A stretch of 63,836 nucleotides of DNA from Clostridiales bacterium (GTDB lineage: Bacteria; Bacillota; Clostridia; Lachnospirales; Lachnospiraceae). The position numbers were made by a program, and so were the translations under genes. The notes beneath the pieces are model-generated. The model did not search any database. It saw nothing but the letters and a program-made list of their open reading frames with translations, and had not been told where the DNA came from. Location of the stretch: positions 1 through 63,836 of the forward strand of contig JAAYPX010000056.1 of the NCBI GenBank assembly GCA_012519565.1, in the 5' to 3' direction. Shown piece by piece: positions 1 through 63,836 of this stretch. Every line of letters begins with the position of its first letter. Within the stretch, counting starts at the first letter, position 1.

Positions 1-245
1 AATTTTTCCATCCTCTCATCCATTTCAGATATTATCTATAATATAAGCTCTTAATATCTTAAAATGCTCTATAAAATATTTAAAAAATAATCTATCTTAA
101 ATCTTATCTTCTATATTTGTGTTCTATCTACACATATATATTGGCTTATATGTTTATTCCTAAATCTTCTACTATAATTCTTCACATGTATTCACTGTAT
201 AATACTTATCTATATTCTAAATAAAACTTCTAATATTCCTTATTC
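1..245. other. AT-rich segment with no recognised gene
   Basis: This stretch lies downstream of the last gene of the minus-strand microcompartment operon. It is very AT-rich. I see no coding frame, no clear GC-rich hairpin with a T-run, and no RNA gene. Whether the operon continues beyond the window edge cannot be judged. Confidence 0.5.
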
Positions 246-1577
246 TTATACTGCTTTAATTATTACAAACTTGTCATTAACTTCCAAAACCTGTCCCGAT
301 ATTGATGCATGGATTGGCAGGGATAATTTGCCCTCATCTGCCTGAGCTATTATATCTCCTGGCTTAACCATATCACCCTTTTTAACAATAGGAATGCTTT
401 GGGCTCCTATATGCTGGCTTAATTTTATCTTAACCTCTTTTGTACTTACCAATGTGTCCTGTAAAGGTGCATCCACATTATATGAATTTAATCCTAAACG
501 TTCCACTAGCCTTTCCATTGGAACCATTCTATAATCTCTCATGGGATGAACTTTTCCAGCTTTTATCCCCTTTGGTGCAAGAACACCCTTCTTCCGTAGT
601 CCACTTCTACATTCAGCAACCAGTTTTCTTGGCGTTAATCCCTGGGGACAAGCAAACATTTCACATAATCCACAGGAACTGCAATACATAGTATTAATAT
701 AAGTCTCCACATCGGCAGTAATTCCAAAAGATGCATTCTTCATAAATTTATTTGGAGCAAAGGGATGACCTAACAGACGTCTTGGGCATAGTTCTGTACA
801 GTTTTCACATTGACAGCAAGTTGACATGGCCCTTTTCATTTCTATTGAGGTATTGGATAACTTCTTGCGAACTACTGGATTATCCTTAGGTAATACCAAT
901 AACCCATTGCTTGTTTTATTAACAGGATCATATCCATTTACTATAGTTCCCATCATAGGTCCACCCATAATATAAACTGGATCATCTATAATAGGTCCAC
1001 CAGCTAGCTCCACTACTTCTTCTACTGCCATTCCCACCGGCACTTTAACTGTTATGGGATTTTTAACTTCGCCGGCTATGGTTATATAAGTGGAATACAC
1101 AGGTTCCTGATATTTTAACGCTCTATATATATTTAATACTGTTTCTACATTAAGTACTGCAATACCTGCTTCTATGGGGATGCTTCCCGGCGGTATTACC
1201 GTACCCGTAGTTTCGTATATGAGAACAACCTCATCACCCATAGGGTATACTTCCGGTAGCAATTTAATCTCTATATTGGGGTAGGAAGCTAAATTGGATT
1301 TTACAGCATCTATTGCTTTTGTATATGTGGCTTTAACTGCTATTATTAAATTAGTAGCTCCTAATATTTCACCAATCGTACCCATGGTACTCATAATCTC
1401 ATAGGCATATTTTTGAAGTAATTGTCTATGCAATTTTAGCAAAGGTTCACATTCTGCACAGTTAAGAATAATTGTATTGGCCCTTTTATCCATCTTAACA
1501 TAGGTTGGAAATCCAGCCCCTCCAGCACCAACAATTCCTTTATCTTTTACTATACTTATCAAACTATTTATGTCCAT
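246..1577 (-). CDS. pduS: PduS-like (RnfC-family) microcompartment flavin/Fe-S electron carrier
   Basis: 443 residues. The N-terminal RnfC-like domain has the glycine-rich motif GAGGAGFPT at residues 17-25 and NCAECEP near 39-45, the conserved NADH/FMN-binding landmarks of the RnfC/NuoF-like fold. Two ferredoxin-type clusters follow: CCQCENCTELCP near residues 252-263 (CxxCxxCxxxCP) and CSSCGLCEMFACP near 296-308. The C-terminus resembles a small barrel-sandwich domain. In the Pdu system PduS passes electrons from NADH to cofactors used inside the compartment. Here it is the last gene of the BMC operon, 9 bp after the vertex-protein gene, so co-transcription is very likely. With no B12-dependent diol dehydratase visible, its partner is unknown; redox balancing of the aldehyde and alcohol dehydrogenases is one possibility. 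Family assignment is firm, role inferred. Confidence 0.92.
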   Translation of the reverse strand: MDINSLISIVKDKGIVGAGGAGFPTYVKMDKRANTIILNCAECEPLLKLHRQLLQKYAYEIMSTMGTIGEILGATNLIIAVKATYTKAIDAVKSNLASYPNIEIKLLPEVYPMGDEVVLIYETTGTVIPPGSIPIEAGIAVLNVETVLNIYRALKYQEPVYSTYITIAGEVKNPITVKVPVGMAVEEVVELAGGPIIDDPVYIMGGPMMGTIVNGYDPVNKTSNGLLVLPKDNPVVRKKLSNTSIEMKRAMSTCCQCENCTELCPRRLLGHPFAPNKFMKNASFGITADVETYINTMYCSSCGLCEMFACPQGLTPRKLVAECRSGLRKKGVLAPKGIKAGKVHPMRDYRMVPMERLVERLGLNSYNVDAPLQDTLVSTKEVKIKLSQHIGAQSIPIVKKGDMVKPGDIIAQADEGKLSLPIHASISGQVLEVNDKFVIIKAV

Positions 1578-1586
1578 TACTTAAAT

Positions 1587-1853
1587 CTACTCCAGTCCAT
1601 TTCCATCATCAACAATACCAATTATCGCTGCATCTACAGGGGAAGTCTCCAAATCACATCCAATTCTTGCCGCACTTCCCTGGGCAACTAAAACTACTTC
1701 TCCAATTCCTGCTCCAACATTGTCAATCGCCACTATACGTCCTTTTCCCAAATCCATACTTTTCAGTGGTTCTACTATAAGAAACTTAGAGCCTACTAGC
1801 TTTTCATTTTTCCTTGTTGCAACCACACTACCTACAACTCTACCTACGATCAT
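1587..1853 (-). CDS. BMC vertex (pentameric) shell protein, EutN/CcmL family
   Basis: 88 residues, the usual size for BMC-P proteins. The start MIVGRVVGSVVAT and the later segments GSKFLIVEPL and AQGSAARIG are typical of the EutN/CcmL/PduN beta-barrel that closes the twelve vertices of the compartment. An AGGTGAG ribosome site precedes the ATG. It is the only vertex protein seen in the window. It sits between pduL and pduS in the same operon and the same order as in characterised fucose/rhamnose compartments of clostridia. Confidence 0.93.
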   Translation of the reverse strand: MIVGRVVGSVVATRKNEKLVGSKFLIVEPLKSMDLGKGRIVAIDNVGAGIGEVVLVAQGSAARIGCDLETSPVDAAIIGIVDDGNGLE

Positions 1854-1899
1854 GTTCTCACCTACTTAATATTCCTAAAGAAAGTTATTTTATATAAAT

Positions 1900-2577
1900 C
1901 TATTTAATTATCCTTACCAATTGGCCACATTGTATCTTAGCTGCATTGGCTTCGTCAGTATCAAGATGCATCTCTGTTGTAAAAGTCTCATGTACACGGA
2001 TCTTTACTTCATTAAAGGTTGTGCCTCTTTCATTATCAACTTTTACAGATACGATATCTCCATCTTTAACTCCTGCCTTTTGGGCATCCTCAGGGGACAT
2101 ATGTATATGTCTTTTAGCAATGATACATCCTTCTTTTAAATATAAGACTCCTTTAGGCCCTACAATCGCTATTGGGGCAGATCCTTTTATATCACCAGAA
2201 TCCCTAACAGGTGCCTTAATTCCTAATTTAACTGCATCTGTCATGGAAACCTCTACCTGGGATTCCTTACGGGCAGGCCCAAGGATACGAACATTTTCAA
2301 TGGCACGAAGTTTCAGTCCAACTATTGTAACAGTTTCATTGGCTGCAAATTGACCACCCATCAACTCTTTTTTCTTAGTTAACTGATATCCCTTACCATA
2401 GAGAGTCTCAATATCTTCTTGGGTAAGGTGGATATGTCTAGCCGATACTCCTACTGGCACCATGAAACCTTCATTTGAATTATTAGCACTTAAATTATTA
2501 GAGCTGCTTTTACTTGTATCCCCTGTTCTTAGGGCTTCCATTACTAATTTAGTAACTAACTCTACGGTCTTATCCAT
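1900..2577 (-). CDS. pduL: PduL-type phosphate propanoyltransferase
   Basis: 225 residues. PduL converts acyl-CoA (propionyl-CoA in Pdu-type compartments) and phosphate to acyl-phosphate and CoA, recycling CoA inside the compartment. Two zinc-binding HxH motifs are visible: RHIH at residues 47-50 and RHIH near 155-158, each followed by a short acidic stretch (LTQED, MSPED). The N-terminal helix (about residues 2-17, core VELVTKLVMEAL) followed by a Ser/Asn-rich linker to residue 36 has the form of an encapsulation peptide, as known for PduL. The gene is separated from the upstream shell gene by about 170 bp containing a long inverted repeat, unlike the tight spacing elsewhere in the operon. 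Its expression may therefore be tuned separately. Confidence 0.95.
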   Translation of the reverse strand: MDKTVELVTKLVMEALRTGDTSKSSSNNLSANNSNEGFMVPVGVSARHIHLTQEDIETLYGKGYQLTKKKELMGGQFAANETVTIVGLKLRAIENVRILGPARKESQVEVSMTDAVKLGIKAPVRDSGDIKGSAPIAIVGPKGVLYLKEGCIIAKRHIHMSPEDAQKAGVKDGDIVSVKVDNERGTTFNEVKIRVHETFTTEMHLDTDEANAAKIQCGQLVRIIK

Positions 2578-2608
2578 GATTTCACCTTCTCTAATCCTTT
2601 TATTTGAT

Positions 2609-2737
2609 TACAGCTCCTTGTGTTGCTTGTTAGATTACAGCTTATCCCCTTCAAAATACTAAGGAAATCATGTCAAGACAATTGCCCACTATCTTGAACA
2701 GGGATGTACTGTAGCCTTTTAAGTACAAGGAGCTGTA
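2609..2737. repeat. 129-bp intergenic inverted-repeat element between pduL and a shell gene
   Basis: Perfect 13-bp arms, TACAGCTCCTTGT at 2609-2621 and its reverse complement at 2725-2737, enclose about 103 bp with no coding frame. A transcript of the BMC operon would carry the whole element between the 2751-3029 shell gene and pduL. The architecture resembles the elements at 16433-16550 and 40516-40586, but the sequence differs. Possible roles are an RNA processing or attenuation structure, or a small non-autonomous insertion. Confidence 0.6.
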
Positions 2738-2750
2738 TGAATTTCATGCA

Positions 2751-3029
2751 TTATTTAAGAATTGGAAGTATTTTCTCCACATCATTATGAGGTCTAGGAA
2801 TTACATGGGTAGCCACTAATTCACCTAATCTAGATGCTGCACTCGCTCCTGATTCTACAGCAGCCTTAACTGCACCTACGTCACCTCTAACCATAACACT
2901 TACTAAACCAGAACCAATCTTCTCAGTTCCTACTAATGTAACGTTAGCAGCCTTTAACATGGAATCTGCTGCCTCGATTGCTGCTACTAAACCTCTTGTT
3001 TCTACCATACCTAATGCTTCTTGAGCCAT
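2751..3029 (-). CDS. BMC hexameric shell protein (PduA/PduJ-like)
   Basis: 92 residues, single BMC domain. The start [13 protein letters not shown] was chosen because AGGAGG lies just upstream. The frame stays open for 38 more codons into the preceding gene, but that extension is lysine-rich and unlike a BMC protein. The segments [21 protein letters not shown] and [16 protein letters not shown] are canonical for BMC-H proteins whose pore loop contains the GSG motif. It closely resembles the product of 3475-3750, so the two look like a tandem duplication with a divergent shell gene between them. It forms facets of the compartment with the other three shell proteins. Confidence 0.95.
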
Positions 3030-3108
3030 TCTCTTTTCCTCCTTTTTAATATTAACTGTTTCCTTCTGTTTTGTTTTTGTTACATTTTTATCTGTTACTT
3101 TCTTATCA

Positions 3109-3402
3109 TCAGCCAAGGGCCTCACCGCCAAACTTTTTTGCACTTAAATGTACCATCTTAATTGTCTCTTCATGGGGGTTAGGTATTACTGCATGAACAC
3201 ATGGCTTCATCGCCCTGCTTGCCGCTGCCTCTACAGCTTCGGTTACAGCTGCAACTTCACCTTGTACTATTACAGTAACTAAACGCCCTCCCATTTTTCT
3301 CTCCCAGGTTACAAACTCTACATCTGCTGTCTTACACATAATGTCAATAGCATCAATAGCAGGTATTACACCGGGGATTTCAATAAATCCTAAGGATTTC
3401 AT
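3109..3402 (-). CDS. BMC hexameric shell protein, divergent paralogue
   Basis: 97 residues. One BMC domain ([27 protein letters not shown] at the N-terminus, [10 protein letters not shown] near residue 75), but the usual GSG pore motif is replaced by [15 protein letters not shown]-terminal tail rich in Lys and Gly (core SAKKFGGEA) extends past the domain. The start is preceded by AAGGAG about 12 nt upstream. A 6-bp hairpin (3423-3439) lies in its short leader. The altered pore suggests different permeability from the two flanking near-duplicate shell proteins; this is inference. Confidence 0.9.
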
Positions 3403-3474
3403 TCTTCCTACGCTCCTTCTTTCGCTTCGCTTAGAAGCGGGGAATTTAAGCTATAACAAGATGCGTCTTATATA

Positions 3475-3750
3475 CTAGACTCTTGGAAGAATCTTCTCTA
3501 CATCTGTATGAGGTCTAGGAATTACATGTACTGCTACTAATTCACCTAACTTGCTAGCCTGAGCTGCTCCAACTTCTGTAGCAGCCTTAACAGCACCTAC
3601 ATCTCCTCTAACCATAATGCTTACAAGACCAGAACCGATCTTTTCTGTACCTATTAAAGTGACTTCAGCAGCCTTTACCATTGCGTCTGCTGCTTCTATT
3701 GCTGCTGTTAAACCTCTGGTTTCTACCATTCCTAATGCTTCTTGAGCCAT
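3475..3750 (-). CDS. BMC hexameric shell protein (PduA/PduJ-like)
   Basis: 91 residues, one BMC domain with [19 protein letters not shown] and [17 protein letters not shown] strong ribosome site (AGGAGGATAAG) precedes the ATG. By eye about four in five residues match the product of 2751-3029. It is probably a major facet protein. Operon position is third of four shell genes counted from the start of transcription. Confidence 0.95.
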
Positions 3751-3834
3751 AATCTTATCCTCCTATAAAAACCTATTTTATAAGTTATATTTTATATTAA
3801 GTACCTACTACATTCAACTAAAGTTGATTTAAAA

Positions 3835-4149
3835 TTAATTCTTATCCAGCCCGCTTAATCTCAACATCTTCTCAGTATCCTCAGCTGGACTGGCAATTAT
3901 ATGTTTAGTAATAACACCTGTTAGCTTATTTGCTGCTTCCTCTGCCGCCTCTATAGCCATTCTTACATCTTCCACATTTCCACGGAACTTTACCATTACA
4001 ATAAGTGGAACAGGAAGTTTATCTGCATTGGCGGGCTTGTTACGATCAAAGGCTTCAATAGTAACATTAGCAGCCTTGCAACCTGCATCTCCAGCTAAAA
4101 ATGCCGCTGTAAGCCCGTATACTTCAATCATTCCTACTGCTTGTGCCAT
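3835..4149 (-). CDS. BMC hexameric shell protein
   Basis: 104 residues, single BMC domain (AVGMIEVYGLTAAFLAGDAG at the N-terminus, TKHIIASPAEDTEKML near the C-terminus). The pore segment contains an insertion (about residues 37-48, core DRNKPANADKLP) relative to the other shell proteins here. I start at the ATG giving MAQAVGM because GGAGGG lies 5-6 nt upstream; an ATG four codons earlier overlaps that site. It is the first shell gene after the enzymes. The insertion may shape a different pore. Confidence 0.92.
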   Translation of the reverse strand: MAQAVGMIEVYGLTAAFLAGDAGCKAANVTIEAFDRNKPANADKLPVPLIVMVKFRGNVEDVRMAIEAAEEAANKLTGVITKHIIASPAEDTEKMLRLSGLDKN

Positions 4150-4185
4150 ATTTCCCTCCATCTACTGCCATTATCAACTTTATAT

Positions 4186-5391
4186 TTATTCGTTTATAAC
4201 AGCAATCTTTAGACCTTCCATCCTGAGGTTAGTTTGGTAAGCTTCATTTATCTGCTCCAATGGGAACTTGTGGGTAATTAATTTGTGCAGTGGTAATCCA
4301 ATACCTTTAGCTCTCTTAAGGAAATCAAAGGTTGTTGCATAATCCCTTAATGTATATACCCAGGAGCCAACCAAGGTAATTTCCTTAGCACACAGGTCAA
4401 AGTGAGGATTAATTGATGCATTTCCTCCGTTAACAAAGAAACCAAGTTCGCAAAGACCACCACCGTTACGGATGAATTTATAAATATTTGAATGGGCTGC
4501 TGCTGAACCTGTACATTGGAATGCGAAGTCAGCCAAATGACCATCAAATGCATTCTCAACCGCTGCTGTTAGATCCTTGATATCAGTATGTTCCTTAAAG
4601 TTAACAGATCTGTTAGCTCCCATCTCCTTAGCAAATTCTAATCTTTGAGCTACACCATCTACTGCAACAATGTTTTCAATACCCATGGTTCTTAGGACCG
4701 CTATACATAAAAGTCCTATAGGTCCGCATCCTTGAACCAGAACTCTGCTGTTGAATCTAAGAATGCCTGTGCTCTTAGCTCTCTCCACTGCATGGATTAA
4801 AACTGCCGCTGGTTCGATTAAAATTCTAGAATCTAAATCTAAATCACTTACATTAAATACACTAGAACCTTTTCTGATTAATATGTAATCTGCAAACCAA
4901 CCGTTGAAATGAACATCATCATCTGGTAGTAAGCCGTAAACATCAGCACCGCCGACATTTTGCTTATTTAGGTCGAACATAGTAATATCAGGACTATCCT
5001 TGAATATCATAGAGGTTACAACCTTATCTCCAACCTTTAGTGGCTTACCAGCACTATCAATTGTCACATTCTTACCCATCTTAACAATCTCACCGGTACC
5101 TTCATGTCCTAGTACAACAGGTATTAGACCAAATGGATCTCTTTTGTATTCATGGGCATCAGTTCCACATATACCGCAACCTTCTATCTTTACTAAGATA
5201 TCATCGTCGCCAACCTCAGGCATTGGATATTCCTTAAGCTCTATATGCTCAAGCTTTGTTAGCATTGCAACCCTAGCTGTCTTAGGAATACCATTGTTTG
5301 TTGCTTCCTTTTTAGCAGAACCAGGGGTATCCTTCATACCTTGTAGAACCTGCTTAACTATCTCTTCTATATTAATTGAATTAATTTCCAT
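4186..5391 (-). CDS. Zinc-dependent alcohol dehydrogenase of the BMC (medium-chain family)
   Basis: 401 residues. Medium-chain (GroES-like) dehydrogenase: catalytic zinc region CGICGTDAHE near residues 72-81, GHEGTGE near 95, and Rossmann motif GCGPIG near 219. The first about 15 residues (core NIEEIVKQVLQGM), followed by a flexible Lys/Thr/Asn linker, form an amphipathic helix expected to target the enzyme to the compartment. It probably reduces propionaldehyde to 1-propanol, or lactaldehyde to 1,2-propanediol, regenerating NAD+ for the adjacent aldehyde dehydrogenase. Which aldehyde it uses cannot be decided from sequence. The AGGAGG site supports the chosen ATG. Confidence 0.9.
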   Translation of the reverse strand: MEINSINIEEIVKQVLQGMKDTPGSAKKEATNNGIPKTARVAMLTKLEHIELKEYPMPEVGDDDILVKIEGCGICGTDAHEYKRDPFGLIPVVLGHEGTGEIVKMGKNVTIDSAGKPLKVGDKVVTSMIFKDSPDITMFDLNKQNVGGADVYGLLPDDDVHFNGWFADYILIRKGSSVFNVSDLDLDSRILIEPAAVLIHAVERAKSTGILRFNSRVLVQGCGPIGLLCIAVLRTMGIENIVAVDGVAQRLEFAKEMGANRSVNFKEHTDIKDLTAAVENAFDGHLADFAFQCTGSAAAHSNIYKFIRNGGGLCELGFFVNGGNASINPHFDLCAKEITLVGSWVYTLRDYATTFDFLKRAKGIGLPLHKLITHKFPLEQINEAYQTNLRMEGLKIAVINE

Positions 5392-5451
5392 TGCATATCC
5401 TCCTATTTAATCAAATCAATACTCTGCATAACAGGACTGTATCTTAAACTC

Positions 5452-6843
5452 CTATCTTATGCAAAAACTATCCGACATTACGCATCGTCTTTGCTTTGTA
5501 AAGGTACGAGCAGAAGTTAGTCCCTCTCCAGTTCTGCTGGCTATAGTAAATGTACAGAAACCTTCACCACCAAAACCCAGTGCCGCATAGGAAGGTGCAT
5601 TCTTTACAAATATCGCAGTATCGATTGCTTGACCAAATTTAGTTAGATTATCCACATTCTTGGAGTGCATATGGGCAGAGTGACGGTTGCCATGCTCTAA
5701 CCAAACGGCTTTTTCAATCGCATCATCAATATCCTTGGCTCTTACTATTCCTAGAATTGGCATCATAAGTTCTTCTGCAATTAGAGGATTTTCTTTCTCC
5801 CCTTCAAAGATTATACAACGGGTATTAGCAGGGGCATCAATTCCAATCATGGAAAGTAGAGTACGGGCATCTCTTCCCACGCAATTTCTATTTAACTTGC
5901 CATCCTTAAATACAGTAGCAATCAATCTGTTTTGATCTTCCCTTGATATTACAAATCCACCGTTTTCGATGAGATAATATGTAAGCTCATCAACAATCTT
6001 TTCTACTGCAACTATTTCCTTCTCAGCTATACATGGTAGATTATTATCAAATGTACAACCATTGATAATATCCTGAGCCGCTTTCTTGATATCTGCAGTT
6101 TCATCTACTAATACAGGAGGATTACCTGCACCAGCACCGATACCACGTTTTCCAGAAGACAGAACCGTTGTTACAACACCAGGTCCACCGGTAGCTACAA
6201 TAAGAGGAATATCTTTATGCTTAATCATAATATTGCTAGTTTCCATAGTAGGTTTCACTACAGATACTGCTAAATTATTAGGTCCGCCAGCTTCAACAGA
6301 AGCCCTATTTACCAGGTCTACCGCAAAGTTGGAAACCTTAGCTGCTCCTGGATGGGGACTAAACACTACAGAGTTACCTCCTGCAATCATACCTATACTG
6401 TTACATATAACAGTCTCGCTAGGATTGGTAGATGGAGTGATTGCCCCAATCACGCCAAAAGGTCCCATCTCAATTAATGTAAGACCTCTATCTCCTGACC
6501 ATGCTGTGGTTACTATATCTTCTGTGCCTGGAGTCTTTTCTGCCACCAACTTATGTTTTAATATTTTATCGCCTACATTACCCATTTGGGTCTCTTCTAC
6601 ACCCATTCGAGCCATAGTTTCTGCATGTTCAATGGTCTTCTTTCGTATATTGCTAATAATTCTTTCTCTGCTGTCCATTGATAAGGCTCTAATCTCTTTT
6701 TGTGCTTTCTTAGATGCCCTTATAGCATCATTCATATCTTCAAAAACACCCATAAGTGGTTTTCCACTTATCTGTGGTTCAGTTTGAAGTTGTGCCAATA
6801 CTTTTCTAACTATGTCTTGTATTTGTGTGTCATTAACTGCCAC
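5452..6843 (-). CDS. pduP: CoA-acylating aldehyde dehydrogenase (PduP/EutE-like)
   Basis: 463 residues, starting at GTG with AGGAGG seven bases upstream. It oxidises an aldehyde (propionaldehyde in Pdu-type compartments) with NAD+ and CoA to acyl-CoA, which PduL then converts to acyl-phosphate. The probable catalytic cysteine is in DNNLPCIAEKE near residue 267. The segment TGGPGVV is in the cofactor-binding region. The N-terminal helix (core DIVRKVLAQL, residues about 10-19) and Gln/Pro/Ser linker form an encapsulation peptide. It lies between the aldolase and the alcohol dehydrogenase, the usual arrangement for fucose/rhamnose compartments. Confidence 0.94.
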   Translation of the reverse strand: MAVNDTQIQDIVRKVLAQLQTEPQISGKPLMGVFEDMNDAIRASKKAQKEIRALSMDSRERIISNIRKKTIEHAETMARMGVEETQMGNVGDKILKHKLVAEKTPGTEDIVTTAWSGDRGLTLIEMGPFGVIGAITPSTNPSETVICNSIGMIAGGNSVVFSPHPGAAKVSNFAVDLVNRASVEAGGPNNLAVSVVKPTMETSNIMIKHKDIPLIVATGGPGVVTTVLSSGKRGIGAGAGNPPVLVDETADIKKAAQDIINGCTFDNNLPCIAEKEIVAVEKIVDELTYYLIENGGFVISREDQNRLIATVFKDGKLNRNCVGRDARTLLSMIGIDAPANTRCIIFEGEKENPLIAEELMMPILGIVRAKDIDDAIEKAVWLEHGNRHSAHMHSKNVDNLTKFGQAIDTAIFVKNAPSYAALGFGGEGFCTFTIASRTGEGLTSARTFTKQRRCVMSDSFCIR

Positions 6844-6920
6844 TATACAACCTCCTATATCCAGATTTAAAGAGAAACTAAGTTACTCTTTATAGTTGTA
6901 AGGTTCCTTTTATCGACACC

Positions 6921-7727
6921 TTATTTTAATCCTAATTGCTCAATTACCTTCTTTGTAATCTCTGCAATTAAAGCGTTGCTATCAGCTTCACCGCTTTGAG
7001 AACTTTGACAACCGCATGCATGGCAGCTAGATTGACCATCTTTTGCTCTTTGGCAAAGATCTGCAGGATGCTTACCAGTCATACCAAACTGTCTACGGAT
7101 CTCATATAATCTTTGAACTTGGCTATCAGATAATTCCTTAGGTCCACCTAGTTGTTTTGAAAGGAATAATAACTGTGCATAAAACTCAACAGATTCCATC
7201 TTGTGATAAGCAGATAGTAAAGAATCTGAATACGCTAAAGCTCCGTGATTCTCTAATAATACTGCATCATAATGTTGTAGGTACTTGGATACTGCATCAG
7301 GAATCTCCTCTGTGGAAGGTGTACCATATTCAGCGATAGGCACGCAACCTAATGCAATAACAGCCTCTGGCATAATTGGTTGAGTTAAAGGAATACCTGC
7401 AATTGCAAATGCAGTAGCATACATAGGGTGAGCGTGTACTACAGATACTACGTCAGGTCTTTCTTTATAAACACGCATATGCATCTTAATTTCAGAAGAT
7501 GGTCTGAATTTGCCGTTTGCTTGAAGTAGGTTACCATCTCTATCCACCTTACAGATATACTCAGGTGTCATAAATCCTTTACTTACACCAGTAGGTGTAC
7601 ATAAGAACTCATTATCATTAAGTTTAACAGAGATGTTACCGTCATTGGATGCTACCATCCCTCTATTATAGATTCTTTTACCAATCTCACATATCTCTTT
7701 CTTAATTTCGTATTCAGATCTCATCAT
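6921..7727 (-). CDS. Class II fuculose/rhamnulose-phosphate aldolase with C-terminal compartment-targeting peptide
   Basis: 268 residues; first gene of the BMC operon. The class II aldolase/adducin domain (about residues 1-215) has SNDGNISVK near 25, the zinc-binding HAHP near 97 and ENHGA near 159. It should cleave a 6-deoxyketose-1-phosphate to DHAP and L-lactaldehyde. Given rhaA and rhaB in this window, rhamnulose-1-phosphate is the likely substrate, but fuculose-1-phosphate is not excluded. After a Cys-rich linker (SSCHACGCQSS) a terminal helix (core LIAEITKKVIEQLG) resembles the encapsulation peptides of the other enzymes. The start is one of two adjacent ATGs (7727 or 7724) behind AGGAGG; an ATG eight codons earlier overlaps that site and is less likely. 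Confidence 0.9.
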   Translation of the reverse strand: MMRSEYEIKKEICEIGKRIYNRGMVASNDGNISVKLNDNEFLCTPTGVSKGFMTPEYICKVDRDGNLLQANGKFRPSSEIKMHMRVYKERPDVVSVVHAHPMYATAFAIAGIPLTQPIMPEAVIALGCVPIAEYGTPSTEEIPDAVSKYLQHYDAVLLENHGALAYSDSLLSAYHKMESVEFYAQLLFLSKQLGGPKELSDSQVQRLYEIRRQFGMTGKHPADLCQRAKDGQSSCHACGCQSSQSGEADSNALIAEITKKVIEQLGLK

Positions 7728-7758
7728 AGAATTTCCTCCTAAATTCACCATTAAAATA

Positions 7759-7782
7759 TTGTTTTTTGGTTTTTGTTGTTTT
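7759..7782 (-). promoter_or_regulatory. A/C-rich leader segment in the BMC operon 5' UTR
   Basis: Written on the plus strand this is almost only T and G. The transcript of the aldolase operon would carry an unstructured A-rich stretch with ACAA repeats about 35-60 nt before the start codon. Such leaders favour ribosome access. No binding protein can be named from sequence. Confidence 0.35.
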
Positions 7783-7788
7783 ATCTTT

Positions 7789-7811
7789 AATGTTAATTAT
7801 ATTTTAACATT
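7789..7811. promoter_or_regulatory. Palindromic operator at the BMC operon promoter
   Basis: AATGTTAA and TTAACATT form a perfect 8-bp inverted repeat around a 7-bp AT spacer. It covers the -10 box and expected transcription start of the minus-strand promoter, a position where a bound repressor would block RNA polymerase. The binding protein is unknown. Confidence 0.6.
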
Positions 7812-7829
7812 GGCCCCTGTATCTGTCAA
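7801..7829 (-). promoter_or_regulatory. Sigma-A-type promoter of the BMC operon
   Basis: Read on the minus strand: TTGACA (7824-7829), 17-bp spacer, TAAAAT (7801-7806). Transcription would start near 7794, giving a leader of about 65-70 nt before the aldolase gene. Confidence 0.75.
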
Positions 7830-7843
7830 TATAGTTTCCCCTA

Positions 7844-7898
7844 TTTTTTGTTGTTTTTGTTGTTTTTGTTGGTTTTGTTTTTGTTTCTTTTGTTTTTC
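7844..7898 (-). promoter_or_regulatory. A-tract-rich upstream element of the BMC promoter
   Basis: A 55-bp segment with no A on the plus strand, built from repeats of TTGTTTTTG. On the transcribed orientation it is a series of A-tracts ending about 14 bp upstream of the -35 box. It may act as an UP element or curved DNA, or hold repeated activator sites. Confidence 0.45.
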
Positions 7899-7997
7899 AT
7901 TTGTTCTATATGAAAACTGCTAAGAATACAAGTAAGTTTATAATAAAAACAATAAATAGCATTTAATTTGAATATATAGGGACTTATAATATAAATA

Positions 7998-8055
7998 AGG
8001 TACACAGATATAGCCCTAATGCACCCTTAGAAGAATACGCTATACCTATGTACCT
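7998..8055 (-). repeat. Inverted-repeat hairpin element downstream of the rhamnose transporter operon
   Basis: Arms of 16 bases (7998-8013 and 8040-8055) differ at two positions. In minus-strand RNA both become G-U pairs, giving a complete stem; in plus-strand RNA they would be A-C mismatches. This favours function in the minus-strand transcript, where a T-rich stretch follows, so it may terminate the transporter operon. Its core resembles the elements at 16433-16550 and 18008-18048. The remainder of the 7830-8118 gap holds no gene that I can see. Confidence 0.55.
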
Positions 8056-8118
8056 GAAGAGATATTACAACACCCTATATATTTTATTATAACTTATTAT
8101 AAATAAACAACTTTCCTT

Positions 8119-9180
8119 TTAGTAAACAGTTTTCCATTCACCAATATTATCTTTATCAAATTTAAATGGTGCTCCAAGAAGTATCTCTGTACCCCCATCT
8201 GCAGCTTCTACCACTTCGTAGCTACCTAAATCACCAGCATCGAATTTATCCCCAGCAGCTCCTGTGATTTCACCTTTAACCAAGGCTATAGAGGCATGGC
8301 CAGCCAAGGCACCTACATCTATAGGATTCCATAGATACATCCAAGGACAGGTACCATTCTCAATATATTCTGCCATTTCACTGGGTAGACCAAGACCAGT
8401 TACAATAAGCTTACCTCCCAGGCCCTTATCAGTGACAACTTTTGAAGCCGCTGCAACGCCTACTGTTGTAGGAGCAATAATAGCTTTTAGATCAGGATAA
8501 TTTTTAATTAAAGCTTCTGTCTCATCAACTGACTTCTGGAATTCGTCATCTCCATAAACGATTTTAACCAATTCTATTCCCGAATATTCCCCTTCTTCCA
8601 GCTCCTTTTTCATCCAGTCAATCCATAGATTTTGATTAGCTGCTTGACTAGTTGCACTTAAGACAGCAATCTGCCCTGAACCACCAATCATTTCCTTAGT
8701 GGCTTGAACTAAGGTTCTACCTATCTTTTCGCTATCTGCTTGATTAACATGAACCATACGACTCTGAGCGTTCACCGCTGAATCTAGGGAAACTACTTTA
8801 ATACCTTGGTCCATAGCCTTTTTAAGGGCTGGCTGAAGGGCATCAAAATCGTTGGCTGCTACTGCAATTGCATCTACTTTCTGAGCTATCAATTCATTAA
8901 TCATAGTTATCTGTCCCTCTGCTGTAGCTGCCTCAGGAGCTTTAAGGATAGCTGTGCCACCAGCTGCCTCTATCACTTCCTTAAATCCGCCGCTTTGCTT
9001 CTCCATATACGGATTACCAGCACTTTTAGCCAAAATTGCAAACTTCTTTCCCTCAATACTATCCGCTGAATCTGCTCCTTTTTTACCAGTTTCAGAAGCA
9101 TTTTTGCCACAGGCTGCCAATACAGAAACCATCATTGCAAGTACCATTAGAAATGCAATAGTTCTTTTTCTTCTGCTCAT
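8119..9180 (-). CDS. rhaS: Rhamnose-type ABC transporter substrate-binding lipoprotein (RhaS-like)
   Basis: 353 residues. A Lys/Arg-rich signal peptide and the lipobox LAAC put the lipidated cysteine at residue 24 of the chosen start (MSRRKRT), which has GAGGAGGG upstream. A start 27 codons earlier is possible but lies inside the preceding gene's end. The mature protein is a periplasmic-binding-protein type 1 fold (FAILAKSAGNPYMEKQSGGF at the start, VAVAANDFDALQPALKKA, SLDSAVNAQSRMVHVNQ), as in ribose, AI-2 and rhamnose receptors. It is the last gene of a four-gene operon. Rhamnose specificity is inferred from nearby rhaA, rhaB and the aldolase. Confidence 0.85.
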   Translation of the reverse strand: MSRRKRTIAFLMVLAMMVSVLAACGKNASETGKKGADSADSIEGKKFAILAKSAGNPYMEKQSGGFKEVIEAAGGTAILKAPEAATAEGQITMINELIAQKVDAIAVAANDFDALQPALKKAMDQGIKVVSLDSAVNAQSRMVHVNQADSEKIGRTLVQATKEMIGGSGQIAVLSATSQAANQNLWIDWMKKELEEGEYSGIELVKIVYGDDEFQKSVDETEALIKNYPDLKAIIAPTTVGVAAASKVVTDKGLGGKLIVTGLGLPSEMAEYIENGTCPWMYLWNPIDVGALAGHASIALVKGEITGAAGDKFDAGDLGSYEVVEAADGGTEILLGAPFKFDKDNIGEWKTVY

Positions 9181-9247
9181 AAAAACCCTCCTCTTAATAT
9201 TATATACATAATAGCTTTCGCTACTTGTAACAAAAGATAAGACAGAA

Positions 9248-10261
9248 TCAATCTTGCCCACTTTTCTTTTTTAAGACCTTACCTAAATTCAGATTCGGTA
9301 TCATTACCGCTCCTATCAGCAAGATACCATTAACAATTAACATAACCTGGGAACTTACATTCACCAGTCCCAGTCCATATCGTAAGAGGCCCAGGACAAA
9401 TACAGACAGAATCACTCCAGTCATCTTACCTTTACCACCACTGGCTAAAACTCCCCCAAAGACTACCATAGCTATGGCATCCATTTCATATCCTATGGCT
9501 ATATTGGGTCTGGTGCTTCCCATTCTAGATGTTAAAAACAAGGCAGTTACCGCAGCCATGGTTCCAGTTACTGTATATACAATCAGGCGTAGCTTTTCCA
9601 CCTTAATTCCTGAATACTGGCAGGTTATTCTATTGTTACCAATAGCATAGAGCCGTCTACCAAAGGCAGTTTTATGAAGTAGAATACCAAAAATAATTGC
9701 AGCAATAACAAAAGCAATCATCATATATGGTATATCTCCTATACCACCCCAGTATATTTCACTAAACCAACCAGGGAAATTACCGGATGCCTGATCCTTT
9801 AATATAATGGTAGCAATACCCCGATATAGGATCTGAGTTCCTAAGGTAACAATCATAGGTGCTAGCTCTTTATACTTAGTTAAGATAAAGCCATTAATAA
9901 AGCCACATAAAGTCCCAACAAGAAGACAGATGATTACACATAGCTCCATAGGTAGACCCACTTTATTATAAGCTTCCGCCATTACCACAGAGGACAGTGC
10001 CACCGTAGCACCAACTGAGATATCAATTTCACCAATGATTAAGACCAAGGCCATCGGTAGGGCTAAGAAAGCCTTATCTAAAAATGATGAGGTTGCATTG
10101 AGTAAACTACTGACATTCAAGTAATAAGAGGATAGATTTGCGTTTAAAATATTAATTGCGATTAAGAGAAATACTAAAAACCATTCCCATTGCAGAAAAA
10201 ACTTTTTCCATGTAAACTCTTTTTTATCGCTAATTACTCTAACAGTTTCATTGGTCATCAA
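9248..10261 (-). CDS. rhaQ: Rhamnose-type ABC transporter permease (RhaQ-like)
   Basis: 337 residues, about 8-10 membrane segments, family of RbsC/RhaPQ permeases (BPD_transp_2 type). Typical motifs: GEIDISVGATVALSSVVMA near residues 77-95, and GYEMDAIAMVVFGGVLASGGKGKMTGV near 256-282, the cytoplasmic loop contacting the ATPase. The start codon overlaps the stop of the upstream permease by 4 bp (ATGA), a translational-coupling arrangement. It forms a heterodimeric channel with the product of 10258-11247. Confidence 0.88.
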   Translation of the reverse strand: MMTNETVRVISDKKEFTWKKFFLQWEWFLVFLLIAINILNANLSSYYLNVSSLLNATSSFLDKAFLALPMALVLIIGEIDISVGATVALSSVVMAEAYNKVGLPMELCVIICLLVGTLCGFINGFILTKYKELAPMIVTLGTQILYRGIATIILKDQASGNFPGWFSEIYWGGIGDIPYMMIAFVIAAIIFGILLHKTAFGRRLYAIGNNRITCQYSGIKVEKLRLIVYTVTGTMAAVTALFLTSRMGSTRPNIAIGYEMDAIAMVVFGGVLASGGKGKMTGVILSVFVLGLLRYGLGLVNVSSQVMLIVNGILLIGAVMIPNLNLGKVLKKKSGQD

Positions 10262-11247
10262 ATCACCCTCCTCTTTAGATTGTTTTTATGTATACTTCTC
10301 TGGGTCATGGTATTGATTATAATTGCCAGTAGGATTACCAATCCCTTTATTGCATCCTGCCAGAACGGGGATATATTGATTAGGGGTAAGGCATTATTGA
10401 GAACCCCTAAGGTTAGTACTCCCAGAATAACACCAGTCACAGTTCCCTTACCACCACTTAGGCTAACTCCCCCAATTACACAGGCTGCAATAATATCAAT
10501 TTCAAAGCCCTGGGCCGCATCGCCTTGGGCTGATGCATATTTTGACAACCATAGTATTCCTACAAGACCAGATAGCCCTCCCATAATGGAGTATACAATT
10601 ATTTTAATATTATCAATATTAATACCACTGATTTGGGCTGCTTCCGGATTACTTCCAACAGCATATATCCTTCTTCCTGTCCTGGTGTATCTAATAAAAT
10701 ATGCAAATATTATGTATATAACAATAGCCACCACAACCATATTATTGATGCCCAGTAACTTTCCTGTAGCAAAGCGCTTTAGCCCATCAGGTAGTTGATA
10801 AGAAGGAACCCACTGATTCTTGGCAATTAAATAGGTTGCCCCTCTATAGGCATACATAAGGCCCATGGTTGCTATAATGGGCATGACCTTACCCTTACCA
10901 ATGATTAGCCCTATAATAAATCCTAGGATAGTGCCTACCAGGGTACCTAGTATAAAGGATAGCAGGGTTGGTATCTGGGGATTAGAGCGTAGCATAAGGG
11001 CTACTGCCATTCCCGAAAATGCAACCGTCGATCCTATGGAAATATCAATACCACCAATTAGCAGTACACACATCATTCCCACTGCCAGTATACTCATCAT
11101 GGAAGCATTGGTTAGAAGGTCACTGATATTCCCCCAGGTGAGAAACTTACTATTTCTAATCTGAATTAAGGTACAGAGTATAATTAAAACAATAAGCAAA
11201 CTCATTTCCCTGGAACTAATTAGCTTTTTCCATGATATCTTCTTCAT
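10258..11247 (-). CDS. rhaP: Rhamnose-type ABC transporter permease (RhaP-like)
   Basis: 329 residues, same family as the next gene. Visible motifs: GGIDISIGSTVAFSGMAVA near residues 66-84 and GFEIDIIAACVIGGVSLSGGKGTVTGV near 246-272. The start lies inside the end of the ATPase gene (32-bp overlap) with GAGGTG upstream. It pairs with the RhaQ-like subunit to form the membrane channel. Confidence 0.88.
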   Translation of the reverse strand: MKKISWKKLISSREMSLLIVLIILCTLIQIRNSKFLTWGNISDLLTNASMMSILAVGMMCVLLIGGIDISIGSTVAFSGMAVALMLRSNPQIPTLLSFILGTLVGTILGFIIGLIIGKGKVMPIIATMGLMYAYRGATYLIAKNQWVPSYQLPDGLKRFATGKLLGINNMVVVAIVIYIIFAYFIRYTRTGRRIYAVGSNPEAAQISGINIDNIKIIVYSIMGGLSGLVGILWLSKYASAQGDAAQGFEIDIIAACVIGGVSLSGGKGTVTGVILGVLTLGVLNNALPLINISPFWQDAIKGLVILLAIIINTMTQRSIHKNNLKRRVI

Positions 11248-12763
11248 CTTCTAACACCTCATTTCCATGTAATGATTTTGCCATTGCCAGCTCTAGTATT
11301 TTCTCCTGAGTTGCTTCATTTCTCGAAAGCACCCCTGTTACCCTACCTTCGCACATAACCACAATTCTGTCACACATACCAATGATTTCGGGCATCTCAG
11401 AGGATACCATTATGATGGCATAGCCTTGATTTGCTAATTCTCCCATAATCTCATACATAGCAGCCTTAGCTCCAACATCCACACCCTTGGTTGGTTCATC
11501 CAGTATTAATACCTTAAGATCCAGCGTTAAAAGCTTTGCTACTACAACCTTCTGCTGGTTACCTCCTGATAAGGAACTAGCTTTATCAAAGATAGACACC
11601 GCTTTTACCCCTAGTTTTTCACTTAACTTTTTCCCAATTTGATTTTCCTTAGTTATATCAATAAAACCTTTATTTTTCAGTTCATTTAAGATGGACAGGG
11701 TAATATTCTGCCCGATACCCCAATCTAGAATCAAGCCTTGTTTTTGCCTATCTTCTGGTAGATAACCAATACCCAATTTCATAGCATCCATTTGATTTTT
11801 TATCTTAACTTCTTTATTATTAAGGAAAATTTTACCTTCATCCCTAGGCTCTATGCCAAATAAGGTTTCACAAACCTCAGTCCTGCCCGCTCCTACTAAC
11901 CCTGTAAGACCAAGGATTTCTCCCTGCTTTACATCAAAAGACACATCTTTAAAATATCCAACACAACTTAAATTCTTAACTCTAAGAACTTCCTCTCCGA
12001 TCTTAGCATTCTTTTTAGGATATAGCTGGGTTATCTCACGGCCTACCATAGCAGTTATTAATTTTTCATTGGTTAACTCATTTACCCCATATGTACCTAT
12101 GTATTTGGCATCCCTAAATACTGTTACTCTATTACTTAACCTATAGATATCTTCAAAGCGATGGGAGATAAAAATAATTGATACCCCTTCATCCCTTAGT
12201 TTTTCTGTGATTTTATATAATTCTTCACTTTCCCTCTTAGTTAAAGCTGCTGTTGGCTCATCCATAATAATAATCCGGGCTTTCATTGATAGTGCCTTGG
12301 CAATCTCAACCAGTTGCTGCTGGGCTACACTTAGGGCTCCCATCTCAGTGTTACCATCAAAATTGGCTCCCAGTTCCCGAAGCAAGCGATTAGCTTCCTC
12401 ATGCATTTGTTTCCACAGAATTCTACCAGTTATACGTTCCAGTTTCTCGTGACCTATAAATATATTTTCAGTAACCGTTAGACTGGGATATGCAGTAACA
12501 TGCTGATGAATAGTTGCAATACCAGCTTCCTGTGCCTCCCTTGGATTGCGAAATATTACTTCTTTGCCATCCAAAAGCATAGTTCCTTCTTCCGGCCTAT
12601 GTACTCCAGAAATAATCTTAATAAAGGTAGATTTTCCAGCTCCATTTTCCCCGACTAAGGCATGTATTTCCCCTTTTCTAAGCTGGAAATGCACATTATC
12701 CAAAGCCTTGACACCAGGAAAAATCTTCGTGATACCTTTTAACTCAAGAATATTCTCACACAT
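11216..12763 (-). CDS. rhaT: Rhamnose-type ABC transporter ATPase with two nucleotide-binding domains (RhaT-like)
   Basis: 515 residues. Two tandem ABC domains as in RbsA/XylG. The N-terminal half has Walker A GENGAGKST (about 38-46), the signature region LSVAQQQLVEIAKAL and Walker B IIIMDEPTAAL. The C-terminal half has a degenerate Walker A (GLVGAGRTE), signature LSGGNQQKVVVAKLL and Walker B VLILDEPTKGVD. This asymmetry, with one degenerate site, is usual for the family. It is the first gene of the operon and lies 246 bp from the divergent response regulator gene, which probably controls it. Unlike the MalFG-type systems in this window, this importer brings its own ATPase. Confidence 0.9.
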   Translation of the reverse strand: MCENILELKGITKIFPGVKALDNVHFQLRKGEIHALVGENGAGKSTFIKIISGVHRPEEGTMLLDGKEVIFRNPREAQEAGIATIHQHVTAYPSLTVTENIFIGHEKLERITGRILWKQMHEEANRLLRELGANFDGNTEMGALSVAQQQLVEIAKALSMKARIIIMDEPTAALTKRESEELYKITEKLRDEGVSIIFISHRFEDIYRLSNRVTVFRDAKYIGTYGVNELTNEKLITAMVGREITQLYPKKNAKIGEEVLRVKNLSCVGYFKDVSFDVKQGEILGLTGLVGAGRTEVCETLFGIEPRDEGKIFLNNKEVKIKNQMDAMKLGIGYLPEDRQKQGLILDWGIGQNITLSILNELKNKGFIDITKENQIGKKLSEKLGVKAVSIFDKASSLSGGNQQKVVVAKLLTLDLKVLILDEPTKGVDVGAKAAMYEIMGELANQGYAIIMVSSEMPEIIGMCDRIVVMCEGRVTGVLSRNEATQEKILELAMAKSLHGNEVLEDEEDIMEKAN

Positions 12764-12846
12764 ACAGATTTTCCTTCCTTTGTTTTAATATAAAAACCAA
12801 TAAATTATTACCTAATATAAATCTACCATCCTTATTGCACAAATAC

Positions 12847-12886
12847 TATCGTAAAATATTTTTATTTAGGGTAATTTTATACGATA
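12847..12886. promoter_or_regulatory. Inverted repeat in the divergent transporter/two-component control region
   Basis: TATCGTAAAAT at 12847-12857 and ATTTTATACGATA at 12874-12886 are imperfect inverted copies in the 246-bp gap between the transporter operon (minus) and the response regulator gene (plus). It is a candidate binding site for the AraC-type output domain encoded alongside. The rest of the gap is AT-rich; I could not assign promoter boxes with confidence. Confidence 0.35.
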
Positions 12887-13009
12887 TTTAAAATCTCAGT
12901 CTTTATTTATATTGTTATATTGTATATAATGCTATTGTGTTATTGTTTCATTTTATTGAATTTATAATGTATTTAGTTGCTTATAAAATTACCATAGGGA
13001 GTGGTTACT

Positions 13010-14572
13010 ATGAAGATTTTGATAGTAGATGATGAAAAGATTACTAGAGAAGGCATTATATCTAGTATCAATTGGAGAAGCCATGGTATTGAAAATATAT
13101 ACGAAGCTGATGATGGTATTAACGGTATTAAGGCAGCTAGGCAATATAAGCCAGAAATTATTATAAGTGATATCAAAATGCCAAGAATGAACGGTGTTGA
13201 AATGGCCAAAGAAATATATAATTTTTTACCGGATTGCAGTATTATATTTCTCAGTGGCTATACAGACAAAGAATATTTAAAAGCTGCTATTTTACTTAAG
13301 GTTGTTAACTATGTTGAAAAGCCTATTAATACCAAAGAACTGGAAGCTGCCATAAGTAAAGCTGTAGATATTCAACTTTCACTTAGCAAAAACAGGATAA
13401 ATATTGATATAAATAGCAAATACACCTTAAGTAAGCTAGGCCTACGCTTGATACACCAGAATTCTAAAGAAGAATTATTATTAATCTTAAATGAATTAAA
13501 CGATATAGGACTTAACATTAAGCCCAACAATTTCTTTATCACCATCCTTATAACCCTAAAAACCCCCATATCATCTTTATCAGAATCTAAAAATACAGAA
13601 TTTTTATACATATTGGATGAGATAACATCCCGTAATAATATCAAATACATGGTTTCAATAAAAAACGATGAGTATTTTATTATTCATTTTTATTCTGATA
13701 GTAATATAAGCGATAGAAAAGTGACAAGCATATGTAACTATTTATCTAGCTATCTACAAAAATCATATAAATATTATATAGCAGCGGGAGATGTTATTTG
13801 CGGTATAGGTAATGTATACAAATCATACAACACAGCAGCTATACTACTGCAAAGTTCCTTCTTTTATGAATACAACAGTATAATAACTTCAAATAAAGAT
13901 TGTGTAGCCAGTCCTGATTATACTCTTATACAAACTCTACTTAAAAGATACAGGCAGTGCCTTAATTCCTTGAACCGTCAGGATACCACAGAAACAATCC
14001 ACACTATTTATTCCAGTTTCCTAAACAATCAACAATATTTACCTAAGCATGTGAAAGATTTATATTATAAGTTATTTGCTGAGCTCTCCCAAGCAACAGT
14101 ACAGTTACGTTTATCCACCTTTTATCATTCAGATACCGCCAACATCCTGGATTATATTGTACAAGATTCTAACCTAGTAGATTTACACCGATTACTCCTA
14201 GACAGAATAAATCAATTCTTCTCAGCCATAGAAAGCAGGCAAACTGAAGAACATCCTACCATCTTTGCAATTAAAGAATATATAAACAAAAATTATTCCA
14301 ATGACAATTTATCAGTAAAGGATATCAGTGAATATGTTAATCTCTCCTTCTCATATATATGTACCTTATTTAAGAATGAAACTGGCAAAACTATAAATCA
14401 ATATCTTACGGAAGTTCGCATAGAGAAGGCTAAGGAGTTATTACAGACCACCATGTCTAATATCTCAGAGATTTCTACAATGGTTGGCTATAGCGATAGC
14501 AATTATTTTAGTAAGACTTTTAAGAAATTAGTAGGAAAATCTCCTTCGGAATATAAAGAAAGTTCGGAATAA
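13010..14572 (+). CDS. Two-component response regulator, YesN family (receiver plus AraC HTH)
   Basis: 520 residues. The N-terminal receiver domain (about 1-120) has the acidic pair DD at 7-8, the phosphoacceptor Asp54 in ISDIKMPRMNG and the conserved Lys in VEKP. A middle linker/effector region follows. The C-terminal AraC-type double helix-turn-helix covers about 420-518 (core SNYFSKTFKKLVGKSPSEYK). The start at the ATG giving MKILIVDDE was chosen because AGGGAG lies 8 nt upstream; a GTG three codons earlier overlaps that site. It is divergent from the rhamnose transporter operon and 27 bp upstream of its kinase partner. It probably activates sugar uptake genes when an extracellular ligand is sensed. 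Confidence 0.92.
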   Translation: MKILIVDDEKITREGIISSINWRSHGIENIYEADDGINGIKAARQYKPEIIISDIKMPRMNGVEMAKEIYNFLPDCSIIFLSGYTDKEYLKAAILLKVVNYVEKPINTKELEAAISKAVDIQLSLSKNRINIDINSKYTLSKLGLRLIHQNSKEELLLILNELNDIGLNIKPNNFFITILITLKTPISSLSESKNTEFLYILDEITSRNNIKYMVSIKNDEYFIIHFYSDSNISDRKVTSICNYLSSYLQKSYKYYIAAGDVICGIGNVYKSYNTAAILLQSSFFYEYNSIITSNKDCVASPDYTLIQTLLKRYRQCLNSLNRQDTTETIHTIYSSFLNNQQYLPKHVKDLYYKLFAELSQATVQLRLSTFYHSDTANILDYIVQDSNLVDLHRLLLDRINQFFSAIESRQTEEHPTIFAIKEYINKNYSNDNLSVKDISEYVNLSFSYICTLFKNETGKTINQYLTEVRIEKAKELLQTTMSNISEISTMVGYSDSNYFSKTFKKLVGKSPSEYKESSE

Positions 14573-14599
14573 GGATAAATCACAGGGAGGTATCTTAAG

Positions 14600-16399
14600 A
14601 TGTTAAACATAATAAAGAACTTAATAGGTTATTACACCTATGACTTAAAACTAAAAAATAAATTAATTATATCCCATCTTATTCTGACTTTACTACCTAT
14701 GATTATTATCTCGGCCTTTCTATATAGCCACTTATTAAATATCATTGTTACCAATACCAAAACCTCAGAATTAAGTATGTCCAGGGAAACAGCCACTAAT
14801 ATCGAAAACACCATCAAGGAGATCCATAATATATCCAATAAGATAATTCAACATGAGATGTTCCAGCAGCTTCTTGATCTGGAAGTCCCAGTGGATGATG
14901 CCTATCTTTTAGATTCTTTTATTGATACAGTAGAATCTAAAATCGATTGGTTTCTTATAACAGATATTAAGATATATCTTAACCTCCAATATGAAGCATA
15001 CTATACCAGTCCCCAGTTACCCTATCAAGATGTATTACAGCCAATCAGCACTATTCAAAATTCTTATTGGCACGGGATATTTGCCAGTACCGATCAAAAG
15101 ACCCTGCTTTGTCCCACTTTATATCTTACCAGTTACGAGAAAGAGCATCTGGGTCTTCTATCTTATACCCGTAAAATCAGCGATTCCCATGGTAACGAAC
15201 TGGCCTATGTTACAATTTATTTTAATAAAACCTATATCAGCTCCCTGTTAAATAAATACACCACCTTGCCCAGAAGTGCAAAATATATTATAGACAATAG
15301 AAACGCCCTAGTAACCGAGACCAATAAAAGTTTAGTTGGAGAATATTTTATTTATTATGAAAATATACCGGAATTAATTCCAGATACCAATAAATTTGTA
15401 ACTAAAAAAATATCATCTATCAACTGTTATATATCTTATAAGGAGATAATAGGAACCAACTGGTATATGGTGTCAGTAATTCCTGTAAACAGTATTTGGT
15501 CCGAAAACAAAACATTATTTATTGCCTTTATAATATCTTATATTGTGGTATTAATCTTCTCATTTATAGTTTCTTTACAACTTTCCAACTCCATTGTAAA
15601 GAGACTTTCTAACGTTATAGATATTATGAATTCAGTAAAAGCAGGAAAACTTATTCCCATGGATACACCATACGGGCAGGATGAGGTAGGAGATCTGATT
15701 GAATCTTATAATTATATGATTGAGGAAATAAACAAATTATCAGCTTATCACATAAAAGCATCCAATGAGTTACGAACAGCAGAACTGAAAGCCCTTCAAG
15801 CCCAGATCAATCCCCACTTTTTATATAACACTCTAGATATGATGAATTGGTTATCCCTAAGTGGGCGAAACCAGGAGGTTTCTGCTTCCATACAAGCCCT
15901 TTCCAAATTCTATAAGATGACCCTCAGTAAAGGAAATGTGGTGGTAACCATTAAGGAAGAGTTAGAACACGTCTCCCTATATATGCAATTGCAGAATATG
16001 AGATATAATAACCGAATCCACTTTATAATAGATGTCCCAGACCAACTACTAGATTATACAATGCCTAAAATTATATTTCAGCCCCTGGTCGAAAACGCCA
16101 TTCAGCATGGTATATTGGCCAAAGCTTCAAAAGAAGGCAATATTGTAATTACTGGTTGGATGGAGAATCAGGTATTAGTCTTTCTTATATCTGATGATGG
16201 TATCGGAATGCCTGGTGAACTGTTAGAGCAAATCTTTTCTGGAAATGTAGATAGTCCCTCTGGCTCAGGTATAGCAATTTACAATATACATAATAGACTT
16301 CAATTATTTTATGATAAAGAAATTGGTCTAACCTATCGCAGTAAAGAAGGGGAATACACAGAGGTAGAAATTAGAATCCCTGCTATCAAGGGAGAGTAG
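14600..16399 (+). CDS. Membrane sensor histidine kinase, YesM family
   Basis: 599 residues. Layout: membrane segment about 22-42, extracellular sensor region about 43-300, second membrane segment about 305-330, HAMP domain about 330-385, then the His_kinase domain with phosphoacceptor His near 407 in INPHFLYNTLD. A HATPase_c domain ends the protein (VENAIQHG, DDGIGMP, GSGIAIYNIHNRL). A GGGAGG ribosome site precedes the ATG. It partners the upstream response regulator and probably senses a sugar or a sugar-loaded binding protein outside the cell. It ends with TAG, showing that TAG works as a normal stop in this genome. Confidence 0.92.
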   Translation: MLNIIKNLIGYYTYDLKLKNKLIISHLILTLLPMIIISAFLYSHLLNIIVTNTKTSELSMSRETATNIENTIKEIHNISNKIIQHEMFQQLLDLEVPVDDAYLLDSFIDTVESKIDWFLITDIKIYLNLQYEAYYTSPQLPYQDVLQPISTIQNSYWHGIFASTDQKTLLCPTLYLTSYEKEHLGLLSYTRKISDSHGNELAYVTIYFNKTYISSLLNKYTTLPRSAKYIIDNRNALVTETNKSLVGEYFIYYENIPELIPDTNKFVTKKISSINCYISYKEIIGTNWYMVSVIPVNSIWSENKTLFIAFIISYIVVLIFSFIVSLQLSNSIVKRLSNVIDIMNSVKAGKLIPMDTPYGQDEVGDLIESYNYMIEEINKLSAYHIKASNELRTAELKALQAQINPHFLYNTLDMMNWLSLSGRNQEVSASIQALSKFYKMTLSKGNVVVTIKEELEHVSLYMQLQNMRYNNRIHFIIDVPDQLLDYTMPKIIFQPLVENAIQHGILAKASKEGNIVITGWMENQVLVFLISDDGIGMPGELLEQIFSGNVDSPSGSGIAIYNIHNRLQLFYDKEIGLTYRSKEGEYTEVEIRIPAIKGE

Positions 16400-16432
16400 A
16401 ATAAGAATTTTGTAATAAAGAATATATAGATA

Positions 16433-16550
16433 AGGATACACAGGTATAATCTCACGCACTGGTACAAGAACACCATCTTGCTTCCTGCGTCAAATAAGAA
16501 ACATAAAAATCCCTTATTGACATAAGATTACGACTACACCTGTGTATCCT
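16433..16550. repeat. 118-bp inverted-repeat element downstream of the sensor kinase
   Basis: Perfect 13-bp arms (AGGATACACAGGT at 16433-16445 and its complement at 16538-16550) flank about 92 bp without a coding frame. The left arm and following bases resemble the elements at 7998-8055 and, in reverse orientation, 18008-18048. It could act as a long-stem terminator or be a mobile or RNA repeat. Confidence 0.6.
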
Positions 16551-16609
16551 ATTTTAATAGTCTCTTATATTAACTTTAATCTGTTAATTATATCTACTAT
16601 TTTATTTTT

Positions 16610-16652
16610 AATATACTTACTATATTATTCTTTATAATATAGTAAGTATATT
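16610..16652. terminator. Bidirectional AT-rich terminator hairpin between convergent operons
   Basis: A perfect 18-bp stem (16610-16627 with 16635-16652) and a 7-base loop lie between the kinase gene (plus) and rhaA (minus). T-rich sequence lies on both sides, so it can stop transcription from both directions. The stem contains few G-C pairs, which is unusual for an intrinsic terminator. Confidence 0.65.
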
Positions 16653-16697
16653 TAATAACAATAATATTTATTTTGACATCATAGAAATCTTAATAAA

Positions 16698-17954
16698 TTA
16701 CTTTCTCTTAAGAAGAACTTCTTCCTCATATTGCTTAACCACATCTAACCAGTCTTCTTTCTCTGGTACCCCATTAATCTGGCAGAAGTAATTCCATACA
16801 TCACCGAATGGATATAATTTTAATTCTTCTTGTAATACCATTAATTTTGTGAATTCGCCATCATTTTGTAATTTAGCTAATTCCTTGTATGGAGTTAATA
16901 ATGCATAAAGTAATGCTTTTTGCATATTTCTCATACCAGTTACCCAAGCAGCTACACGGTTGATGCTGGCATCAAAGAAGTCTAGTCCAATTAAAACCCG
17001 ATCTAAAGCGTCATTACGAACGATTTCCTTAGCGATTTCTTTGGTCTCATCATCAAATAGTACCACATGGTCACTATCCCAGCGAACTGGTCTAGTTACA
17101 TGAAGAGCAACCTTCTCATCAAACAGTAACATAGAAGATAATTTATCGGAAACCACTTCTGTTGGATGGTAATGTCCATTATCCATAAGGGATAGAATAC
17201 CTTTGTAAGCAGCGTATTTCATACAGAATTCAGCAGAACCTACTGTGTATGATTCTACACCAATACCAAATACCTTAGATTCTAGACATACAAGAACTTT
17301 TTCTTTATCATAATCTATGGAAAGAATTTGATCTAAGGAATCTTTAAATCTTGCTCTTGGTGAGTAACGATCAGCAGGAACATCTTTGTAACCATCAGGA
17401 ATCCAGATATTCATTGCGCAAGGTTGACCAAGCTCTGTTGCAAAATACTCAGAAATTCTTATACATGCTTTACCATGTTCTATCCAGAAGTTTCTAACTT
17501 TATCATCAGGACTAGATAAGGTCAAACCTGAATCAGCCATGGAATGAGAGAAGAAAGTAGGGTTAAAGTCAATACCCAAACCTCTTTCCTTAGCAAATTC
17601 AACCCATTTTCTAAAGTGCTTTGGCTCTAATTTATCGCGGTCTGCATGCTCACCATCTTCAAAAATCGCATAGGAAGCATGAAGGTTGATTTTATGTTTA
17701 CCTGGAACTAATGAGAATACCTTATCCATATCTGCCATTAATTCTTCAGGTGTACGGGCTTTACCTGGATAATTACCAGTTGCCTGAATACCTCCAGATA
17801 GGGGACCGTCCTGGTCAAATCCCTTAACATCATCCCCTTGCCAGCAATGCATGGAGATTGAAATTCCCTTTAAGGTTTCTAAAACTGCATCGGTATCAAC
17901 ACCAATTCTTTTATAAATTTCTCTTGCGGATTCATAACGTTGTTTTGTATTCAT
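16698..17954 (-). CDS. rhaA: L-rhamnose isomerase
   Basis: 418 residues, the usual size. RhaA converts L-rhamnose to L-rhamnulose in the cytoplasm with divalent metals. The opening region (YESAREIYKRIGVDTDAVLE, then SISMHCWQGDDVKGFD) and the segments NLHASYAIFEDGEHADRD, MNIWIPDGYKD and SLMDNGHYHPTEVVSDKLSS are characteristic of the family and hold the metal and substrate ligands. It follows rhaB by about 100 bp on the same strand, and the pair forms a rhaBA unit. A short palindrome (CCGTT-AA-AACGG, 17972-17983) lies in its leader close to the ribosome site. Confidence 0.97.
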   Translation of the reverse strand: MNTKQRYESAREIYKRIGVDTDAVLETLKGISISMHCWQGDDVKGFDQDGPLSGGIQATGNYPGKARTPEELMADMDKVFSLVPGKHKINLHASYAIFEDGEHADRDKLEPKHFRKWVEFAKERGLGIDFNPTFFSHSMADSGLTLSSPDDKVRNFWIEHGKACIRISEYFATELGQPCAMNIWIPDGYKDVPADRYSPRARFKDSLDQILSIDYDKEKVLVCLESKVFGIGVESYTVGSAEFCMKYAAYKGILSLMDNGHYHPTEVVSDKLSSMLLFDEKVALHVTRPVRWDSDHVVLFDDETKEIAKEIVRNDALDRVLIGLDFFDASINRVAAWVTGMRNMQKALLYALLTPYKELAKLQNDGEFTKLMVLQEELKLYPFGDVWNYFCQINGVPEKEDWLDVVKQYEEEVLLKRK

Positions 17955-18007
17955 AACATTCTCTCCTTCTACCGTTAAAACGGATATATTATTATTTCAT
18001 TTTTATT

Positions 18008-18048
18008 AGGTATCGCTAAATATGCGGTGTGAGCTTATACCTGTGTCC
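18008..18048 (-). repeat. Short hairpin/repeat segment in the rhaB-rhaA intergenic space
   Basis: On the minus strand, GGACACAGGTATAAGCTCAC resembles the start of the element at 16433-16550. A 6-bp arm pair (AGGTAT/ATACCT) could fold around it. It may be a shortened relative of the other intergenic elements, sitting between two co-oriented genes. Confidence 0.4.
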
Positions 18049-18058
18049 ACTGGCCTTA

Positions 18059-19465
18059 TTACGATAAACTTATTTCCTTTACATCAAAGGATTCGTAAAT
18101 ACAAGCCCTTGCTTCTTCCAAACTAGCAAATTCTTTATCTTTAATCATTTGAACTATAAGGTTACCAATTGCTGTAGCCTCAGTAGGTCCTGCATAAACC
18201 TTCTTGCCAGTTGCCTTGGCTGTTAATTCATTTAGATAACCAGCATTAGATCCACCACCAATTATATGAATTCTAGAATAAGTTCTTCCAGTAACCTTTT
18301 CTATTTCTTTAACAGTTTCACCATAGCTTTCTGCAAGACTGTTATAGATAATAGCTGCCAATTGACCTGGTGTTGTTGGTTCTTCTTGGTTAGTATCTCT
18401 ACAATATCTCTTAATCTCTTCAGTCATATTAGCTGGTGCCAAGAAACAAGAGTCATTTACATCAACTCTGGACTTAAATCCATCTTCTTTAGCAGCCATT
18501 GCACATAACTCTGCATAGGAATAGATATCCCCTAATTCATGTTTAACATTCTGAATCATCCACAGTCCCATAATATTTTTTAGGAAACGGAAGCGGTATT
18601 CATATCCTCCTTCATTGGTTAGGTTATGTTCCATACTTAACTGAGAGCAATAAGGCTGCTTACTTTCAATACCCATTAAAGACCAGGTACCTGAACTGAT
18701 ATATAGGAAATCATCATCATTAGCTGGTGCAGCCAGCACTGCAGATCCAGTATCATGGGTTGCAGGTAAGATTACCTGACAGTCAAATCCTACTTCCTCT
18801 GCAACAGCCTTAGTTAGGTTACCTACTACCGTACCTGGAGTTGATAGGGGATTAAATATGCTCCTTTTATATCCCAGTAAATCAATTAATTCATAATCCC
18901 AGTCCTTGGTGTTAACATTAACCAATTGGGTGGTAGTAGCATTGGTGTATTCTGAAAGCTTATTCCCTGTTAGCAGGAAGTGGAAATAGTCTGGTATCAT
19001 AATTAAATCCTCTGCCTCTTCCAATATTTCAGGGGCCTGCATCTTTATAGCCATCAATTGATAAATTGTATTGAAAATCTGCTTTTGAATACCAGTTCTC
19101 TCATATAACTTCTCCAATGAGATCTTTTCATATACATGTTTATCCATACCATTGGTTCTATGATCTCTATAACCTATAGTATCTCCCAGTATATTAGAAT
19201 CTTTGTCCAATAACACAAAATCAACGCCCCAAGTATCAATACCCATACTTGTAGGAACTTTACCTAGTTTTTTACACTCTCTCATACCATTTTTTATCTC
19301 TTCAAAAAGCTTTGGTATGTTCCAACAAAGATGTCCATTTCTTTGTTCTAATCCATTTTCAAAGCGATAAACTTCTTCTAAATGGATTTTACCATCTACT
19401 TTGGAACCCAAGATATGCCTTCCGCTAGAAGCACCGATGTCAATTGCAAGATAGTATTTCTGCAT
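18059..19465 (-). CDS. rhaB: Rhamnulokinase
   Basis: 468 residues. It phosphorylates L-rhamnulose to L-rhamnulose-1-phosphate with ATP. FGGY-family kinase: N-terminal phosphate-binding motif LAIDIGASSGRHILG, GIDTWGVDFVLLD near residue 75-90, ATHDTGSAVLAAP near 235 and IHIIGGGSNAGYLNELTAKATGK near 400-420. The family-typical WGVD and GGGS motifs are intact. I start at MQKYYLAID because AGGAG lies nine bases upstream; starts seven codons earlier overlap that site. The product feeds the class II aldolase of the BMC operon. Confidence 0.96.
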   Translation of the reverse strand: MQKYYLAIDIGASSGRHILGSKVDGKIHLEEVYRFENGLEQRNGHLCWNIPKLFEEIKNGMRECKKLGKVPTSMGIDTWGVDFVLLDKDSNILGDTIGYRDHRTNGMDKHVYEKISLEKLYERTGIQKQIFNTIYQLMAIKMQAPEILEEAEDLIMIPDYFHFLLTGNKLSEYTNATTTQLVNVNTKDWDYELIDLLGYKRSIFNPLSTPGTVVGNLTKAVAEEVGFDCQVILPATHDTGSAVLAAPANDDDFLYISSGTWSLMGIESKQPYCSQLSMEHNLTNEGGYEYRFRFLKNIMGLWMIQNVKHELGDIYSYAELCAMAAKEDGFKSRVDVNDSCFLAPANMTEEIKRYCRDTNQEEPTTPGQLAAIIYNSLAESYGETVKEIEKVTGRTYSRIHIIGGGSNAGYLNELTAKATGKKVYAGPTEATAIGNLIVQMIKDKEFASLEEARACIYESFDVKEISLS

Positions 19466-19581
19466 TAATAACATCTCCTTTCTCACTTTTTACAAACTTA
19501 GTTTACTATCATATCTATGGTAAAATATTAAGCCTATAACTAACTCTATATTATCATTTTAACTTTAAATTGTAAAATATA

Positions 19582-19612
19582 AAGGACGGCATTTGATTAA
19601 AATACCGTCCTT
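19582..19612 (-). terminator. Intrinsic terminator after the AraC regulator gene
   Basis: AAGGACGG pairs with CCGTCCTT (19582-19589 with 19605-19612), with further ATTT/AAAT pairing inside across one mismatch. On the minus strand it follows the AraC gene and is followed by TATATTTT. It separates that gene from rhaB. The rest of the 19466-19641 gap is AT-rich with no clear promoter boxes. Confidence 0.6.
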
Positions 19613-19641
19613 ATTTGCATATATAAGTTTATATATACTAA

Positions 19642-20625
19642 TTATATTTTTTTATGGCTGTCCCGATAGGCTTTGGGAGTCATACCATATTTATTTTTAA
19701 ACAAGCGATGAAAATAACTGGTATTCTCATATCCTACTGCAGAGATAATATCCTCCACCGATAAGGCAGTGGATGTTAATAGATATACCGCCTGATTTAA
19801 TCGCTTGGTTTGAAGAAGTTCCTTAAAAGTTTGACCTGTCTGTTCTTTTATTAACCTACTTAGTTGATATACAGATTGGCTTAACTCATCAGCAATTTCT
19901 GTTAAGCTGGCCGTCCTATAATTCTCCTCTATATACCTAAGAATCGACATGGTCATATTCTGTTCATACTGTTTAGGATCATTTTTGTCTATTCTATCAC
20001 TATAATTCACTAACTGCATAAATAAAAGTCCCATGGTCGTTTGATTAATCTGTCTACGATTGGGGTGTTTATTCATTATTGACCACACCATGTTTTCTAT
20101 CAAGTTTTGCACCGGAAGTATATCCGCTACTTTAAAATGAATATAATCCATGGGGGCTGAATCCCTCATCAAAGTCCCAATGATAAAGTTTCTCAGTATA
20201 TTTTCTCCCTCAATCATAGAGAAGGCTACATCAAAGAACTCAGGAAGGACTATAAAATTAATAGCAATATCATCATACCCTGCCGGTTTTATCTCCTGGT
20301 AGGCATTCTGATTGAGGAAAAGAAGATCTCCAGCCTCTAAGACCACCTCACTGTAATCATTAATTATATGGCTAGTCTGTCCTGAACACATATAGATAAT
20401 TTCAATATAATTATGTCTATGCTTTGGGAAATGAACAAATCTAGTATGGGGCCGAATATCTATTAATTTTCCCTTCTCTAACATCTTCTTGCTATCAACA
20501 ACTAGATCTTTTCCAGAAAAATATATATCTTTTTCTACCTTACTATTGCCATCTAGTATAGACTGCTCTTCCTTGGTTATTTGCTTTAATAGATTTAAAA
20601 GTACCTCTTGCATAATAATAGCCAT
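19642..20625 (-). CDS. AraC-family transcriptional regulator with cupin sensor domain
   Basis: 327 residues. The N-terminal AraC-type cupin (about residues 35-110, with HFPKHRHNYIEIIYMCSG) binds a small effector. The C-terminal double helix-turn-helix (about 225-325) contains NTSYFHRLFKNKYGMTPKAYRD. The gene lies directly upstream of rhaBA and downstream of nagB on the same strand. A role as rhamnose-responsive activator is plausible but unproved. The start is uncertain: the first ATG has only a weak GAAAGG immediately upstream, and an ATG four codons in is an alternative. Confidence 0.88.
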   Translation of the reverse strand: MAIIMQEVLLNLLKQITKEEQSILDGNSKVEKDIYFSGKDLVVDSKKMLEKGKLIDIRPHTRFVHFPKHRHNYIEIIYMCSGQTSHIINDYSEVVLEAGDLLFLNQNAYQEIKPAGYDDIAINFIVLPEFFDVAFSMIEGENILRNFIIGTLMRDSAPMDYIHFKVADILPVQNLIENMVWSIMNKHPNRRQINQTTMGLLFMQLVNYSDRIDKNDPKQYEQNMTMSILRYIEENYRTASLTEIADELSQSVYQLSRLIKEQTGQTFKELLQTKRLNQAVYLLTSTALSVEDIISAVGYENTSYFHRLFKNKYGMTPKAYRDSHKKI

Positions 20626-20667
20626 GCCTTTCTATAAACCAATGGGCACTTATTTTATTATTTCAAT

Positions 20668-21393
20668 TTATAATAATGATAAAGCCTCTTCGTCTGCAAT
20701 TATGGTTACATCCCTATGAAGTTGTAATACAGAAGCAGGAACCCTGGGTGTTATAGGCCCTTGTATAACTTCTTTTAGAATCTGTGCCTTCTTGGCTCCA
20801 TTGACTACCAGCAGTATCTTGCGAGCCTTCATAATACTTAGAATTCCCATAGTATAGGCATATTTAGGTATATCATCATAGGATTCAAAAAATCTAGAAT
20901 TGGCTTCAATTGTACTTTCTGCTAATTTGACCAAATGGGTCCCTTTAGCAAAATGATCAGCAGGCTCATTAAAGCCTACATGGCCATTTAACCCTAATCC
21001 TAGAAGCTGAAGATCGACACCATTTAATGTTCTGATAACATTATCATATCTAGTACACTCTTCTTGGTCGTCCTTAGCCATGCCGTCTGGTAGATAATAA
21101 TTCTCTGCTTTAATATTAATATGATCAAACAGTTTTGTTCTCATATAATACCTATAACTCTGATTATTATCCGGAGCTAAACCCTTATATTCATCTAGAT
21201 TAACACTCCTCACTGCCGAGAAATCTAAATCCCCCTTCTGATAACCTTCGATTAGTTCTTCATAAATTCCCTCAGGAGTAGATCCAGTGGCTAAACCCAA
21301 TACACAATCCGGTTTAAGTATTACCTGCGCCGCGATTATGTTGGCCGCTTTGCGACTCATTTCCTTATAATCCTTAACCTTATAAATGCGCAT
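20668..21393 (-). CDS. nagB: Glucosamine-6-phosphate deaminase
   Basis: 241 residues, full family length. It converts glucosamine-6-phosphate to fructose-6-phosphate and ammonia. Family motifs: LGLATGSTPEGIYEEL near residues 33-48, SVNLDEYKGL near 64-73, LGLGLNGHVGFNEPA near 131-145 and the C-terminal TIIADEEAL. A ribosome site (AAGGAGG) precedes the ATG. It links amino-sugar use to this region and suggests that an imported glycan contains GlcNAc, or simply that regulation is shared. No nagA is present nearby. Confidence 0.96.
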   Translation of the reverse strand: MRIYKVKDYKEMSRKAANIIAAQVILKPDCVLGLATGSTPEGIYEELIEGYQKGDLDFSAVRSVNLDEYKGLAPDNNQSYRYYMRTKLFDHINIKAENYYLPDGMAKDDQEECTRYDNVIRTLNGVDLQLLGLGLNGHVGFNEPADHFAKGTHLVKLAESTIEANSRFFESYDDIPKYAYTMGILSIMKARKILLVVNGAKKAQILKEVIQGPITPRVPASVLQLHRDVTIIADEEALSLL

Positions 21394-21521
21394 TAATATT
21401 CCTCCTTATGTCGAATAAAATAGGTAATACCTTCGGTACAAATTCAAAGATATTGTCAAAGGCATTATAAAATTATCCCCACTAAAAAATATATCACAAG
21501 TTTTTATTCACTACAATAATT

Positions 21522-22553
21522 TTATGTACTTTCACCTACAATTAATTCTGGTTTAATTAACATGGTTTCTCGCTTACGTTCATTCGGTTTCTCTATTAAA
21601 CCTTGCAAGCAATCATATACCGCTTTACCATATTTATGATAATTAGAACTTATAGTAGTAATCTTGGTCGTTGTAAGATAGGACTCAGCCACATTATCGT
21701 ATCCTGTTATACCAATATCATCTGGTATTTTCAGTCCTGCTTCATGAATAGCTTTCATTGCCCCAATTGCTACATAATCATTAATACATATAACAGCATC
21801 TGGATAAGGCTTCTCCTCTAGTAATAATTTCATATCCATATAACCTACCTCATATCCAAAACCGCTGTGAACCATCTTGCTAACATCTAAATTAATAGAA
21901 TATTCTTTAGCTATTTTCACTGCGTATTGTCTCTTCAATGCAGATGGTACGAAGGTATTACCTCCTCCTATCATTGCTATGTTTTTATAGTTTCTAGATG
22001 CCAAGTGTTCAATAATTAATCGCATACCAATCTCATCATCGACATGGATACCACAGCATCCAAAATCTTCGGCCTTTTCACTACATAAAACACAGGGTAC
22101 AGTCTTGTTTAATTCCTTAATCTCTTTGATGTATCGCTTTTCAAGATTTACCTCATCCACACGACCGCCCATAATGACAATACCATCTACATGCTTCTCC
22201 AGCAAACTCCGCAATAATTTACTTTCCAGTTGCCGTTCATTCTTAGAGTTAACCAGAATAGTCATATAACCATTGAGGCTGGCCCATTTTTCAAATTCGT
22301 AATAAACAGATGCAAAATACATGTTCCCTATATGAGGAACTACATATCCTATGGTTTTCGAAAATCCAGACTGTAGATTTCTGGCGAAGGTATTAGGTTT
22401 AAAATTATATTTTTTTACTAGAGCCTCTATATTCTTCTTGTTTTTTTCAGAAACATAACCATTGCCAGAAATCGCCCTGGATACAGTAGCGGAGGAAACC
22501 CCCGCTTCTTTAGCTATATCATATATAGTAACTCGCTTTTTTATATCGCTCAT
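21522..22553 (-). CDS. LacI-family transcriptional repressor
   Basis: 343 residues. The N-terminal LacI helix-turn-helix and hinge (VTIYDIAKEAGVSSATVSRAISGNGYVSE, about residues 8-36; hinge helix near 50-60) are followed by a periplasmic-binding-protein-like sensor domain (IGYVVP, DGIVIMGG, NDYVAIGAMKAIHEAGLKIP, TGYDN). It has its own consensus promoter, overlapping the end of the preceding permease gene. It is the most likely regulator of the region 3 transport operon, whose promoter carries a LacI-type palindrome at 36624-36639. Confidence 0.93.
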   Translation of the reverse strand: MSDIKKRVTIYDIAKEAGVSSATVSRAISGNGYVSEKNKKNIEALVKKYNFKPNTFARNLQSGFSKTIGYVVPHIGNMYFASVYYEFEKWASLNGYMTILVNSKNERQLESKLLRSLLEKHVDGIVIMGGRVDEVNLEKRYIKEIKELNKTVPCVLCSEKAEDFGCCGIHVDDEIGMRLIIEHLASRNYKNIAMIGGGNTFVPSALKRQYAVKIAKEYSINLDVSKMVHSGFGYEVGYMDMKLLLEEKPYPDAVICINDYVAIGAMKAIHEAGLKIPDDIGITGYDNVAESYLTTTKITTISSNYHKYGKAVYDCLQGLIEKPNERKRETMLIKPELIVGEST

Positions 22554-22588
22554 GTTTTCACCACACTTATCAGCTAAAAAGTATTCTT

Positions 22589-22617
22589 ATTATATAGGTT
22601 TCGTTTAATGTTGTCAA
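22589..22617 (-). promoter_or_regulatory. Consensus promoter of the LacI-family gene
   Basis: On the minus strand TTGACA (22612-22617), 17-bp spacer, TATAAT (22589-22594): both hexamers are perfect. The -35 box begins directly after the stop codon of the permease gene, so the regulator can be transcribed independently of the operon. Confidence 0.8.
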
Positions 22618-23619
22618 TTATCCCACCAAGCCTGAATTCTCTAAGTTTTCCACCAGCCATCTTTGGGCGATAAAATACACTATAAGCAAAGGAATTAGCA
22701 TAATTAATGCCGCAGCCTGTTTTATCGCATCGAAGGCAAAATCCGAGGCCAGGGGAACATCGTACCATATTTTAACTGCATTTAGTATGAATTCCTTATT
22801 GGCAGATATAAAGGTACTAGACAAGATGGTGCTTAGATATGAACCCTTTGGATTGAAGTAATTGGTATAATAAATATCTCCATAATTCCATACAAAGGAC
22901 AATACAGATACTGTAGCAATAGCTGGAATTGCATTAGGTATCATAATCCTAAAATATGTTTTATAAAAACCGCAACCATCAATCAAAGCCGCTTCCTCTA
23001 ATTCCTTAGGTATATTCTTAAAGAACTGGCTAAATATAAATATAAACAAACTTTGGTTAACTCCAAAACCAAATACGGCCAGTAGGAATAGGGTAATTGG
23101 CTTACCTATTAAATCTATTTCACCAGCGGCAACAAAGAAGTTCATTAGACCAAAGGCAGTAAAATGCTTAAAGTATATGTACTGGGCTAGAAGTAAGGAT
23201 TGCCTTGGTATAAGAAACACTAGGATAACCATAAAATAAACTATTTTATAACCAGGGAACTTAACCCTCGCCAAAGCATATCCAGCCATGGCAGAGAAGA
23301 AAATCTGAACTAACATTACCCCTGCTGCGTATAAAATAGATTTAACCATGGTCATCATCCCCTGGGGCATCAGTAATCTAAAAGCAGCTTTAAAGCTGAC
23401 CACCGATGATTCTAGGGGTATCCAGATTACATTGGGATTCCCCAACTCTTCAATACTGGAGAAAACAGATGGAACCAATTTAATTAAAGGATATAAGATT
23501 ACAAAACATATTCCTGTAATAAGGCAGGCAAGGAAAATCCCTAAAACCACACGAGAGACCTTCTTTTTATATAAATATATAACTAATTCCGGTGAATACT
23601 TACTGGTTTTAACTTTCAT
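22618..23619 (-). CDS. Carbohydrate ABC transporter permease, MalG type (second pair, region 3)
   Basis: 333 residues with about six membrane segments. The EAA loop that docks the ATPase is visible as ELEEAALIDGCGFYKTYFRI near residues 213-232. The N-terminus is longer than in typical MalG proteins. It overlaps the partner permease gene by a few bases and has a GGAGGGG ribosome site. It is the last gene of the region 3 operon. The ATPase must come from elsewhere, as with shared MsmK/UgpC-type subunits. Confidence 0.88.
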   Translation of the reverse strand: MKVKTSKYSPELVIYLYKKKVSRVVLGIFLACLITGICFVILYPLIKLVPSVFSSIEELGNPNVIWIPLESSVVSFKAAFRLLMPQGMMTMVKSILYAAGVMLVQIFFSAMAGYALARVKFPGYKIVYFMVILVFLIPRQSLLLAQYIYFKHFTAFGLMNFFVAAGEIDLIGKPITLFLLAVFGFGVNQSLFIFIFSQFFKNIPKELEEAALIDGCGFYKTYFRIMIPNAIPAIATVSVLSFVWNYGDIYYTNYFNPKGSYLSTILSSTFISANKEFILNAVKIWYDVPLASDFAFDAIKQAAALIMLIPLLIVYFIAQRWLVENLENSGLVG

Positions 23620-24517
23620 ATTTCTTTACCACCCCTCCTAGTAAAAGTAAGGCAATGCCTAGTACCACAACCACATTAAATATATATACTACGGACAGTG
23701 CCGATCCTGTTCCTATCTTACTTTGTTCAAAAGCAAAGCTATATACTTCTTGGGCAATAGGAGAAGACAGGAATAAGTCTACAATAGTATAGATTACTAC
23801 AAAAAGCGTTATATGCATTATAGTAGGAATAGTAACCTTCCAAAAGGTCTCATATTTTGTTGCCCCTTCAATCTTGGCCACTTCATATAAGCTGGGACTA
23901 ATGGATTGTAAGGCCGCTAGATAAACCAATGTCTGAACACCAGCCTGGGAGATTACTTCAAAAATATTATTTACATATTCGATTACTGGTAATAATATAT
24001 CCATCGGTATATCTGTATATCTATATAATAAGACCGTTACATAACTTTCACTAAAAAGTCCCACCTCTGCCTGGGCCCATTCACTGCCAGTGGTTATTGA
24101 TAATGCTGAACTTACCACATCCAATCCAAGTACTATGGGCAGAAAGAAGATTACACGGACAAGCCCCCTGCCTTTGAATTTCATATTAGCCAGTAAAGCC
24201 AAAAACAAGCTAAAAATAACTATTAAAGGAGTGTTCGTAAGTATAGCCATATTCTGATCAGTAAATAATCTGGCCATTGGTTGATAGGTAGTAGTTACCT
24301 CTTTACGGAATAAATCAATATAGTTTTGAATTCCATTAAACGTAAATTTCATACCCCCAGCATCGTGGACACCAACTATATTCAAGGAATAATAAATGGT
24401 ATTAACAAGGGGAATTGCAAAGAATATCAGAAAACCAATGAGAAATGGCAGTACAAATATAAATCCATTGATTTTCCTTTTAGTTGTATATTTTAAAGAT
24501 CTTTTTTTACCCTTCAT
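23609..24517 (-). CDS. Carbohydrate ABC transporter permease, MalF type (second pair, region 3)
   Basis: 302 residues from the ATG giving MKGKKRS, which is six bases from AGGAGG; an ATG two codons earlier abuts that site. Six membrane segments are expected. The EAA loop reads LYEVAKIEGATKYETFWKVTIP near residues 205-226. It resembles the permease encoded at 53517-54509 in region 6, including the long extracellular loop between the first membrane segments. It pairs with 22618-23619. Confidence 0.88.
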   Translation of the reverse strand: MKGKKRSLKYTTKRKINGFIFVLPFLIGFLIFFAIPLVNTIYYSLNIVGVHDAGGMKFTFNGIQNYIDLFRKEVTTTYQPMARLFTDQNMAILTNTPLIVIFSLFLALLANMKFKGRGLVRVIFFLPIVLGLDVVSSALSITTGSEWAQAEVGLFSESYVTVLLYRYTDIPMDILLPVIEYVNNIFEVISQAGVQTLVYLAALQSISPSLYEVAKIEGATKYETFWKVTIPTIMHITLFVVIYTIVDLFLSSPIAQEVYSFAFEQSKIGTGSALSVVYIFNVVVVLGIALLLLGGVVKKYES

Positions 24518-24527
24518 CTCCATCCTC

Positions 24528-27158
24528 CTATTCCACCTCTATTATGTAATCAAGGGGACCAATCGTATAATCTCCAATGCTTACAGTTCTGAGGTTATAG
24601 TTTGTTATGGCACTAACCCCTCCCTCATAATCTGTCCGATAAACATTCTCCATTAACATGGTATGATTTACAATCTTGCCCGAACCAATCATTTCCCTTA
24701 CTTCATTACATTCATCATATACTTCTTTGATAACATCCTTCCAATTATCGTACCTAGTGGAATAGTAATGTGTATATGAAGAAGCCTTAAGGATATCCTC
24801 GCTTTCCTTGGTAATAGTAAACTTAGGATAAGCCCCCAGTTCCACTGCTTGCAGAATATAATATTCCTTCTGATAGGAAGACATATTAACATTTTCCGTT
24901 GTAAATTGTACTAAACCGTTCATAACCAATTGTCTAAATGGAATAGTTGCTGCAAAAGTCGCATAATCACTACTTTCTCTTGAAATCTCCACAGCATACT
25001 CTCCATAAGGTATATACTTCATAAAAGGATCATAAAGGGCTAATTTTTTCTCCTGGGACAACTTAATAAGATTATCATTAAGGATATTCATAGCATCATA
25101 GGTACCCACAACATTGTTAAATTTATAATCTGAGTAATACATATTAGCCAGATCAGGTATGTATAAGGCATCATATTCACGGGATGCTTCAATAAATTTA
25201 TCTACTACTCCATTTAAATAATGGGGAGATATAATATAGTAATAATGTTGTCTTAGGGTCTTACCGCCATCTGCAATACCAATAGTGGGAAGATACCCAT
25301 AAACAGTTACAGGGTTATTGGAATAATCATAGGCTGCATGGAGTTTACGATAAAAGCCACTTCCCCCATCATATACTCTGGATAAGGCCACCTCCAAAAA
25401 CATGTCTATCTTCCTATTGCCCACCAAGGCCATTAGCTGCTTTAAATCCTCTCTTGATCCATTATCTGCTACTAGCTTAGCATCGGAGTTCATTCTATTT
25501 CTAGAGCCTTCATTAAAGACTCCAGAATAATGAATTACCATATCTCTACTACCTAGGTCTTCTATAATACCTATTAAATCCCTATAAGTAGTCATAGAAT
25601 AATTGGTATAATAGGGAACCCCTAAGAATCGTTTGGTCAAACTCACAGTTCCAACTGCCTCCAGATATACTTTGGCATCTCCTTGATAAGAAAGGACCAT
25701 CTGCGGATTGTTCTCCAGTAAATATTTCTGATATTCCATAGCCATATCATAGTAGGTTACAGTCTCAGGGAATAATTTATAGCGTACAGTATAATCTACA
25801 TTCATCATTCCCGAATCTACCAGATAGGTAGCATTATTATCACTATAGGGGCCATATACTTTAACCTTGCTATATTGACATGTATCAAAGGAGGCAAATA
25901 CTTTGTTATACTCAGACCCCACATCCTTATCCTTACTTCCTAGCCTTACATGGATATATGAGGTCTCAGCTCCTTCTTCTATGATAGCCATAAAGCCATG
26001 GCTTGAATTCTCATCCTTGCCATAGGTCATACCATATACAGGCATCATTAATTCTTCACCATATTCTGGAGCAAAGTAATAATCAGAGTAAAAGTCATTA
26101 TTATATACTGGTCTTTTATATTCAGGTATTGTAGGCTTATAGGTATTTAGTTCAAATAAAGCCCCTGCTCCATCGGGAACAAAGATATAACCATCCTCAT
26201 AATCTGCAACCTTAGTAGCGCCAAATCCTGGAAGAACCTTTATATTCTGTATGGTATAAAAGGAGTTATAGGATACCATCTCATAGGAAGGCAATCTAAC
26301 CACTAAGTCATCCCCGTCCAATACCACTTCTAAGGTTATTAAAAAGGAGGCCGGCTCTACCACTGCAAATGTAAGCCCAAAAGCATCGCAATCTTCGATA
26401 AGCATCTCTTGGGTATAGTCCAGCAGTCTTGCTACTTCAATCATTTGATTTACTGCACTGGCTGGCGGATTACCTGTATAAGCAAGAGCATAACACTCTT
26501 CCGTTAAACTTCTTTTATAAACCAGTCTCATTGTCTGCTTATATTTATCAGCCTCTTCTTGCTTTAAAGCACCTGTTGTCACCAGATTATCTAAGCCTTC
26601 CATAAACAACACTTCAAATCTTTCAATAGGTAGTTTCTTAGGGTAATACTCATAGAAACGCCTAGATTCTCCTTCATTTATATGCATTTGTATTTGAACA
26701 CCATTATCAATCTGATACATTTTATATGTATTTAACATGGTACAATAGGTATAAGAATCCCATTCGTATATATTATTATCTTCTCCTAGATAAGATATGG
26801 TTAGTAAAGATAGCTCAGTACCTAAAGGCTCCTTAGGCATAATGGCATTCCACTCTTTACCACTTTTTTTATCAAGTACTTTAATATTCATGTTTTCAGT
26901 ATTAATAAACAACTGCTTATTGTCATTATCACCAACCAATACCTCTCCAGCTTCGATACTTATTTCTTCAGCTACTGTGGATAGGGCTTTCCCTTGAAAA
27001 GCAGGTATTTCATTACGTTTTACTTTTAAGACAGGTATGGCCCAAATCGTAAGAAGAACTGCTATTACCAATAATATGGTGGCAATTAATTTGCCTATTA
27101 GATGAGTACTATAAAATTTCTTAATATACTTTGGCACTTTATGTAATTTATTCTTCAA
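24528..27158 (-). CDS. Large membrane-anchored DUF5696-like protein, possible glycosidase-like fold
   Basis: 876 residues, beginning at TTG with AAAGGGG upstream. A membrane segment lies at about residues 22-44 and the rest is extracellular. The first about 340 residues look like a beta-rich domain (LVVRLPSYEM, PDGAGALFEL), and the second part (about 480-800) alternates helices and strands like a TIM barrel. I recognise it as a DUF5696-type protein, a family found beside sugar permeases in Firmicutes. Resemblance to glycoside hydrolases is an inference from layout, and no catalytic pair can be assigned. It lies between a permease gene and the YIP1-like gene. Its counterpart in region 6 is interrupted by a stop. 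Confidence 0.7.
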   Translation of the reverse strand: MKNKLHKVPKYIKKFYSTHLIGKLIATILLVIAVLLTIWAIPVLKVKRNEIPAFQGKALSTVAEEISIEAGEVLVGDNDNKQLFINTENMNIKVLDKKSGKEWNAIMPKEPLGTELSLLTISYLGEDNNIYEWDSYTYCTMLNTYKMYQIDNGVQIQMHINEGESRRFYEYYPKKLPIERFEVLFMEGLDNLVTTGALKQEEADKYKQTMRLVYKRSLTEECYALAYTGNPPASAVNQMIEVARLLDYTQEMLIEDCDAFGLTFAVVEPASFLITLEVVLDGDDLVVRLPSYEMVSYNSFYTIQNIKVLPGFGATKVADYEDGYIFVPDGAGALFELNTYKPTIPEYKRPVYNNDFYSDYYFAPEYGEELMMPVYGMTYGKDENSSHGFMAIIEEGAETSYIHVRLGSKDKDVGSEYNKVFASFDTCQYSKVKVYGPYSDNNATYLVDSGMMNVDYTVRYKLFPETVTYYDMAMEYQKYLLENNPQMVLSYQGDAKVYLEAVGTVSLTKRFLGVPYYTNYSMTTYRDLIGIIEDLGSRDMVIHYSGVFNEGSRNRMNSDAKLVADNGSREDLKQLMALVGNRKIDMFLEVALSRVYDGGSGFYRKLHAAYDYSNNPVTVYGYLPTIGIADGGKTLRQHYYYIISPHYLNGVVDKFIEASREYDALYIPDLANMYYSDYKFNNVVGTYDAMNILNDNLIKLSQEKKLALYDPFMKYIPYGEYAVEISRESSDYATFAATIPFRQLVMNGLVQFTTENVNMSSYQKEYYILQAVELGAYPKFTITKESEDILKASSYTHYYSTRYDNWKDVIKEVYDECNEVREMIGSGKIVNHTMLMENVYRTDYEGGVSAITNYNLRTVSIGDYTIGPLDYIIEVE

Positions 27159-27210
27159 ATTTATATCCCCTTTCCGCCTTGTTTAATCTACTACTCCTAT
27201 GCAAACACCA

Positions 27211-27831
27211 TTAGTACAGCCTCCTCATAAATTCCTGGCTAACGGAAGAAACAAAAAGAACTATTTTTTCCATCAGGGTGAAAAATAAGACACATAGGAA
27301 TACAATAATTACTGCAGATACAAAAGTTGCTAATATTGTGAGAAGATTGATACCAAAAGTATATTCATGTATTGTGCAAAGCCCTGCTATTAATAAGAAG
27401 ACGAACCAAGCAAAGGCAAACCCCTGTAAGGCCTTAAGAATCATTATTTCTTCTTCTATTACAAAATTGCTAATAAATACTACGGCAGTGTTAACAACTA
27501 TTACAGGGACTAAGGAATAGCATAGTACTATATAAACATCTTTTAGATTACCTTTACCGTTAAATAAAGTTGTTACTGTCCAGTTGCTTACTGTAAATAA
27601 AATAAGTATAGACAATGAGGATATAAATATAGATATACTATTCATACCATGGATATAGTTGTAATTCATAACAAATCCAGTGTATTGGTAGGAAAAACAT
27701 TGCAATAATCCATATAATATTAAGATTATATTGGCAAGTAAAGCACTTCCCTTTTGACGAAATTTTATTTCATAGAAGGCATCAAATGGATGAAATATTG
27801 AATGCTTTAAATAGTGTAGCTTTTGTTTCAT
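27211..27831 (-). CDS. YIP1-family-like integral membrane protein
   Basis: 206 residues, about five membrane segments after an N-terminal motif (KHSIFHPFDAFYEIKFRQKG) typical of bacterial YIP1-domain proteins. Function is unknown. The start overlaps the stop of the NHL/TPR gene by 4 bp, suggesting coupled translation. In region 6 the homologous sequence is the C-terminal part of one polypeptide with the NHL/TPR protein, which strongly suggests that the two products act together at the membrane. Confidence 0.8.
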   Translation of the reverse strand: MKQKLHYLKHSIFHPFDAFYEIKFRQKGSALLANIILILYGLLQCFSYQYTGFVMNYNYIHGMNSISIFISSLSILILFTVSNWTVTTLFNGKGNLKDVYIVLCYSLVPVIVVNTAVVFISNFVIEEEIMILKALQGFAFAWFVFLLIAGLCTIHEYTFGINLLTILATFVSAVIIVFLCVLFFTLMEKIVLFVSSVSQEFMRRLY

Positions 27832-29294
27832 GATGTTTTCCTACCTCCCTTTTTATGATATCTTATCTCTGATATTACTATAGCTCCAATTACCACCACA
27901 AAAATTGCCATAACAATTCCAAAGTTCTCTTTAAGAACTTGACTGCGATAACCATTATAAGCTTTAGAATAAAACTCTCTATTATCACCTAATTTAAAAT
28001 AATACATGGCCATCTCATAATCATCTTTCATCAGATAATTCTTACCGATTCCTGTATAGGCTATTTCATAATTGGAATTTAAACGGATTGCTTCCTTAAA
28101 AAGTTCCAAGGCTTCATCCCATCGACCATAGTAATATGCCTCGCTGGCTCTTAAAGCAATCCTTCCAAAATCTGTTGGTGTTAAAATATAAACGCATTTT
28201 AACATACTATCTGAAACAAGCAATTTATCCCCAAGCCATGCAATACCGCTAGGCATCTGAAACTGACCTTTTAGTTTGCCTTTAGATCCAAAAGCATTGA
28301 GCATCTCCCCATCAAAATTATAGAGAAATATCCTTCCTCTCTGACGATCTACCACTGCATAAGTTCCATACTCTGTAACCGCAATGTCAACAAACTGACT
28401 GTTCTCACCCCACATAGTGTGGATGTCACCCATAACTGGGGTATTTCCTACCTCTCGTAGCACGTTTTTACCGGCTGAGTTTAGGCGAAATACCATATCC
28501 TCAGATGCCCCATCATATGTAACAGCCATAATAAATCCTTCACCATCTAAGGCTATATTGTTAAAAGCAGGAGCAAAGGTCTTGGACATCTGGGCTTTCT
28601 GTTCATCACTGGCTATAGATTTCCAAAAATAATCAATCAGATTAACCCGGGGAGTTGTCACACCAAAGTACCTGGAGAAGGATCCGTCCCCATTTAACTC
28701 TATAATTCCTTCATAACTAGATTGGACTACTACATAAATCCTATCTGCATGATCCACGACTATCTTAGAAGGTTTAAATTCTGTTACACCAGTCATATTG
28801 GCTGGTCTTTCTATGATACGTTTAAAGGTGTATTCATCGCTGTCCAGTACTACTATACGATAAGCCCCTGTATCAGCTATATATATTTCCTTATTCTTCT
28901 CATGAACAAACACTCCTTGGGGAGAGGTTAATATTAATTGATTACCTGTAATAGCATCGGTTACAATCTTACCGTCAGCCCCCCGTATAACTTTTAAGGA
29001 TCTCAGAAGCTGCCCTTCTTCATCAAACACATTTACACGGCTCTCTAGGGTATCTACTATGAAAATGCGCCCATCCTTACTGGCACATACATCATCAACT
29101 CCCAATAATTTAATCCCTTCTAAATTACTTTCATCTATTACCCTCTCCAAAGTAAAGGCTGCAGGACTGTCCAGAGCATTGCCCCAAAAGTCATAAATAT
29201 AGCCATCATACACATAACTAGAACCATCAGAGGCATCTGCCTTAATCGGTGCAAAGAGTATCAACATACATATAATTATTACTATCTTCTTCAT
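27828..29294 (-). CDS. Exported NHL-repeat/TPR protein with C-terminal membrane anchor
   Basis: 488 residues. A signal peptide at residues about 3-22 (ends near ADAS) precedes an NHL-type beta-propeller (about 45-370; repeats with DVCASKDGRIFIVDTLESRVNVFD, KGQFQMPSGIAWLGDKLLVSD). Two TPR-like helical pairs follow (EAYYYGRWDEALELFKEAIRLN), then a membrane segment near 455-475 and a basic tail. The propeller should face outside. I use the ATG giving MKKIVII, eight bases after AAGGGG. Role unknown: perhaps a glycan- or protein-binding scaffold for the neighbouring transporters. Confidence 0.8.
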   Translation of the reverse strand: MKKIVIIICMLILFAPIKADASDGSSYVYDGYIYDFWGNALDSPAAFTLERVIDESNLEGIKLLGVDDVCASKDGRIFIVDTLESRVNVFDEEGQLLRSLKVIRGADGKIVTDAITGNQLILTSPQGVFVHEKNKEIYIADTGAYRIVVLDSDEYTFKRIIERPANMTGVTEFKPSKIVVDHADRIYVVVQSSYEGIIELNGDGSFSRYFGVTTPRVNLIDYFWKSIASDEQKAQMSKTFAPAFNNIALDGEGFIMAVTYDGASEDMVFRLNSAGKNVLREVGNTPVMGDIHTMWGENSQFVDIAVTEYGTYAVVDRQRGRIFLYNFDGEMLNAFGSKGKLKGQFQMPSGIAWLGDKLLVSDSMLKCVYILTPTDFGRIALRASEAYYYGRWDEALELFKEAIRLNSNYEIAYTGIGKNYLMKDDYEMAMYYFKLGDNREFYSKAYNGYRSQVLKENFGIVMAIFVVVIGAIVISEIRYHKKGGRKTS

Positions 29295-29306
29295 CTGCAT
29301 CACCCC

Positions 29307-30194
29307 TTATCCTTTTATTCCAGACGTTGCCATGGTTTCAATAACGTTACTTTGAGAAATTATAAATACGGTGACTGGAACAGACAGCATTATTAATGAA
29401 ATAGCAGAAGAAACACCGGTTCTGGCTATACCTCCACTAACTAATTGGGACAAAACATAACTGACAGGTTTTAGTTCTTCTGAATAGATAAATATACCCC
29501 CCGTTGTTCCCCACATTTGCTGGAAAGACAATATAACTAGGGTTATCCAAGCAGGTTTACATAAAGGCATTACCACTCTCCAATATGTCTTAAACTCACT
29601 GGCCCCATCTATTTTAGCCGCCTCAATCATCTCATCTGGTACTTGAACCATAAAATTTTTCATAAGATAAAGTCCTAATGTGGATCCTACTGCTGGTAAG
29701 ATAACCGCCCAATAGGTATCCACCAATCCTAAACTACTCATAATTAAATAGTTGGGTATGGCTGTAACTGTACCATTAAACATTAGGGCATAGACAATAA
29801 TATTATTCATTAAACTTGCCCCTGGGAATTTATATTTGGAAAGGGGAAAGGCTGCCATAGATCCTAACAAAACAGTCCCCACTGTTCCTAGGCCTGTTAT
29901 AATAGTTGTATTAAAAATATATCGGGATAAAGGTATCCTAAAGGTTTCTACTATAGTAGCTAAATCGTGGAAATTGTTAAGGGTTGGGTTATCCACCTTA
30001 AGCCTAGGGGGAAAGATAAATATTTCACTTAAGGGCTTAAAGGCACTAACTATAGTATAGATCAGAGGAAAAAGGCTAAATAACCCGAAGAAACCCAGTA
30101 TTATAAAGAGGCTAATATCACCGCCCAGGCTACGGTTTCTTCGTCTGATTTTCCTGGTTTTAATTTTCGTAACTATTTTTTTATATAATTGCAT
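29307..30194 (-). CDS. Carbohydrate ABC transporter permease, MalG type (first pair, region 3)
   Basis: 295 residues from the ATG with GGAGG seven bases upstream. A basic cytoplasmic N-terminus (KIKTRKIRRRNRS) is followed by six membrane segments. The EAA loop is MIEAAKIDGASEFKTYWRVVMPLCKPA near residues 189-215. It ends with the MalG-like MATSGIKG. It pairs with 30233-31135 and should work with one of the two upstream binding proteins. Confidence 0.9.
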   Translation of the reverse strand: MQLYKKIVTKIKTRKIRRRNRSLGGDISLFIILGFFGLFSLFPLIYTIVSAFKPLSEIFIFPPRLKVDNPTLNNFHDLATIVETFRIPLSRYIFNTTIITGLGTVGTVLLGSMAAFPLSKYKFPGASLMNNIIVYALMFNGTVTAIPNYLIMSSLGLVDTYWAVILPAVGSTLGLYLMKNFMVQVPDEMIEAAKIDGASEFKTYWRVVMPLCKPAWITLVILSFQQMWGTTGGIFIYSEELKPVSYVLSQLVSGGIARTGVSSAISLIMLSVPVTVFIISQSNVIETMATSGIKG

Positions 30195-30232
30195 ATTTAC
30201 CTCCACTCTTACTTATTCTTCAAATTTACCAA

Positions 30233-31135
30233 TTATCCAAGCTTACGAAGCAGCTTTTGAACTATAATATTAGAAAAAACCATTATGAAGAATAACAAAA
30301 CTGCAATTGTACAAGCATATCCCAATTCATACCTGACGTTGCCATAGTCATGAAGATGAGTAAGAATGGTATGCCCTGCATAATTTACCGAAGGAAATCC
30401 AACCAGATCAATGGATATCTGAGCTACTGACAGTGAACTGGTTATCTGCATAACAGCACCAAACATCAATTGTGGTTTCATTGAAGGCAGTGTTATATAC
30501 CATAATTCCTGCCAGCGGTTTTTGATCCCCTCCACTGCAGCACATTCATATAGGGATTTATCTACATTCTGCAATCCCGCTATAAAGGATAAGAAACTGA
30601 CACCTAAACTAAGCCATAATTGAACTACAATTAGAATGGGCATAATATAATCGGCTTTTTCAAACCATAAAACGGCCTGTTGGGTAAAACCCAATTTCAT
30701 AAGCCAGGCATTGGCCCAGCCATAGGTATCTGATGAGAATATTAACTTCCAAACCATATATGCATTACCTGATATAGATGGTGCATAGAATACCAAGGTC
30801 ATAATCGCCCTTGGTATTCTTGGAAGTTCATTAATCAACCAAGCAAACAGGAAACACATAATATAGCTTATGGGCCCTGTAATTAAGGCAAAGACCAGGG
30901 TATTTTTTATAGCAATAAGAAAGACATCATCTTCAACAATAAGATTAATATAATTATCAAGTCCTACAAAAGTCGGTAATTCTACCATATTAAAGGAAGT
31001 AAAACTTAAGTAGATAGATAGAATTACTGGTAGGAAGGTAAATGTTATAAAAATAATTGCAAAAGGAGCGACCATTAAATATTTATATTTATGGTGTTTC
31101 CATGCCAAAGCAAATGATTCCCTATTCTTTTTCAC
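30233..31135 (-). CDS. Carbohydrate ABC transporter permease, MalF type (first pair, region 3)
   Basis: 300 residues, GTG start with GGAGGAA seven bases upstream. Six membrane segments; EAA loop LYECAAVEGIKNRWQELWYITLP near residues 199-221. It closely resembles 59818-60723 in region 6. It lies directly after the giant binding protein gene, so the two probably form one importer. Confidence 0.9.
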   Translation of the reverse strand: MKKNRESFALAWKHHKYKYLMVAPFAIIFITFTFLPVILSIYLSFTSFNMVELPTFVGLDNYINLIVEDDVFLIAIKNTLVFALITGPISYIMCFLFAWLINELPRIPRAIMTLVFYAPSISGNAYMVWKLIFSSDTYGWANAWLMKLGFTQQAVLWFEKADYIMPILIVVQLWLSLGVSFLSFIAGLQNVDKSLYECAAVEGIKNRWQELWYITLPSMKPQLMFGAVMQITSSLSVAQISIDLVGFPSVNYAGHTILTHLHDYGNVRYELGYACTIAVLLFFIMVFSNIIVQKLLRKLG

Positions 31136-31189
31136 AGAACTATTCCTCCAATCTGTTGTATTCTCATTTTGTAATACTCAGGATACTAA

Positions 31190-34108
31190 TTATTTAGTTA
31201 CCAATAAGGGATTAAGACTTAGATTAAACTCCATACGCTTTTTATAAAGCTCTTTATCTATAGCTTTAATATTTAGATAAAGCGTCTCCCTAGGATTTGA
31301 TAGTTCAGCTACTACTGTATTAAAGGCATACTGTATCATTCTAGCTGTCATATAATTACCTGGAACAGCCTGAAGGCCTATATTATGCTCCAACTGTCCC
31401 AATAACTGCTTAAGCTCTGCATTACTCCAGGGTAACATACTAATTACACCAGGATCTGCTGCAGCATATCTAGCAGCGGTACCCATGATAGCCTCTAGGG
31501 TATTGGCATATTGCAGTTGGGAATCAGTACTAGTCCACCATTTTAAGAACTCCCATGAGTCATCCAAATTCTTGCAGCCTTTCATAATTACACTTTGTAC
31601 AGTGTCTGCTATGTATGTTCTATCAATAAATCCATCTTCCTTTTGAACACCAGGTAGCGGTGCAAAGGACCATAAACCTTTTATCTCAGGAGCAAATATC
31701 TCCAATTGACAATAGGTGGTATAATTGGTAATTCCAATAGGCATCTCTCCTGTACGGAAGCGGTTGGAGAAATCAGCACTAACAAGTAAACCATAACTGG
31801 TATAAAAATCAGTAAAGTCCTTAAAGGCAATCATAGCTTCGTCGTCATATAATGCACTACTAATACCATAATCATTACCTTTACCCCGATATAGGTCGCC
31901 TCCATATTGATAAACCATGGAAGAATATAAATTCATATTGCTGGGAAGATAAAAATCATAGTTACTCTTTTTAAGAACTGGTATCATCTCTCTTACATCA
32001 TCCCAGGTATTGGGTATAGTTAATCCCAACTCATCCAGAATATCTTTACGGTAAAATAGCATCATAAAGTTTTCTTGCTCTGGTAGACCGTATACACCAC
32101 CTTGGTACATAGCACATTGGATTGCACTTTCATGGAACTTCTCAGTCACTTCTTCAAAATCATCAAAGATTGTTAAATCAGTTATCGCATTACGCATTGC
32201 AAAATCCTGTAAAGTTCCTTGCCCAAGGCCGATTACCACATCAGGTCCATCACCAGCAAGGGCCGCCCTTAAGACAACATCCACTGGTATTAATTGTAGA
32301 TTCACCTGAATACCGGTATTAGGAGAGAAGGATTCATCTATCATATTTTGAATAATTTGTGCCTGCTCCCTACCGGTAGAAGCCGATGTAGTCATCCAGA
32401 CCTTAATTGCCTCATCAGAAACAACTTCATCTGCATCTATCTGATTACTCTTTACAAAAAATGTTGAAAAGAATCGTACCACACCATAATATATACTTTC
32501 AAAGATATTATCCTTTGGTTTTGGAAGAGACTTAAGATCTCCGCCAATTATCACTGCATCTATCTCCAGAGGCATCTCAGATATACTAACTAGCCAAGTA
32601 CCCAGTGCTGAGATATTATTTTTTAATTGATTTAATTCCTCAATAACACTCTCAGGATCATCCGCAAGCCATGCAGCTTCCATGGCCATCTTTTCAAGTA
32701 GACTGGTATTTTCCCCTTTTTCACCGGTGATTTCCACCATGGTATCTACCAAGTTAAACAGACGCTGACTTTCATTTTCCATTGTTTCTACAAACTGGGG
32801 TATTTTTTTTGTAATTTGATAATCTATGTATTTGTATGGTGTTTGTCCTGTAATTTGAATAACTTTTAAATATAGATTATTGAGCTTTTGCATACTATCT
32901 TCAACTTCATATAGGATACCTCCAAGACCTCCTAGAACATTTTCTAAGGTAATAGTATTGGCACCCTTTTTAAGATAAAATAGATAAGGTTCTCCCTTTT
33001 CATCGGCAATCGTATAATTGACCATATTACTGCTATATCCAAAACCAATGGAATTCATCTCCTGGTAGGGCACCTCACCGTTAATATATAGCCTTCTATA
33101 AGAAGTAACCCCTCTTTGTAAGCTCTGTCTCCCCTTAAAAGTTATTGGATATAAGCCTTCTTCTTCCACCTCAATTACCCATGTAATTAAATCTCCTGGT
33201 TGCTTCCAGCTATCAGCACCTATGGTGTTATAAACTATACGATAAGGATGGTAAGGAACTAACCTAGAATCAGAATAATTAGTTTTTATATTTATAGAAG
33301 GAGAGCTTTTTTCTATAAATAAAGTACTCCCTTCTGAACGTTCTGCTTGACTTATAATAATATCATCATTTACAGGATAATTATTTTTCAAAGTATTAAT
33401 TTTACTCTTATAAGAATCAGGTTTATCAGCAGCTTTAAATACAATGCTTGTATATTGGATTGGCTCTTTAATTACTTCAAAGGTCAATGTATGTTTACCC
33501 TTGGACAGATAAAATAGTATCGGCTCCCCAACCCTTCTATTATAATCTTCAATAAATACCTTGGTTTCTTTATATATTTCCTTAGCATTGGGCCTGATTT
33601 CATTCTTATTTTTAGTAATTATTGTTTCATCGGACCACCAACGTTTAAATACTATCTGTTGTAATCCATCATGGCATATTACACCATCTAATAAGATTTT
33701 TCTTTGAATATCGGAATAAGTCCCTGGCAAGGCAATATATCCCACTTCCAGATTATAAAATCCTGCTTCTTCAACATTAAAATCCCAACTAATTGATCCG
33801 CTGGCTCCCGTCAGCAGACCCTCCTGCCCTATTTCAACTTCCATATCCTCATGGGCTGTATATTTACTTAAATCAATAACAACTTCTCCATCAGCCAGGG
33901 TACCGTCAAATTCATTATCTTCCAGATACTTCTGATATGTTTCCTCATAAAAAACTTCCGATAATACTGGCACTGCATAGAGCTTTGAGGCTTTGCTATT
34001 CTTTGATATAAAAAATATAGATGCAGAAACAGCACCAATTACAAGAATAGCTAATATATAAATCCTCCACTTTTTTCTTATTATCATCCCAATCACCATG
34101 CCTTTCAT
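31190..34108 (-). CDS. Giant extracellular solute-binding protein with N-terminal carbohydrate-binding-like domains
   Basis: About 972 residues; a start seven codons further in is also possible. An N-terminal membrane segment (core IYILAILVIGAVSASIFF) has no lipobox cysteine, so it is probably a membrane anchor. Two beta-sandwich regions (about 60-230 and 260-400) contain patterns seen in CBM6/35-like modules (EEAGFYNLEVGYIALPG, EEEGLYPITFKGRQSL, YLKKGANTITLENVLGG). A helical linker precedes a complete family 1 sugar-binding domain from about residue 580 (VWMTTSASTGREQAQIIQNM, GDGPDVVIGLGQG, WEFLKWWTS). Typical sugar-binding proteins have about 430 residues, so the N-terminal half is extra. 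It probably captures glycans at the surface and hands them to the following permeases. Confidence 0.82.
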   Translation of the reverse strand: MKGMVIGMIIRKKWRIYILAILVIGAVSASIFFISKNSKASKLYAVPVLSEVFYEETYQKYLEDNEFDGTLADGEVVIDLSKYTAHEDMEVEIGQEGLLTGASGSISWDFNVEEAGFYNLEVGYIALPGTYSDIQRKILLDGVICHDGLQQIVFKRWWSDETIITKNKNEIRPNAKEIYKETKVFIEDYNRRVGEPILFYLSKGKHTLTFEVIKEPIQYTSIVFKAADKPDSYKSKINTLKNNYPVNDDIIISQAERSEGSTLFIEKSSPSINIKTNYSDSRLVPYHPYRIVYNTIGADSWKQPGDLITWVIEVEEEGLYPITFKGRQSLQRGVTSYRRLYINGEVPYQEMNSIGFGYSSNMVNYTIADEKGEPYLFYLKKGANTITLENVLGGLGGILYEVEDSMQKLNNLYLKVIQITGQTPYKYIDYQITKKIPQFVETMENESQRLFNLVDTMVEITGEKGENTSLLEKMAMEAAWLADDPESVIEELNQLKNNISALGTWLVSISEMPLEIDAVIIGGDLKSLPKPKDNIFESIYYGVVRFFSTFFVKSNQIDADEVVSDEAIKVWMTTSASTGREQAQIIQNMIDESFSPNTGIQVNLQLIPVDVVLRAALAGDGPDVVIGLGQGTLQDFAMRNAITDLTIFDDFEEVTEKFHESAIQCAMYQGGVYGLPEQENFMMLFYRKDILDELGLTIPNTWDDVREMIPVLKKSNYDFYLPSNMNLYSSMVYQYGGDLYRGKGNDYGISSALYDDEAMIAFKDFTDFYTSYGLLVSADFSNRFRTGEMPIGITNYTTYCQLEIFAPEIKGLWSFAPLPGVQKEDGFIDRTYIADTVQSVIMKGCKNLDDSWEFLKWWTSTDSQLQYANTLEAIMGTAARYAAADPGVISMLPWSNAELKQLLGQLEHNIGLQAVPGNYMTARMIQYAFNTVVAELSNPRETLYLNIKAIDKELYKKRMEFNLSLNPLLVTK

Positions 34109-34249
34109 CAAAGCCTTTATTCTTTTACTCTGTTGGAGCAATATTCTATCTTCTTGTGGCAATTTACTATCGAGAACAATGACTTATCAATACCTTTCTT
34201 ACGCACCATGTGCTTCATGTGAACTGAGTTCCCATGGCAGAGTTTTATG

Positions 34250-34268
34250 CTTGGTAGATATTACCAAG
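34250..34268. other. Short perfect hairpin in the intergenic space
   Basis: CTTGGTA-GATAT-TACCAAG, a 7-bp stem with a 5-base loop, sits between the terminator-like hairpin at 34281-34320 and the giant binding protein gene. It is a possible RNA processing or 5' stabilising structure. Confidence 0.4.
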
Positions 34269-34280
34269 GAGTTTCTATCA

Positions 34281-34320
34281 AGAAAAAGAAGGTGCCCCAC
34301 AGGAAGGACTTAGGGACACC
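34281..34320 (-). terminator. Terminator-like hairpin between two binding-protein genes
   Basis: On the minus strand GGTGTCCC (34320-34313) pairs with GGGGCACC (34298-34291), 8 bp with one G-U, and is followed by TTCTTTTTCT. It lies after the 34405-36522 gene. It probably stops part of the transcription, so that the first binding protein is made in excess over the downstream genes. Confidence 0.6.
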
Positions 34321-34404
34321 CTCTATAACCGACATAGCCTGCGGTTTAAGTATTACTTATACTTCAAAGAATTATAAATATAGCAAATCATTAATAATTA
34401 TAAT

Positions 34405-36522
34405 CTACTCCTCACCGGCCTTAACCTGTACTTTGATAGTTACAGTGGTTTCATTACCAGCAAAGTCTTTAACTGTAAGTGGTAGGTCATATTCTCCAGG
34501 TGTAGTTGTATCAAGGTCTGATAGGTCTGCGGTGACATTGCTCTTAACATCTATACCATCTGCATCAACAGCACTTTCCACAAAATCTCCTGCCCAATTA
34601 ATTTCTGAAGTATCTTCATCTAATTTGATTGTGCGATATTCAGCCTTGATTTCTAAGGTTGGAGCTGTTTTATTATCTGGATCATATATATTTACAGTAA
34701 CATTTCTACTTGCTTCGTTGCCTGCAGCATCTTTAATAACTGCTTTTAGACCATTATTATATACACCAACTGCACTAAAGTCTGTGGCAGAATAATCGTA
34801 ACTAGCAGTAGTAGTATCAAGTACTCCATCCACGGCATCCTCAGCAGTAAAGTAAATTGACCAATCTACAGTTGTAGGATCAGTACCCTTAGGTAAGGCT
34901 ACAGTTTCTTCTTGATCAATACTTGGTGCAATATTATCATGGATTTCACCACTGGCAAGAATTGTTTCCATATCGTTAATAACCTTAGTAAATTGATCTT
35001 TGTTAGCTGCTATGGCGACATCATATGCTGGCATACCTTCAATTCCATAAAGTCCCTTACCAAGGATTACATCCCAAGTACCTCTAACGCCAATCAGATC
35101 AGCATAATCATTAGCAACACACTTACTTGCTACATATTGGAAAGACTTAAGTACATTATCACCATACTTCTCATTGAAAATATCAAAACCATAGGCTGCT
35201 GCCTGATTAGCTGCTGCTTCATTTTTATAATTTACAATATTACTTACTCCGCCATATACTTCATAATAGGTCTTCCAATATAATCTAAAGAACTCTAATG
35301 CTAGCTGGGTTTTCTCTTTGGATACACCCTTAAGAATTGCAATACTATCACCAGCGGTCATAACTTGGCGGTAATTCTCATCATCAAATGGCATATCATC
35401 TGGTCTAGGATATGCTACAATACCAATAGCCTCTCCCCGGTCAGCAGCCGCTGAAGCCGAACCAGTAATCCACCAGTCAGGACAATCTGTAAATACAGTT
35501 CCGCCATCCTGGAAATCAGACCCCCCCTTGGTCCAAACTGGGATATAGCCGTCACTATATGTACCAGGGTCTGTCATAAGTCCCGTATTTTTTAAATCAG
35601 CTATAAACTGAGCTGCAGCTATGGATTGTGGTGAATCTATCTGCAAACCATTTACGCCATAGATAGCACCGCCAGCTGCATAGGTGGCTGAAAGGGCGGC
35701 AAAACGCCAGTCTGTTTCATAGGCCTGGATTGTATCATGGGCACATGAATCTGGTGCAGGAACATTGGCATAGTGAGCTTGGATTTTAGCCAGATAATCC
35801 TTAAAGGTACTCCAAGTCCATTTACCCTCGAAGAATAAATCGTGAGGATAAACAGTTTCCCCTTTATCATTCTTTAAAGAGTCAACCTGTTCTATCATTG
35901 TAATGTTATAAAGAAGAGGCCATCTCTGTACAAAAGTCTGTTTCCATGTTAAGAAATAATTATGTCCATAAATCTTGTCATACCACATCCATGAATATTC
36001 ATCATCTTCATAAAGATAAGCATACTCATCTAGTTCTTGAAGGATATTCTGGGCTAAAATTGTGGATTCTGCGCCACCCCAGATACCTGCGATATCACAT
36101 ACAGGGTCATTGGCTAAAACACTGGTAATCAATTCACTTCTAACGTCTTGAACATATTGAACATATTCAACCTCAACATTAAGTTCTTCTTTTACCTTCT
36201 CAAGCGCTGCTAAAGCCGCTTGTCTAGAGGCTTCGTCCATAGTGTATTCACCAGTAGCTTCATCGACCCAATAAGGATCAAGATTACTCATATTGTGCCA
36301 GCCCCAACGTATAACAGTCGGTTCTTTTGCTGGAGCTTCTGTAGGACTTGATGCGACTGCGTCTGTAGGAGATACTTTGCTGTCATTATTACTGTCATCG
36401 TTTTGCTTAGTTTGGTTATCTGCAGGGGTATCTTTATCCTTTGAACAACCTGTCATAATAGACATAACTAGCACTAAAGCTATTCCTAAACATAATAGCT
36501 TCCTCAATAATGCTCTTAACAT
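34405..36522 (-). CDS. Sugar-binding lipoprotein with C-terminal Ig-like domains
   Basis: 705 residues. A signal peptide ends in the lipobox MTGC (Cys near residue 27). A Ser/Thr/Asp/Pro-rich linker leads into an extracellular solute-binding domain (about 70-520; YVQYVQDVRSELITSVLAND, GGTVFTDCPDWWITGSA). Two tandem Ig-like domains of the type with VxDxAGNxx repeats (AVIKDAAGNEASRNVTV near 610; LTVKDFAGNETTVTIKV at the end) complete the protein. Such domains are unusual on a binding protein and may space the lipoprotein through the wall or bind polysaccharide. It is the first gene of the region 3 operon and sits behind a consensus promoter with a LacI-type operator. Confidence 0.88.
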   Translation of the reverse strand: MLRALLRKLLCLGIALVLVMSIMTGCSKDKDTPADNQTKQNDDSNNDSKVSPTDAVASSPTEAPAKEPTVIRWGWHNMSNLDPYWVDEATGEYTMDEASRQAALAALEKVKEELNVEVEYVQYVQDVRSELITSVLANDPVCDIAGIWGGAESTILAQNILQELDEYAYLYEDDEYSWMWYDKIYGHNYFLTWKQTFVQRWPLLYNITMIEQVDSLKNDKGETVYPHDLFFEGKWTWSTFKDYLAKIQAHYANVPAPDSCAHDTIQAYETDWRFAALSATYAAGGAIYGVNGLQIDSPQSIAAAQFIADLKNTGLMTDPGTYSDGYIPVWTKGGSDFQDGGTVFTDCPDWWITGSASAAADRGEAIGIVAYPRPDDMPFDDENYRQVMTAGDSIAILKGVSKEKTQLALEFFRLYWKTYYEVYGGVSNIVNYKNEAAANQAAAYGFDIFNEKYGDNVLKSFQYVASKCVANDYADLIGVRGTWDVILGKGLYGIEGMPAYDVAIAANKDQFTKVINDMETILASGEIHDNIAPSIDQEETVALPKGTDPTTVDWSIYFTAEDAVDGVLDTTTASYDYSATDFSAVGVYNNGLKAVIKDAAGNEASRNVTVNIYDPDNKTAPTLEIKAEYRTIKLDEDTSEINWAGDFVESAVDADGIDVKSNVTADLSDLDTTTPGEYDLPLTVKDFAGNETTVTIKVQVKAGEE

Positions 36523-36623
36523 AAAAACATTCCTCCTATCTAAATCTCAAATTAAGTAATCTCTATAATATGTATATTGATTACCCGCGGTTATTATTAT
36601 AAATAATAGATATTTATTTAAAC

Positions 36624-36639
36624 ATGTAACCGATTACAT
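36624..36639. promoter_or_regulatory. LacI-type operator downstream of the region 3 promoter
   Basis: ATGTAACCGATTACAT has the form ATGTAAnCGnTTACAT, a perfect palindrome with the central CG typical of LacI-family operators; it also fits CcpA cre-like consensus. It lies just past the -10 box, at the expected transcription start, so binding should block initiation or elongation. Confidence 0.75.
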
Positions 36640-36644
36640 TTGGT

Positions 36645-36674
36645 ATTATATTATAGAATGGTAGTAGTTGTCAA
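36645..36674 (-). promoter_or_regulatory. Consensus promoter of the region 3 transport operon
   Basis: On the minus strand TTGACA (36669-36674), 18-bp spacer, TATAAT (36645-36650). The leader to the 36522 ATG is about 115 nt. The remaining part of the 36523-36772 gap holds no gene. Confidence 0.75.
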
Positions 36675-36772
36675 TATTATTTATTGGTAAATCGGCTGGT
36701 ATTTTTAAAAATTTCTAAATTATTTTATAAAATACATACATTTTTCAAAATAATATCTAAATTGATAATAAC

Positions 36773-37603
36773 TTATCCCTTAATACCCGTGGAGGCAATT
36801 CCTTCTACAAAGTACTTTTGAAGTGATATAAATATTATAAAAACAGGTATAAGAGATATTACTGAAGCAGCCATTATCAATCCATATTCAGACGAGTACT
36901 GGCTGATGAACATACGCAGACCTATTTGAAGAGTTTTCTTCTTCTCTGTTTTTAGATATATTAAAGGCCCTAGAAAATCATTCCATGTATTTACAAATGT
37001 AAATATGGTCAAAGTTGATATTGCTGGTTTTGATAGGGGTAACATAATTTTGGCATAGATCATATATTCTGACATACCATCTATTCTAGCTGCTTCACAA
37101 AGTTCATCAGGAACACCTAAATAGAATTGACGCATAAGAAATACCCCAAAGGCTGAAAACGCTTGTAGACAAATAATTGCCAAATGGCTATCATTTAGAC
37201 CAAAAGAACGCATCATCATAAATTGCGGAACCATATATACCTGCCATGGGACTGCAATAGTTGCTATGTATGCTAAAAAAAGTTTATTCCTATGTTTAAA
37301 ATCCAGCTTGGCAAAGGCATAGGCCGCAAAACTACTGGTCAATAGTTGTAGACCAGTAACGATTATTGTTAATTTTGCAGTGTTTTTTATAAAGGTAAGA
37401 AGGGGTATTTTAGTCCAAATATCAATATAATTTTGCCATCTTGGGTTTTCTGGAATCCACTGGATGGGAAATATAAATACATCTTTATCTAATTTTAAAG
37501 ATGCCGATAGCATCCAGGCAAAAGGTATGAACATAAGAAATGTGATAAATAAAAGAATAGCATATATAAAAATTCTATTTATTTTAATTTTCTGAATTGG
37601 CAT
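36773..37603 (-). CDS. Carbohydrate ABC transporter permease, MalG type (region 4)
   Basis: 276 residues from the ATG giving MPIQKIK, with GGAGAAGGG upstream; the frame is open 19 codons earlier, but that start overlaps the preceding gene. Six membrane segments; EAA loop LCEAARIDGMSEYMIYAKIMLPLSKPA near residues 187-213; C-terminus GIASTGIKG. Third gene of the region 4 importer (binding protein, MalF, MalG). Confidence 0.9.
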   Translation of the reverse strand: MPIQKIKINRIFIYAILLFITFLMFIPFAWMLSASLKLDKDVFIFPIQWIPENPRWQNYIDIWTKIPLLTFIKNTAKLTIIVTGLQLLTSSFAAYAFAKLDFKHRNKLFLAYIATIAVPWQVYMVPQFMMMRSFGLNDSHLAIICLQAFSAFGVFLMRQFYLGVPDELCEAARIDGMSEYMIYAKIMLPLSKPAISTLTIFTFVNTWNDFLGPLIYLKTEKKKTLQIGLRMFISQYSSEYGLIMAASVISLIPVFIIFISLQKYFVEGIASTGIKG

Positions 37604-37634
37604 ATTATAATTCCCTTCTCCTCTAAAATGCTGT

Positions 37635-38582
37635 TTAGAAATTACCATACTTTTTTTCACCCCTAAACTGAATTAAGGTAACAGTTAACACAATAAGAAA
37701 TAAAACTACAGCAATTGCACTAGCGTATCCTAAATCCCAGGACCTAAAGGCTGTTTCATAGATATGATAAACTAATACCAAGGTTGAGGTTCCTGGGCCT
37801 CCTTGAGTTATCATATAAACTTGATCATATACCTTAAAGCAATTGATTGTTAGGATTACAATAACAAAAAATGTTGTAGGCCTAAGCATAGGTAAGGTAA
37901 TAGATCTAAACTTCTGCCATGAATTTGCCCCGTCTAAACCCGCAGCCTCATAAAATTCTGAAGATATTCCCTGTAGCCCTGATAGATATATCACCATATA
38001 GTAGCCCATATTCTTCCACACACTAAAGGAAACTACAGTTGCCATGGCAAAGTCTTTATCAGCCGCCCATTTGGGAAGATTATCTACAGCAACCCCTAAT
38101 TTGGCTAAAAGCATATTAACAGGTCCATTAGCTGGGCTAAAAAGCATGTTCCATACTGCTGCAACCGCTACCAATGAGGCTACATACGGAAAGAAAGAAG
38201 CTGTTCTAAACAGATTACGTAGTTTAACTTTTTGATTTAATATTACTGCCAACCCTAAGGCGCATACCAAAGTAATTGGTACTGTTGTTAGAGTATAAAC
38301 AATCGTATTTATAATAGCCGCATGAAACCTAGTGTCACTGATCAAACGGCTAAAATTTTCCAAAGCTACAAATTCAATAGGATTATTACCATCCCATTTC
38401 ATAAAAGCAAGTAGAAATGCAAATATTATTGGCCCTAAGGTAAAAATAGCAAAACCTATAAAATTTGGTGCTATAAAAGAATATGCTATTAGATTCCGTC
38501 TAGTTTCCTTACTAATTCCCTTCTTCTGTATAGAATTTGGCATAATTCCCTCAGTCCTTTTCTTATTCCCATTTATGTTCAT
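37635..38582 (-). CDS. Carbohydrate ABC transporter permease, MalF type (region 4)
   Basis: 315 residues; AAGGAGGG six bases before the ATG supports this start, and a second ATG 13 codons in (38543) also has a GAGGG. Six membrane segments; EAA loop FYEAAGLDGANSWQKFRSITLPML near residues 215-238; QGGPGTSTLVLVYHIYETAF near 262 is typical of MalF/UgpA permeases. A terminator-like hairpin separates it from the binding-protein gene upstream. Confidence 0.9.
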   Translation of the reverse strand: MNINGNKKRTEGIMPNSIQKKGISKETRRNLIAYSFIAPNFIGFAIFTLGPIIFAFLLAFMKWDGNNPIEFVALENFSRLISDTRFHAAIINTIVYTLTTVPITLVCALGLAVILNQKVKLRNLFRTASFFPYVASLVAVAAVWNMLFSPANGPVNMLLAKLGVAVDNLPKWAADKDFAMATVVSFSVWKNMGYYMVIYLSGLQGISSEFYEAAGLDGANSWQKFRSITLPMLRPTTFFVIVILTINCFKVYDQVYMITQGGPGTSTLVLVYHIYETAFRSWDLGYASAIAVVLFLIVLTVTLIQFRGEKKYGNF

Positions 38583-38641
38583 TTATGCCCTCCTTTATAA
38601 ATCCTACTATGTATGCAAGTATGTATTTGACTTTATTGAAA

Positions 38642-38674
38642 AGGGCTGTTTCAAACATAGATTGCAACAGCCCT
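38642..38674 (-). terminator. Attenuator hairpin between binding-protein and permease genes
   Basis: AGGGCTGTT (38642-38650) and AACAGCCCT (38666-38674) form a perfect 9-bp stem with a 15-base loop. The minus-strand transcript continues with TTTTC. It should terminate part of the transcripts after the binding-protein gene. In the plus orientation a T-rich stretch also follows. Confidence 0.7.
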
Positions 38675-38688
38675 AATAGTTTTTCTTA

Positions 38689-39981
38689 TTATTTATTTAA
38701 TAACTTTTGCACTTCCGTATTCATATACTTAATTCCATCATCAATAGTTGAATTTCCACTCATAATATTGTCATGAGCAGTATTTAAGATGGTTTCAATC
38801 TCAGAGCTAAACTCATGAACTGGCATCTCAAGATAGGTATTGGCAGTTACTAAAGCTTCTGCACTAGCCTCATCCTCTGGGAAACCTTCCATACTGGAAA
38901 TGGATTTTACAACCGCATCGGTTTTGATTGCTGGAATGGTACCGGTATTAGCGATTACCTCAGCACCTTCTGGACCACATACAAAGGCTAAGAAATCAAA
39001 GGCAGCATCCTTCTTCTTAGAGGCTGTTGTCACAGCTAAGGATGTTATTGTAGCTAAGGTTGAGCCAGGCTCCACTCCTTCTGCATGGGGATATTTTACC
39101 AGACCCCAATTCTTAATATCTGTATATTCCCCAATCTTAATCTTCTCAATTAAGGTCGGAATAAACCAGGTTCCCATATTCATCATGGCTACATTACCCT
39201 GAGCAAATGCTCCGGAATAGTGGAGACTACTGGTTTTTAAAGTTGCATAATCTTGACATACCTTATCCTGTTGCTGTGCTAGAATTAACTGGTAGTATGG
39301 TTTTAAGAAATCGTATTGACCATCTACAATAGTATTCTTACCATCCAAAATACCAAAGAGCTGAACAGCAGATCTCCAGGTATGGTAATGTGCTCCATAC
39401 ACTTGGGAACCTAGTGTTGTATCAGTAACCGCTCTAGCCAGCTGGTCATATTCCTCAAAGGTCATATCATTATCTGGATAAGTTACACCAGCCTTATCAA
39501 AGATATCCTTGTTATAGAAAATCACCCAAAAGTCACTTCTAAATGGCAAGGCATATAAGCCACCGTTTATTAATATCTGATCTGTAATACCGCCATATGC
39601 TGATAAATCGATACCTTTCTCTTTAATATAATCCCCCAGGGGTTCTAAAGCATTTTTACCTACTAGGGTTGCATAACCTGGGATATCCTTAATCGCAGCA
39701 ATGTCAATATCCGAATCATTGCCAGTCAACTCAGTTGCTAGGACAGTCATATAATCTGCAGAGCCAAGGTCAACCATTTCAATTGTGACATTACTATTCT
39801 TCTCTGTATAAGCATCGATGAGAGGCTGATAGTATGTAGTGGAATTAATGTCCCATACAGCCCATTTCAAGGTAATCTTATCCCCATCCTTGGAAGCTTT
39901 CTTAGCATCATCCTTACCGCACCCTACCAGCAAGGTAAATGCCATTACCAGCATCAGTGTAAAACCCAATAATTTCCTCAT
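38689..39981 (-). CDS. Extracellular sugar-binding lipoprotein (region 4)
   Basis: 430 residues. Signal peptide with lipobox LVGC (Cys near residue 21) followed by an Asp/Lys/Ser linker. A family 1 solute-binding domain is complete (DIDIAAIKDIPGYATLVGKNALEPLGDYI, YALPFRSDFWVIFYNKDIFDKAGV, AFDFLAFVCGPEGAEVIANTG). A good AGGAGG site precedes the ATG. It heads a three-gene importer operon. Substrate is unknown; the nearby heparinase-family gene suggests an acidic or uronate-containing oligosaccharide, which is inference. Confidence 0.92.
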   Translation of the reverse strand: MRKLLGFTLMLVMAFTLLVGCGKDDAKKASKDGDKITLKWAVWDINSTTYYQPLIDAYTEKNSNVTIEMVDLGSADYMTVLATELTGNDSDIDIAAIKDIPGYATLVGKNALEPLGDYIKEKGIDLSAYGGITDQILINGGLYALPFRSDFWVIFYNKDIFDKAGVTYPDNDMTFEEYDQLARAVTDTTLGSQVYGAHYHTWRSAVQLFGILDGKNTIVDGQYDFLKPYYQLILAQQQDKVCQDYATLKTSSLHYSGAFAQGNVAMMNMGTWFIPTLIEKIKIGEYTDIKNWGLVKYPHAEGVEPGSTLATITSLAVTTASKKKDAAFDFLAFVCGPEGAEVIANTGTIPAIKTDAVVKSISSMEGFPEDEASAEALVTANTYLEMPVHEFSSEIETILNTAHDNIMSGNSTIDDGIKYMNTEVQKLLNK

Positions 39982-40069
39982 ATCTTCTCCTCCTTTATTT
40001 ATATAGATTAATCTTAACAGAATAGCTCTATATATCTTTAGTATAATACTAGACCCCAGTAAATGGAAT

Positions 40070-40141
40070 GTAATATTTTATTTATTCCCATATACTTTTT
40101 ACTTAAAATATTTATATTAATAAAAACCTGTAAAATATTAC
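40070..40141. promoter_or_regulatory. Inverted repeat upstream of the region 4 importer operon
   Basis: GTAATATTTTA (40070-40080) and TAAAATATTAC (40131-40141) are perfect inverted copies about 90-150 bp upstream of the binding-protein start codon. They are possible paired regulator sites, but their low complexity in AT-rich DNA makes chance occurrence a real option. Confidence 0.3.
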
Positions 40142-40300
40142 GATTCACTTATCTTAATTTATTTGAGGTCTTTACTTATGTTGACTTCTTACAATTTTTG
40201 CAGTATTCTATTAAATAATACTGGTAAAATGTACAGGAAAGCTATAGGTGATGCTACATGACTTTTAAGAAAGGAGTGTTTACTCCTATGAGAAATTCTG

Positions 40301-40495
40301 GGTTTCAATGAATATATTACCCAGTTAAAAGTTGAAGAAGCTAAAAACCTAATGTTAAAAACCAATATGAAAGTATATGAGATTGCCAATCATCTGGGAT
40401 TTGAGAATGCCTTTTATTTTAGTAAAGTATTTAAGAAGGTGGCAGGCTGCTCTCCTAGAGATTATCTGCAGGGAAATAAAACCCTATCTAATTAG
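40301..40495 (+). pseudogene. Remnant of an AraC/YesN-type regulator (C-terminal HTH only)
   Basis: The frame encodes 64 residues that read as the end of an AraC DNA-binding domain: FNEYITQLKVEEAKNLML, then VYEIANHLGFENAFYFSKVF, then GCSPRDYLQ, ending at TAG. An in-frame TGA lies just before, and the preceding sequence continues only in another frame, so the upstream part is lost or frameshifted. It aligns by eye with the last helices of the YesN-type regulator at 13010-14572. It probably regulated the adjacent importer before decaying. The rest of 39982-40592 holds no intact gene. Confidence 0.8.
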
Positions 40496-40515
40496 CAAAC
40501 TACAAATCAGCAAAA

Positions 40516-40586
40516 ACACCTACTGTGATTTGTTGTCATAAGCAGGCACTGTATATCCCTTATAGAACACAATTCATAGTAGGTGT
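40516..40586. repeat. 71-bp inverted-repeat element downstream of the heparinase-family gene
   Basis: Thirteen-base arms (40516-40528 and 40574-40586) differ at one position, which is a G-U pair in plus-strand RNA and an A-C mismatch in minus-strand RNA. It lies between the AraC remnant and the end of the heparinase-family gene and could terminate transcription from either side. Confidence 0.5.
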
Positions 40587-40592
40587 ATCTTA

Positions 40593-42320
40593 TTAATCGA
40601 TTGGTATAATTTCCATCCTGGCATATGCCTCTTTGTCCTGGATCAGTAGATCCCATTGTAATAAATACACATCCGTTTCTTCTCCACCATGGTCTTTATG
40701 GATTTGATGAATACAGGATATACTTGAGTTCTTATCAAAAAGGATAATCTTACACCCTCTCTCCTTACCTCTAATTAAAATCTGGTTGCCAATTATCTCA
40801 GGCTTCCATTGGGTTACTAAATTTTCTGTAATTCTCCTAGTCTTATCTGATGCACTAAAATTATCTTCTACTATGAGAACACCATTATCTTCGTTGAAAT
40901 GAAGTACTCTTTCTATCTTATCAATTATCCCTTCTTCATAAGCCCCAGCAAAACTTATAATGGTTTTACCCTTTCCATCAGCTTCAAATCTGTCACATTG
41001 ATATTCTTTGCCCGCTAGCTGAGTCTTGCCGTTTATTAATGGAAGATTATGACCTAGGGAACTGTTACATAGAATTTGATAACGGCCTTGTCCAAAATAC
41101 TCTTTTGTATATTCACCAGCCCCCAAGTCGGTTAGCAGCATATCTCCATCATGAATATAGAAAAAACTACCGATGTCATTGTGATTGTGGGGTTCCCCAT
41201 TGCATCCTCCCTTAGCTGCCATACCAGCTCCCCTAGTACTATGGCAGATGGTCCACTGTGCATCTGATAGAATTACCTGGCCCTGGGGCTCAAAGTTACC
41301 CCCATCTTTAATTTTACCTTGATTTAAGTTATCAATATATTTACTTGTCCAGATATAATCTCTATAAATGCTCATCCATCTATAGCAGGGATCAAAATCA
41401 AATCCAGCGGACTGATTCATATTAGGAATTGCCACCTCAGGGTAACGGGTAGCTAGATAGCAGGTAAGTCCCACCCTAAACCGATCTTTACTATCTCCAT
41501 CAGAAAAAGATAGGGTACGGCCTGATTTAAAATAACATTTCTGCTGGAACGTGGCAATTTTCATAGTTTTAGCAGCTGCCATTAAATCCATCTTGCCCTT
41601 GGTATAATCATATAGTTGCTGAGCAAAACCAGTATAATAAGTCATTCCATAAGTAAAGTAACCAAGCCCTTCCATGCATGTTCCATCCTCTGGGAAACCA
41701 GCAATATAATGGTTAAGGGAATTGCAGATCCTCTGCAGATATAAGTTAAGCTGCTCCGGCTTATCTGCCAGCAAATAGATGCTGGCACTACCTATAGCTC
41801 CCGAGCAAACAGCACACCAGTTATTATCACACACTTCCCACCAGTAATGTCCGACTTTAGAATTGTAAAAGGGATTTAAAACCCTTCTAAACACCTCATT
41901 TCTAGCTAAGTCTTTTATTTTAGTGGAAAGTTCCTTATCTAGAAGGGTTATAATCTCTGCTAATGTTTGGGCGGTCTCACAGGCAAATAGATCCACTGTT
42001 GTCTGCCAATCCTTATCTCTGCTTCGATTTACATGGGCTGGTAAAGCCCAGCACTCCTCATTACAAATATTTTCTATCACTTCCTCCAGCCTGCGAATAT
42101 CTTCTTCCCTTTTATCCATCAAGGCTACTAGTCCAAAAACAGCTATATATTTACGTCTAAGGAAATAGACAGCTTCATATTTAATACGATTGCCAGTCTT
42201 TTCAAATAAGGAAAAGAGCTCTTCCGTAATCTCAGGCATTGGCTTACTTCTTAATTCATGGGCATATCGCCTGACAGTATTTTTATACTCATTGAGAAAA
42301 GCTTCTAATCGCTCCTTCAT
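40593..42320 (-). CDS. Heparinase II/III-family protein (probable polysaccharide lyase)
   Basis: 575 residues from the ATG with AAGGAAGGGG upstream. The N-terminal half is an alpha-helical toroid (DNNWCAVCSGAIGSASIYLL, FPEDGTCMEGLGYFTYGMTYY near residues 210-230). The C-terminal half is a beta-sandwich with EPHNHNDIGSFFYIHDGDML near 365-385, the His/Asn/Asp-rich motif of heparinase II/III and related lyases. There is no signal peptide, so it probably acts in the cytoplasm on imported oligosaccharides. Related families cleave heparin, alginate oligomers and other uronates; the substrate here is not determinable. It lies next to the region 4 importer. Confidence 0.85.
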   Translation of the reverse strand: MKERLEAFLNEYKNTVRRYAHELRSKPMPEITEELFSLFEKTGNRIKYEAVYFLRRKYIAVFGLVALMDKREEDIRRLEEVIENICNEECWALPAHVNRSRDKDWQTTVDLFACETAQTLAEIITLLDKELSTKIKDLARNEVFRRVLNPFYNSKVGHYWWEVCDNNWCAVCSGAIGSASIYLLADKPEQLNLYLQRICNSLNHYIAGFPEDGTCMEGLGYFTYGMTYYTGFAQQLYDYTKGKMDLMAAAKTMKIATFQQKCYFKSGRTLSFSDGDSKDRFRVGLTCYLATRYPEVAIPNMNQSAGFDFDPCYRWMSIYRDYIWTSKYIDNLNQGKIKDGGNFEPQGQVILSDAQWTICHSTRGAGMAAKGGCNGEPHNHNDIGSFFYIHDGDMLLTDLGAGEYTKEYFGQGRYQILCNSSLGHNLPLINGKTQLAGKEYQCDRFEADGKGKTIISFAGAYEEGIIDKIERVLHFNEDNGVLIVEDNFSASDKTRRITENLVTQWKPEIIGNQILIRGKERGCKIILFDKNSSISCIHQIHKDHGGEETDVYLLQWDLLIQDKEAYARMEIIPID

Positions 42321-42414
42321 AACAACACCCCTTCCTTTCATAGCAGAGTTTTTAAGCCCCCAAGGACATAAATATCAATTATCAATTAATGTTGTAAACC
42401 TGATTTTAGTTATC

Positions 42415-42837
42415 TTAGATACTTTCTTTTTTATTGAGAAAATGTTTTATTATATCCCTTCTGGTTATGATACCTATAAAGTAGTCCCTATCATCAATAA
42501 CTGGAATAAAGTTCTGATCCATGGCCCTTGTCAGTAATTCTTCAATAGTGGATGTGATTTTTACCGGTGGATTTTTGTCATCAGTTAGAATATCTTTTAT
42601 TTTCATTTCCTCTATACTTTTCATGGTTATTTTTTGAATCTCTTCATTGCTATCATCTATCAGGTACCATAGAAAATCTCCTTCACTGATTGTGCCTATG
42701 TACTTATTATCCGTAGAAAGTACGGGGATAGCAGTATAGCCATGGTATCGCATTTTTTCTAGTCCCTGACGAAAAGTAAAGTCTTCATAGAGAAATGCCA
42801 CTTCACTTTTGGTCTGTATATAATAAGCAATATTCAT
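42415..42837 (-). CDS. CBS-domain pair protein
   Basis: 140 residues containing two CBS motifs (about 1-60 with YTAIPVLSTDNKYIGTISEGDFLW, and about 80-135 with NFIPVIDDRDYFIGIITRRDIIKHF). CBS pairs usually bind adenine nucleotides and regulate attached or partner proteins. No other domain is present and no partner is obvious; the neighbour is a HAD phosphatase gene on the same strand. Function unknown. Confidence 0.9.
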   Translation of the reverse strand: MNIAYYIQTKSEVAFLYEDFTFRQGLEKMRYHGYTAIPVLSTDNKYIGTISEGDFLWYLIDDSNEEIQKITMKSIEEMKIKDILTDDKNPPVKITSTIEELLTRAMDQNFIPVIDDRDYFIGIITRRDIIKHFLNKKESI

Positions 42838-42900
42838 AAACCTATCATGCCTTTCATAATACTACACTAATGTAGAGCAGATACTAAAATTTCTTTCTAG

Positions 42901-43506
42901 TTAGATACGAACTCCTAACTTTCTTAAGTCTTCCAAGGCCTGATCCATAGATTTTACCTGTATTGTGCTAAAACCAAATGGCTTTGCTCCTTCTAGGTTG
43001 GCCGCCAAATCATCTAGAAATACAGCCTCTTTGGGGTTGATATTATATTTATTAATTAAGGCCTCATAGATTGCTGGTTCTGGCTTGGTATGCTGGATTT
43101 CATAGGATATAATTCCCCCATCTACATGTTTTATAAAATCAAAATTCTCCATTGCATATTTATAGCTAAATCTGGCATAATTGGATAAAAGATATACTTT
43201 ATAACCATTGGCCTTAAGTTTCTTAATAAGCTCTGTAGAATAATCAAATTCCCTTACCAACAGAGAAATATTATTAAAAAGGGTCATAATTTCTTGTGCC
43301 ACACTGGGCTCTGCCTCGCAGCACTGCCTAAACAACTCTTCCTCATCTTCTAGTCCCCTATCCAGCTCATTCCATCTATTACTAAGGACTGTTGCCCTGG
43401 CTATTTTCTCTTTTGTCTCCTGATCATAACCACAGTCATCCAAATATTCATTCCATCTAAAATCTGCCAATACATTACCTATGTCAAATACAATTGTGTT
43501 TATCAT
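42901..43506 (-). CDS. HAD-superfamily hydrolase, YihX-like
   Basis: 201 residues. Motif I FDIGNVLADF contains the nucleophile Asp8 followed by I-G-N, the variant seen in YihX-type sugar phosphatases. Motif II is LLSNYA near 105 and motif IV VFLDDLAANLEGAKPFG near 168-184. A helical cap lies in between. It probably dephosphorylates a small sugar phosphate such as glucose-1-phosphate. The gene stands alone with short AT-rich flanks. Confidence 0.88.
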   Translation of the reverse strand: MINTIVFDIGNVLADFRWNEYLDDCGYDQETKEKIARATVLSNRWNELDRGLEDEEELFRQCCEAEPSVAQEIMTLFNNISLLVREFDYSTELIKKLKANGYKVYLLSNYARFSYKYAMENFDFIKHVDGGIISYEIQHTKPEPAIYEALINKYNINPKEAVFLDDLAANLEGAKPFGFSTIQVKSMDQALEDLRKLGVRI

Positions 43507-43613
43507 ATTAAGTACCTTACCTTTCCTTTAAGCTGCAAAACAAAGTCAAATTTATAAGTTATTTCTCCTACAGTACATAAGTTTAATATCATAGTAATAT
43601 ATTTTGTTTTCTC

Positions 43614-44231
43614 TTAAGTTAAATCTGCCAGAATAATTCCCTCTTTTATTATATTCAGCTTAGAAGCTTTTATATCTATAATGGTTACTGCACAGTTCTT
43701 CTGATATGCTCCGGACCAAAAATCCTTTTTGTCCAGTTTCTTAATATAAGTAAGAAGAGCTTTAATCATAGCTCCATGGGCAACAGCCATAACTCTCTCA
43801 CAGGATTTCTCCAAGGGCATGATTACTTCTTCTAAGAACCTGGCAGCCCTAAGACAAAGGTCTTCTATGGACTCTCCCCCTTTACTCGGGATATAAGAAT
43901 CAGGTTTCTTAAAGAATGTGTATATAGGACTTTGGGGATCATTTATATGCTCATTAAAGACAGCCCCTTCATATTCACCAAAACCGATTTCTTTAAGTTC
44001 TTCAGATATAATAATATCTATATTACGGCTAGCTCCAATGATTTTTGCAGTCTCATAAGCCCTAACTAAAGGGCTAGAAAAGATTTTATCAAAATGTACA
44101 TCTTCTAAGGCTTTCCCCGTTAGCATAGCTATCTGTCTACCGTTCTCGTTTAAAGCTATATCTGCATGTCCTTGTATTTTTCCAGCCTTATTCCATATAG
44201 TCTCCCCATGCCTTATCAAGTATAATTCCAT
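43614..44231 (-). CDS. Histidine phosphatase family protein (phosphoglycerate-mutase-like)
   Basis: 205 residues from the ATG giving MELYLIRHGET, with GGAG seven bases upstream; an upstream in-frame ATG lacks such a site. The RHG motif (His8) is the phosphorylated residue, and the second His lies in VMAVAHGAMIKALL near 150. SPLVRAYETA carries the conserved Arg. Substrate unknown; phosphatase more likely than mutase. It lies directly downstream of sbcC. Confidence 0.9.
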   Translation of the reverse strand: MELYLIRHGETIWNKAGKIQGHADIALNENGRQIAMLTGKALEDVHFDKIFSSPLVRAYETAKIIGASRNIDIIISEELKEIGFGEYEGAVFNEHINDPQSPIYTFFKKPDSYIPSKGGESIEDLCLRAARFLEEVIMPLEKSCERVMAVAHGAMIKALLTYIKKLDKKDFWSGAYQKNCAVTIIDIKASKLNIIKEGIILADLT

Positions 44232-44270
44232 AGTAATTCTCCATTCTATATCATAGGTATGAAGCAAATG

Positions 44271-47200
44271 TCAGCCCGCTACAACCTCTAAGCGGCTACC
44301 TTCCATGCTCTTATTAATTATTATCTTCTTATCAATACGATCCTTTAACTCACTTACATGGGATATGATACCCACAACTCTGTTACCACTGGTTAAGGAA
44401 TTTAATATCTCAATAGCCTGTTCTAAGGAATCGCTATCCAGTGAACCAAAACCTTCATCAATAAACATAGCATCCACTTCAATCCCCCCTGCAAAGCTTT
44501 GGATTACATCGGATAATCCAAGGGCAAGGGATAGGGCAGCTTTAAAAGATTCTCCACCGGATAAAGACTTAATAGATCTGGCCTTTCCTGTATAATAATC
44601 CATTACTTCTAGTTCTAAGCCTGTTGAACTTCTTAGATTCGTAGGATCATCTTTACGCATTAGAGAGTACTGGTTATTGGACATTCGGTAAAATCGTTTA
44701 TTTGCCTCCTGGATAACCTTATCAAAATAGAAGGCCTGTACATATTGTTCAAAGGCAATCTTAGATTTTCTGGCCAGTTCTCCATTGGCCGTCTTGGCTA
44801 ATTGATTAACAGTTATGTATTCCTGCCTAACCTTTTCTTGCTCTTTGTATTGTAGCTTTACTTTTTGATAGATTTCCCTATTATTATTAAGCCGACTGTA
44901 AATGATATTAATTTGCTCTTCACATTCTATCTTTTGCTTGTCTAACTCTTTTAGCTCTAGCTCTAACTGTGTCAGATCCTTCTTCTCTTGATTCTTGGTT
45001 TCCACTTGTAATTGCTTTATTTTCTCCTCCAAAAAGCCTTTATCTCTATAATAATTATCAATTCTATTCCTTATTGCTTTTAATTCCTCTTCCGTAACCA
45101 GCACTTCCCGATACTTAGTTAAGTCCATATTTTCCCCATTGATAAAACCATGCTTTAGCAAACTTAGTTTAAGCTTCTCTTCGTTTTCTGATAGTTCTAT
45201 AGATTTAAGTCTACAGCTCTTTTCATTCTCCGAAAGTACAGCCTCAGTTTTACCCAATCTCAATTCACAACTACGATAGGCAGCTTCTGCTAGTTTCAAT
45301 TCTTCCTGTAATTTGTTACTCTCGTCAATTAATACTTTAACATATCCTTCTGCCTCTGATTTCTCAGGGAATTTAAGATTACTTCTTAAGTTCTCTAGAA
45401 CTCCAAGTATGGAGCTTAAATCATTATTTGTCTTAGATAATGTCTCTTGGTTATACTGTAAATCTTCTTCAATGGCATTTACTTCCTGGGTAATTTGCTT
45501 CAATCTATCGCTGTACTGCTTTTGCTTCCTAAGTTTTTCATTTAAACCATGTAATTTTTTCTCTAAGTCAAGCCTGCCTTCTTCGGTCTGCTGATATTTT
45601 TGCTTAATTAGTTTACTTAGATTAGGTAAATCGGCAAAAACCCTTTCATCCTCTCCAGGGAATAGGTCTTTTGCATAGTTTTGTAGATTATTTTGAAGCA
45701 TTTCCACCCTGATTTTCTGTTTTTCACTTTTTCCACTGGCTCCAATAACAGCATTACGGGCCCTCTCCAGCCTATCCCTTTCCTTTTTTAATTCCTCTTC
45801 ACTAACTGTACCAGTGGTCAGTGGCGCCTTAGATGGGTGGTCTGTAGAGCCACAAACAGGACAAGGGGATCCAGGCTGCAAATTCTTTGCAATAATACCT
45901 GCCTGTTCCCTAAAAAACAGGGTTTCCTTCTCCGTATATAGTTGATTTATTTTCTGGTAGCTGGCCTCCACTTTAATAAACTCATCCTGTAGCTTTATTA
46001 AAGTTTCCTTTTCCTTAATTAAAATCCCTATATCCAGCTGTAACTTATTAAGCTGATTTAAAGTCACTTTTACTTGCTCTAACTGATTTTCATATACTAA
46101 TATTTCTCTATCAGTATTACCATCTTGCTCTAATTCCCTTTGCTTTTCCAATTGCTCATTCAATAATTTGGATTTGGCTTGGCTTTTCTGTGCTATGGTC
46201 TCTTCTAATTGCTTTTTTCGCTTTTCCCATAATATTTTTTTCCTATCATGGTCCAATATAGAATCGTATTTTCCCAGTTCCTCATCCATACGATTTATCT
46301 CTTTGGTCAATTGGATAATCCGTGGCTTATAACTTTCCTTAGCCTTTAAATCCTCGGACAAGCCTTGAAGATCGATTTGAAGCTGCTTTCTCTCTTCTTG
46401 CCCTATATTTATTTCCTCTGCTAATCTCTTTAACTCCTGCTTAATTCTTAGATAATTGTCCTCAACTGGTTTAACTTTCCGTAGGGCTTTTTCAGAAAAT
46501 TCAAATTTAATTTCTTCCTCTTTTATCTCCTCTAACTTCTCCAGGAATTTATTATAGTCATTTTCTAATTGCTGTAAATTACTTATCAAACGGTTATAAT
46601 GCTCTGCTTTTGTGTATTCTGCCCTTTTCTCTGCACTTTTTTGCATTAAAATACTATTTTCGGCTTTTTTTGCACTATAGTGCAAGCCATCTTCCTCAAT
46701 TATAGTCGCCAGCAGTTCAAGGATACTATCTATATTATTAATATCACTGCTTTCTTTCCATTGTTCTATGGCTTGGAAATGCCCACTATCTTCACAGCAT
46801 ATAATTCCATTAAGGAATTGTGCTATTCCCTTATCAATATCTTCACATCTATACTTTAATTTATTGGCCCTGTCTTTTAATCTTCTTTGAATACTGTCGT
46901 AGACTTCTGTTCCAAATACCTTACGGAAAATTTGTACCCTATCATTGGAATCTGCCGTAAGTAGTTTTAAAAACTCTCCCTGGGCAATCATGGCAATCAT
47001 CTTATATTGCTTATAGTCTATTCCCAACACTTCTGTAACAGCCTCTGTTACAGGGGTATATCCATTGATTACTCTACCATCTGGCATAATAAGGGTAGCA
47101 TTAGCTTTCTCCTCAGTGGTTCCTGTCCCTCTCTTCTTATTTCTCTTATAGGTAGGATTTCTTTCGATTTTATACTCCTGATTCCGATGGGAGAAGATAA

Positions 47201-47441
47201 GTTCCACGTATGTTTTCTCATCATCCCCTGCATAGTCGCTACGGAAACAATCTGGGGTACGATTATCTCCACTGGCGTTACCATAGAGGGCAAAAGATAT
47301 GGCATCAAAAATTGTTGTCTTTCCAGCCCCGGTATCTCCATTAATTAAAAACAGGCCACTGGATCCTAGTTTTGTAAATGGAACTTCAGTAATACCACGA
47401 AATGGCCCAAAAGCACTCATAATCAATTTAATAGGTCTCAT
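44271..47441 (-). CDS. sbcC: Exonuclease subunit SbcC (Rad50-like ATPase)
   Basis: 1056 residues. With SbcD it forms the Mre11-Rad50-type nuclease that opens hairpins and processes DNA ends. The N-terminal Walker A is NGDTGAGKTTIFDAISFALYG near residues 34-54. Long coiled coils (about 190-500 and 560-850) flank the zinc hook CPVCGSTDHPS near residue 530. The C-terminal ABC signature LSGGESFKAALSLALGLSDV and Walker B AMFIDEGFGSLD close the head domain. The start overlaps the sbcD stop by 4 bp. All motifs are intact. Confidence 0.96.
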   Translation of the reverse strand: MRPIKLIMSAFGPFRGITEVPFTKLGSSGLFLINGDTGAGKTTIFDAISFALYGNASGDNRTPDCFRSDYAGDDEKTYVELIFSHRNQEYKIERNPTYKRNKKRGTGTTEEKANATLIMPDGRVINGYTPVTEAVTEVLGIDYKQYKMIAMIAQGEFLKLLTADSNDRVQIFRKVFGTEVYDSIQRRLKDRANKLKYRCEDIDKGIAQFLNGIICCEDSGHFQAIEQWKESSDINNIDSILELLATIIEEDGLHYSAKKAENSILMQKSAEKRAEYTKAEHYNRLISNLQQLENDYNKFLEKLEEIKEEEIKFEFSEKALRKVKPVEDNYLRIKQELKRLAEEINIGQEERKQLQIDLQGLSEDLKAKESYKPRIIQLTKEINRMDEELGKYDSILDHDRKKILWEKRKKQLEETIAQKSQAKSKLLNEQLEKQRELEQDGNTDREILVYENQLEQVKVTLNQLNKLQLDIGILIKEKETLIKLQDEFIKVEASYQKINQLYTEKETLFFREQAGIIAKNLQPGSPCPVCGSTDHPSKAPLTTGTVSEEELKKERDRLERARNAVIGASGKSEKQKIRVEMLQNNLQNYAKDLFPGEDERVFADLPNLSKLIKQKYQQTEEGRLDLEKKLHGLNEKLRKQKQYSDRLKQITQEVNAIEEDLQYNQETLSKTNNDLSSILGVLENLRSNLKFPEKSEAEGYVKVLIDESNKLQEELKLAEAAYRSCELRLGKTEAVLSENEKSCRLKSIELSENEEKLKLSLLKHGFINGENMDLTKYREVLVTEEELKAIRNRIDNYYRDKGFLEEKIKQLQVETKNQEKKDLTQLELELKELDKQKIECEEQINIIYSRLNNNREIYQKVKLQYKEQEKVRQEYITVNQLAKTANGELARKSKIAFEQYVQAFYFDKVIQEANKRFYRMSNNQYSLMRKDDPTNLRSSTGLELEVMDYYTGKARSIKSLSGGESFKAALSLALGLSDVIQSFAGGIEVDAMFIDEGFGSLDSDSLEQAIEILNSLTSGNRVVGIISHVSELKDRIDKKIIINKSMEGSRLEVVAG

Positions 47442-48583
47442 ATGGCATCACCTTCCATCTCTTCAAACAGCCTAGTTATAATATCTTTCTGCTTATCCGT
47501 CATCCTTACATTATTCTGATTTTCAAAGAATTCCTCGAACAATTCCAGGGAACTTTTTGATTTAATATCCACAGCTCCAGTTCTTGAATCAGGATTAAGT
47601 AAGGTTTTCTTATTGTCAAACTCCAGACGCATAATATTGGGATATACACTTCGAAGTTTCCCTATAGCATCGTATATTTCTTCTTCGTCGGTTAAGGTGG
47701 CGTGGATATAATCCTGGGTATTGGCCATAGTATAAACTTTTGGATCCGTAAGGGCTGCTATTGGCCCCTTAATCAGTCTCATGTCTCTTAGAGGGCTCAA
47801 AGGAATTTTATCATATTTCACGTCACCTTTATAGCCAAATTCCACTATGGTTACAGATTTAATGTGACGGGCTTCAGAAAAAGAATATTTCAGCGGTGAT
47901 CCCGAATAACGGATTGTATCCCTACCTATTCTTTGGGGCCCATGGATATGGCCCAAAGCTACATAATCAAAATCCACAAAAACCTTAGCATCTATATTGT
48001 CTAAGCCTCCAAGGGAAATCGTCTCTGATTCAGACCTTTCCGGCTCTCTTCCTTCACTGGTAATAAATTGGTGGGCAACCAGAATATTTCTTTGGCCCCT
48101 ATCAAGGTCACTGTTATCAATAATAACCTCCACTGCCTGCTGATAGGTCTCCACTTCTGGATAATATCTTCTTACTAAAGCTGGTTTTATAAAGGGCAAT
48201 AAATAAATATTCAAGGGCCCATATTGATCTTCCACAGTAACCCTAGTCAGTTCCCCTTGAAAACTACCAGCAATATATATCTTATTCTCCTCCATAATAT
48301 GTCCGCCAAATCCTATTCGCTCAGAAGAATCGTGATTACCACTGACTATAAATACTGAAAGCTGCCTTCTATGTAGCTCCGTTAAGAACCAATCAAATAG
48401 CATAACCCCTTCAACAGAAGGGATAGTTTTATCATAGATATCACCGGCAATTAGGAGGCCATCCACCTGATGCTCATCTGCTATTTTTAGCATTTCCTTT
48501 AATATATACTCCTGATCTTCGATCATTGAAAATTCATTTACCTTTTTCCCAATATGTAAATCTGATGTATGTAAAAGTTTTAT
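47438..48583 (-). CDS. sbcD: Exonuclease subunit SbcD (Mre11-like), apparent ATA start codon
   Basis: 381 residues if started at ATA 48583-48581. Mn2+-dependent nuclease partner of SbcC. The first metal motif, in KLLHTSDLHIGKKV, lies upstream of the first in-frame ATG (48526) and would be lost with that start. Upstream of KLLHTSD no ATG, GTG or TTG exists in frame, but AAGGAGGG (48591-48598) sits seven bases before the codon ATA, exactly where the family's methionine is expected. Other motifs: AGDIYDKTIPS, VSGNHDSSERIGFGG near 90, LVAHQF near 165 and LGHIHGPQRIG near 210. It is either a very weak non-canonical start, which would keep SbcCD low, or a mutated or misread ATG. Confidence 0.85.
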   Translation of the reverse strand: MKLLHTSDLHIGKKVNEFSMIEDQEYILKEMLKIADEHQVDGLLIAGDIYDKTIPSVEGVMLFDWFLTELHRRQLSVFIVSGNHDSSERIGFGGHIMEENKIYIAGSFQGELTRVTVEDQYGPLNIYLLPFIKPALVRRYYPEVETYQQAVEVIIDNSDLDRGQRNILVAHQFITSEGREPERSESETISLGGLDNIDAKVFVDFDYVALGHIHGPQRIGRDTIRYSGSPLKYSFSEARHIKSVTIVEFGYKGDVKYDKIPLSPLRDMRLIKGPIAALTDPKVYTMANTQDYIHATLTDEEEIYDAIGKLRSVYPNIMRLEFDNKKTLLNPDSRTGAVDIKSKSSLELFEEFFENQNNVRMTDKQKDIITRLFEEMEGDAI

Positions 48584-48747
48584 GCAACATCCCTCCTTAT
48601 CAACTAATATAAATATAAAGCTACATTACAAAACACCTAATAAAATCCCATTTATTCCTTGCTAAAATACATTCAAAACTTTAATTCATTTATACAAATA
48701 ATACCATAAAACAGCCTTAGAAACCAGTATTTTATAGGGCCGTATAT

Positions 48748-49173
48748 CTATATCCAATCTTCACATAGAAGTTCTTTTAATATATTCATTTTATCAGTAC
48801 CTAATTTCTTCAGCACATCAACTTCTATGCCTATCTTAATTTCCTGATTCTTTATATAGCATCTTTCCCCTAACTCTGTAAGTTTTATGAACTTATTACG
48901 ATTGTTATTCTCCAGATAATTCATCTCAATAAGCCCTTTTGCCCCTAGGGATTTTATACTTTTATGGGCGGCTTGTCTGCTGATGCCCAATTCTTTAGCT
49001 ATCTCTGATATGGACATTTGCTTACCATATATAAAGGTTATAATTAACCATTCAGAATTAGTAATAGTAATATCATTGGAAGCATTCCATTTTGATTCAA
49101 TCATATTTCTAATTTCATTATATTTATTATTAATTAATTCAATTAAATCTATAGCAGTTGTTTGCTGCTGCAT
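48748..49173 (-). CDS. MarR-family transcriptional regulator
   Basis: 141 residues from the ATG with GAGGG five bases upstream. A winged helix-turn-helix lies at about 40-105 (MSISEIAKELGISRQAAHKSIKSLGAKGLIEM), followed by the basic wing segment NNRNKFIKLTELGE. It is divergent from a CarD-like gene; two perfect palindromes between them are the obvious operators, so it probably represses both itself and that gene. The effector is unknown. Confidence 0.92.
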   Translation of the reverse strand: MQQQTTAIDLIELINNKYNEIRNMIESKWNASNDITITNSEWLIITFIYGKQMSISEIAKELGISRQAAHKSIKSLGAKGLIEMNYLENNNRNKFIKLTELGERCYIKNQEIKIGIEVDVLKKLGTDKMNILKELLCEDWI

Positions 49174-49231
49174 AATAACCCTCATTTCCACTACTGTATT
49201 AAGATCGAGACTCTTATCTCTGCAATGGTCT

Positions 49232-49260
49232 AGTATATACTGCTATGGGGCCATTGTCAA
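49232..49260 (-). promoter_or_regulatory. marR promoter
   Basis: On the minus strand TTGACA (49255-49260), 17-bp spacer, TATACT (49232-49237). The -35 hexamer lies inside the left half of operator 1. Confidence 0.75.
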
Positions 49261-49272
49261 CTTAGTTGACAA
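49254..49272. promoter_or_regulatory. MarR operator 1
   Basis: TTGTCAACTTAGTTGACAA: perfect 8-bp arms around a 3-bp centre. Its two halves provide the -35 boxes of both divergent promoters, so one bound dimer should close both. Confidence 0.85.
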
Positions 49273-49294
49273 AAATTAATAATTATGTTACGAT
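49266..49294 (+). promoter_or_regulatory. Promoter of the CarD-like gene
   Basis: TTGACA (49266-49271), 17-bp spacer, TACGAT (49289-49294). The -35 is the right half of operator 1. Transcription would begin near 49301, inside operator 2. Confidence 0.7.
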
Positions 49295-49298
49295 TGTA

Positions 49299-49317
49299 TT
49301 GTCAACCAAGTTGACAA
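49299..49317. promoter_or_regulatory. MarR operator 2
   Basis: TTGTCAACCAAGTTGACAA has the same arms as operator 1 and differs only in the 3-bp centre. It is 45 bp away centre to centre. It covers the transcription start of the CarD-like gene and abuts its AGGAGG ribosome site. Confidence 0.85.
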
Positions 49318-49330
49318 GGAGGCGAATTAT

Positions 49331-49831
49331 ATGTTTAAAGAAGGCGACTATATTATGTATTCCAACTACGGAGCATGTCTAGTTCAAGAAATATGCGAGA
49401 AAACTATTGACAAGCAGAGTAATATTTACTATGTTTTAGTACCTATTAACCAAGCAAATTCACGAATTATGACCCCCGTTGATAATAAAAAAGTTAGTAT
49501 GAGAGCTCTTATGTCCCTAGAAGAAGCAGAGGAAATCCTCTCTAAATTTTCCGCTGATAGTATCCAATTGATATCCGATAGAAAAAAAAGGGAAAAAGTA
49601 TATTCCGATATGTTAAAAGAAGGCGACCCCATAGATTTGGCTGAAATTATTGCAGCTCTTATAATTGAGGAACATAATAGAACTGAAGAGGGTAAGACCT
49701 TCCCTGCCACTGACAAGAAATTACTAGAAAAAGCTGAGAAATTATTATATTCCGAATTATCTGTTATATATAATGAAGATTATGATGAGATTAAAAACAA
49801 AGTTACTGACTTAATTAAAGAAAAGGTATAG
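49331..49831 (+). CDS. CarD-like (CdnL/TRCF-RID domain) transcription regulator
   Basis: 166 residues. The N-terminal RNA-polymerase-interacting domain (about 1-60: FKEGDYIMYSNYGACLVQEI, YYVLVP, RIMTPVDN) matches the CarD/CdnL family. The helical C-terminal part (about 65-160) begins with MSLEEAEEILSKF and contains RKKREKVYSDMLKEGDPIDLAEIIAAL. Such proteins bind the beta subunit of RNA polymerase and alter promoter opening. Control by a divergent MarR protein is shown by the operators. It ends at TAG and is followed by a strong terminator. Confidence 0.9.
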   Translation: MFKEGDYIMYSNYGACLVQEICEKTIDKQSNIYYVLVPINQANSRIMTPVDNKKVSMRALMSLEEAEEILSKFSADSIQLISDRKKREKVYSDMLKEGDPIDLAEIIAALIIEEHNRTEEGKTFPATDKKLLEKAEKLLYSELSVIYNEDYDEIKNKVTDLIKEKV

Positions 49832-49842
49832 ATCTAATTTTT

Positions 49843-49875
49843 AAGAGGCAGTGCAAAATATATGCACTGCCTCTT
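49843..49875 (+). terminator. Strong intrinsic terminator after the CarD-like gene
   Basis: A perfect 13-bp stem (AAGAGGCAGTGCA with its complement), 7-base loop and a run of T. It may also limit read-through from the convergent minus-strand gene that ends at 49897. Confidence 0.92.
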
Positions 49876-49896
49876 TTTTCTACCTTACATTCTTTT

Positions 49897-50829
49897 TTAC
49901 TTATCTTCTTTCTTCCTTAAAACCACAGCGCCTGCTCCAGCACCAAGTGCTACTAGGCCATATACTAAAGCATAGGAAACTGCGCCAGTTTTTGGTGTAG
50001 CTTCTGTACTGGTTGATTTCGCTGATCCTTCGGATGAAGTAGTAGATGATGCTGATGTTGATGCAGGAGTATTCATTGCTTCCTTAATCTCTTCTTCATT
50101 AAGGACAGTATTATAAACCTTAAAATCATCAATTAAACCCTTCATATTAATATCCCAGCAGTTGATTCCAAGATATATTTTTGCATCACCTTCAAAGACT
50201 TCAGTTGCCACATTACCTTCAGATAAGTACTCACCATTTATATATAATTTGCCTAATACTGTATTAGCTTCTAAACCAGGAGTACTAGCATCTACGGTTA
50301 CTGCTATATGGGTCCATTCATTACTAGGCATTAGGTATCCTGGCCCACCGGAAAACCAAGGCCAAGCTGCTGTAGTCTCATTTCTTGACCACATTACTGG
50401 TGCCATATCCCCATCCCAATCAGTTTTTGTAATATTTAGCCACTTAGCGGATGCATTCTGACTAAGTAGGTCAGATCCGATTTGAACTAAAGGACCATAG
50501 TTTGAAAATCCAGCAGGGTTTATCCAGAAAGCTATCGTATAAGATGAACCTGCAGGTTCAGCATCCAATAACACTCCATAGGTACCATCAAGGTAAAGGG
50601 CTTGACTGTTTTTACCCTCCTGAAATTGAGCCTTAACACTTGTATCTACTTCGGGCATGGTACCTGCATTACCACCATTCTCGTTGTCTCCCTTTCTAGT
50701 CAATGTTTGTGCTCCCCCTAGCGTGCCATCAAAGCCATTTTCATAGATAGGAGTGGCCGCTAATGCTGTCGTTGTAACAGATAATGAAATAAGCATTGCG
50801 ATTACTGCTACCAGCATCTTTTTCTTCAT
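49897..50829 (-). CDS. Cell-surface LamG/concanavalin-like protein with sortase-type anchor
   Basis: 310 residues. Signal peptide to about residue 24 (ATTALAATP). A LamG-like jelly-roll domain covers about 25-235 (GTYGVLLDAEPAGSSYTIAFWINP, EWTHIAVTVDAS, GLIDDFKVYNTVLNEEEIKEAMN). A Ser/Thr-rich linker leads to ATPKTGAVSYAL, a hydrophobic segment and RKKEDK, the layout of an LPxTG-like wall anchor with PKTG. It probably displays a glycan-binding module on the wall. It follows the region 6 binding-protein gene by 130 bp and may be the last gene of that operon. Confidence 0.85.
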   Translation of the reverse strand: MKKKMLVAVIAMLISLSVTTTALAATPIYENGFDGTLGGAQTLTRKGDNENGGNAGTMPEVDTSVKAQFQEGKNSQALYLDGTYGVLLDAEPAGSSYTIAFWINPAGFSNYGPLVQIGSDLLSQNASAKWLNITKTDWDGDMAPVMWSRNETTAAWPWFSGGPGYLMPSNEWTHIAVTVDASTPGLEANTVLGKLYINGEYLSEGNVATEVFEGDAKIYLGINCWDINMKGLIDDFKVYNTVLNEEEIKEAMNTPASTSASSTTSSEGSAKSTSTEATPKTGAVSYALVYGLVALGAGAGAVVLRKKEDK

Positions 50830-50962
50830 AATTTCCTTTGCCTCCTTATTATTATATCCAAAACTCGACTTTGCGAATTTCTTAGGATCATAACAAAATT
50901 AATAGACTAGCTCTTGGTATACTCTATGCAGGTACCTATTATCAGATGAATACAAGTTGTAA

Positions 50963-52483
50963 TTATTTTAAAACTTCCATTGCTGCTGCATTAGCTGCGT
51001 TGGCTTTCTCTGTTAAATCAGGTGCTAAATCATGGGCATTTACACCATTATTAAACACCTCATCCTCAGCCCCTGCATAACCTTCAGCAATAAAGGTACC
51101 AAATCCAGGGATAATAGTTCCACCATAGGGCACTGGTTCCTTGCAGTGATCAAGGAAGTAATCAAAATAAGGGCCTCTACCATAAGGATCATCACTACCT
51201 GGGAAGAATTCTCTAACCTGCTGCCATACATTCTTACTTAATGTAATCGGTAAGGCATCGACAGAAAGCTTACTTCCATCTGCATTGGTAAGTGTCTTAT
51301 ATCCTTCAATTTTTGCTAACCAGCCTTCTTCATTCCAGTTCATGAATTTTAATAACTCATAAGCTTCTCTTGGATGGTCTGTTGCAGATGAAATACCACC
51401 AAAGTCCAAAGTCCCCATCATACGTGTACTAGATGTGCCTTTGGCACGGGGTACAACATAAGGCACATAAACCAAACCTAAGTCTAGGTATTCCTCAGTA
51501 GCAAAAAGGTTGTTGAATGTCCACCATGCATCAAACTGGAATGCGATCTTACCAGAGTAAGCTGCCCACATGGTTCTGTCACCAAATGCAGCCTCAGCTT
51601 CATCGGAATCAAATGGTGGTGCATGGAACTTACCATTAACTAATTCTGCTTGAAGGTTCACTCCATCTGCCCAATTGGTCATATCAAATTTACTTCCATC
51701 CCAGCCAAATTCACCCCATACATTGTCGTCAGATGCTACTGGATACCAAGTTACTATGGTCCTGTATTGATTAAAACCAAAGATACCTTGTTCAGGCACT
51801 GTCATATCTTTAATATATTCAACCATCTCTTCCCATGTCCAATCCATAGGAGGCATTTCAACATTTAATTGCTCAAAAACAGTCTTATTAGCAAAGATTG
51901 TTTCAGGGAAAAACTTATCAGGAGTTGCCCATTTTCTGTCTGTACCATAATAACCGTATTTTCCTTCATTAATGGTTGTTAAAACATTATCTGCTTCAGG
52001 GTCATTCTCCCAATACTCTGTCATATCTCCCAATAGATGATTATTAATTGCAAAATCACATTCGCCAAGTATCCAGAAAGCATCTGGCATTTGACCTGTG
52101 GATACAAGATTTAACAAGGCATCATTATAGCCATCCAGTGGAAGTGTTATTACCTCAACTGTAATGTTTGGATATTTTTCCATGAATTTTTGAGCTAAAT
52201 GAGTAGTTAATACTTCATTCTCCCAAGAACAATAGGTTAATTTGATTTTTTCTTCTGTCATTGGTGGTAGTGATTTCTGTGAGACAGCTTCACTATCCTT
52301 ATCGTCTGTACTTGCATCAGACTTTTGTGCATCATCCCCCCCTTGTTTTCCTTTGTCATCTGCACTAACTTCCACGTCATCCTTGCCATTATCGGCAGGA
52401 TCGTTACCGCCACATGCTGTGAGCATGCCTAAGCAAATGACAAATACAAGTAAAACACTTATTACCTTCCTCCATGCTTTCAT
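50963..52483 (-). CDS. Extracellular sugar-binding lipoprotein (region 6)
   Basis: 506 residues. Signal peptide with lipobox LTAC (Cys near residue 24), then an unusually long acidic Asp/Lys/Ser linker (about 25-70). A family 1 solute-binding domain follows (TYCSWENEVLTTHLAQKFMEKYPNITVEVI, MPDAFWILGECDFAINNHLLGDM, YELLKFMNWNEEGWLAKIEG). It is preceded by the MalF/MalG pair 54509-52526 and probably serves it. A good AGGAGG site precedes the ATG. Confidence 0.92.
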   Translation of the reverse strand: MKAWRKVISVLLVFVICLGMLTACGGNDPADNGKDDVEVSADDKGKQGGDDAQKSDASTDDKDSEAVSQKSLPPMTEEKIKLTYCSWENEVLTTHLAQKFMEKYPNITVEVITLPLDGYNDALLNLVSTGQMPDAFWILGECDFAINNHLLGDMTEYWENDPEADNVLTTINEGKYGYYGTDRKWATPDKFFPETIFANKTVFEQLNVEMPPMDWTWEEMVEYIKDMTVPEQGIFGFNQYRTIVTWYPVASDDNVWGEFGWDGSKFDMTNWADGVNLQAELVNGKFHAPPFDSDEAEAAFGDRTMWAAYSGKIAFQFDAWWTFNNLFATEEYLDLGLVYVPYVVPRAKGTSSTRMMGTLDFGGISSATDHPREAYELLKFMNWNEEGWLAKIEGYKTLTNADGSKLSVDALPITLSKNVWQQVREFFPGSDDPYGRGPYFDYFLDHCKEPVPYGGTIIPGFGTFIAEGYAGAEDEVFNNGVNAHDLAPDLTEKANAANAAAMEVLK

Positions 52484-52525
52484 AAATAATTCCTCCTTTA
52501 TATTGATTATTATATATAATCACGG

Positions 52526-53524
52526 TTATTCACCTGTGATTCCTGTTCTATCAACACTTTCTACGAAATATTTCTGCAAGAAAGCATACATTATCAGTAA
52601 TGGTAGAATACTCAACATAGTTCCTGCCATCTTAATTGATTCATTGATATTACCAAGCTGCTGTTGATTACCTTGGTTATACTGAGCATATATATCTTCA
52701 AAGTTCTTAAGCTCCACTACCAGTGAAGTCCATTTATTGGCATTGCCAGTTCCTAATCCTGAAATATATAAGGTAGTTAGATAGGATTCATTCCAATACC
52801 ATACAATTGAAAATAGAAACACTACCAATATTGCAGGTGCTGCAGATGGAATAGCAATTTTTAAATAGGATCTAAAATATCCTGCTCCATCAATTTGAGC
52901 CGCCTCAATCAATGACTGGGGTACCTGCTTAAAAAACTGATAAAATAGTAATATGAATATCTGGGAACTAACTCCTTGCCCTAGTATTGCAGGAAAATTA
53001 AATGCATTTAAAGAGCCAATTAATTTAAATTTTGTATATAAGACATAGGTCGGCATCATAGTGACTTGCGTAGGCAGTATGAAAGAAAATAATAGTATAG
53101 CCATCATAAGCTTCTTTCCCTTAAACTCAAACCTGGCAAATCCATATCCAATAAAGGAACAACTAACTACTTGAAGCAATGTTGGAAGACCAGCAATGAT
53201 TACACTCTTTAAGAAACTCTTCCAAAACTCCATTACCTTTGATGCTTTGATATAATTATCCAAGTATAGTGTTGATGGTATCCATCGTATTGAAGCATCC
53301 AATAAGTCTTCCACAGACATCAAACTGGTACTTAACATATAAAGCAATGGATAAAGATAAACAAATCCAATCCCAATCAATAATATATACTTAACCAGTA
53401 AGACAAGGATACCCTGCCGGTCCTTTGAACCTAGAAACAACTTATGTAATTTCTCTTTATTTAGATCTGGAGGTACGAACATAACCTTATCTTTTTTACT
53501 AAAGTCATTATTTTTTTCATTCAT
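52526..53524 (-). CDS. Carbohydrate ABC transporter permease, MalG type (second pair, region 6)
   Basis: 332 residues with a long cytoplasmic N-terminus (about 45 residues) before the first membrane segment. EAA loop LIEAAQIDGAGYFRSYLKIAIPSAAPA near residues 214-240; ends YFVESVDRTGITGE. It resembles 22618-23619 in region 3, including the extra loop near residue 270. It overlaps its partner gene by 8 bp. Confidence 0.9.
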   Translation of the reverse strand: MNEKNNDFSKKDKVMFVPPDLNKEKLHKLFLGSKDRQGILVLLVKYILLIGIGFVYLYPLLYMLSTSLMSVEDLLDASIRWIPSTLYLDNYIKASKVMEFWKSFLKSVIIAGLPTLLQVVSCSFIGYGFARFEFKGKKLMMAILLFSFILPTQVTMMPTYVLYTKFKLIGSLNAFNFPAILGQGVSSQIFILLFYQFFKQVPQSLIEAAQIDGAGYFRSYLKIAIPSAAPAILVVFLFSIVWYWNESYLTTLYISGLGTGNANKWTSLVVELKNFEDIYAQYNQGNQQQLGNINESIKMAGTMLSILPLLIMYAFLQKYFVESVDRTGITGE

Positions 53525-54509
53525 ACCTGGTCCTCCCCTTTAAAAACCTGCTACGCCTAATCTGCCTTCTTCTTAGTTTTCTTCTTTGCCTCTCAATCTT
53601 TGCGACACGTTTCTTCTCCTTTTTAACCTCTACTTTATAGTTATCCTTTTTCGTCCTTAAAAGTAGTGCCATGAATGCCACAAGGACACATACAACAACA
53701 GAATATAACCAAGCTTTTGCAGATGCTATACCATAACCACGGTTTGCAGCAAACATATCATTATATATAGAAGTAATAATGACATTTTGCTCATTGTTTG
53801 ATAGATAAATCACCGTATAAACAGCATTAAGTAAAACCATAGGTTTGATTATGGGCAAGGTAATCTTCCAGAAACATTCCCAACCTGAACCACCGTCGAT
53901 TTTTGCTGCTTCATACAGGGAATTATCAATCTTTTGTATTGCGGCTAAGAAAATCAATATCTGTACACCGGAATACCATAGTATCATGATCATATTATTG
54001 AATAAATTTACAATAGGAGTAACTAAAAATTTAGGTAGTAGATCACTTAATATTGCTGAAATTGCAGTTACGTTCATTGCGGGAATAGTAGCTGCACCTT
54101 GATCCGCTAATTGTGCCATAACAGGACCACTGACCACAATCACTGGAAGAAAGAAAATAGTTCGAAATAAACCCTTTCCTTTTATCTTACCATTTAAGAG
54201 CATTGCAACTATCAATGAAAACGTAACAATAACAGGTACTGACAACAAGGTATTTAGTATATAGCTTGTTAAGTTCTCCATAAATAATGGATCTAACCGA
54301 AATATATCTGAATAATTTTGAAACTTAACATAGTTAAATACCCTTCCCTTTGGCGTCACCTTAACATTACACATGGCATAGTAGAATGACTGACCAAAGG
54401 GCACTAATAGGAATATTAAGGTTCCTATTATCCATGGCAACACAAAAATATAACCGAATAAAGCTTCCCTTCTTTTTAATTTACTTATCTTTCCTGTTTT
54501 CCTACTCAT
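53517..54509 (-). CDS. Carbohydrate ABC transporter permease, MalF type (second pair, region 6)
   Basis: 330 residues. Six membrane segments; EAA loop LYEAAKIDGGSGWECFWKITLPIIKPM near residues 203-229. The C-terminus is strongly basic (RQRRKLRRRQIRRSRFLKG), a cytoplasmic tail not usual for MalF proteins. It matches 23609-24517 in gene position and in the long loop between early membrane segments. Confidence 0.9.
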   Translation of the reverse strand: MSRKTGKISKLKRREALFGYIFVLPWIIGTLIFLLVPFGQSFYYAMCNVKVTPKGRVFNYVKFQNYSDIFRLDPLFMENLTSYILNTLLSVPVIVTFSLIVAMLLNGKIKGKGLFRTIFFLPVIVVSGPVMAQLADQGAATIPAMNVTAISAILSDLLPKFLVTPIVNLFNNMIMILWYSGVQILIFLAAIQKIDNSLYEAAKIDGGSGWECFWKITLPIIKPMVLLNAVYTVIYLSNNEQNVIITSIYNDMFAANRGYGIASAKAWLYSVVVCVLVAFMALLLRTKKDNYKVEVKKEKKRVAKIERQRRKLRRRQIRRSRFLKGRTRYE

Positions 54510-54514
54510 TGCCT

Positions 54515-56290
54515 TTATTCACCTACCTTGTAAGACATTGGACTGATGTTATGGCCATCTACTATCACTTCATTTGTGGTACTATAGTTAATGTATACCT
54601 TAACTCCATTATCATAAGTCACTTTGGTTAATCCATTATCATATTGACTATGCTCTATTATCAAAGCACCTTTTGTCTTGTCATGTACTTCCTTTAGTGC
54701 CTTGTTATACTCTACGATTGAATCTTTATACACTGAATATTTGGAACTATAAATATCTGAAGAATTTGTGTACTGTAAATCAGCAGGATCTTCATAGGTT
54801 ATAAGAAATGACGGATTTATTCCCATTTCCACAAGTTTTAGAAAGAAGCCATGCTTATCTGCTTCAAAATTAACATATTCAGCATACATAGGTAGGATAC
54901 CTTTTAGAGCAATCGATAGGAAGGGAACCTCCTCATCAGTAAATATATAATTTGATGATCCAACTGGCATATCAATAATGGCATCCGTATATTTCCACAA
55001 GTAAGCAAAAGGTTTTTCCATTATGAAGTTAATATCCTTATCTAGCTTAGATATGGTTGCTTCGTAACTATTTGCTGTATCAGCTCTGCTATAAGCCTCA
55101 CCTTTACTGGTATAGGTAAACAGGATATTAGTTATCCCACTTAACATAATATTTTCCACATTATTTTTAAGATATGATTTTCCTGCCTTTTCTAGAGTTT
55201 CCATCGTCCGAGCAGGTGTAAGATAACGAAATGTTTCAAACACATCCTTATATGTAACTTCCTCATGGACACGTTTGGTAATCTTCTTCATTATGTTAAA
55301 GTTAGCATTTTTTAATGATGGATTAACTCTTAATGCATCCTGAGCAAGGAAGAAATCAATACCCATATCCTTACTATCCTTAATCAATTTGGTTAATTCC
55401 TTAGTGCCACCAATATCTCCATCAGCTCTATACGATGTAATTGGAAGTGCATATACCCCATCCTTTTGCCAGCCTTTATAGATTGCCAGTATATCTTCAA
55501 CGCCTTCCTGCTGTAGTTCTTCAAATATTGTCCTGATATTGTCAATCGTGGTCATGGTAACATTTCTCTTAAATATTAACCAGTTTTCCTTATCTATTCC
55601 GAGGAAGTCTAATCGTACATTATAATCATCCCCTACTTGGTTGACTCCATCGGTTTCAAATAAATATTCTCTATATTCCTGTGCTAAACCAGTGTAATTG
55701 GCTTGATTGCCAGATACAAACCGATATTTAACTCGGATATCAAATTCATTCCTTTTTGCCTGCCTCGTTACAACCGAACCATCCCTATTACCTGTAGGTT
55801 GGGTATATATCTGTCGTAGAACATATTTTGAGCATATCCAGTTATAATTGGTATAAGCTCCATTAGGATAAGCTTCAACTTTCGCACAGTAATCTCCACT
55901 ATCAATAATACCCAGATATCCAAACTCTGAATCTGTATGTACCATACCAAATACTGGAGCCATAATTCTATTAGCTTCATTAACAGATTGGTAGGTATCC
56001 ATAAACAATGATAGAGCATAGGATTCATCAAGCCCTATATTCGTCCCATATATATATTGGGAAAAGCAGGAGGAAAATCTACCCTCATTATCCTCAAGAT
56101 ATATCAATGCTCCATTACCATCAGGTATCAGCATATAGCCAGTTCGTTCACCGAGATGTGTATAACCTAGGAAAGGATATACATAGATTTCACCTATCTT
56201 ATATTCCTCGGAGTTTTCTATAATTGAATCATTGGGTATCTCAACGGTAAGACCTTGTTCATCCAGGGTAACCTTAAGTTGGTATCCCAA
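54515..56290 (-). CDS. DUF5696-like protein, C-terminal part, separated by an in-frame TAG
   Basis: 591 codons in the same frame as the 56294-56842 fragment. The TAG at 56294-56296 is followed by CAA and then TTG at 56290-56288. That TTG has no ribosome site, so the fragment is probably not made independently. Residues LKVTLDEQGLTVEIP and GYMLIPDGNGALIYL align with LEVVLDGDDLVVRLP and GYIFVPDGAGALFEL of the intact region 3 protein. The rest has the TIM-barrel-like layout (DILAIYKGWQKDGVYALP, MGIDFFLAQDALRVNPS, KGALIIEHSQYDNGLTKVTY). It is probably part of a pseudogene, unless the stop is a sequencing error or is read through. Confidence 0.75.
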   Translation of the reverse strand: MGYQLKVTLDEQGLTVEIPNDSIIENSEEYKIGEIYVYPFLGYTHLGERTGYMLIPDGNGALIYLEDNEGRFSSCFSQYIYGTNIGLDESYALSLFMDTYQSVNEANRIMAPVFGMVHTDSEFGYLGIIDSGDYCAKVEAYPNGAYTNYNWICSKYVLRQIYTQPTGNRDGSVVTRQAKRNEFDIRVKYRFVSGNQANYTGLAQEYREYLFETDGVNQVGDDYNVRLDFLGIDKENWLIFKRNVTMTTIDNIRTIFEELQQEGVEDILAIYKGWQKDGVYALPITSYRADGDIGGTKELTKLIKDSKDMGIDFFLAQDALRVNPSLKNANFNIMKKITKRVHEEVTYKDVFETFRYLTPARTMETLEKAGKSYLKNNVENIMLSGITNILFTYTSKGEAYSRADTANSYEATISKLDKDINFIMEKPFAYLWKYTDAIIDMPVGSSNYIFTDEEVPFLSIALKGILPMYAEYVNFEADKHGFFLKLVEMGINPSFLITYEDPADLQYTNSSDIYSSKYSVYKDSIVEYNKALKEVHDKTKGALIIEHSQYDNGLTKVTYDNGVKVYINYSTTNEVIVDGHNISPMSYKVGE

Positions 56291-56293
56291 TTG

Positions 56294-56842
56294 CTATTCA
56301 TCATAGTAGACATCTGCAGTAAATCCGTTATCCCTAAGTGTTACTTCCTTTTTAGCAGCTCTTATATCTACTGTTGTAGGAACAATGTTAATTCCCTTAA
56401 GTACACGGAGTACTATTCCAGATTTCAGATAAGATTGCCAGGCGACATTACTCTTACCATCATCTTCATTGACTATAGACTCCATAATAACACCAGTCTC
56501 TTTATCTCTTATAATAATCGATAAGGATTCTTCTAAGAAATAAAGCTCATAAATACTATTTTCTGCAATAAGTTTATGTCCTTGAATATTACCATTGGGT
56601 TTTTCAACAACTGCCTCGGCTGGCGCTTCCTTATCTACCGGCTCCGATTTTATTGTAGCGCCTTCCATAGTCTTAATGGTAAGGGTTTCAAATTTATCAT
56701 TTTCCCTGGATATACCCTTCTTATCATTTATTGCTTGATCTGAACTCAAATCAACTTTTTGACATCCTAGGGATAGTACCATGACTCCCAAGAGACAGAT
56801 AGCTAGAAAGATTATGCTTGGGTGTTTTCCATTAATTTTCAA
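56294..56842 (-). CDS. DUF5696-like lipoprotein, N-terminal part ending at an in-frame TAG
   Basis: 182 codons from a TTG with AGAGGTGG upstream; the intact region 3 homologue also begins at TTG. A signal peptide ends in the lipobox LSLGC (Cys near residue 26), so the whole protein would be a lipoprotein, unlike the membrane-anchored region 3 homologue. A linker and the start of the beta-rich domain (GHKLIAENSIYELYFLEESL, SIIIRDKETG) follow. The frame stops at TAG right after ADVYYDE but continues open for another 590 codons. Its start overlaps the end of the upstream gene by 11 bp. Confidence 0.75.
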   Translation of the reverse strand: MKINGKHPSIIFLAICLLGVMVLSLGCQKVDLSSDQAINDKKGISRENDKFETLTIKTMEGATIKSEPVDKEAPAEAVVEKPNGNIQGHKLIAENSIYELYFLEESLSIIIRDKETGVIMESIVNEDDGKSNVAWQSYLKSGIVLRVLKGINIVPTTVDIRAAKKEVTLRDNGFTADVYYDE

Positions 56843-58898
56843 TTTTATACACCACCTCTCCACAGATTGCCTGAACAAAATCTGTAACCTGTGACATAAG
56901 TACATAGATAATAAATAATAACAGTATAGTTATCAGTGCAGTAAAGAATATCAGTAAAATGATACCCACAGTTTTCATGAAGGAATAATTATTAATTTCT
57001 TTTAAAACCAAAAATAGCAAAATCACAATCCAGGTATACATACAGAAATTTGCAAACTGTACTATAAAAACTTCGTTATATGTAATAACATTACTAATTA
57101 TCACAATCAGCGGTTTTAACAACAAATAGGGACCCAAGGCGTAAACAAACCCACTATAAAGCTGTTTAAAAGTACTTTCACCGTCGTTGATTGTACAGAT
57201 TAGATAGGAACTAACCACCATGAGTATGAATACCCCTAGGACAAGCAAAATATCTGAAAATATCTCATAACGTCCGTCTACAACAGTCTTTAATATAAAG
57301 CCTGTAGCATACTTGTTGATTAAATAAATAAGTACAAAGCCAGCTAGCAGTATATTAGCACTGTGGTAATTATCTTTATATTCTCTACGAACACCATAAC
57401 ATCCATCAATAGGATGTCTTACAAAATACTTGACGTAAAGCACACGATCTATTATAGGAATTTTACTAATGCTTCTTAATCTTAATAAAAAAGGAGTGAA
57501 TATCTGATATTTCCTTTGAGCATATTTAAGCAGCTTCCATAGTATCATCAATCCTAGGATTAGGGCAGCTGCGGTTACTATATGGTCCTTTAGCCAGATA
57601 TTACGTATCTCCCAAAAAGCATCAGAATATCCATCGTATTCTTTAGCCATCCTAAAGTAGTGTAATGCCATTGGATAGTTATCCTCTTGAAGGTATACCT
57701 GCCCCATAGCTTTATTAGCATAATCGAACAGACTATTCATATTAATAATCTCATATAGCGGTTCTTTACTTTGTGCATATCTTCCATTCTGATACAGGGC
57801 CAGAGCATCATGGACTAAATCAGCAAATTCTGTAGTCTCAAATATTTGAATCTCATTTTTCTCTTGATCCAATACATAGAGGCGGTTTGAACTATCTACA
57901 TCTATAGCTGCAGCCTTATTAAATAAACCAATTCTTAACCTGCCAGAGTCTTTACCCCCAAATACAAATAGCAAACTACCATCCTTATTATATTCATAGA
58001 TATAGCCTTGCTCAGATACGACGAAAATATTTTCATATCTTCCAACAGAGACTGCTGCAGGCAATGCATCATATGCCTCAGGTTCAATCAGATTGATACC
58101 AGCTACATTTAATTTTTTTAGAGAAGAATAGCCTACTCCCTGGGTCACAGTGTATATAAGGCCCTTGTTATCTATAGCTAGATTAATAGGTGTAGGAGGG
58201 ATATTAATCGGTAGTTTAGCTAACTGTTCATCAGTCAGTATAATTCTTCGAAATATATCCAAAAAATTAACGGAAGTCATATTGGTACCGAAATACCCTA
58301 AAAAGGTACCTCCATCGGTAGGGCTTATCTGAACAATTCCATTGGTATTACCTTCACACACAACATACATGATACCTTTTTTATCCACTACTAACTTCAT
58401 AGGCTTGAACGCCATATCTACTCCATAAAGAGGATGATCAGGTTTTGTATATTCCATAACAATATCGCCTGCTAAGTTAAAAACTATAATTTTTCCTGCA
58501 TCCTTATCCGCTACGTATAGATATTTCTCATCTGTTACAAATATACCAACTGGGGACTTTAGTATACCCTCTCCATATATCCTCAAAAGATTACCTTCTA
58601 TATCAGATACTAGTATTCTTTTCCCCCCAGTATCAGCTATATACACCTCTTCATCCATTGTAATCTTCATATCAGAAGCTTTGGTAAATGTATGTTCTCC
58701 TATCTTAGTTATAGTAGAATAGGGTGTATATGCTGTCTGTGTCTCTACAATTCTTCCATAGCCATCCTGGGTAAAGGTCTTATATGGCGTGTCTGCCAAA
58801 ACATGGATCTTCGGTTGTATAATACTGATTGCCATATAAAGTATAATAAAACCTATGATTTTTGCTTTCTTCTTCCGCCCACTGTTTATATTATTCAT
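56832..58898 (-). CDS. Fused NHL-repeat/TPR/YIP1-like membrane protein
   Basis: 688 residues. Signal or membrane segment near 10-30, NHL-type beta-propeller (about 50-365; GILKSPVGIFVTDEKYLYVADKDAGKIIVFN, NRLYVLDQEKNEIQIFE), TPR-like pairs (about 365-440), membrane segment near 450, then a domain matching the separate YIP1-like protein of region 3 (VKYFVRHPIDGCYGVRREYKD near 495) with about five membrane segments to the end. Region 3 encodes these parts as two genes overlapping by 4 bp. I start at MNNINSG, 11 bases after GGGAGG; an ATG three codons earlier is too close to that site. The fusion implies that propeller and YIP1 parts form one complex. Confidence 0.82.
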   Translation of the reverse strand: MNNINSGRKKKAKIIGFIILYMAISIIQPKIHVLADTPYKTFTQDGYGRIVETQTAYTPYSTITKIGEHTFTKASDMKITMDEEVYIADTGGKRILVSDIEGNLLRIYGEGILKSPVGIFVTDEKYLYVADKDAGKIIVFNLAGDIVMEYTKPDHPLYGVDMAFKPMKLVVDKKGIMYVVCEGNTNGIVQISPTDGGTFLGYFGTNMTSVNFLDIFRRIILTDEQLAKLPINIPPTPINLAIDNKGLIYTVTQGVGYSSLKKLNVAGINLIEPEAYDALPAAVSVGRYENIFVVSEQGYIYEYNKDGSLLFVFGGKDSGRLRIGLFNKAAAIDVDSSNRLYVLDQEKNEIQIFETTEFADLVHDALALYQNGRYAQSKEPLYEIINMNSLFDYANKAMGQVYLQEDNYPMALHYFRMAKEYDGYSDAFWEIRNIWLKDHIVTAAALILGLMILWKLLKYAQRKYQIFTPFLLRLRSISKIPIIDRVLYVKYFVRHPIDGCYGVRREYKDNYHSANILLAGFVLIYLINKYATGFILKTVVDGRYEIFSDILLVLGVFILMVVSSYLICTINDGESTFKQLYSGFVYALGPYLLLKPLIVIISNVITYNEVFIVQFANFCMYTWIVILLFLVLKEINNYSFMKTVGIILLIFFTALITILLLFIIYVLMSQVTDFVQAICGEVVYKIEN

Positions 58899-58926
58899 TG
58901 AAACCATAACCTCCCTTTCTCATCCA

Positions 58927-59799
58927 TTATTTAATTCCTGAATGTGCCATTGTATTCATGACATTACGCTGTAATATAATGAATAAAACCAGGTTAGGTA
59001 TAAACATAATAAGGGACGCTGCTGCTGCTATACTTTGCCCAGCAATAGAATTATTGCCTGAAACTAAGGTGTTCATATAAAAAGCTAATGTTCTAAGTCC
59101 ATCGTTACTAATGTAATATGTAGAACTCACCATATCCCCCCATACCTGTTGGAAGGCTAGCAGTGCTCCAGTTGCAATTGCAGGTTTTATCAGGGGTAGA
59201 ATTATCTTTCTATATACAAGAAAATCACTGGCCCCATCGATATAAGCAGCTTCAATTAAGCTGTCAGGTACTTGGTCTATGAACTGTTTTATTAAAAATA
59301 GACATACTGGAATTGATAATAGCGGTAATATAAGCGCCAAATAGGTATCGGTAATTCCCAGTGAGTTAATTGTTAAATATCTGGGTATCATTACAGATAC
59401 TGGAACAAACATAAGAGCAGCATTATTTAACTCCATCAATGCATATTTACCTCTAAATCTTAACTTTGATAATGCAAAGCCTGCTAAGGTTGATAGAACT
59501 ACAGAACCAATTACAACTGATACTGTTACTAATAAAGTATTAAAAACATACCTACTTAAAGGAATTGCTGAATTTCTAGCAGACTTAAATAGATTTATAA
59601 AATTATCTAAGGTAGGTCTTGTAACAAAAAACTTGGGAGGGTATACGAATAATTCGTCCATAGGTTTAAACGCATGGAAGAAAATATAAATGATAGGAAA
59701 CAGCATGAAAATTGCTAATGGCAAAATCATTAAAATAATTTTTATCTGTCCCCGTTCAAATCTCTTTGGATTTATTCTACAGCCCCTATAACCTGCCAT
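58927..59799 (-). CDS. Carbohydrate ABC transporter permease, MalG type (first pair, region 6)
   Basis: 290 residues, strong AAGGGGG site. Basic N-terminus, six membrane segments, EAA loop LIEAAYIDGASDFLVYRKIILPLIKPA near residues 185-211, C-terminus MNTMAHSGIK. It is the counterpart of 29307-30194 and pairs with 59818-60723. Confidence 0.9.
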   Translation of the reverse strand: MAGYRGCRINPKRFERGQIKIILMILPLAIFMLFPIIYIFFHAFKPMDELFVYPPKFFVTRPTLDNFINLFKSARNSAIPLSRYVFNTLLVTVSVVIGSVVLSTLAGFALSKLRFRGKYALMELNNAALMFVPVSVMIPRYLTINSLGITDTYLALILPLLSIPVCLFLIKQFIDQVPDSLIEAAYIDGASDFLVYRKIILPLIKPAIATGALLAFQQVWGDMVSSTYYISNDGLRTLAFYMNTLVSGNNSIAGQSIAAAASLIMFIPNLVLFIILQRNVMNTMAHSGIK

Positions 59800-59817
59800 G
59801 ATTTTTCCCCCTTTATT

Positions 59818-60723
59818 CTAATCCTCTGAAAACAATCTCTTAGCCACCCTGGAAAACAAATAAACAAATACCAAAAGAACAACTGATATGGCAGCTGCAT
59901 AGCCCATCTCATAACGAATAAAGCCATAATCTTCAATATGATTAACTATTAGCTGCCCTGCATATCCAGGTGTTGGATTAGAGCCTGATAACTGCACACC
60001 TATAGCACCATTCTGAAATGCTCCGACTATGCTCATTACCGCAGCAAATAGCATCTGGGGTTTCATAGTCGGTATCGTTATATATATCATCTCTTGAAAA
60101 CGATTCCTAACTCCGTCAATTGCTGCTGCCTCATAAAGTGTTTCATCTTGATTTAGGATACCTGCTAGTATAGCTAGAAAACCAACCCCCATACTACTCC
60201 ATAGGGCTACGATAATCATGATTGGTAGTAAAAATCTAGCATCTAAGAGCCATTTTATTGGTTCATTGATAATACCAGCATTAATCAACCATGCATTTAT
60301 ATAACCTGTTTGATCACCACTGAACAATATCCTCCATAAAACAGTCATAGATACTCCAGAGGTAATTGATGGGGAATAAAGTATTAATGCCAGTATATTT
60401 CTTGGCCACTTAGTTAGCTGTGCTAATCCCCATGCAAGAAGAAAAGATAGTACATAGCCACCTGGTCCAACAATTAATGCATAGGTTACAGTATTGGGTA
60501 GTACATACTGCATAAATATCTCATCCTGTGTAATCAGAGTTATAAAATTCATAAATCCCACATACTTGGGAAACTCAATTGTGTTAAAATTTGTTAAAGA
60601 AAGTCCAATAGCTATAATAATAGGAATAATAATGAAGATACAAAACAATATTAAATAAGGACTTAAGAATAAGTATGCCTGCTTATTATTTTGTCTCTTA
60701 GCTATCTTACTTTTCCTTTTCAT
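59818..60723 (-). CDS. Carbohydrate ABC transporter permease, MalF type (first pair, region 6)
   Basis: 301 residues, six membrane segments, EAA loop [28 protein letters not shown] near residues 195-222. It resembles 30233-31135 closely (shared [18 protein letters not shown] region and gene position). It follows the giant binding protein gene by 16 bp, so the two are co-expressed. Confidence 0.9.
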
Positions 60724-60739
60724 AAACTACTCACCCCAT

Positions 60740-63694
60740 CTATTCTCCGTATAATATTGTTCTAACTAATTCTAAATCAGGTACCATATATTCTTCTATT
60801 ACTTCACCATCCTGTGACAGATATCCGAATTCCATCAACTTACGCTCTGTTTCTCTATTAATGCGTTTTACAGCTGTATCAATCGATAACCTTAAATCTT
60901 TACCATTTATTACAACCTCGGTGTAAGCATTGGAAAGTTCTCTTTCCAGCATATATGTACCTAATATTCTAGGTGCCTCAAGTATCCATTGGGTTTGTTC
61001 AGCAATTATCTTTTTATCCTCGGATTTCCAGGGAAGCAATTGGAAGGCCTCTACATTGGCGGTATTCCATATGTATTCAGATCCATAGGTATTCTGCAAG
61101 GTCTGACCAAATTCTACCTGTATCTCTGTAGATGTCCACCATTTCAGATAATCCCATGCCATTTGCTCTCGCTCGGGAGTTTTATTAAATATTACACAAC
61201 TTTCCGCTCCACCAGAGGAATATCTGAGAACTTCACCATCATCACCAACAATACCAGGTATCGGTGCTATGTCCCATGAATTGGCAATCTCAGGTGCAGC
61301 ATTGAGTAGTAAGTTATACATATTGTATTCCGCTATACCAATAGGAATATAACCATTGCGAAAATGCTGATAAAAACTTGGTACATCAGATGGTAAATTG
61401 TATATCGTAAAAAGTTCAGTAAGTTCAGTAAATCCTTTGATTGCTTGATCACTATTAATTGTAGTGTCACCAGCTGTCTCTCCATATAACTTAGCACCAT
61501 ATTGAAACAGAAGTGGAGTAGTTCCATGAAAAGTCTTTAGACCTGACATTCCTGCGGTTGGATAATAAAAATTCAACCCTCTCATCTGCAGTTCTGGAAG
61601 AAGCTCTTTTACATCATCTATAGTATTGGGAATCTCTAAACCCAATTTATCCATGATGTCTGTTCTATAATATAAAACCCAGAAATTAATTGTCTCTGGA
61701 ATGGCATAAATACCATCGCCAATAACCGCTGGAATATGTAATCCATCTGTAAATCTAGTTAGTATTTCTCTATAATCATCAAACTCAGTTAAATCTTTAA
61801 TTGCACCCCTTATACCCAATTCAAAAGGAATTGAGTAATTAATTGAAGCTGCAACATCTGGTGCATCTCCTGATGCATTAGCTAAGATTAACTTGTTCTG
61901 ATCAGGCATTACTGAAATATCAACTTTTATCCCTGTCTCAGGGGTAAATTTCTCATCCACCAACCTCTGCATAATCTCAATATGTTGTCTTGGACGATTC
62001 ACCCATACCTGTAGATGTTCCTTATTGACATTTGCCGTAGAATAGGACTGGTCAGAAAAAGATGATAAAAACCGTACTATATTTAAGTAAATACCTTTAA
62101 AAAATCCTACACCTTTGGGGATATCTGCATCTTTCTGATAGATAAATATTTTGTCAAGAGCTAGATCATTTCTATTCATACTATCTACTAAATTGGCTAG
62201 ATACTGAATAACTGAACTGGTGCTTTGAGCCAATTCGTTGATGCGATAAGGTATCTCATCCGGATCCTTAGCAAGAGCTTTTAGCTTTGATGCTGCAATA
62301 CTAAGAGAGGAGAATGCACCTATTTCCTTTACTCCAGGGTTATATATCTTAATGCTATCCCGAAGAGAATTAAGTTCATCTACCCAGCCATATAATCTAT
62401 CTTGAACATCTGGAATATATCTCATCAGTTTTAGATCCCTGTACTTATCCTTATTGGTTCCAGCTACTTTCGTGATTTCCAAAGCTAGGTCGTTAACTTC
62501 ACTCATAATGCGATCCACTGCTTCCATCACATGTCTGATATTATCATTATTAATAGTAATTGAAAGGGTATGTTCACCTTCTGTCAAATACACAGCAATA
62601 GGATCCTTCATCTCATCACTTAAAGTTAAATTCCTATACTCCTTCGCATAATCAAACGGATAGGCCTTTAGCAATGTATTAGGAATATTTCCATCAATTC
62701 TGATATCACAGAACACTGGGAAATCTGTCTTATTTGGTTGCCTGTAGGCAAATGCTATGTAATAATAACCTTCTTTTTCTACATCAAATTTATAAGTCAG
62801 TCTTTGCCCTGCTTCATGAAATGATGCACTATCAATCACATTTAATACCTTGGTTGATGTAGTATATGGCGTTAATGCAGTATCATATTCAGCTACTGGC
62901 CGTATTGAAGAATCATTACTACTATCCATCTTCTCAGCTTCTATGATTATTAGCTCTTCTCCATCCGCAGCTTCAGCTTTAACATAGCTTGGAATATCGA
63001 TATCACCAGTGAGATATATATTACCAAGTAGAAGGCTTCCCTCGGTGACATTAATCTCAATAGTATTATCGCCCTCCTTCAGTTCAAAGGAAAGTGGTGT
63101 GGAGTAACGGTAACTGGCATCCATAAGATATTCATTTTCCCATTGTATTAATTTTTCCGGCATGGTGACAATTTCATTCCCATATCTGTCTAAAGTTGTA
63201 CTTTGGGCATAAACCCATGTGCTATCGAATTCGAGGCGACGTGCCTCATAGAACGGTATCTCCCCGTTTAATTTCATAGAAAATTCAACAGGCAGTATTG
63301 AGTCAGAATTAGATAAGTAATCAAAGCTGATTAGATATTGTGCAGCCTTTGGGGCTTTTATAGTTAATAAGGCAGTTTCGCCTAACTTAATATCAACTAC
63401 ATCATTCTTATAATTATGGTTATTGGAGGTTAAAGCACTTCCAGAACCACCAGAGTATACAGTATTAATAGGAAGCTCTATCTTAGCTCCATCATACATA
63501 TTGGTCTTATATCTACTACTTACCATTGTATAGTTATTGCTTAGCATTTCGTTTGTCAAACTTACAACTTCTACCTTAGATGTCTGTTTTGATTCTGGCT
63601 GCTGCTTGGTCTCTGCATATGCAGATACACAACCCACGACTAATGTTATAGATAGTATAACTAGCAAGTAACGATAGCTTCTTCTATACCTCAT
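60740..63694 (-). CDS. Giant extracellular solute-binding lipoprotein with carbohydrate-binding-like domains
   Basis: 984 residues from the ATG with GGAGGG five bases upstream. A signal peptide ends in VVGC (Cys near residue 21), a probable lipobox, whereas the region 3 homologue lacks a cysteine there. Two beta-sandwich regions follow (about 50-235 and 250-395; LIIIEAEKMDSSNDSS and EKEGYYYIAFAYRQP are CBM6/35-like), then a helical segment and the sugar-binding domain from about 575 to the end (VWVNRPRQHIEIMQRLVDEKF, GDAPDVAASINYS, WDYLKWWTSTEIQ). First gene of the region 6 operon. Together with the region 3 protein it defines a paired binding-protein type about twice normal size. Confidence 0.85.
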   Translation of the reverse strand: MRYRRSYRYLLVILSITLVVGCVSAYAETKQQPESKQTSKVEVVSLTNEMLSNNYTMVSSRYKTNMYDGAKIELPINTVYSGGSGSALTSNNHNYKNDVVDIKLGETALLTIKAPKAAQYLISFDYLSNSDSILPVEFSMKLNGEIPFYEARRLEFDSTWVYAQSTTLDRYGNEIVTMPEKLIQWENEYLMDASYRYSTPLSFELKEGDNTIEINVTEGSLLLGNIYLTGDIDIPSYVKAEAADGEELIIIEAEKMDSSNDSSIRPVAEYDTALTPYTTSTKVLNVIDSASFHEAGQRLTYKFDVEKEGYYYIAFAYRQPNKTDFPVFCDIRIDGNIPNTLLKAYPFDYAKEYRNLTLSDEMKDPIAVYLTEGEHTLSITINNDNIRHVMEAVDRIMSEVNDLALEITKVAGTNKDKYRDLKLMRYIPDVQDRLYGWVDELNSLRDSIKIYNPGVKEIGAFSSLSIAASKLKALAKDPDEIPYRINELAQSTSSVIQYLANLVDSMNRNDLALDKIFIYQKDADIPKGVGFFKGIYLNIVRFLSSFSDQSYSTANVNKEHLQVWVNRPRQHIEIMQRLVDEKFTPETGIKVDISVMPDQNKLILANASGDAPDVAASINYSIPFELGIRGAIKDLTEFDDYREILTRFTDGLHIPAVIGDGIYAIPETINFWVLYYRTDIMDKLGLEIPNTIDDVKELLPELQMRGLNFYYPTAGMSGLKTFHGTTPLLFQYGAKLYGETAGDTTINSDQAIKGFTELTELFTIYNLPSDVPSFYQHFRNGYIPIGIAEYNMYNLLLNAAPEIANSWDIAPIPGIVGDDGEVLRYSSGGAESCVIFNKTPEREQMAWDYLKWWTSTEIQVEFGQTLQNTYGSEYIWNTANVEAFQLLPWKSEDKKIIAEQTQWILEAPRILGTYMLERELSNAYTEVVINGKDLRLSIDTAVKRINRETERKLMEFGYLSQDGEVIEEYMVPDLELVRTILYGE

Positions 63695-63797
63695 GTTATC
63701 CCTCCACCTACTATTTATTACATTCTTAGACATAAACATTACTTAATTTACTTAATTCAAATGTTTAATATTCAATTATGCGTTTAACTTTAAAGTA

Positions 63798-63826
63798 AGA
63801 ATACTACAATTTTCACAAAACGTCAA
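63798..63826 (-). promoter_or_regulatory. Probable promoter of the region 6 operon
   Basis: On the minus strand TTGACG (63821-63826), 17-bp spacer, TATTCT (63798-63803), about 100 bp before the giant binding-protein start. No LacI-type palindrome like that of region 3 is visible, so the two operons are probably controlled differently. Confidence 0.55.
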
Positions 63827-63836
63827 GATATATTAG

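Follow-up and report, generated by a model that had tools for sequence, protein, structure and literature searches.

Two diverged copies of one gene cassette lie in the window, and they probably encode a cell-surface machine for the uptake of plant-derived sugars. The window is the whole stretch of DNA analyzed here, the 63,836-nucleotide contig JAAYPX010000056.1 of a Clostridiales bacterium (Lachnospiraceae; GCA_012519565.1). Copy a corresponds to region 22618-36522 and copy b to region 50963-63694 of a first-pass annotation, which had reported the same eight domains in the same order in both. This order was confirmed: both copies read B-Fg-Gg-N-Y-D-Fd-Gd, where B is a giant binding protein, Fg and Gg the first MalF/MalG permease pair, N an NHL/TPR protein, Y a YIP1 protein, D a DUF5696 protein, and Fd and Gd the second MalF/MalG pair. 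All genes given below are on the minus strand. Identity between the copies ranges from 22 to 42%, so they are not a recent repeat. A second binding protein, S, is placed differently, 5' of B in copy a and 3' of Gd in copy b. Other cassettes are present in the same genome on contigs C158 and C168, and cassette pieces at the ends of contigs C93 and C261 are probably a single cassette split by assembly.

In copy a, each domain is a separate gene, and the intergenic gaps from B to Gd are -11 to 54 nt. B (31190..34162, 990 aa) matches SBP_bac_1 over residues 601-882 (E 1e-26). Its AF2 model (pLDDT 88.0) predicts, from the N-terminus on, a helix, two beta-rich regions and a helical region, followed by a C-terminal binding domain resembling MalE-type proteins by fold match; the two beta-rich regions are drawn from this model and from a Pfam CBM_35 match below the cut-off. 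Fg (30233..31135) and Gg (29307..30206) carry EAA-type loops. N (27828..29303) matches NHL (E 4.3e-08), with TPR matches below threshold, and has one hydrophobic segment at each end (residues 7-25 and 462-480). Y (27211..27831) is a YIP1 membrane protein (Yip1 PF04893, E 3.3e-16) with five hydrophobic segments. D (24528..27158; PF18952, E 9.4e-130) has a predicted N-terminal anchor, and Fd (23609..24523) and Gd (22618..23619) are the second MalF-type and MalG-type permeases.

S of copy a (34405..36522), 705 aa with an Ig-like C-terminus, is a probable second binding protein, a role suggested by its position. It had no binding-protein match in Pfam or NCBIfam, its Ig-like matches were all below threshold, and it is weakly similar to S of copy b (18% over 257 aa, E 0.010). 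Its label is a self-match, and its N-terminus looks lipoprotein-like by eye. A promoter-like site 5' of copy a (36645..36674, minus strand) agrees with 12/12 sigma-70 consensus positions; it is suggestive only, because such sites were overall no commoner than in shuffled sequence (90 versus 87.0). Copy a adjoins a LacI-family regulator gene (21522..22553), whose best NCBIfam matches are LacI-type, all below cut-off, and which has a promoter-like site in front of it (22617-22589).

The gene-by-gene layout proposed in the first-pass annotation held for copy a and failed for copy b, where YIP1 is fused to NHL/TPR and D is split by a TAG codon. B of copy b (60740..63739) has 999 aa; the sugar-type binding domain SBP_bac_1 was found in it (E 1.4e-22), in B of copy a and in S of copy b (50963..52483, 506 aa, E 1.6e-11). 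The N-Y fusion (56832..58907, 691 aa) matches Pfam NHL, and Yip1 over residues 516-664 (E 5.3e-09), and contains seven hydrophobic segments. D (54515..56905) consists of two reading frames, 56294-56905 and 54515-56290, separated by one in-frame TAG, and the aligned relatives have no stop at this position. Frame 56294-56905 (203 aa), which occupies the expected place of a YIP1 gene, was rejected as the YIP1 gene of copy b: it has no Pfam match, and it is in frame with 54515-56290 as the N-terminus of D. The permeases are Fg (59818..60723), Gg (58927..59799), Fd (53517..54509) and Gd (52526..53524). Compared with copy a, identity is 27% for B, 42% for Fg, 41% for Gg, 28% for N, 27% for Y, 22% for D, 34% for Fd and 30% for Gd. 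A LamG-type lectin-like protein is encoded 3' of copy b (49897..50829; Laminin_G_3, E 1.1e-19), and all five members of its flanking-gene cluster lie downstream of a cassette.

The first-pass annotation would have failed if N, Y and D mostly lay away from such permeases; this check favoured the annotation. N, Y and full-length D share the same 31 of 61 genomes; partial PF18952 matches only were found in two other genomes of the 61, one of them over the family cut-off. Genome G043, a counter-example, has a PF18952 match over cut-off without any cassette gene. Of 81 N matches, 72 have a D match no more than 3.5 kb away, and the remaining 9 run into a contig end. Of 165 testable loci, 164 have Fd-Gd next after D; in all 158 loci where its position could be tested, N lies 5' of D, whether or not Y was called. 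A strong D match (best E <1e-100) was present in 37 of 398 genomes sampled evenly across the phylum. The cassette ranges from Lachnospiraceae to Paenibacillus and Treponema, with varying adjoining enzymes.

The block is not the fixed eight-gene unit first supposed. B-Fg-Gg precedes N-Y-D-Fd-Gd in 131 of 141 testable loci and is missing or downstream in some: it was not recognized directly upstream in 12 loci (L219, L250-L259, L265), and it lies downstream in L225, L229, L231 and L267, and also in L176, whose upstream end is cut. When 20 further loci were added (D of at least 550 aa, 90% non-redundancy), Fd-Gd followed D in 172/173, N preceded D in 166/166 and B-Fg-Gg preceded the core in 122/134. 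N-Y-D is apart from Fd-Gd only at locus L233, which has poor ORF calls. An N-Y fusion was counted in 63 proteins of at least 600 aa, any duplicates included. The order is by far beyond chance; N-Y-D-Fd-Gd is the core of the cassette and B-Fg-Gg a detachable block.

Anchors were called by a simple hydrophobicity scan, which predicts a single hydrophobic segment in 158/167 D and 127/143 B proteins, a segment at both ends in 98/108 N proteins and five segments in 85/108 Y proteins. For the permeases a loose EAA-type pattern was used. It was found in 168/169 Fg, 161/165 Gg, 171/184 Fd and 141/190 Gd proteins, leaving 49 Gd proteins without even the loose pattern; all six window permeases among those listed carry it. 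No ATPase gene was found within either window cassette. Elsewhere in the genome one match to NF008653 exceeded the cut-off, on contig C125 (255/357 positions, 274-aa frame); this model is broad, matching 14/14 controls, 8 of them over cut-off. The C125 ATPase may serve the cassette permeases.

Enzymes near cassettes, listed as raw occurrences, include GH43, GH10, GH67, GH3, GH26, GH2, GH16 and CBM65, among them xylan, mannan and beta-glucan types; HSP33, queuosine synthesis and heavy-metal domain genes are also found there. The largest flanking-gene cluster (40 members) has a LacI-type representative.

With moderate confidence, we read the cassette as a two-part module for glycan uptake that is anchored in the membrane: a core with one importer, and a detachable second importer. 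The core, usually with a binding protein nearby, would consist of an extracellular NHL/TPR domain that YIP1 keeps at the membrane, a tethered DUF5696 protein of GH129/GH101 fold and one MalF/MalG importer. B-Fg-Gg would be the second importer, its anchored B presenting two carbohydrate-module-like, beta-rich regions ahead of the binding domain. Plant polysaccharides would be cut by enzymes encoded nearby, and the oligosaccharides held or trimmed at the membrane by B and DUF5696, then handed to permeases powered by an MsmK-type ATPase made elsewhere. By analogy with YknW of an ABC exporter, YIP1 with NHL/TPR probably organizes the core permease. Operons can be conserved without their products forming a complex, which counts against such an assembly.

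The strongest competitor, to which we give somewhat better than one chance in three, is that DUF5696 is a true tethered glycosidase, a divergent GH129-like enzyme without the NagBb-type Asp that trims oligosaccharides next to the importers, and that N and Y only help in folding or placing it. The AF2 model of copy a D (pLDDT 85.8) has the GH129/GH101 glycosidase fold, that of active GH129 enzymes (Foldseek match to 5opq, E 3.6e-29), and D has distant sequence similarity to GH129. In Pfam, copy a D matched PF18952 only and not the GH129 model PF11308. The latter gave zero matches in the 61 genomes (31 with D), where no control matched either, and among the 398 genomes (37 with strong D) it matched only in G384, which has no strong D. 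NagBb has an active-site Asp at chain position 322, which aligns with D position 545; this is Asp in 6/146 and Glu in 0/146 D proteins. The enzyme role proposed in the first-pass annotation is doubtful. ZgGH129 also lacks an Asp at this position in the alignment made here, and it is active although it conserves just Asp435 of the two NagBb catalytic residues (PMC5698469). Through a weak alignment chain, D677 tentatively equals Asp435 of NagBb and Asp486 of ZgGH129; it is Asp in 110/146, and therefore part of the DUF5696 family may be catalytic. Positions 669 and 677 are both Asp in 96/146, and a Caldicellulosiruptor bescii gene at the equivalent place is labelled GH129 by Rodionov et al. (2021; PMC8579813, operon listing). 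Against an enzyme, 24/146 have Asp at neither position, the nearest relatives of copy b included, and the only barrel acid acidic in all 146, E773, is on a helix in the model. In the main reading, we infer that DUF5696 mainly holds glycans rather than cutting them.

Two ordinary CUT1 importers with three co-regulated, separately acting genes, and no machine, would be compatible with gene order alone, and CUT1 permease pairs sharing an MsmK ATPase are known (PMC8579813, accessible text). We consider this unlikely, at about one chance in four: at least 164 of the 165 testable loci keep N-D-Fd-Gd although the adjoining enzymes vary, across a range that takes in Lachnospiraceae, Paenibacillus and Treponema; B-Fg-Gg moves en bloc whereas N-Y-D stays with Fd-Gd except at L233; and N and Y can be fused. 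Least probable is a regulatory reading, in which N, Y and D sense glycans or act as a cell-envelope device that controls uptake without being part of it. A pseudo-glycosidase could sense sugars, and recognition is a frequent function of propeller and TPR domains; however, no signalling domain is among the Pfam matches of N, Y or D, and dedicated LacI-type regulators lie nearby, both in the 40-member cluster and beside copy a.

Should N, Y and D prove to be obligate components of the importer, a common route of plant-glycan uptake has so far been annotated as plain permeases and unknown genes. DUF5696 would then have a fold and a role open to testing, bacterial YIP1 proteins would be placed with ABC transporters in a second setting, and a glycosidase fold would have been reused beside a transporter. 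More tentatively, and with the odds somewhat against it, the cassette may define an importer family of Firmicutes and some Treponema, in which a tethered pseudo-glycosidase, DUF5696, and an NHL/TPR-YIP1 scaffold gather one or two permease pairs into a single surface machine, a functional counterpart of Sus in Gram-positives.

The Sus systems of Bacteroidota presumably work along similar lines: their importer is accompanied by binding proteins on the surface and by a tethered barrel protein. The cassette has no TonB transporter, and no relatedness between the parts is known. With CUT1 importers that use MsmK or MsmX, the cassette shares MalF/MalG pairs, EAA-type loops, binding proteins and the absence of an own ATPase. 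It differs from them in that most loci carry two such pairs in one operon, in the constant partners N, Y and D, and in the giant anchored binding protein with its extra regions. D resembles the GH129 enzymes (NagBb, ZgGH129/DagB) and GH101 in modelled overall fold, and differs from GH129 in the residue at the NagBb Asp position, the unmatched PF11308 and the constant permease linkage. YIP1 proteins, to which the first-pass annotation gave no role in known sugar importers, do have one with an ABC transporter: YknW, of the YIP1 family, works with the Bacillus ABC exporter YknWXYZ and modulates its assembly (PMC4887032). In both copies here, a Pfam Yip1 domain stands beside ABC permeases. The Bacillus system nevertheless exports, its permease is of a different kind, it includes a membrane-fusion protein, and neither NHL/TPR nor DUF5696 is in the accessible description.

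The closest known system is the C. bescii operon xloEFG-X-GH129-axoFGE-xyn..., induced on xylan and cellulose (Rodionov et al. 2021, PMC8579813). Because it is in print, the cassette was only partly "undescribed": the searchable literature gave no explanation of the role of the central genes, and listed the order once, in this other bacterium. The accessible parts of that paper present two transporters with enzymes and give X and GH129 no role. As in B-Fg-Gg-NY-D-Fd-Gd-S, two CUT1 importers flank X and "GH129" and share an ATPase. Locus L227, the sole locus fetched from its genus (2.4-3.0 Mb genomes, full-length match in 10/11), reads B-Fg-Gg-NY-D-Fd-Gd-S-S-GH43. In gene order, the one feature compared, both this locus and copy b match the SBP-permease-permease-X-GH129-permease-permease-SBP of C. 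bescii (Table 3 of PMC8579813).

Both regions that the first-pass annotation had described as colinear share one arrangement of eight domains: a giant anchored binding protein (B), the MalF- and MalG-type permeases paired with it (Fg and Gg), an NHL/TPR protein (N), a YIP1 membrane protein (Y), a DUF5696 (PF18952) protein (D) and a second MalF/MalG-type permease pair (Fd and Gd). Copy a occupies 22618-34162 on the minus strand, and a probable second binding-protein gene on that strand extends to 36522. Copy b occupies 52526-63739, with its second binding protein at 50963-52483, all on the minus strand. The copies were said to be diverged, and role-by-role identity between them is indeed 22-42%. 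The YIP1 domain is present in both, but only in copy a does it form a separate gene, as had been proposed; in copy b it is fused to the NHL protein.

The DUF5696 gene of copy b is split by a single TAG into ORFs 56294-56905 and 54515-56290. Six aligned relatives have no stop at this codon, and none of the other PF18952 matches in the 61 genomes searched has an internal stop, which makes programmed read-through less likely than a gene that has lost its function or a mistake in assembly. The window is contig C165 in full. The genome assembly totals 2.77 Mb and comprises 269 contigs, among which C158 and C168 hold more cassettes and C93 and C261 hold pieces. In profile match coordinates, C93 ends with DUF5696 positions 205-612 and C261 begins with positions 4-181; the two are probably one cassette broken by assembly.

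Further loci were sampled by a DUF5696 match alone, ignoring neighbours, from relatives, from a phylum sample (20 loci fetched) and from the best 80 of at least 570 named loci, those closest to the D protein of the window. In this sample, best 80 of at least 570 included, Fd-Gd was found 3' of D in 164 of 165 testable loci, N was found 5' of D in 158/158, whether Y was called or not, and B-Fg-Gg preceded N-Y-D-Fd-Gd in 131/141. Unlabelled ORFs shorter than 330 aa were skipped in this first count, N without a called Y was scored as N/Y present, and one locus was entered twice (L048 and L107 have an identical 12 kb stretch). For an enlarged count, 20 loci were added, D proteins at least 90% identical were removed, those below 550 aa were left out and all unlabelled genes were passed over. 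The frequencies in this non-redundant set, which still includes the best 80 of at least 570 named loci, were 172/173 for Fd-Gd after D, 166/166 for N before D and 122/134 for colinear B-Fg-Gg. Both counts leave out loci too close to a contig end. The sole exception 3' of D, L233, is a locus of 69% G+C in which ORF calls are poor. Taxa among the named loci listed are Lachnospiraceae, Paenibacillus, Cohnella, Lederbergia, Treponema and Mahella.

The N and Y profiles were run on the same 61 genomes as DUF5696. The non-transport genes, which might have occurred mostly apart from the permeases, were found together: N is present in 31/61 genomes, Y in 31/61, and the identical 31 carry a full D. Two genomes with partial PF18952 matches and no N or Y were scored as D-negative, one with a match over the cut-off (E 1e-11) at a locus without any cassette gene, the other with a match below it (E 1.9e-4). 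A D match lies at most 3.5 kb from N in 72 of 81 N matches; the remaining 9 hit a contig end, and the fetched ends carry permease and N genes, one with the start of D. PF18952 matches below cut-off in Thermotoga and Lactococcus controls, and weak ones in 9 of 46 positive phylum-sample genomes, were taken for putative other barrel enzymes. A single protein of at least 600 aa carries both N and Y in 63 cases, duplicates included. A YIP1-DUF5696 fusion in three loci (L129, L175 and L216) was discarded: the D ORFs there have no YIP1 match, and are over-long ORFs overlapping Y in a different frame. The gene-order finding is real, and order and co-occurrence together give good support to a putative joint function of the cassette genes.

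At 12 loci (L219, L250-L259 and L265), the profiles see no B-Fg-Gg immediately 5' of N-Y-D-Fd-Gd; a divergent form of B-Fg-Gg may sit there. L219 has a 1018-aa protein 5' of N-Y, and L258 has a second binding protein with Fg-Gg downstream. B-Fg-Gg lies 3' of Gd in L225, L229, L231 and L267, and also in L176, whose upstream end is cut; the related loci L260, L263 and L266 keep the usual order. Since B-Fg-Gg can be absent upstream or placed 3' of Gd, we assign N, Y and D to Fd-Gd, and regard B-Fg-Gg as a second, detachable importer. In another variant (L040, L082), Gg is displaced to the 3' side of the second binding protein, and Fg remains beside B.

A hydrophobicity scan found a segment at both ends of N (98/108), five segments in Y (85/108), and a single segment in D (158/167) and in B (127/143). 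With these segments, the large domains are probably extracellular and tethered. A first EAA pattern was dropped as too strict (Fd 4/184); with a looser one, most permeases keep an EAA-type loop, the lowest being Gd (141/190). For the ATPase, one match exceeded the NF008653 cut-off, elsewhere in the genome. In an AF2 model of B, built from 40 sequences (pLDDT 88.0), a helix at the N-terminus is followed by two beta-rich regions and then a helical region, and the protein ends in a MalE-type SBP. The extra regions, where Pfam gave only a sub-threshold CBM_35 match, may hold polysaccharide.

The AF2 model of D (41 sequences, pLDDT 85.8) matched GH129 enzymes best (5opq, E 3.6e-29) and GH101 next. 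GH129 was also reached by sequence with the D profile (8rzk, E 1.6e-10), and by profiles only, a PDB sequence search with a single D protein returning nothing relevant. The active-site Asp of the GH129 enzyme NagBb, chain position 322, is changed in the 5wzq mutant chain. Its strand is conserved in D, where the equivalent residue is Asp in 6/146 proteins and Glu in 0/146, ORFs below 700 aa, such as copy b of the window, being omitted from all these residue counts. ZgGH129, according to the accessible part of PMC5698469, is active and keeps only Asp435 (its Asp486) of the two NagBb catalytic residues. D677 may correspond to this residue through a weak alignment chain, a mapping that is tentative because the search for GH129 relatives with PF11308 gave one genome only. 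That genome, the sole positive of 398, encodes a GH129-family protein weakly similar to DUF5696 (L185:1418-4033). D677 is Asp in 110/146; Asp stands at both D669 and D677 in 96/146 and at neither of them in 24/146. D of copy b and its closest relatives have Asp at neither position. We conclude that DUF5696 is not a standard GH129 family, and at least some members are probably non-catalytic; others may be catalytic.

Of 167 representatives of clusters of co-oriented flanking genes, 89 were scanned. The commonest families (25 of 143 shown) include GH43, GH2, GH35, GH36, GH5, GH30, GH76, GH42, GH88, GH67, GH113 and GH10, along with some unrelated to sugars; chosen neighbours were GH26, GH3, GH16, CBM65 and one arabinofuranosidase. 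The module appears to handle more than one kind of plant glycan. Near the window copies are a LacI-type regulator, glucosamine-6-phosphate deaminase and rhamnose genes.

Other genes of the window were recorded. A rhamnose/propanediol-type microcompartment neighbourhood (246-12763) holds phosphate propanoyltransferase, an RnfC-like protein, class II aldolase, aldehyde and alcohol dehydrogenases and a ribose-type ABC importer; short ORFs at 3109-4161 could be shell proteins. A response regulator carrying an AraC-type HTH and a Cache-domain histidine kinase (13001-16399, plus strand) likely respond to sugar as a pair. Directly upstream of copy a is a third, ordinary-looking binding protein-permease-permease set (36773-39981), and nearby a heparinase II/III-like protein (40593-42341, Pfam E 1.2e-06, no NCBIfam name). 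A LamG-type lectin-like protein (49897-50829), whose C-terminus resembles a sortase signal by eye, belongs to a cluster of 5, every one downstream of a cassette. Elsewhere, a 1062-aa protein with no Pfam match at 1e-5 (L077:11746-14931) belongs to a cluster of 7, downstream of a cassette in 7 cases.

DUF5696 was named in no open-licence paper found, and the open-licence literature gave no match for YIP1 and NHL repeat with solute-binding protein and permease, or for Yip1 domain and ABC transporter in polysaccharide utilization. A YIP1 protein, YknW, modulates assembly of an ABC exporter, as stated in the part available of PMC4887032. A cello-oligosaccharide transporter paper was set aside, the portion available describing a different C. 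bescii locus (PMC12838199). The machine had been proposed as undescribed. This holds for the conserved N-Y-D accessory core, which is unexplained in the open-licence papers found, but not for the operon, which is in print for C. bescii: the available text of PMC8579813 lists xloEFG-X-GH129-axoFGE-xynF-xynE-xynD-xyn10A-xynX-xynB, induced on xylan and cellulose. If tags follow operon order from Athe_0174, axoE, which encodes the second binding protein, would carry the tag Athe_0181; a review, in its available part, cites Athe_0181 as a non-catalytic protein boosting cellulase-mannanase on palm kernel meal (PMC10492685). One genus, with 10/11 genomes positive, has the cassette in C. bescii operon order beside GH43 in one locus fetched. 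As far as the available text goes, the likeness of xloEFG-X-GH129-axoFGE to our cassette is one of gene order, which is the same. The cassette is a variant of the CUT1 sugar ABC importers, with an operon already listed in one species.
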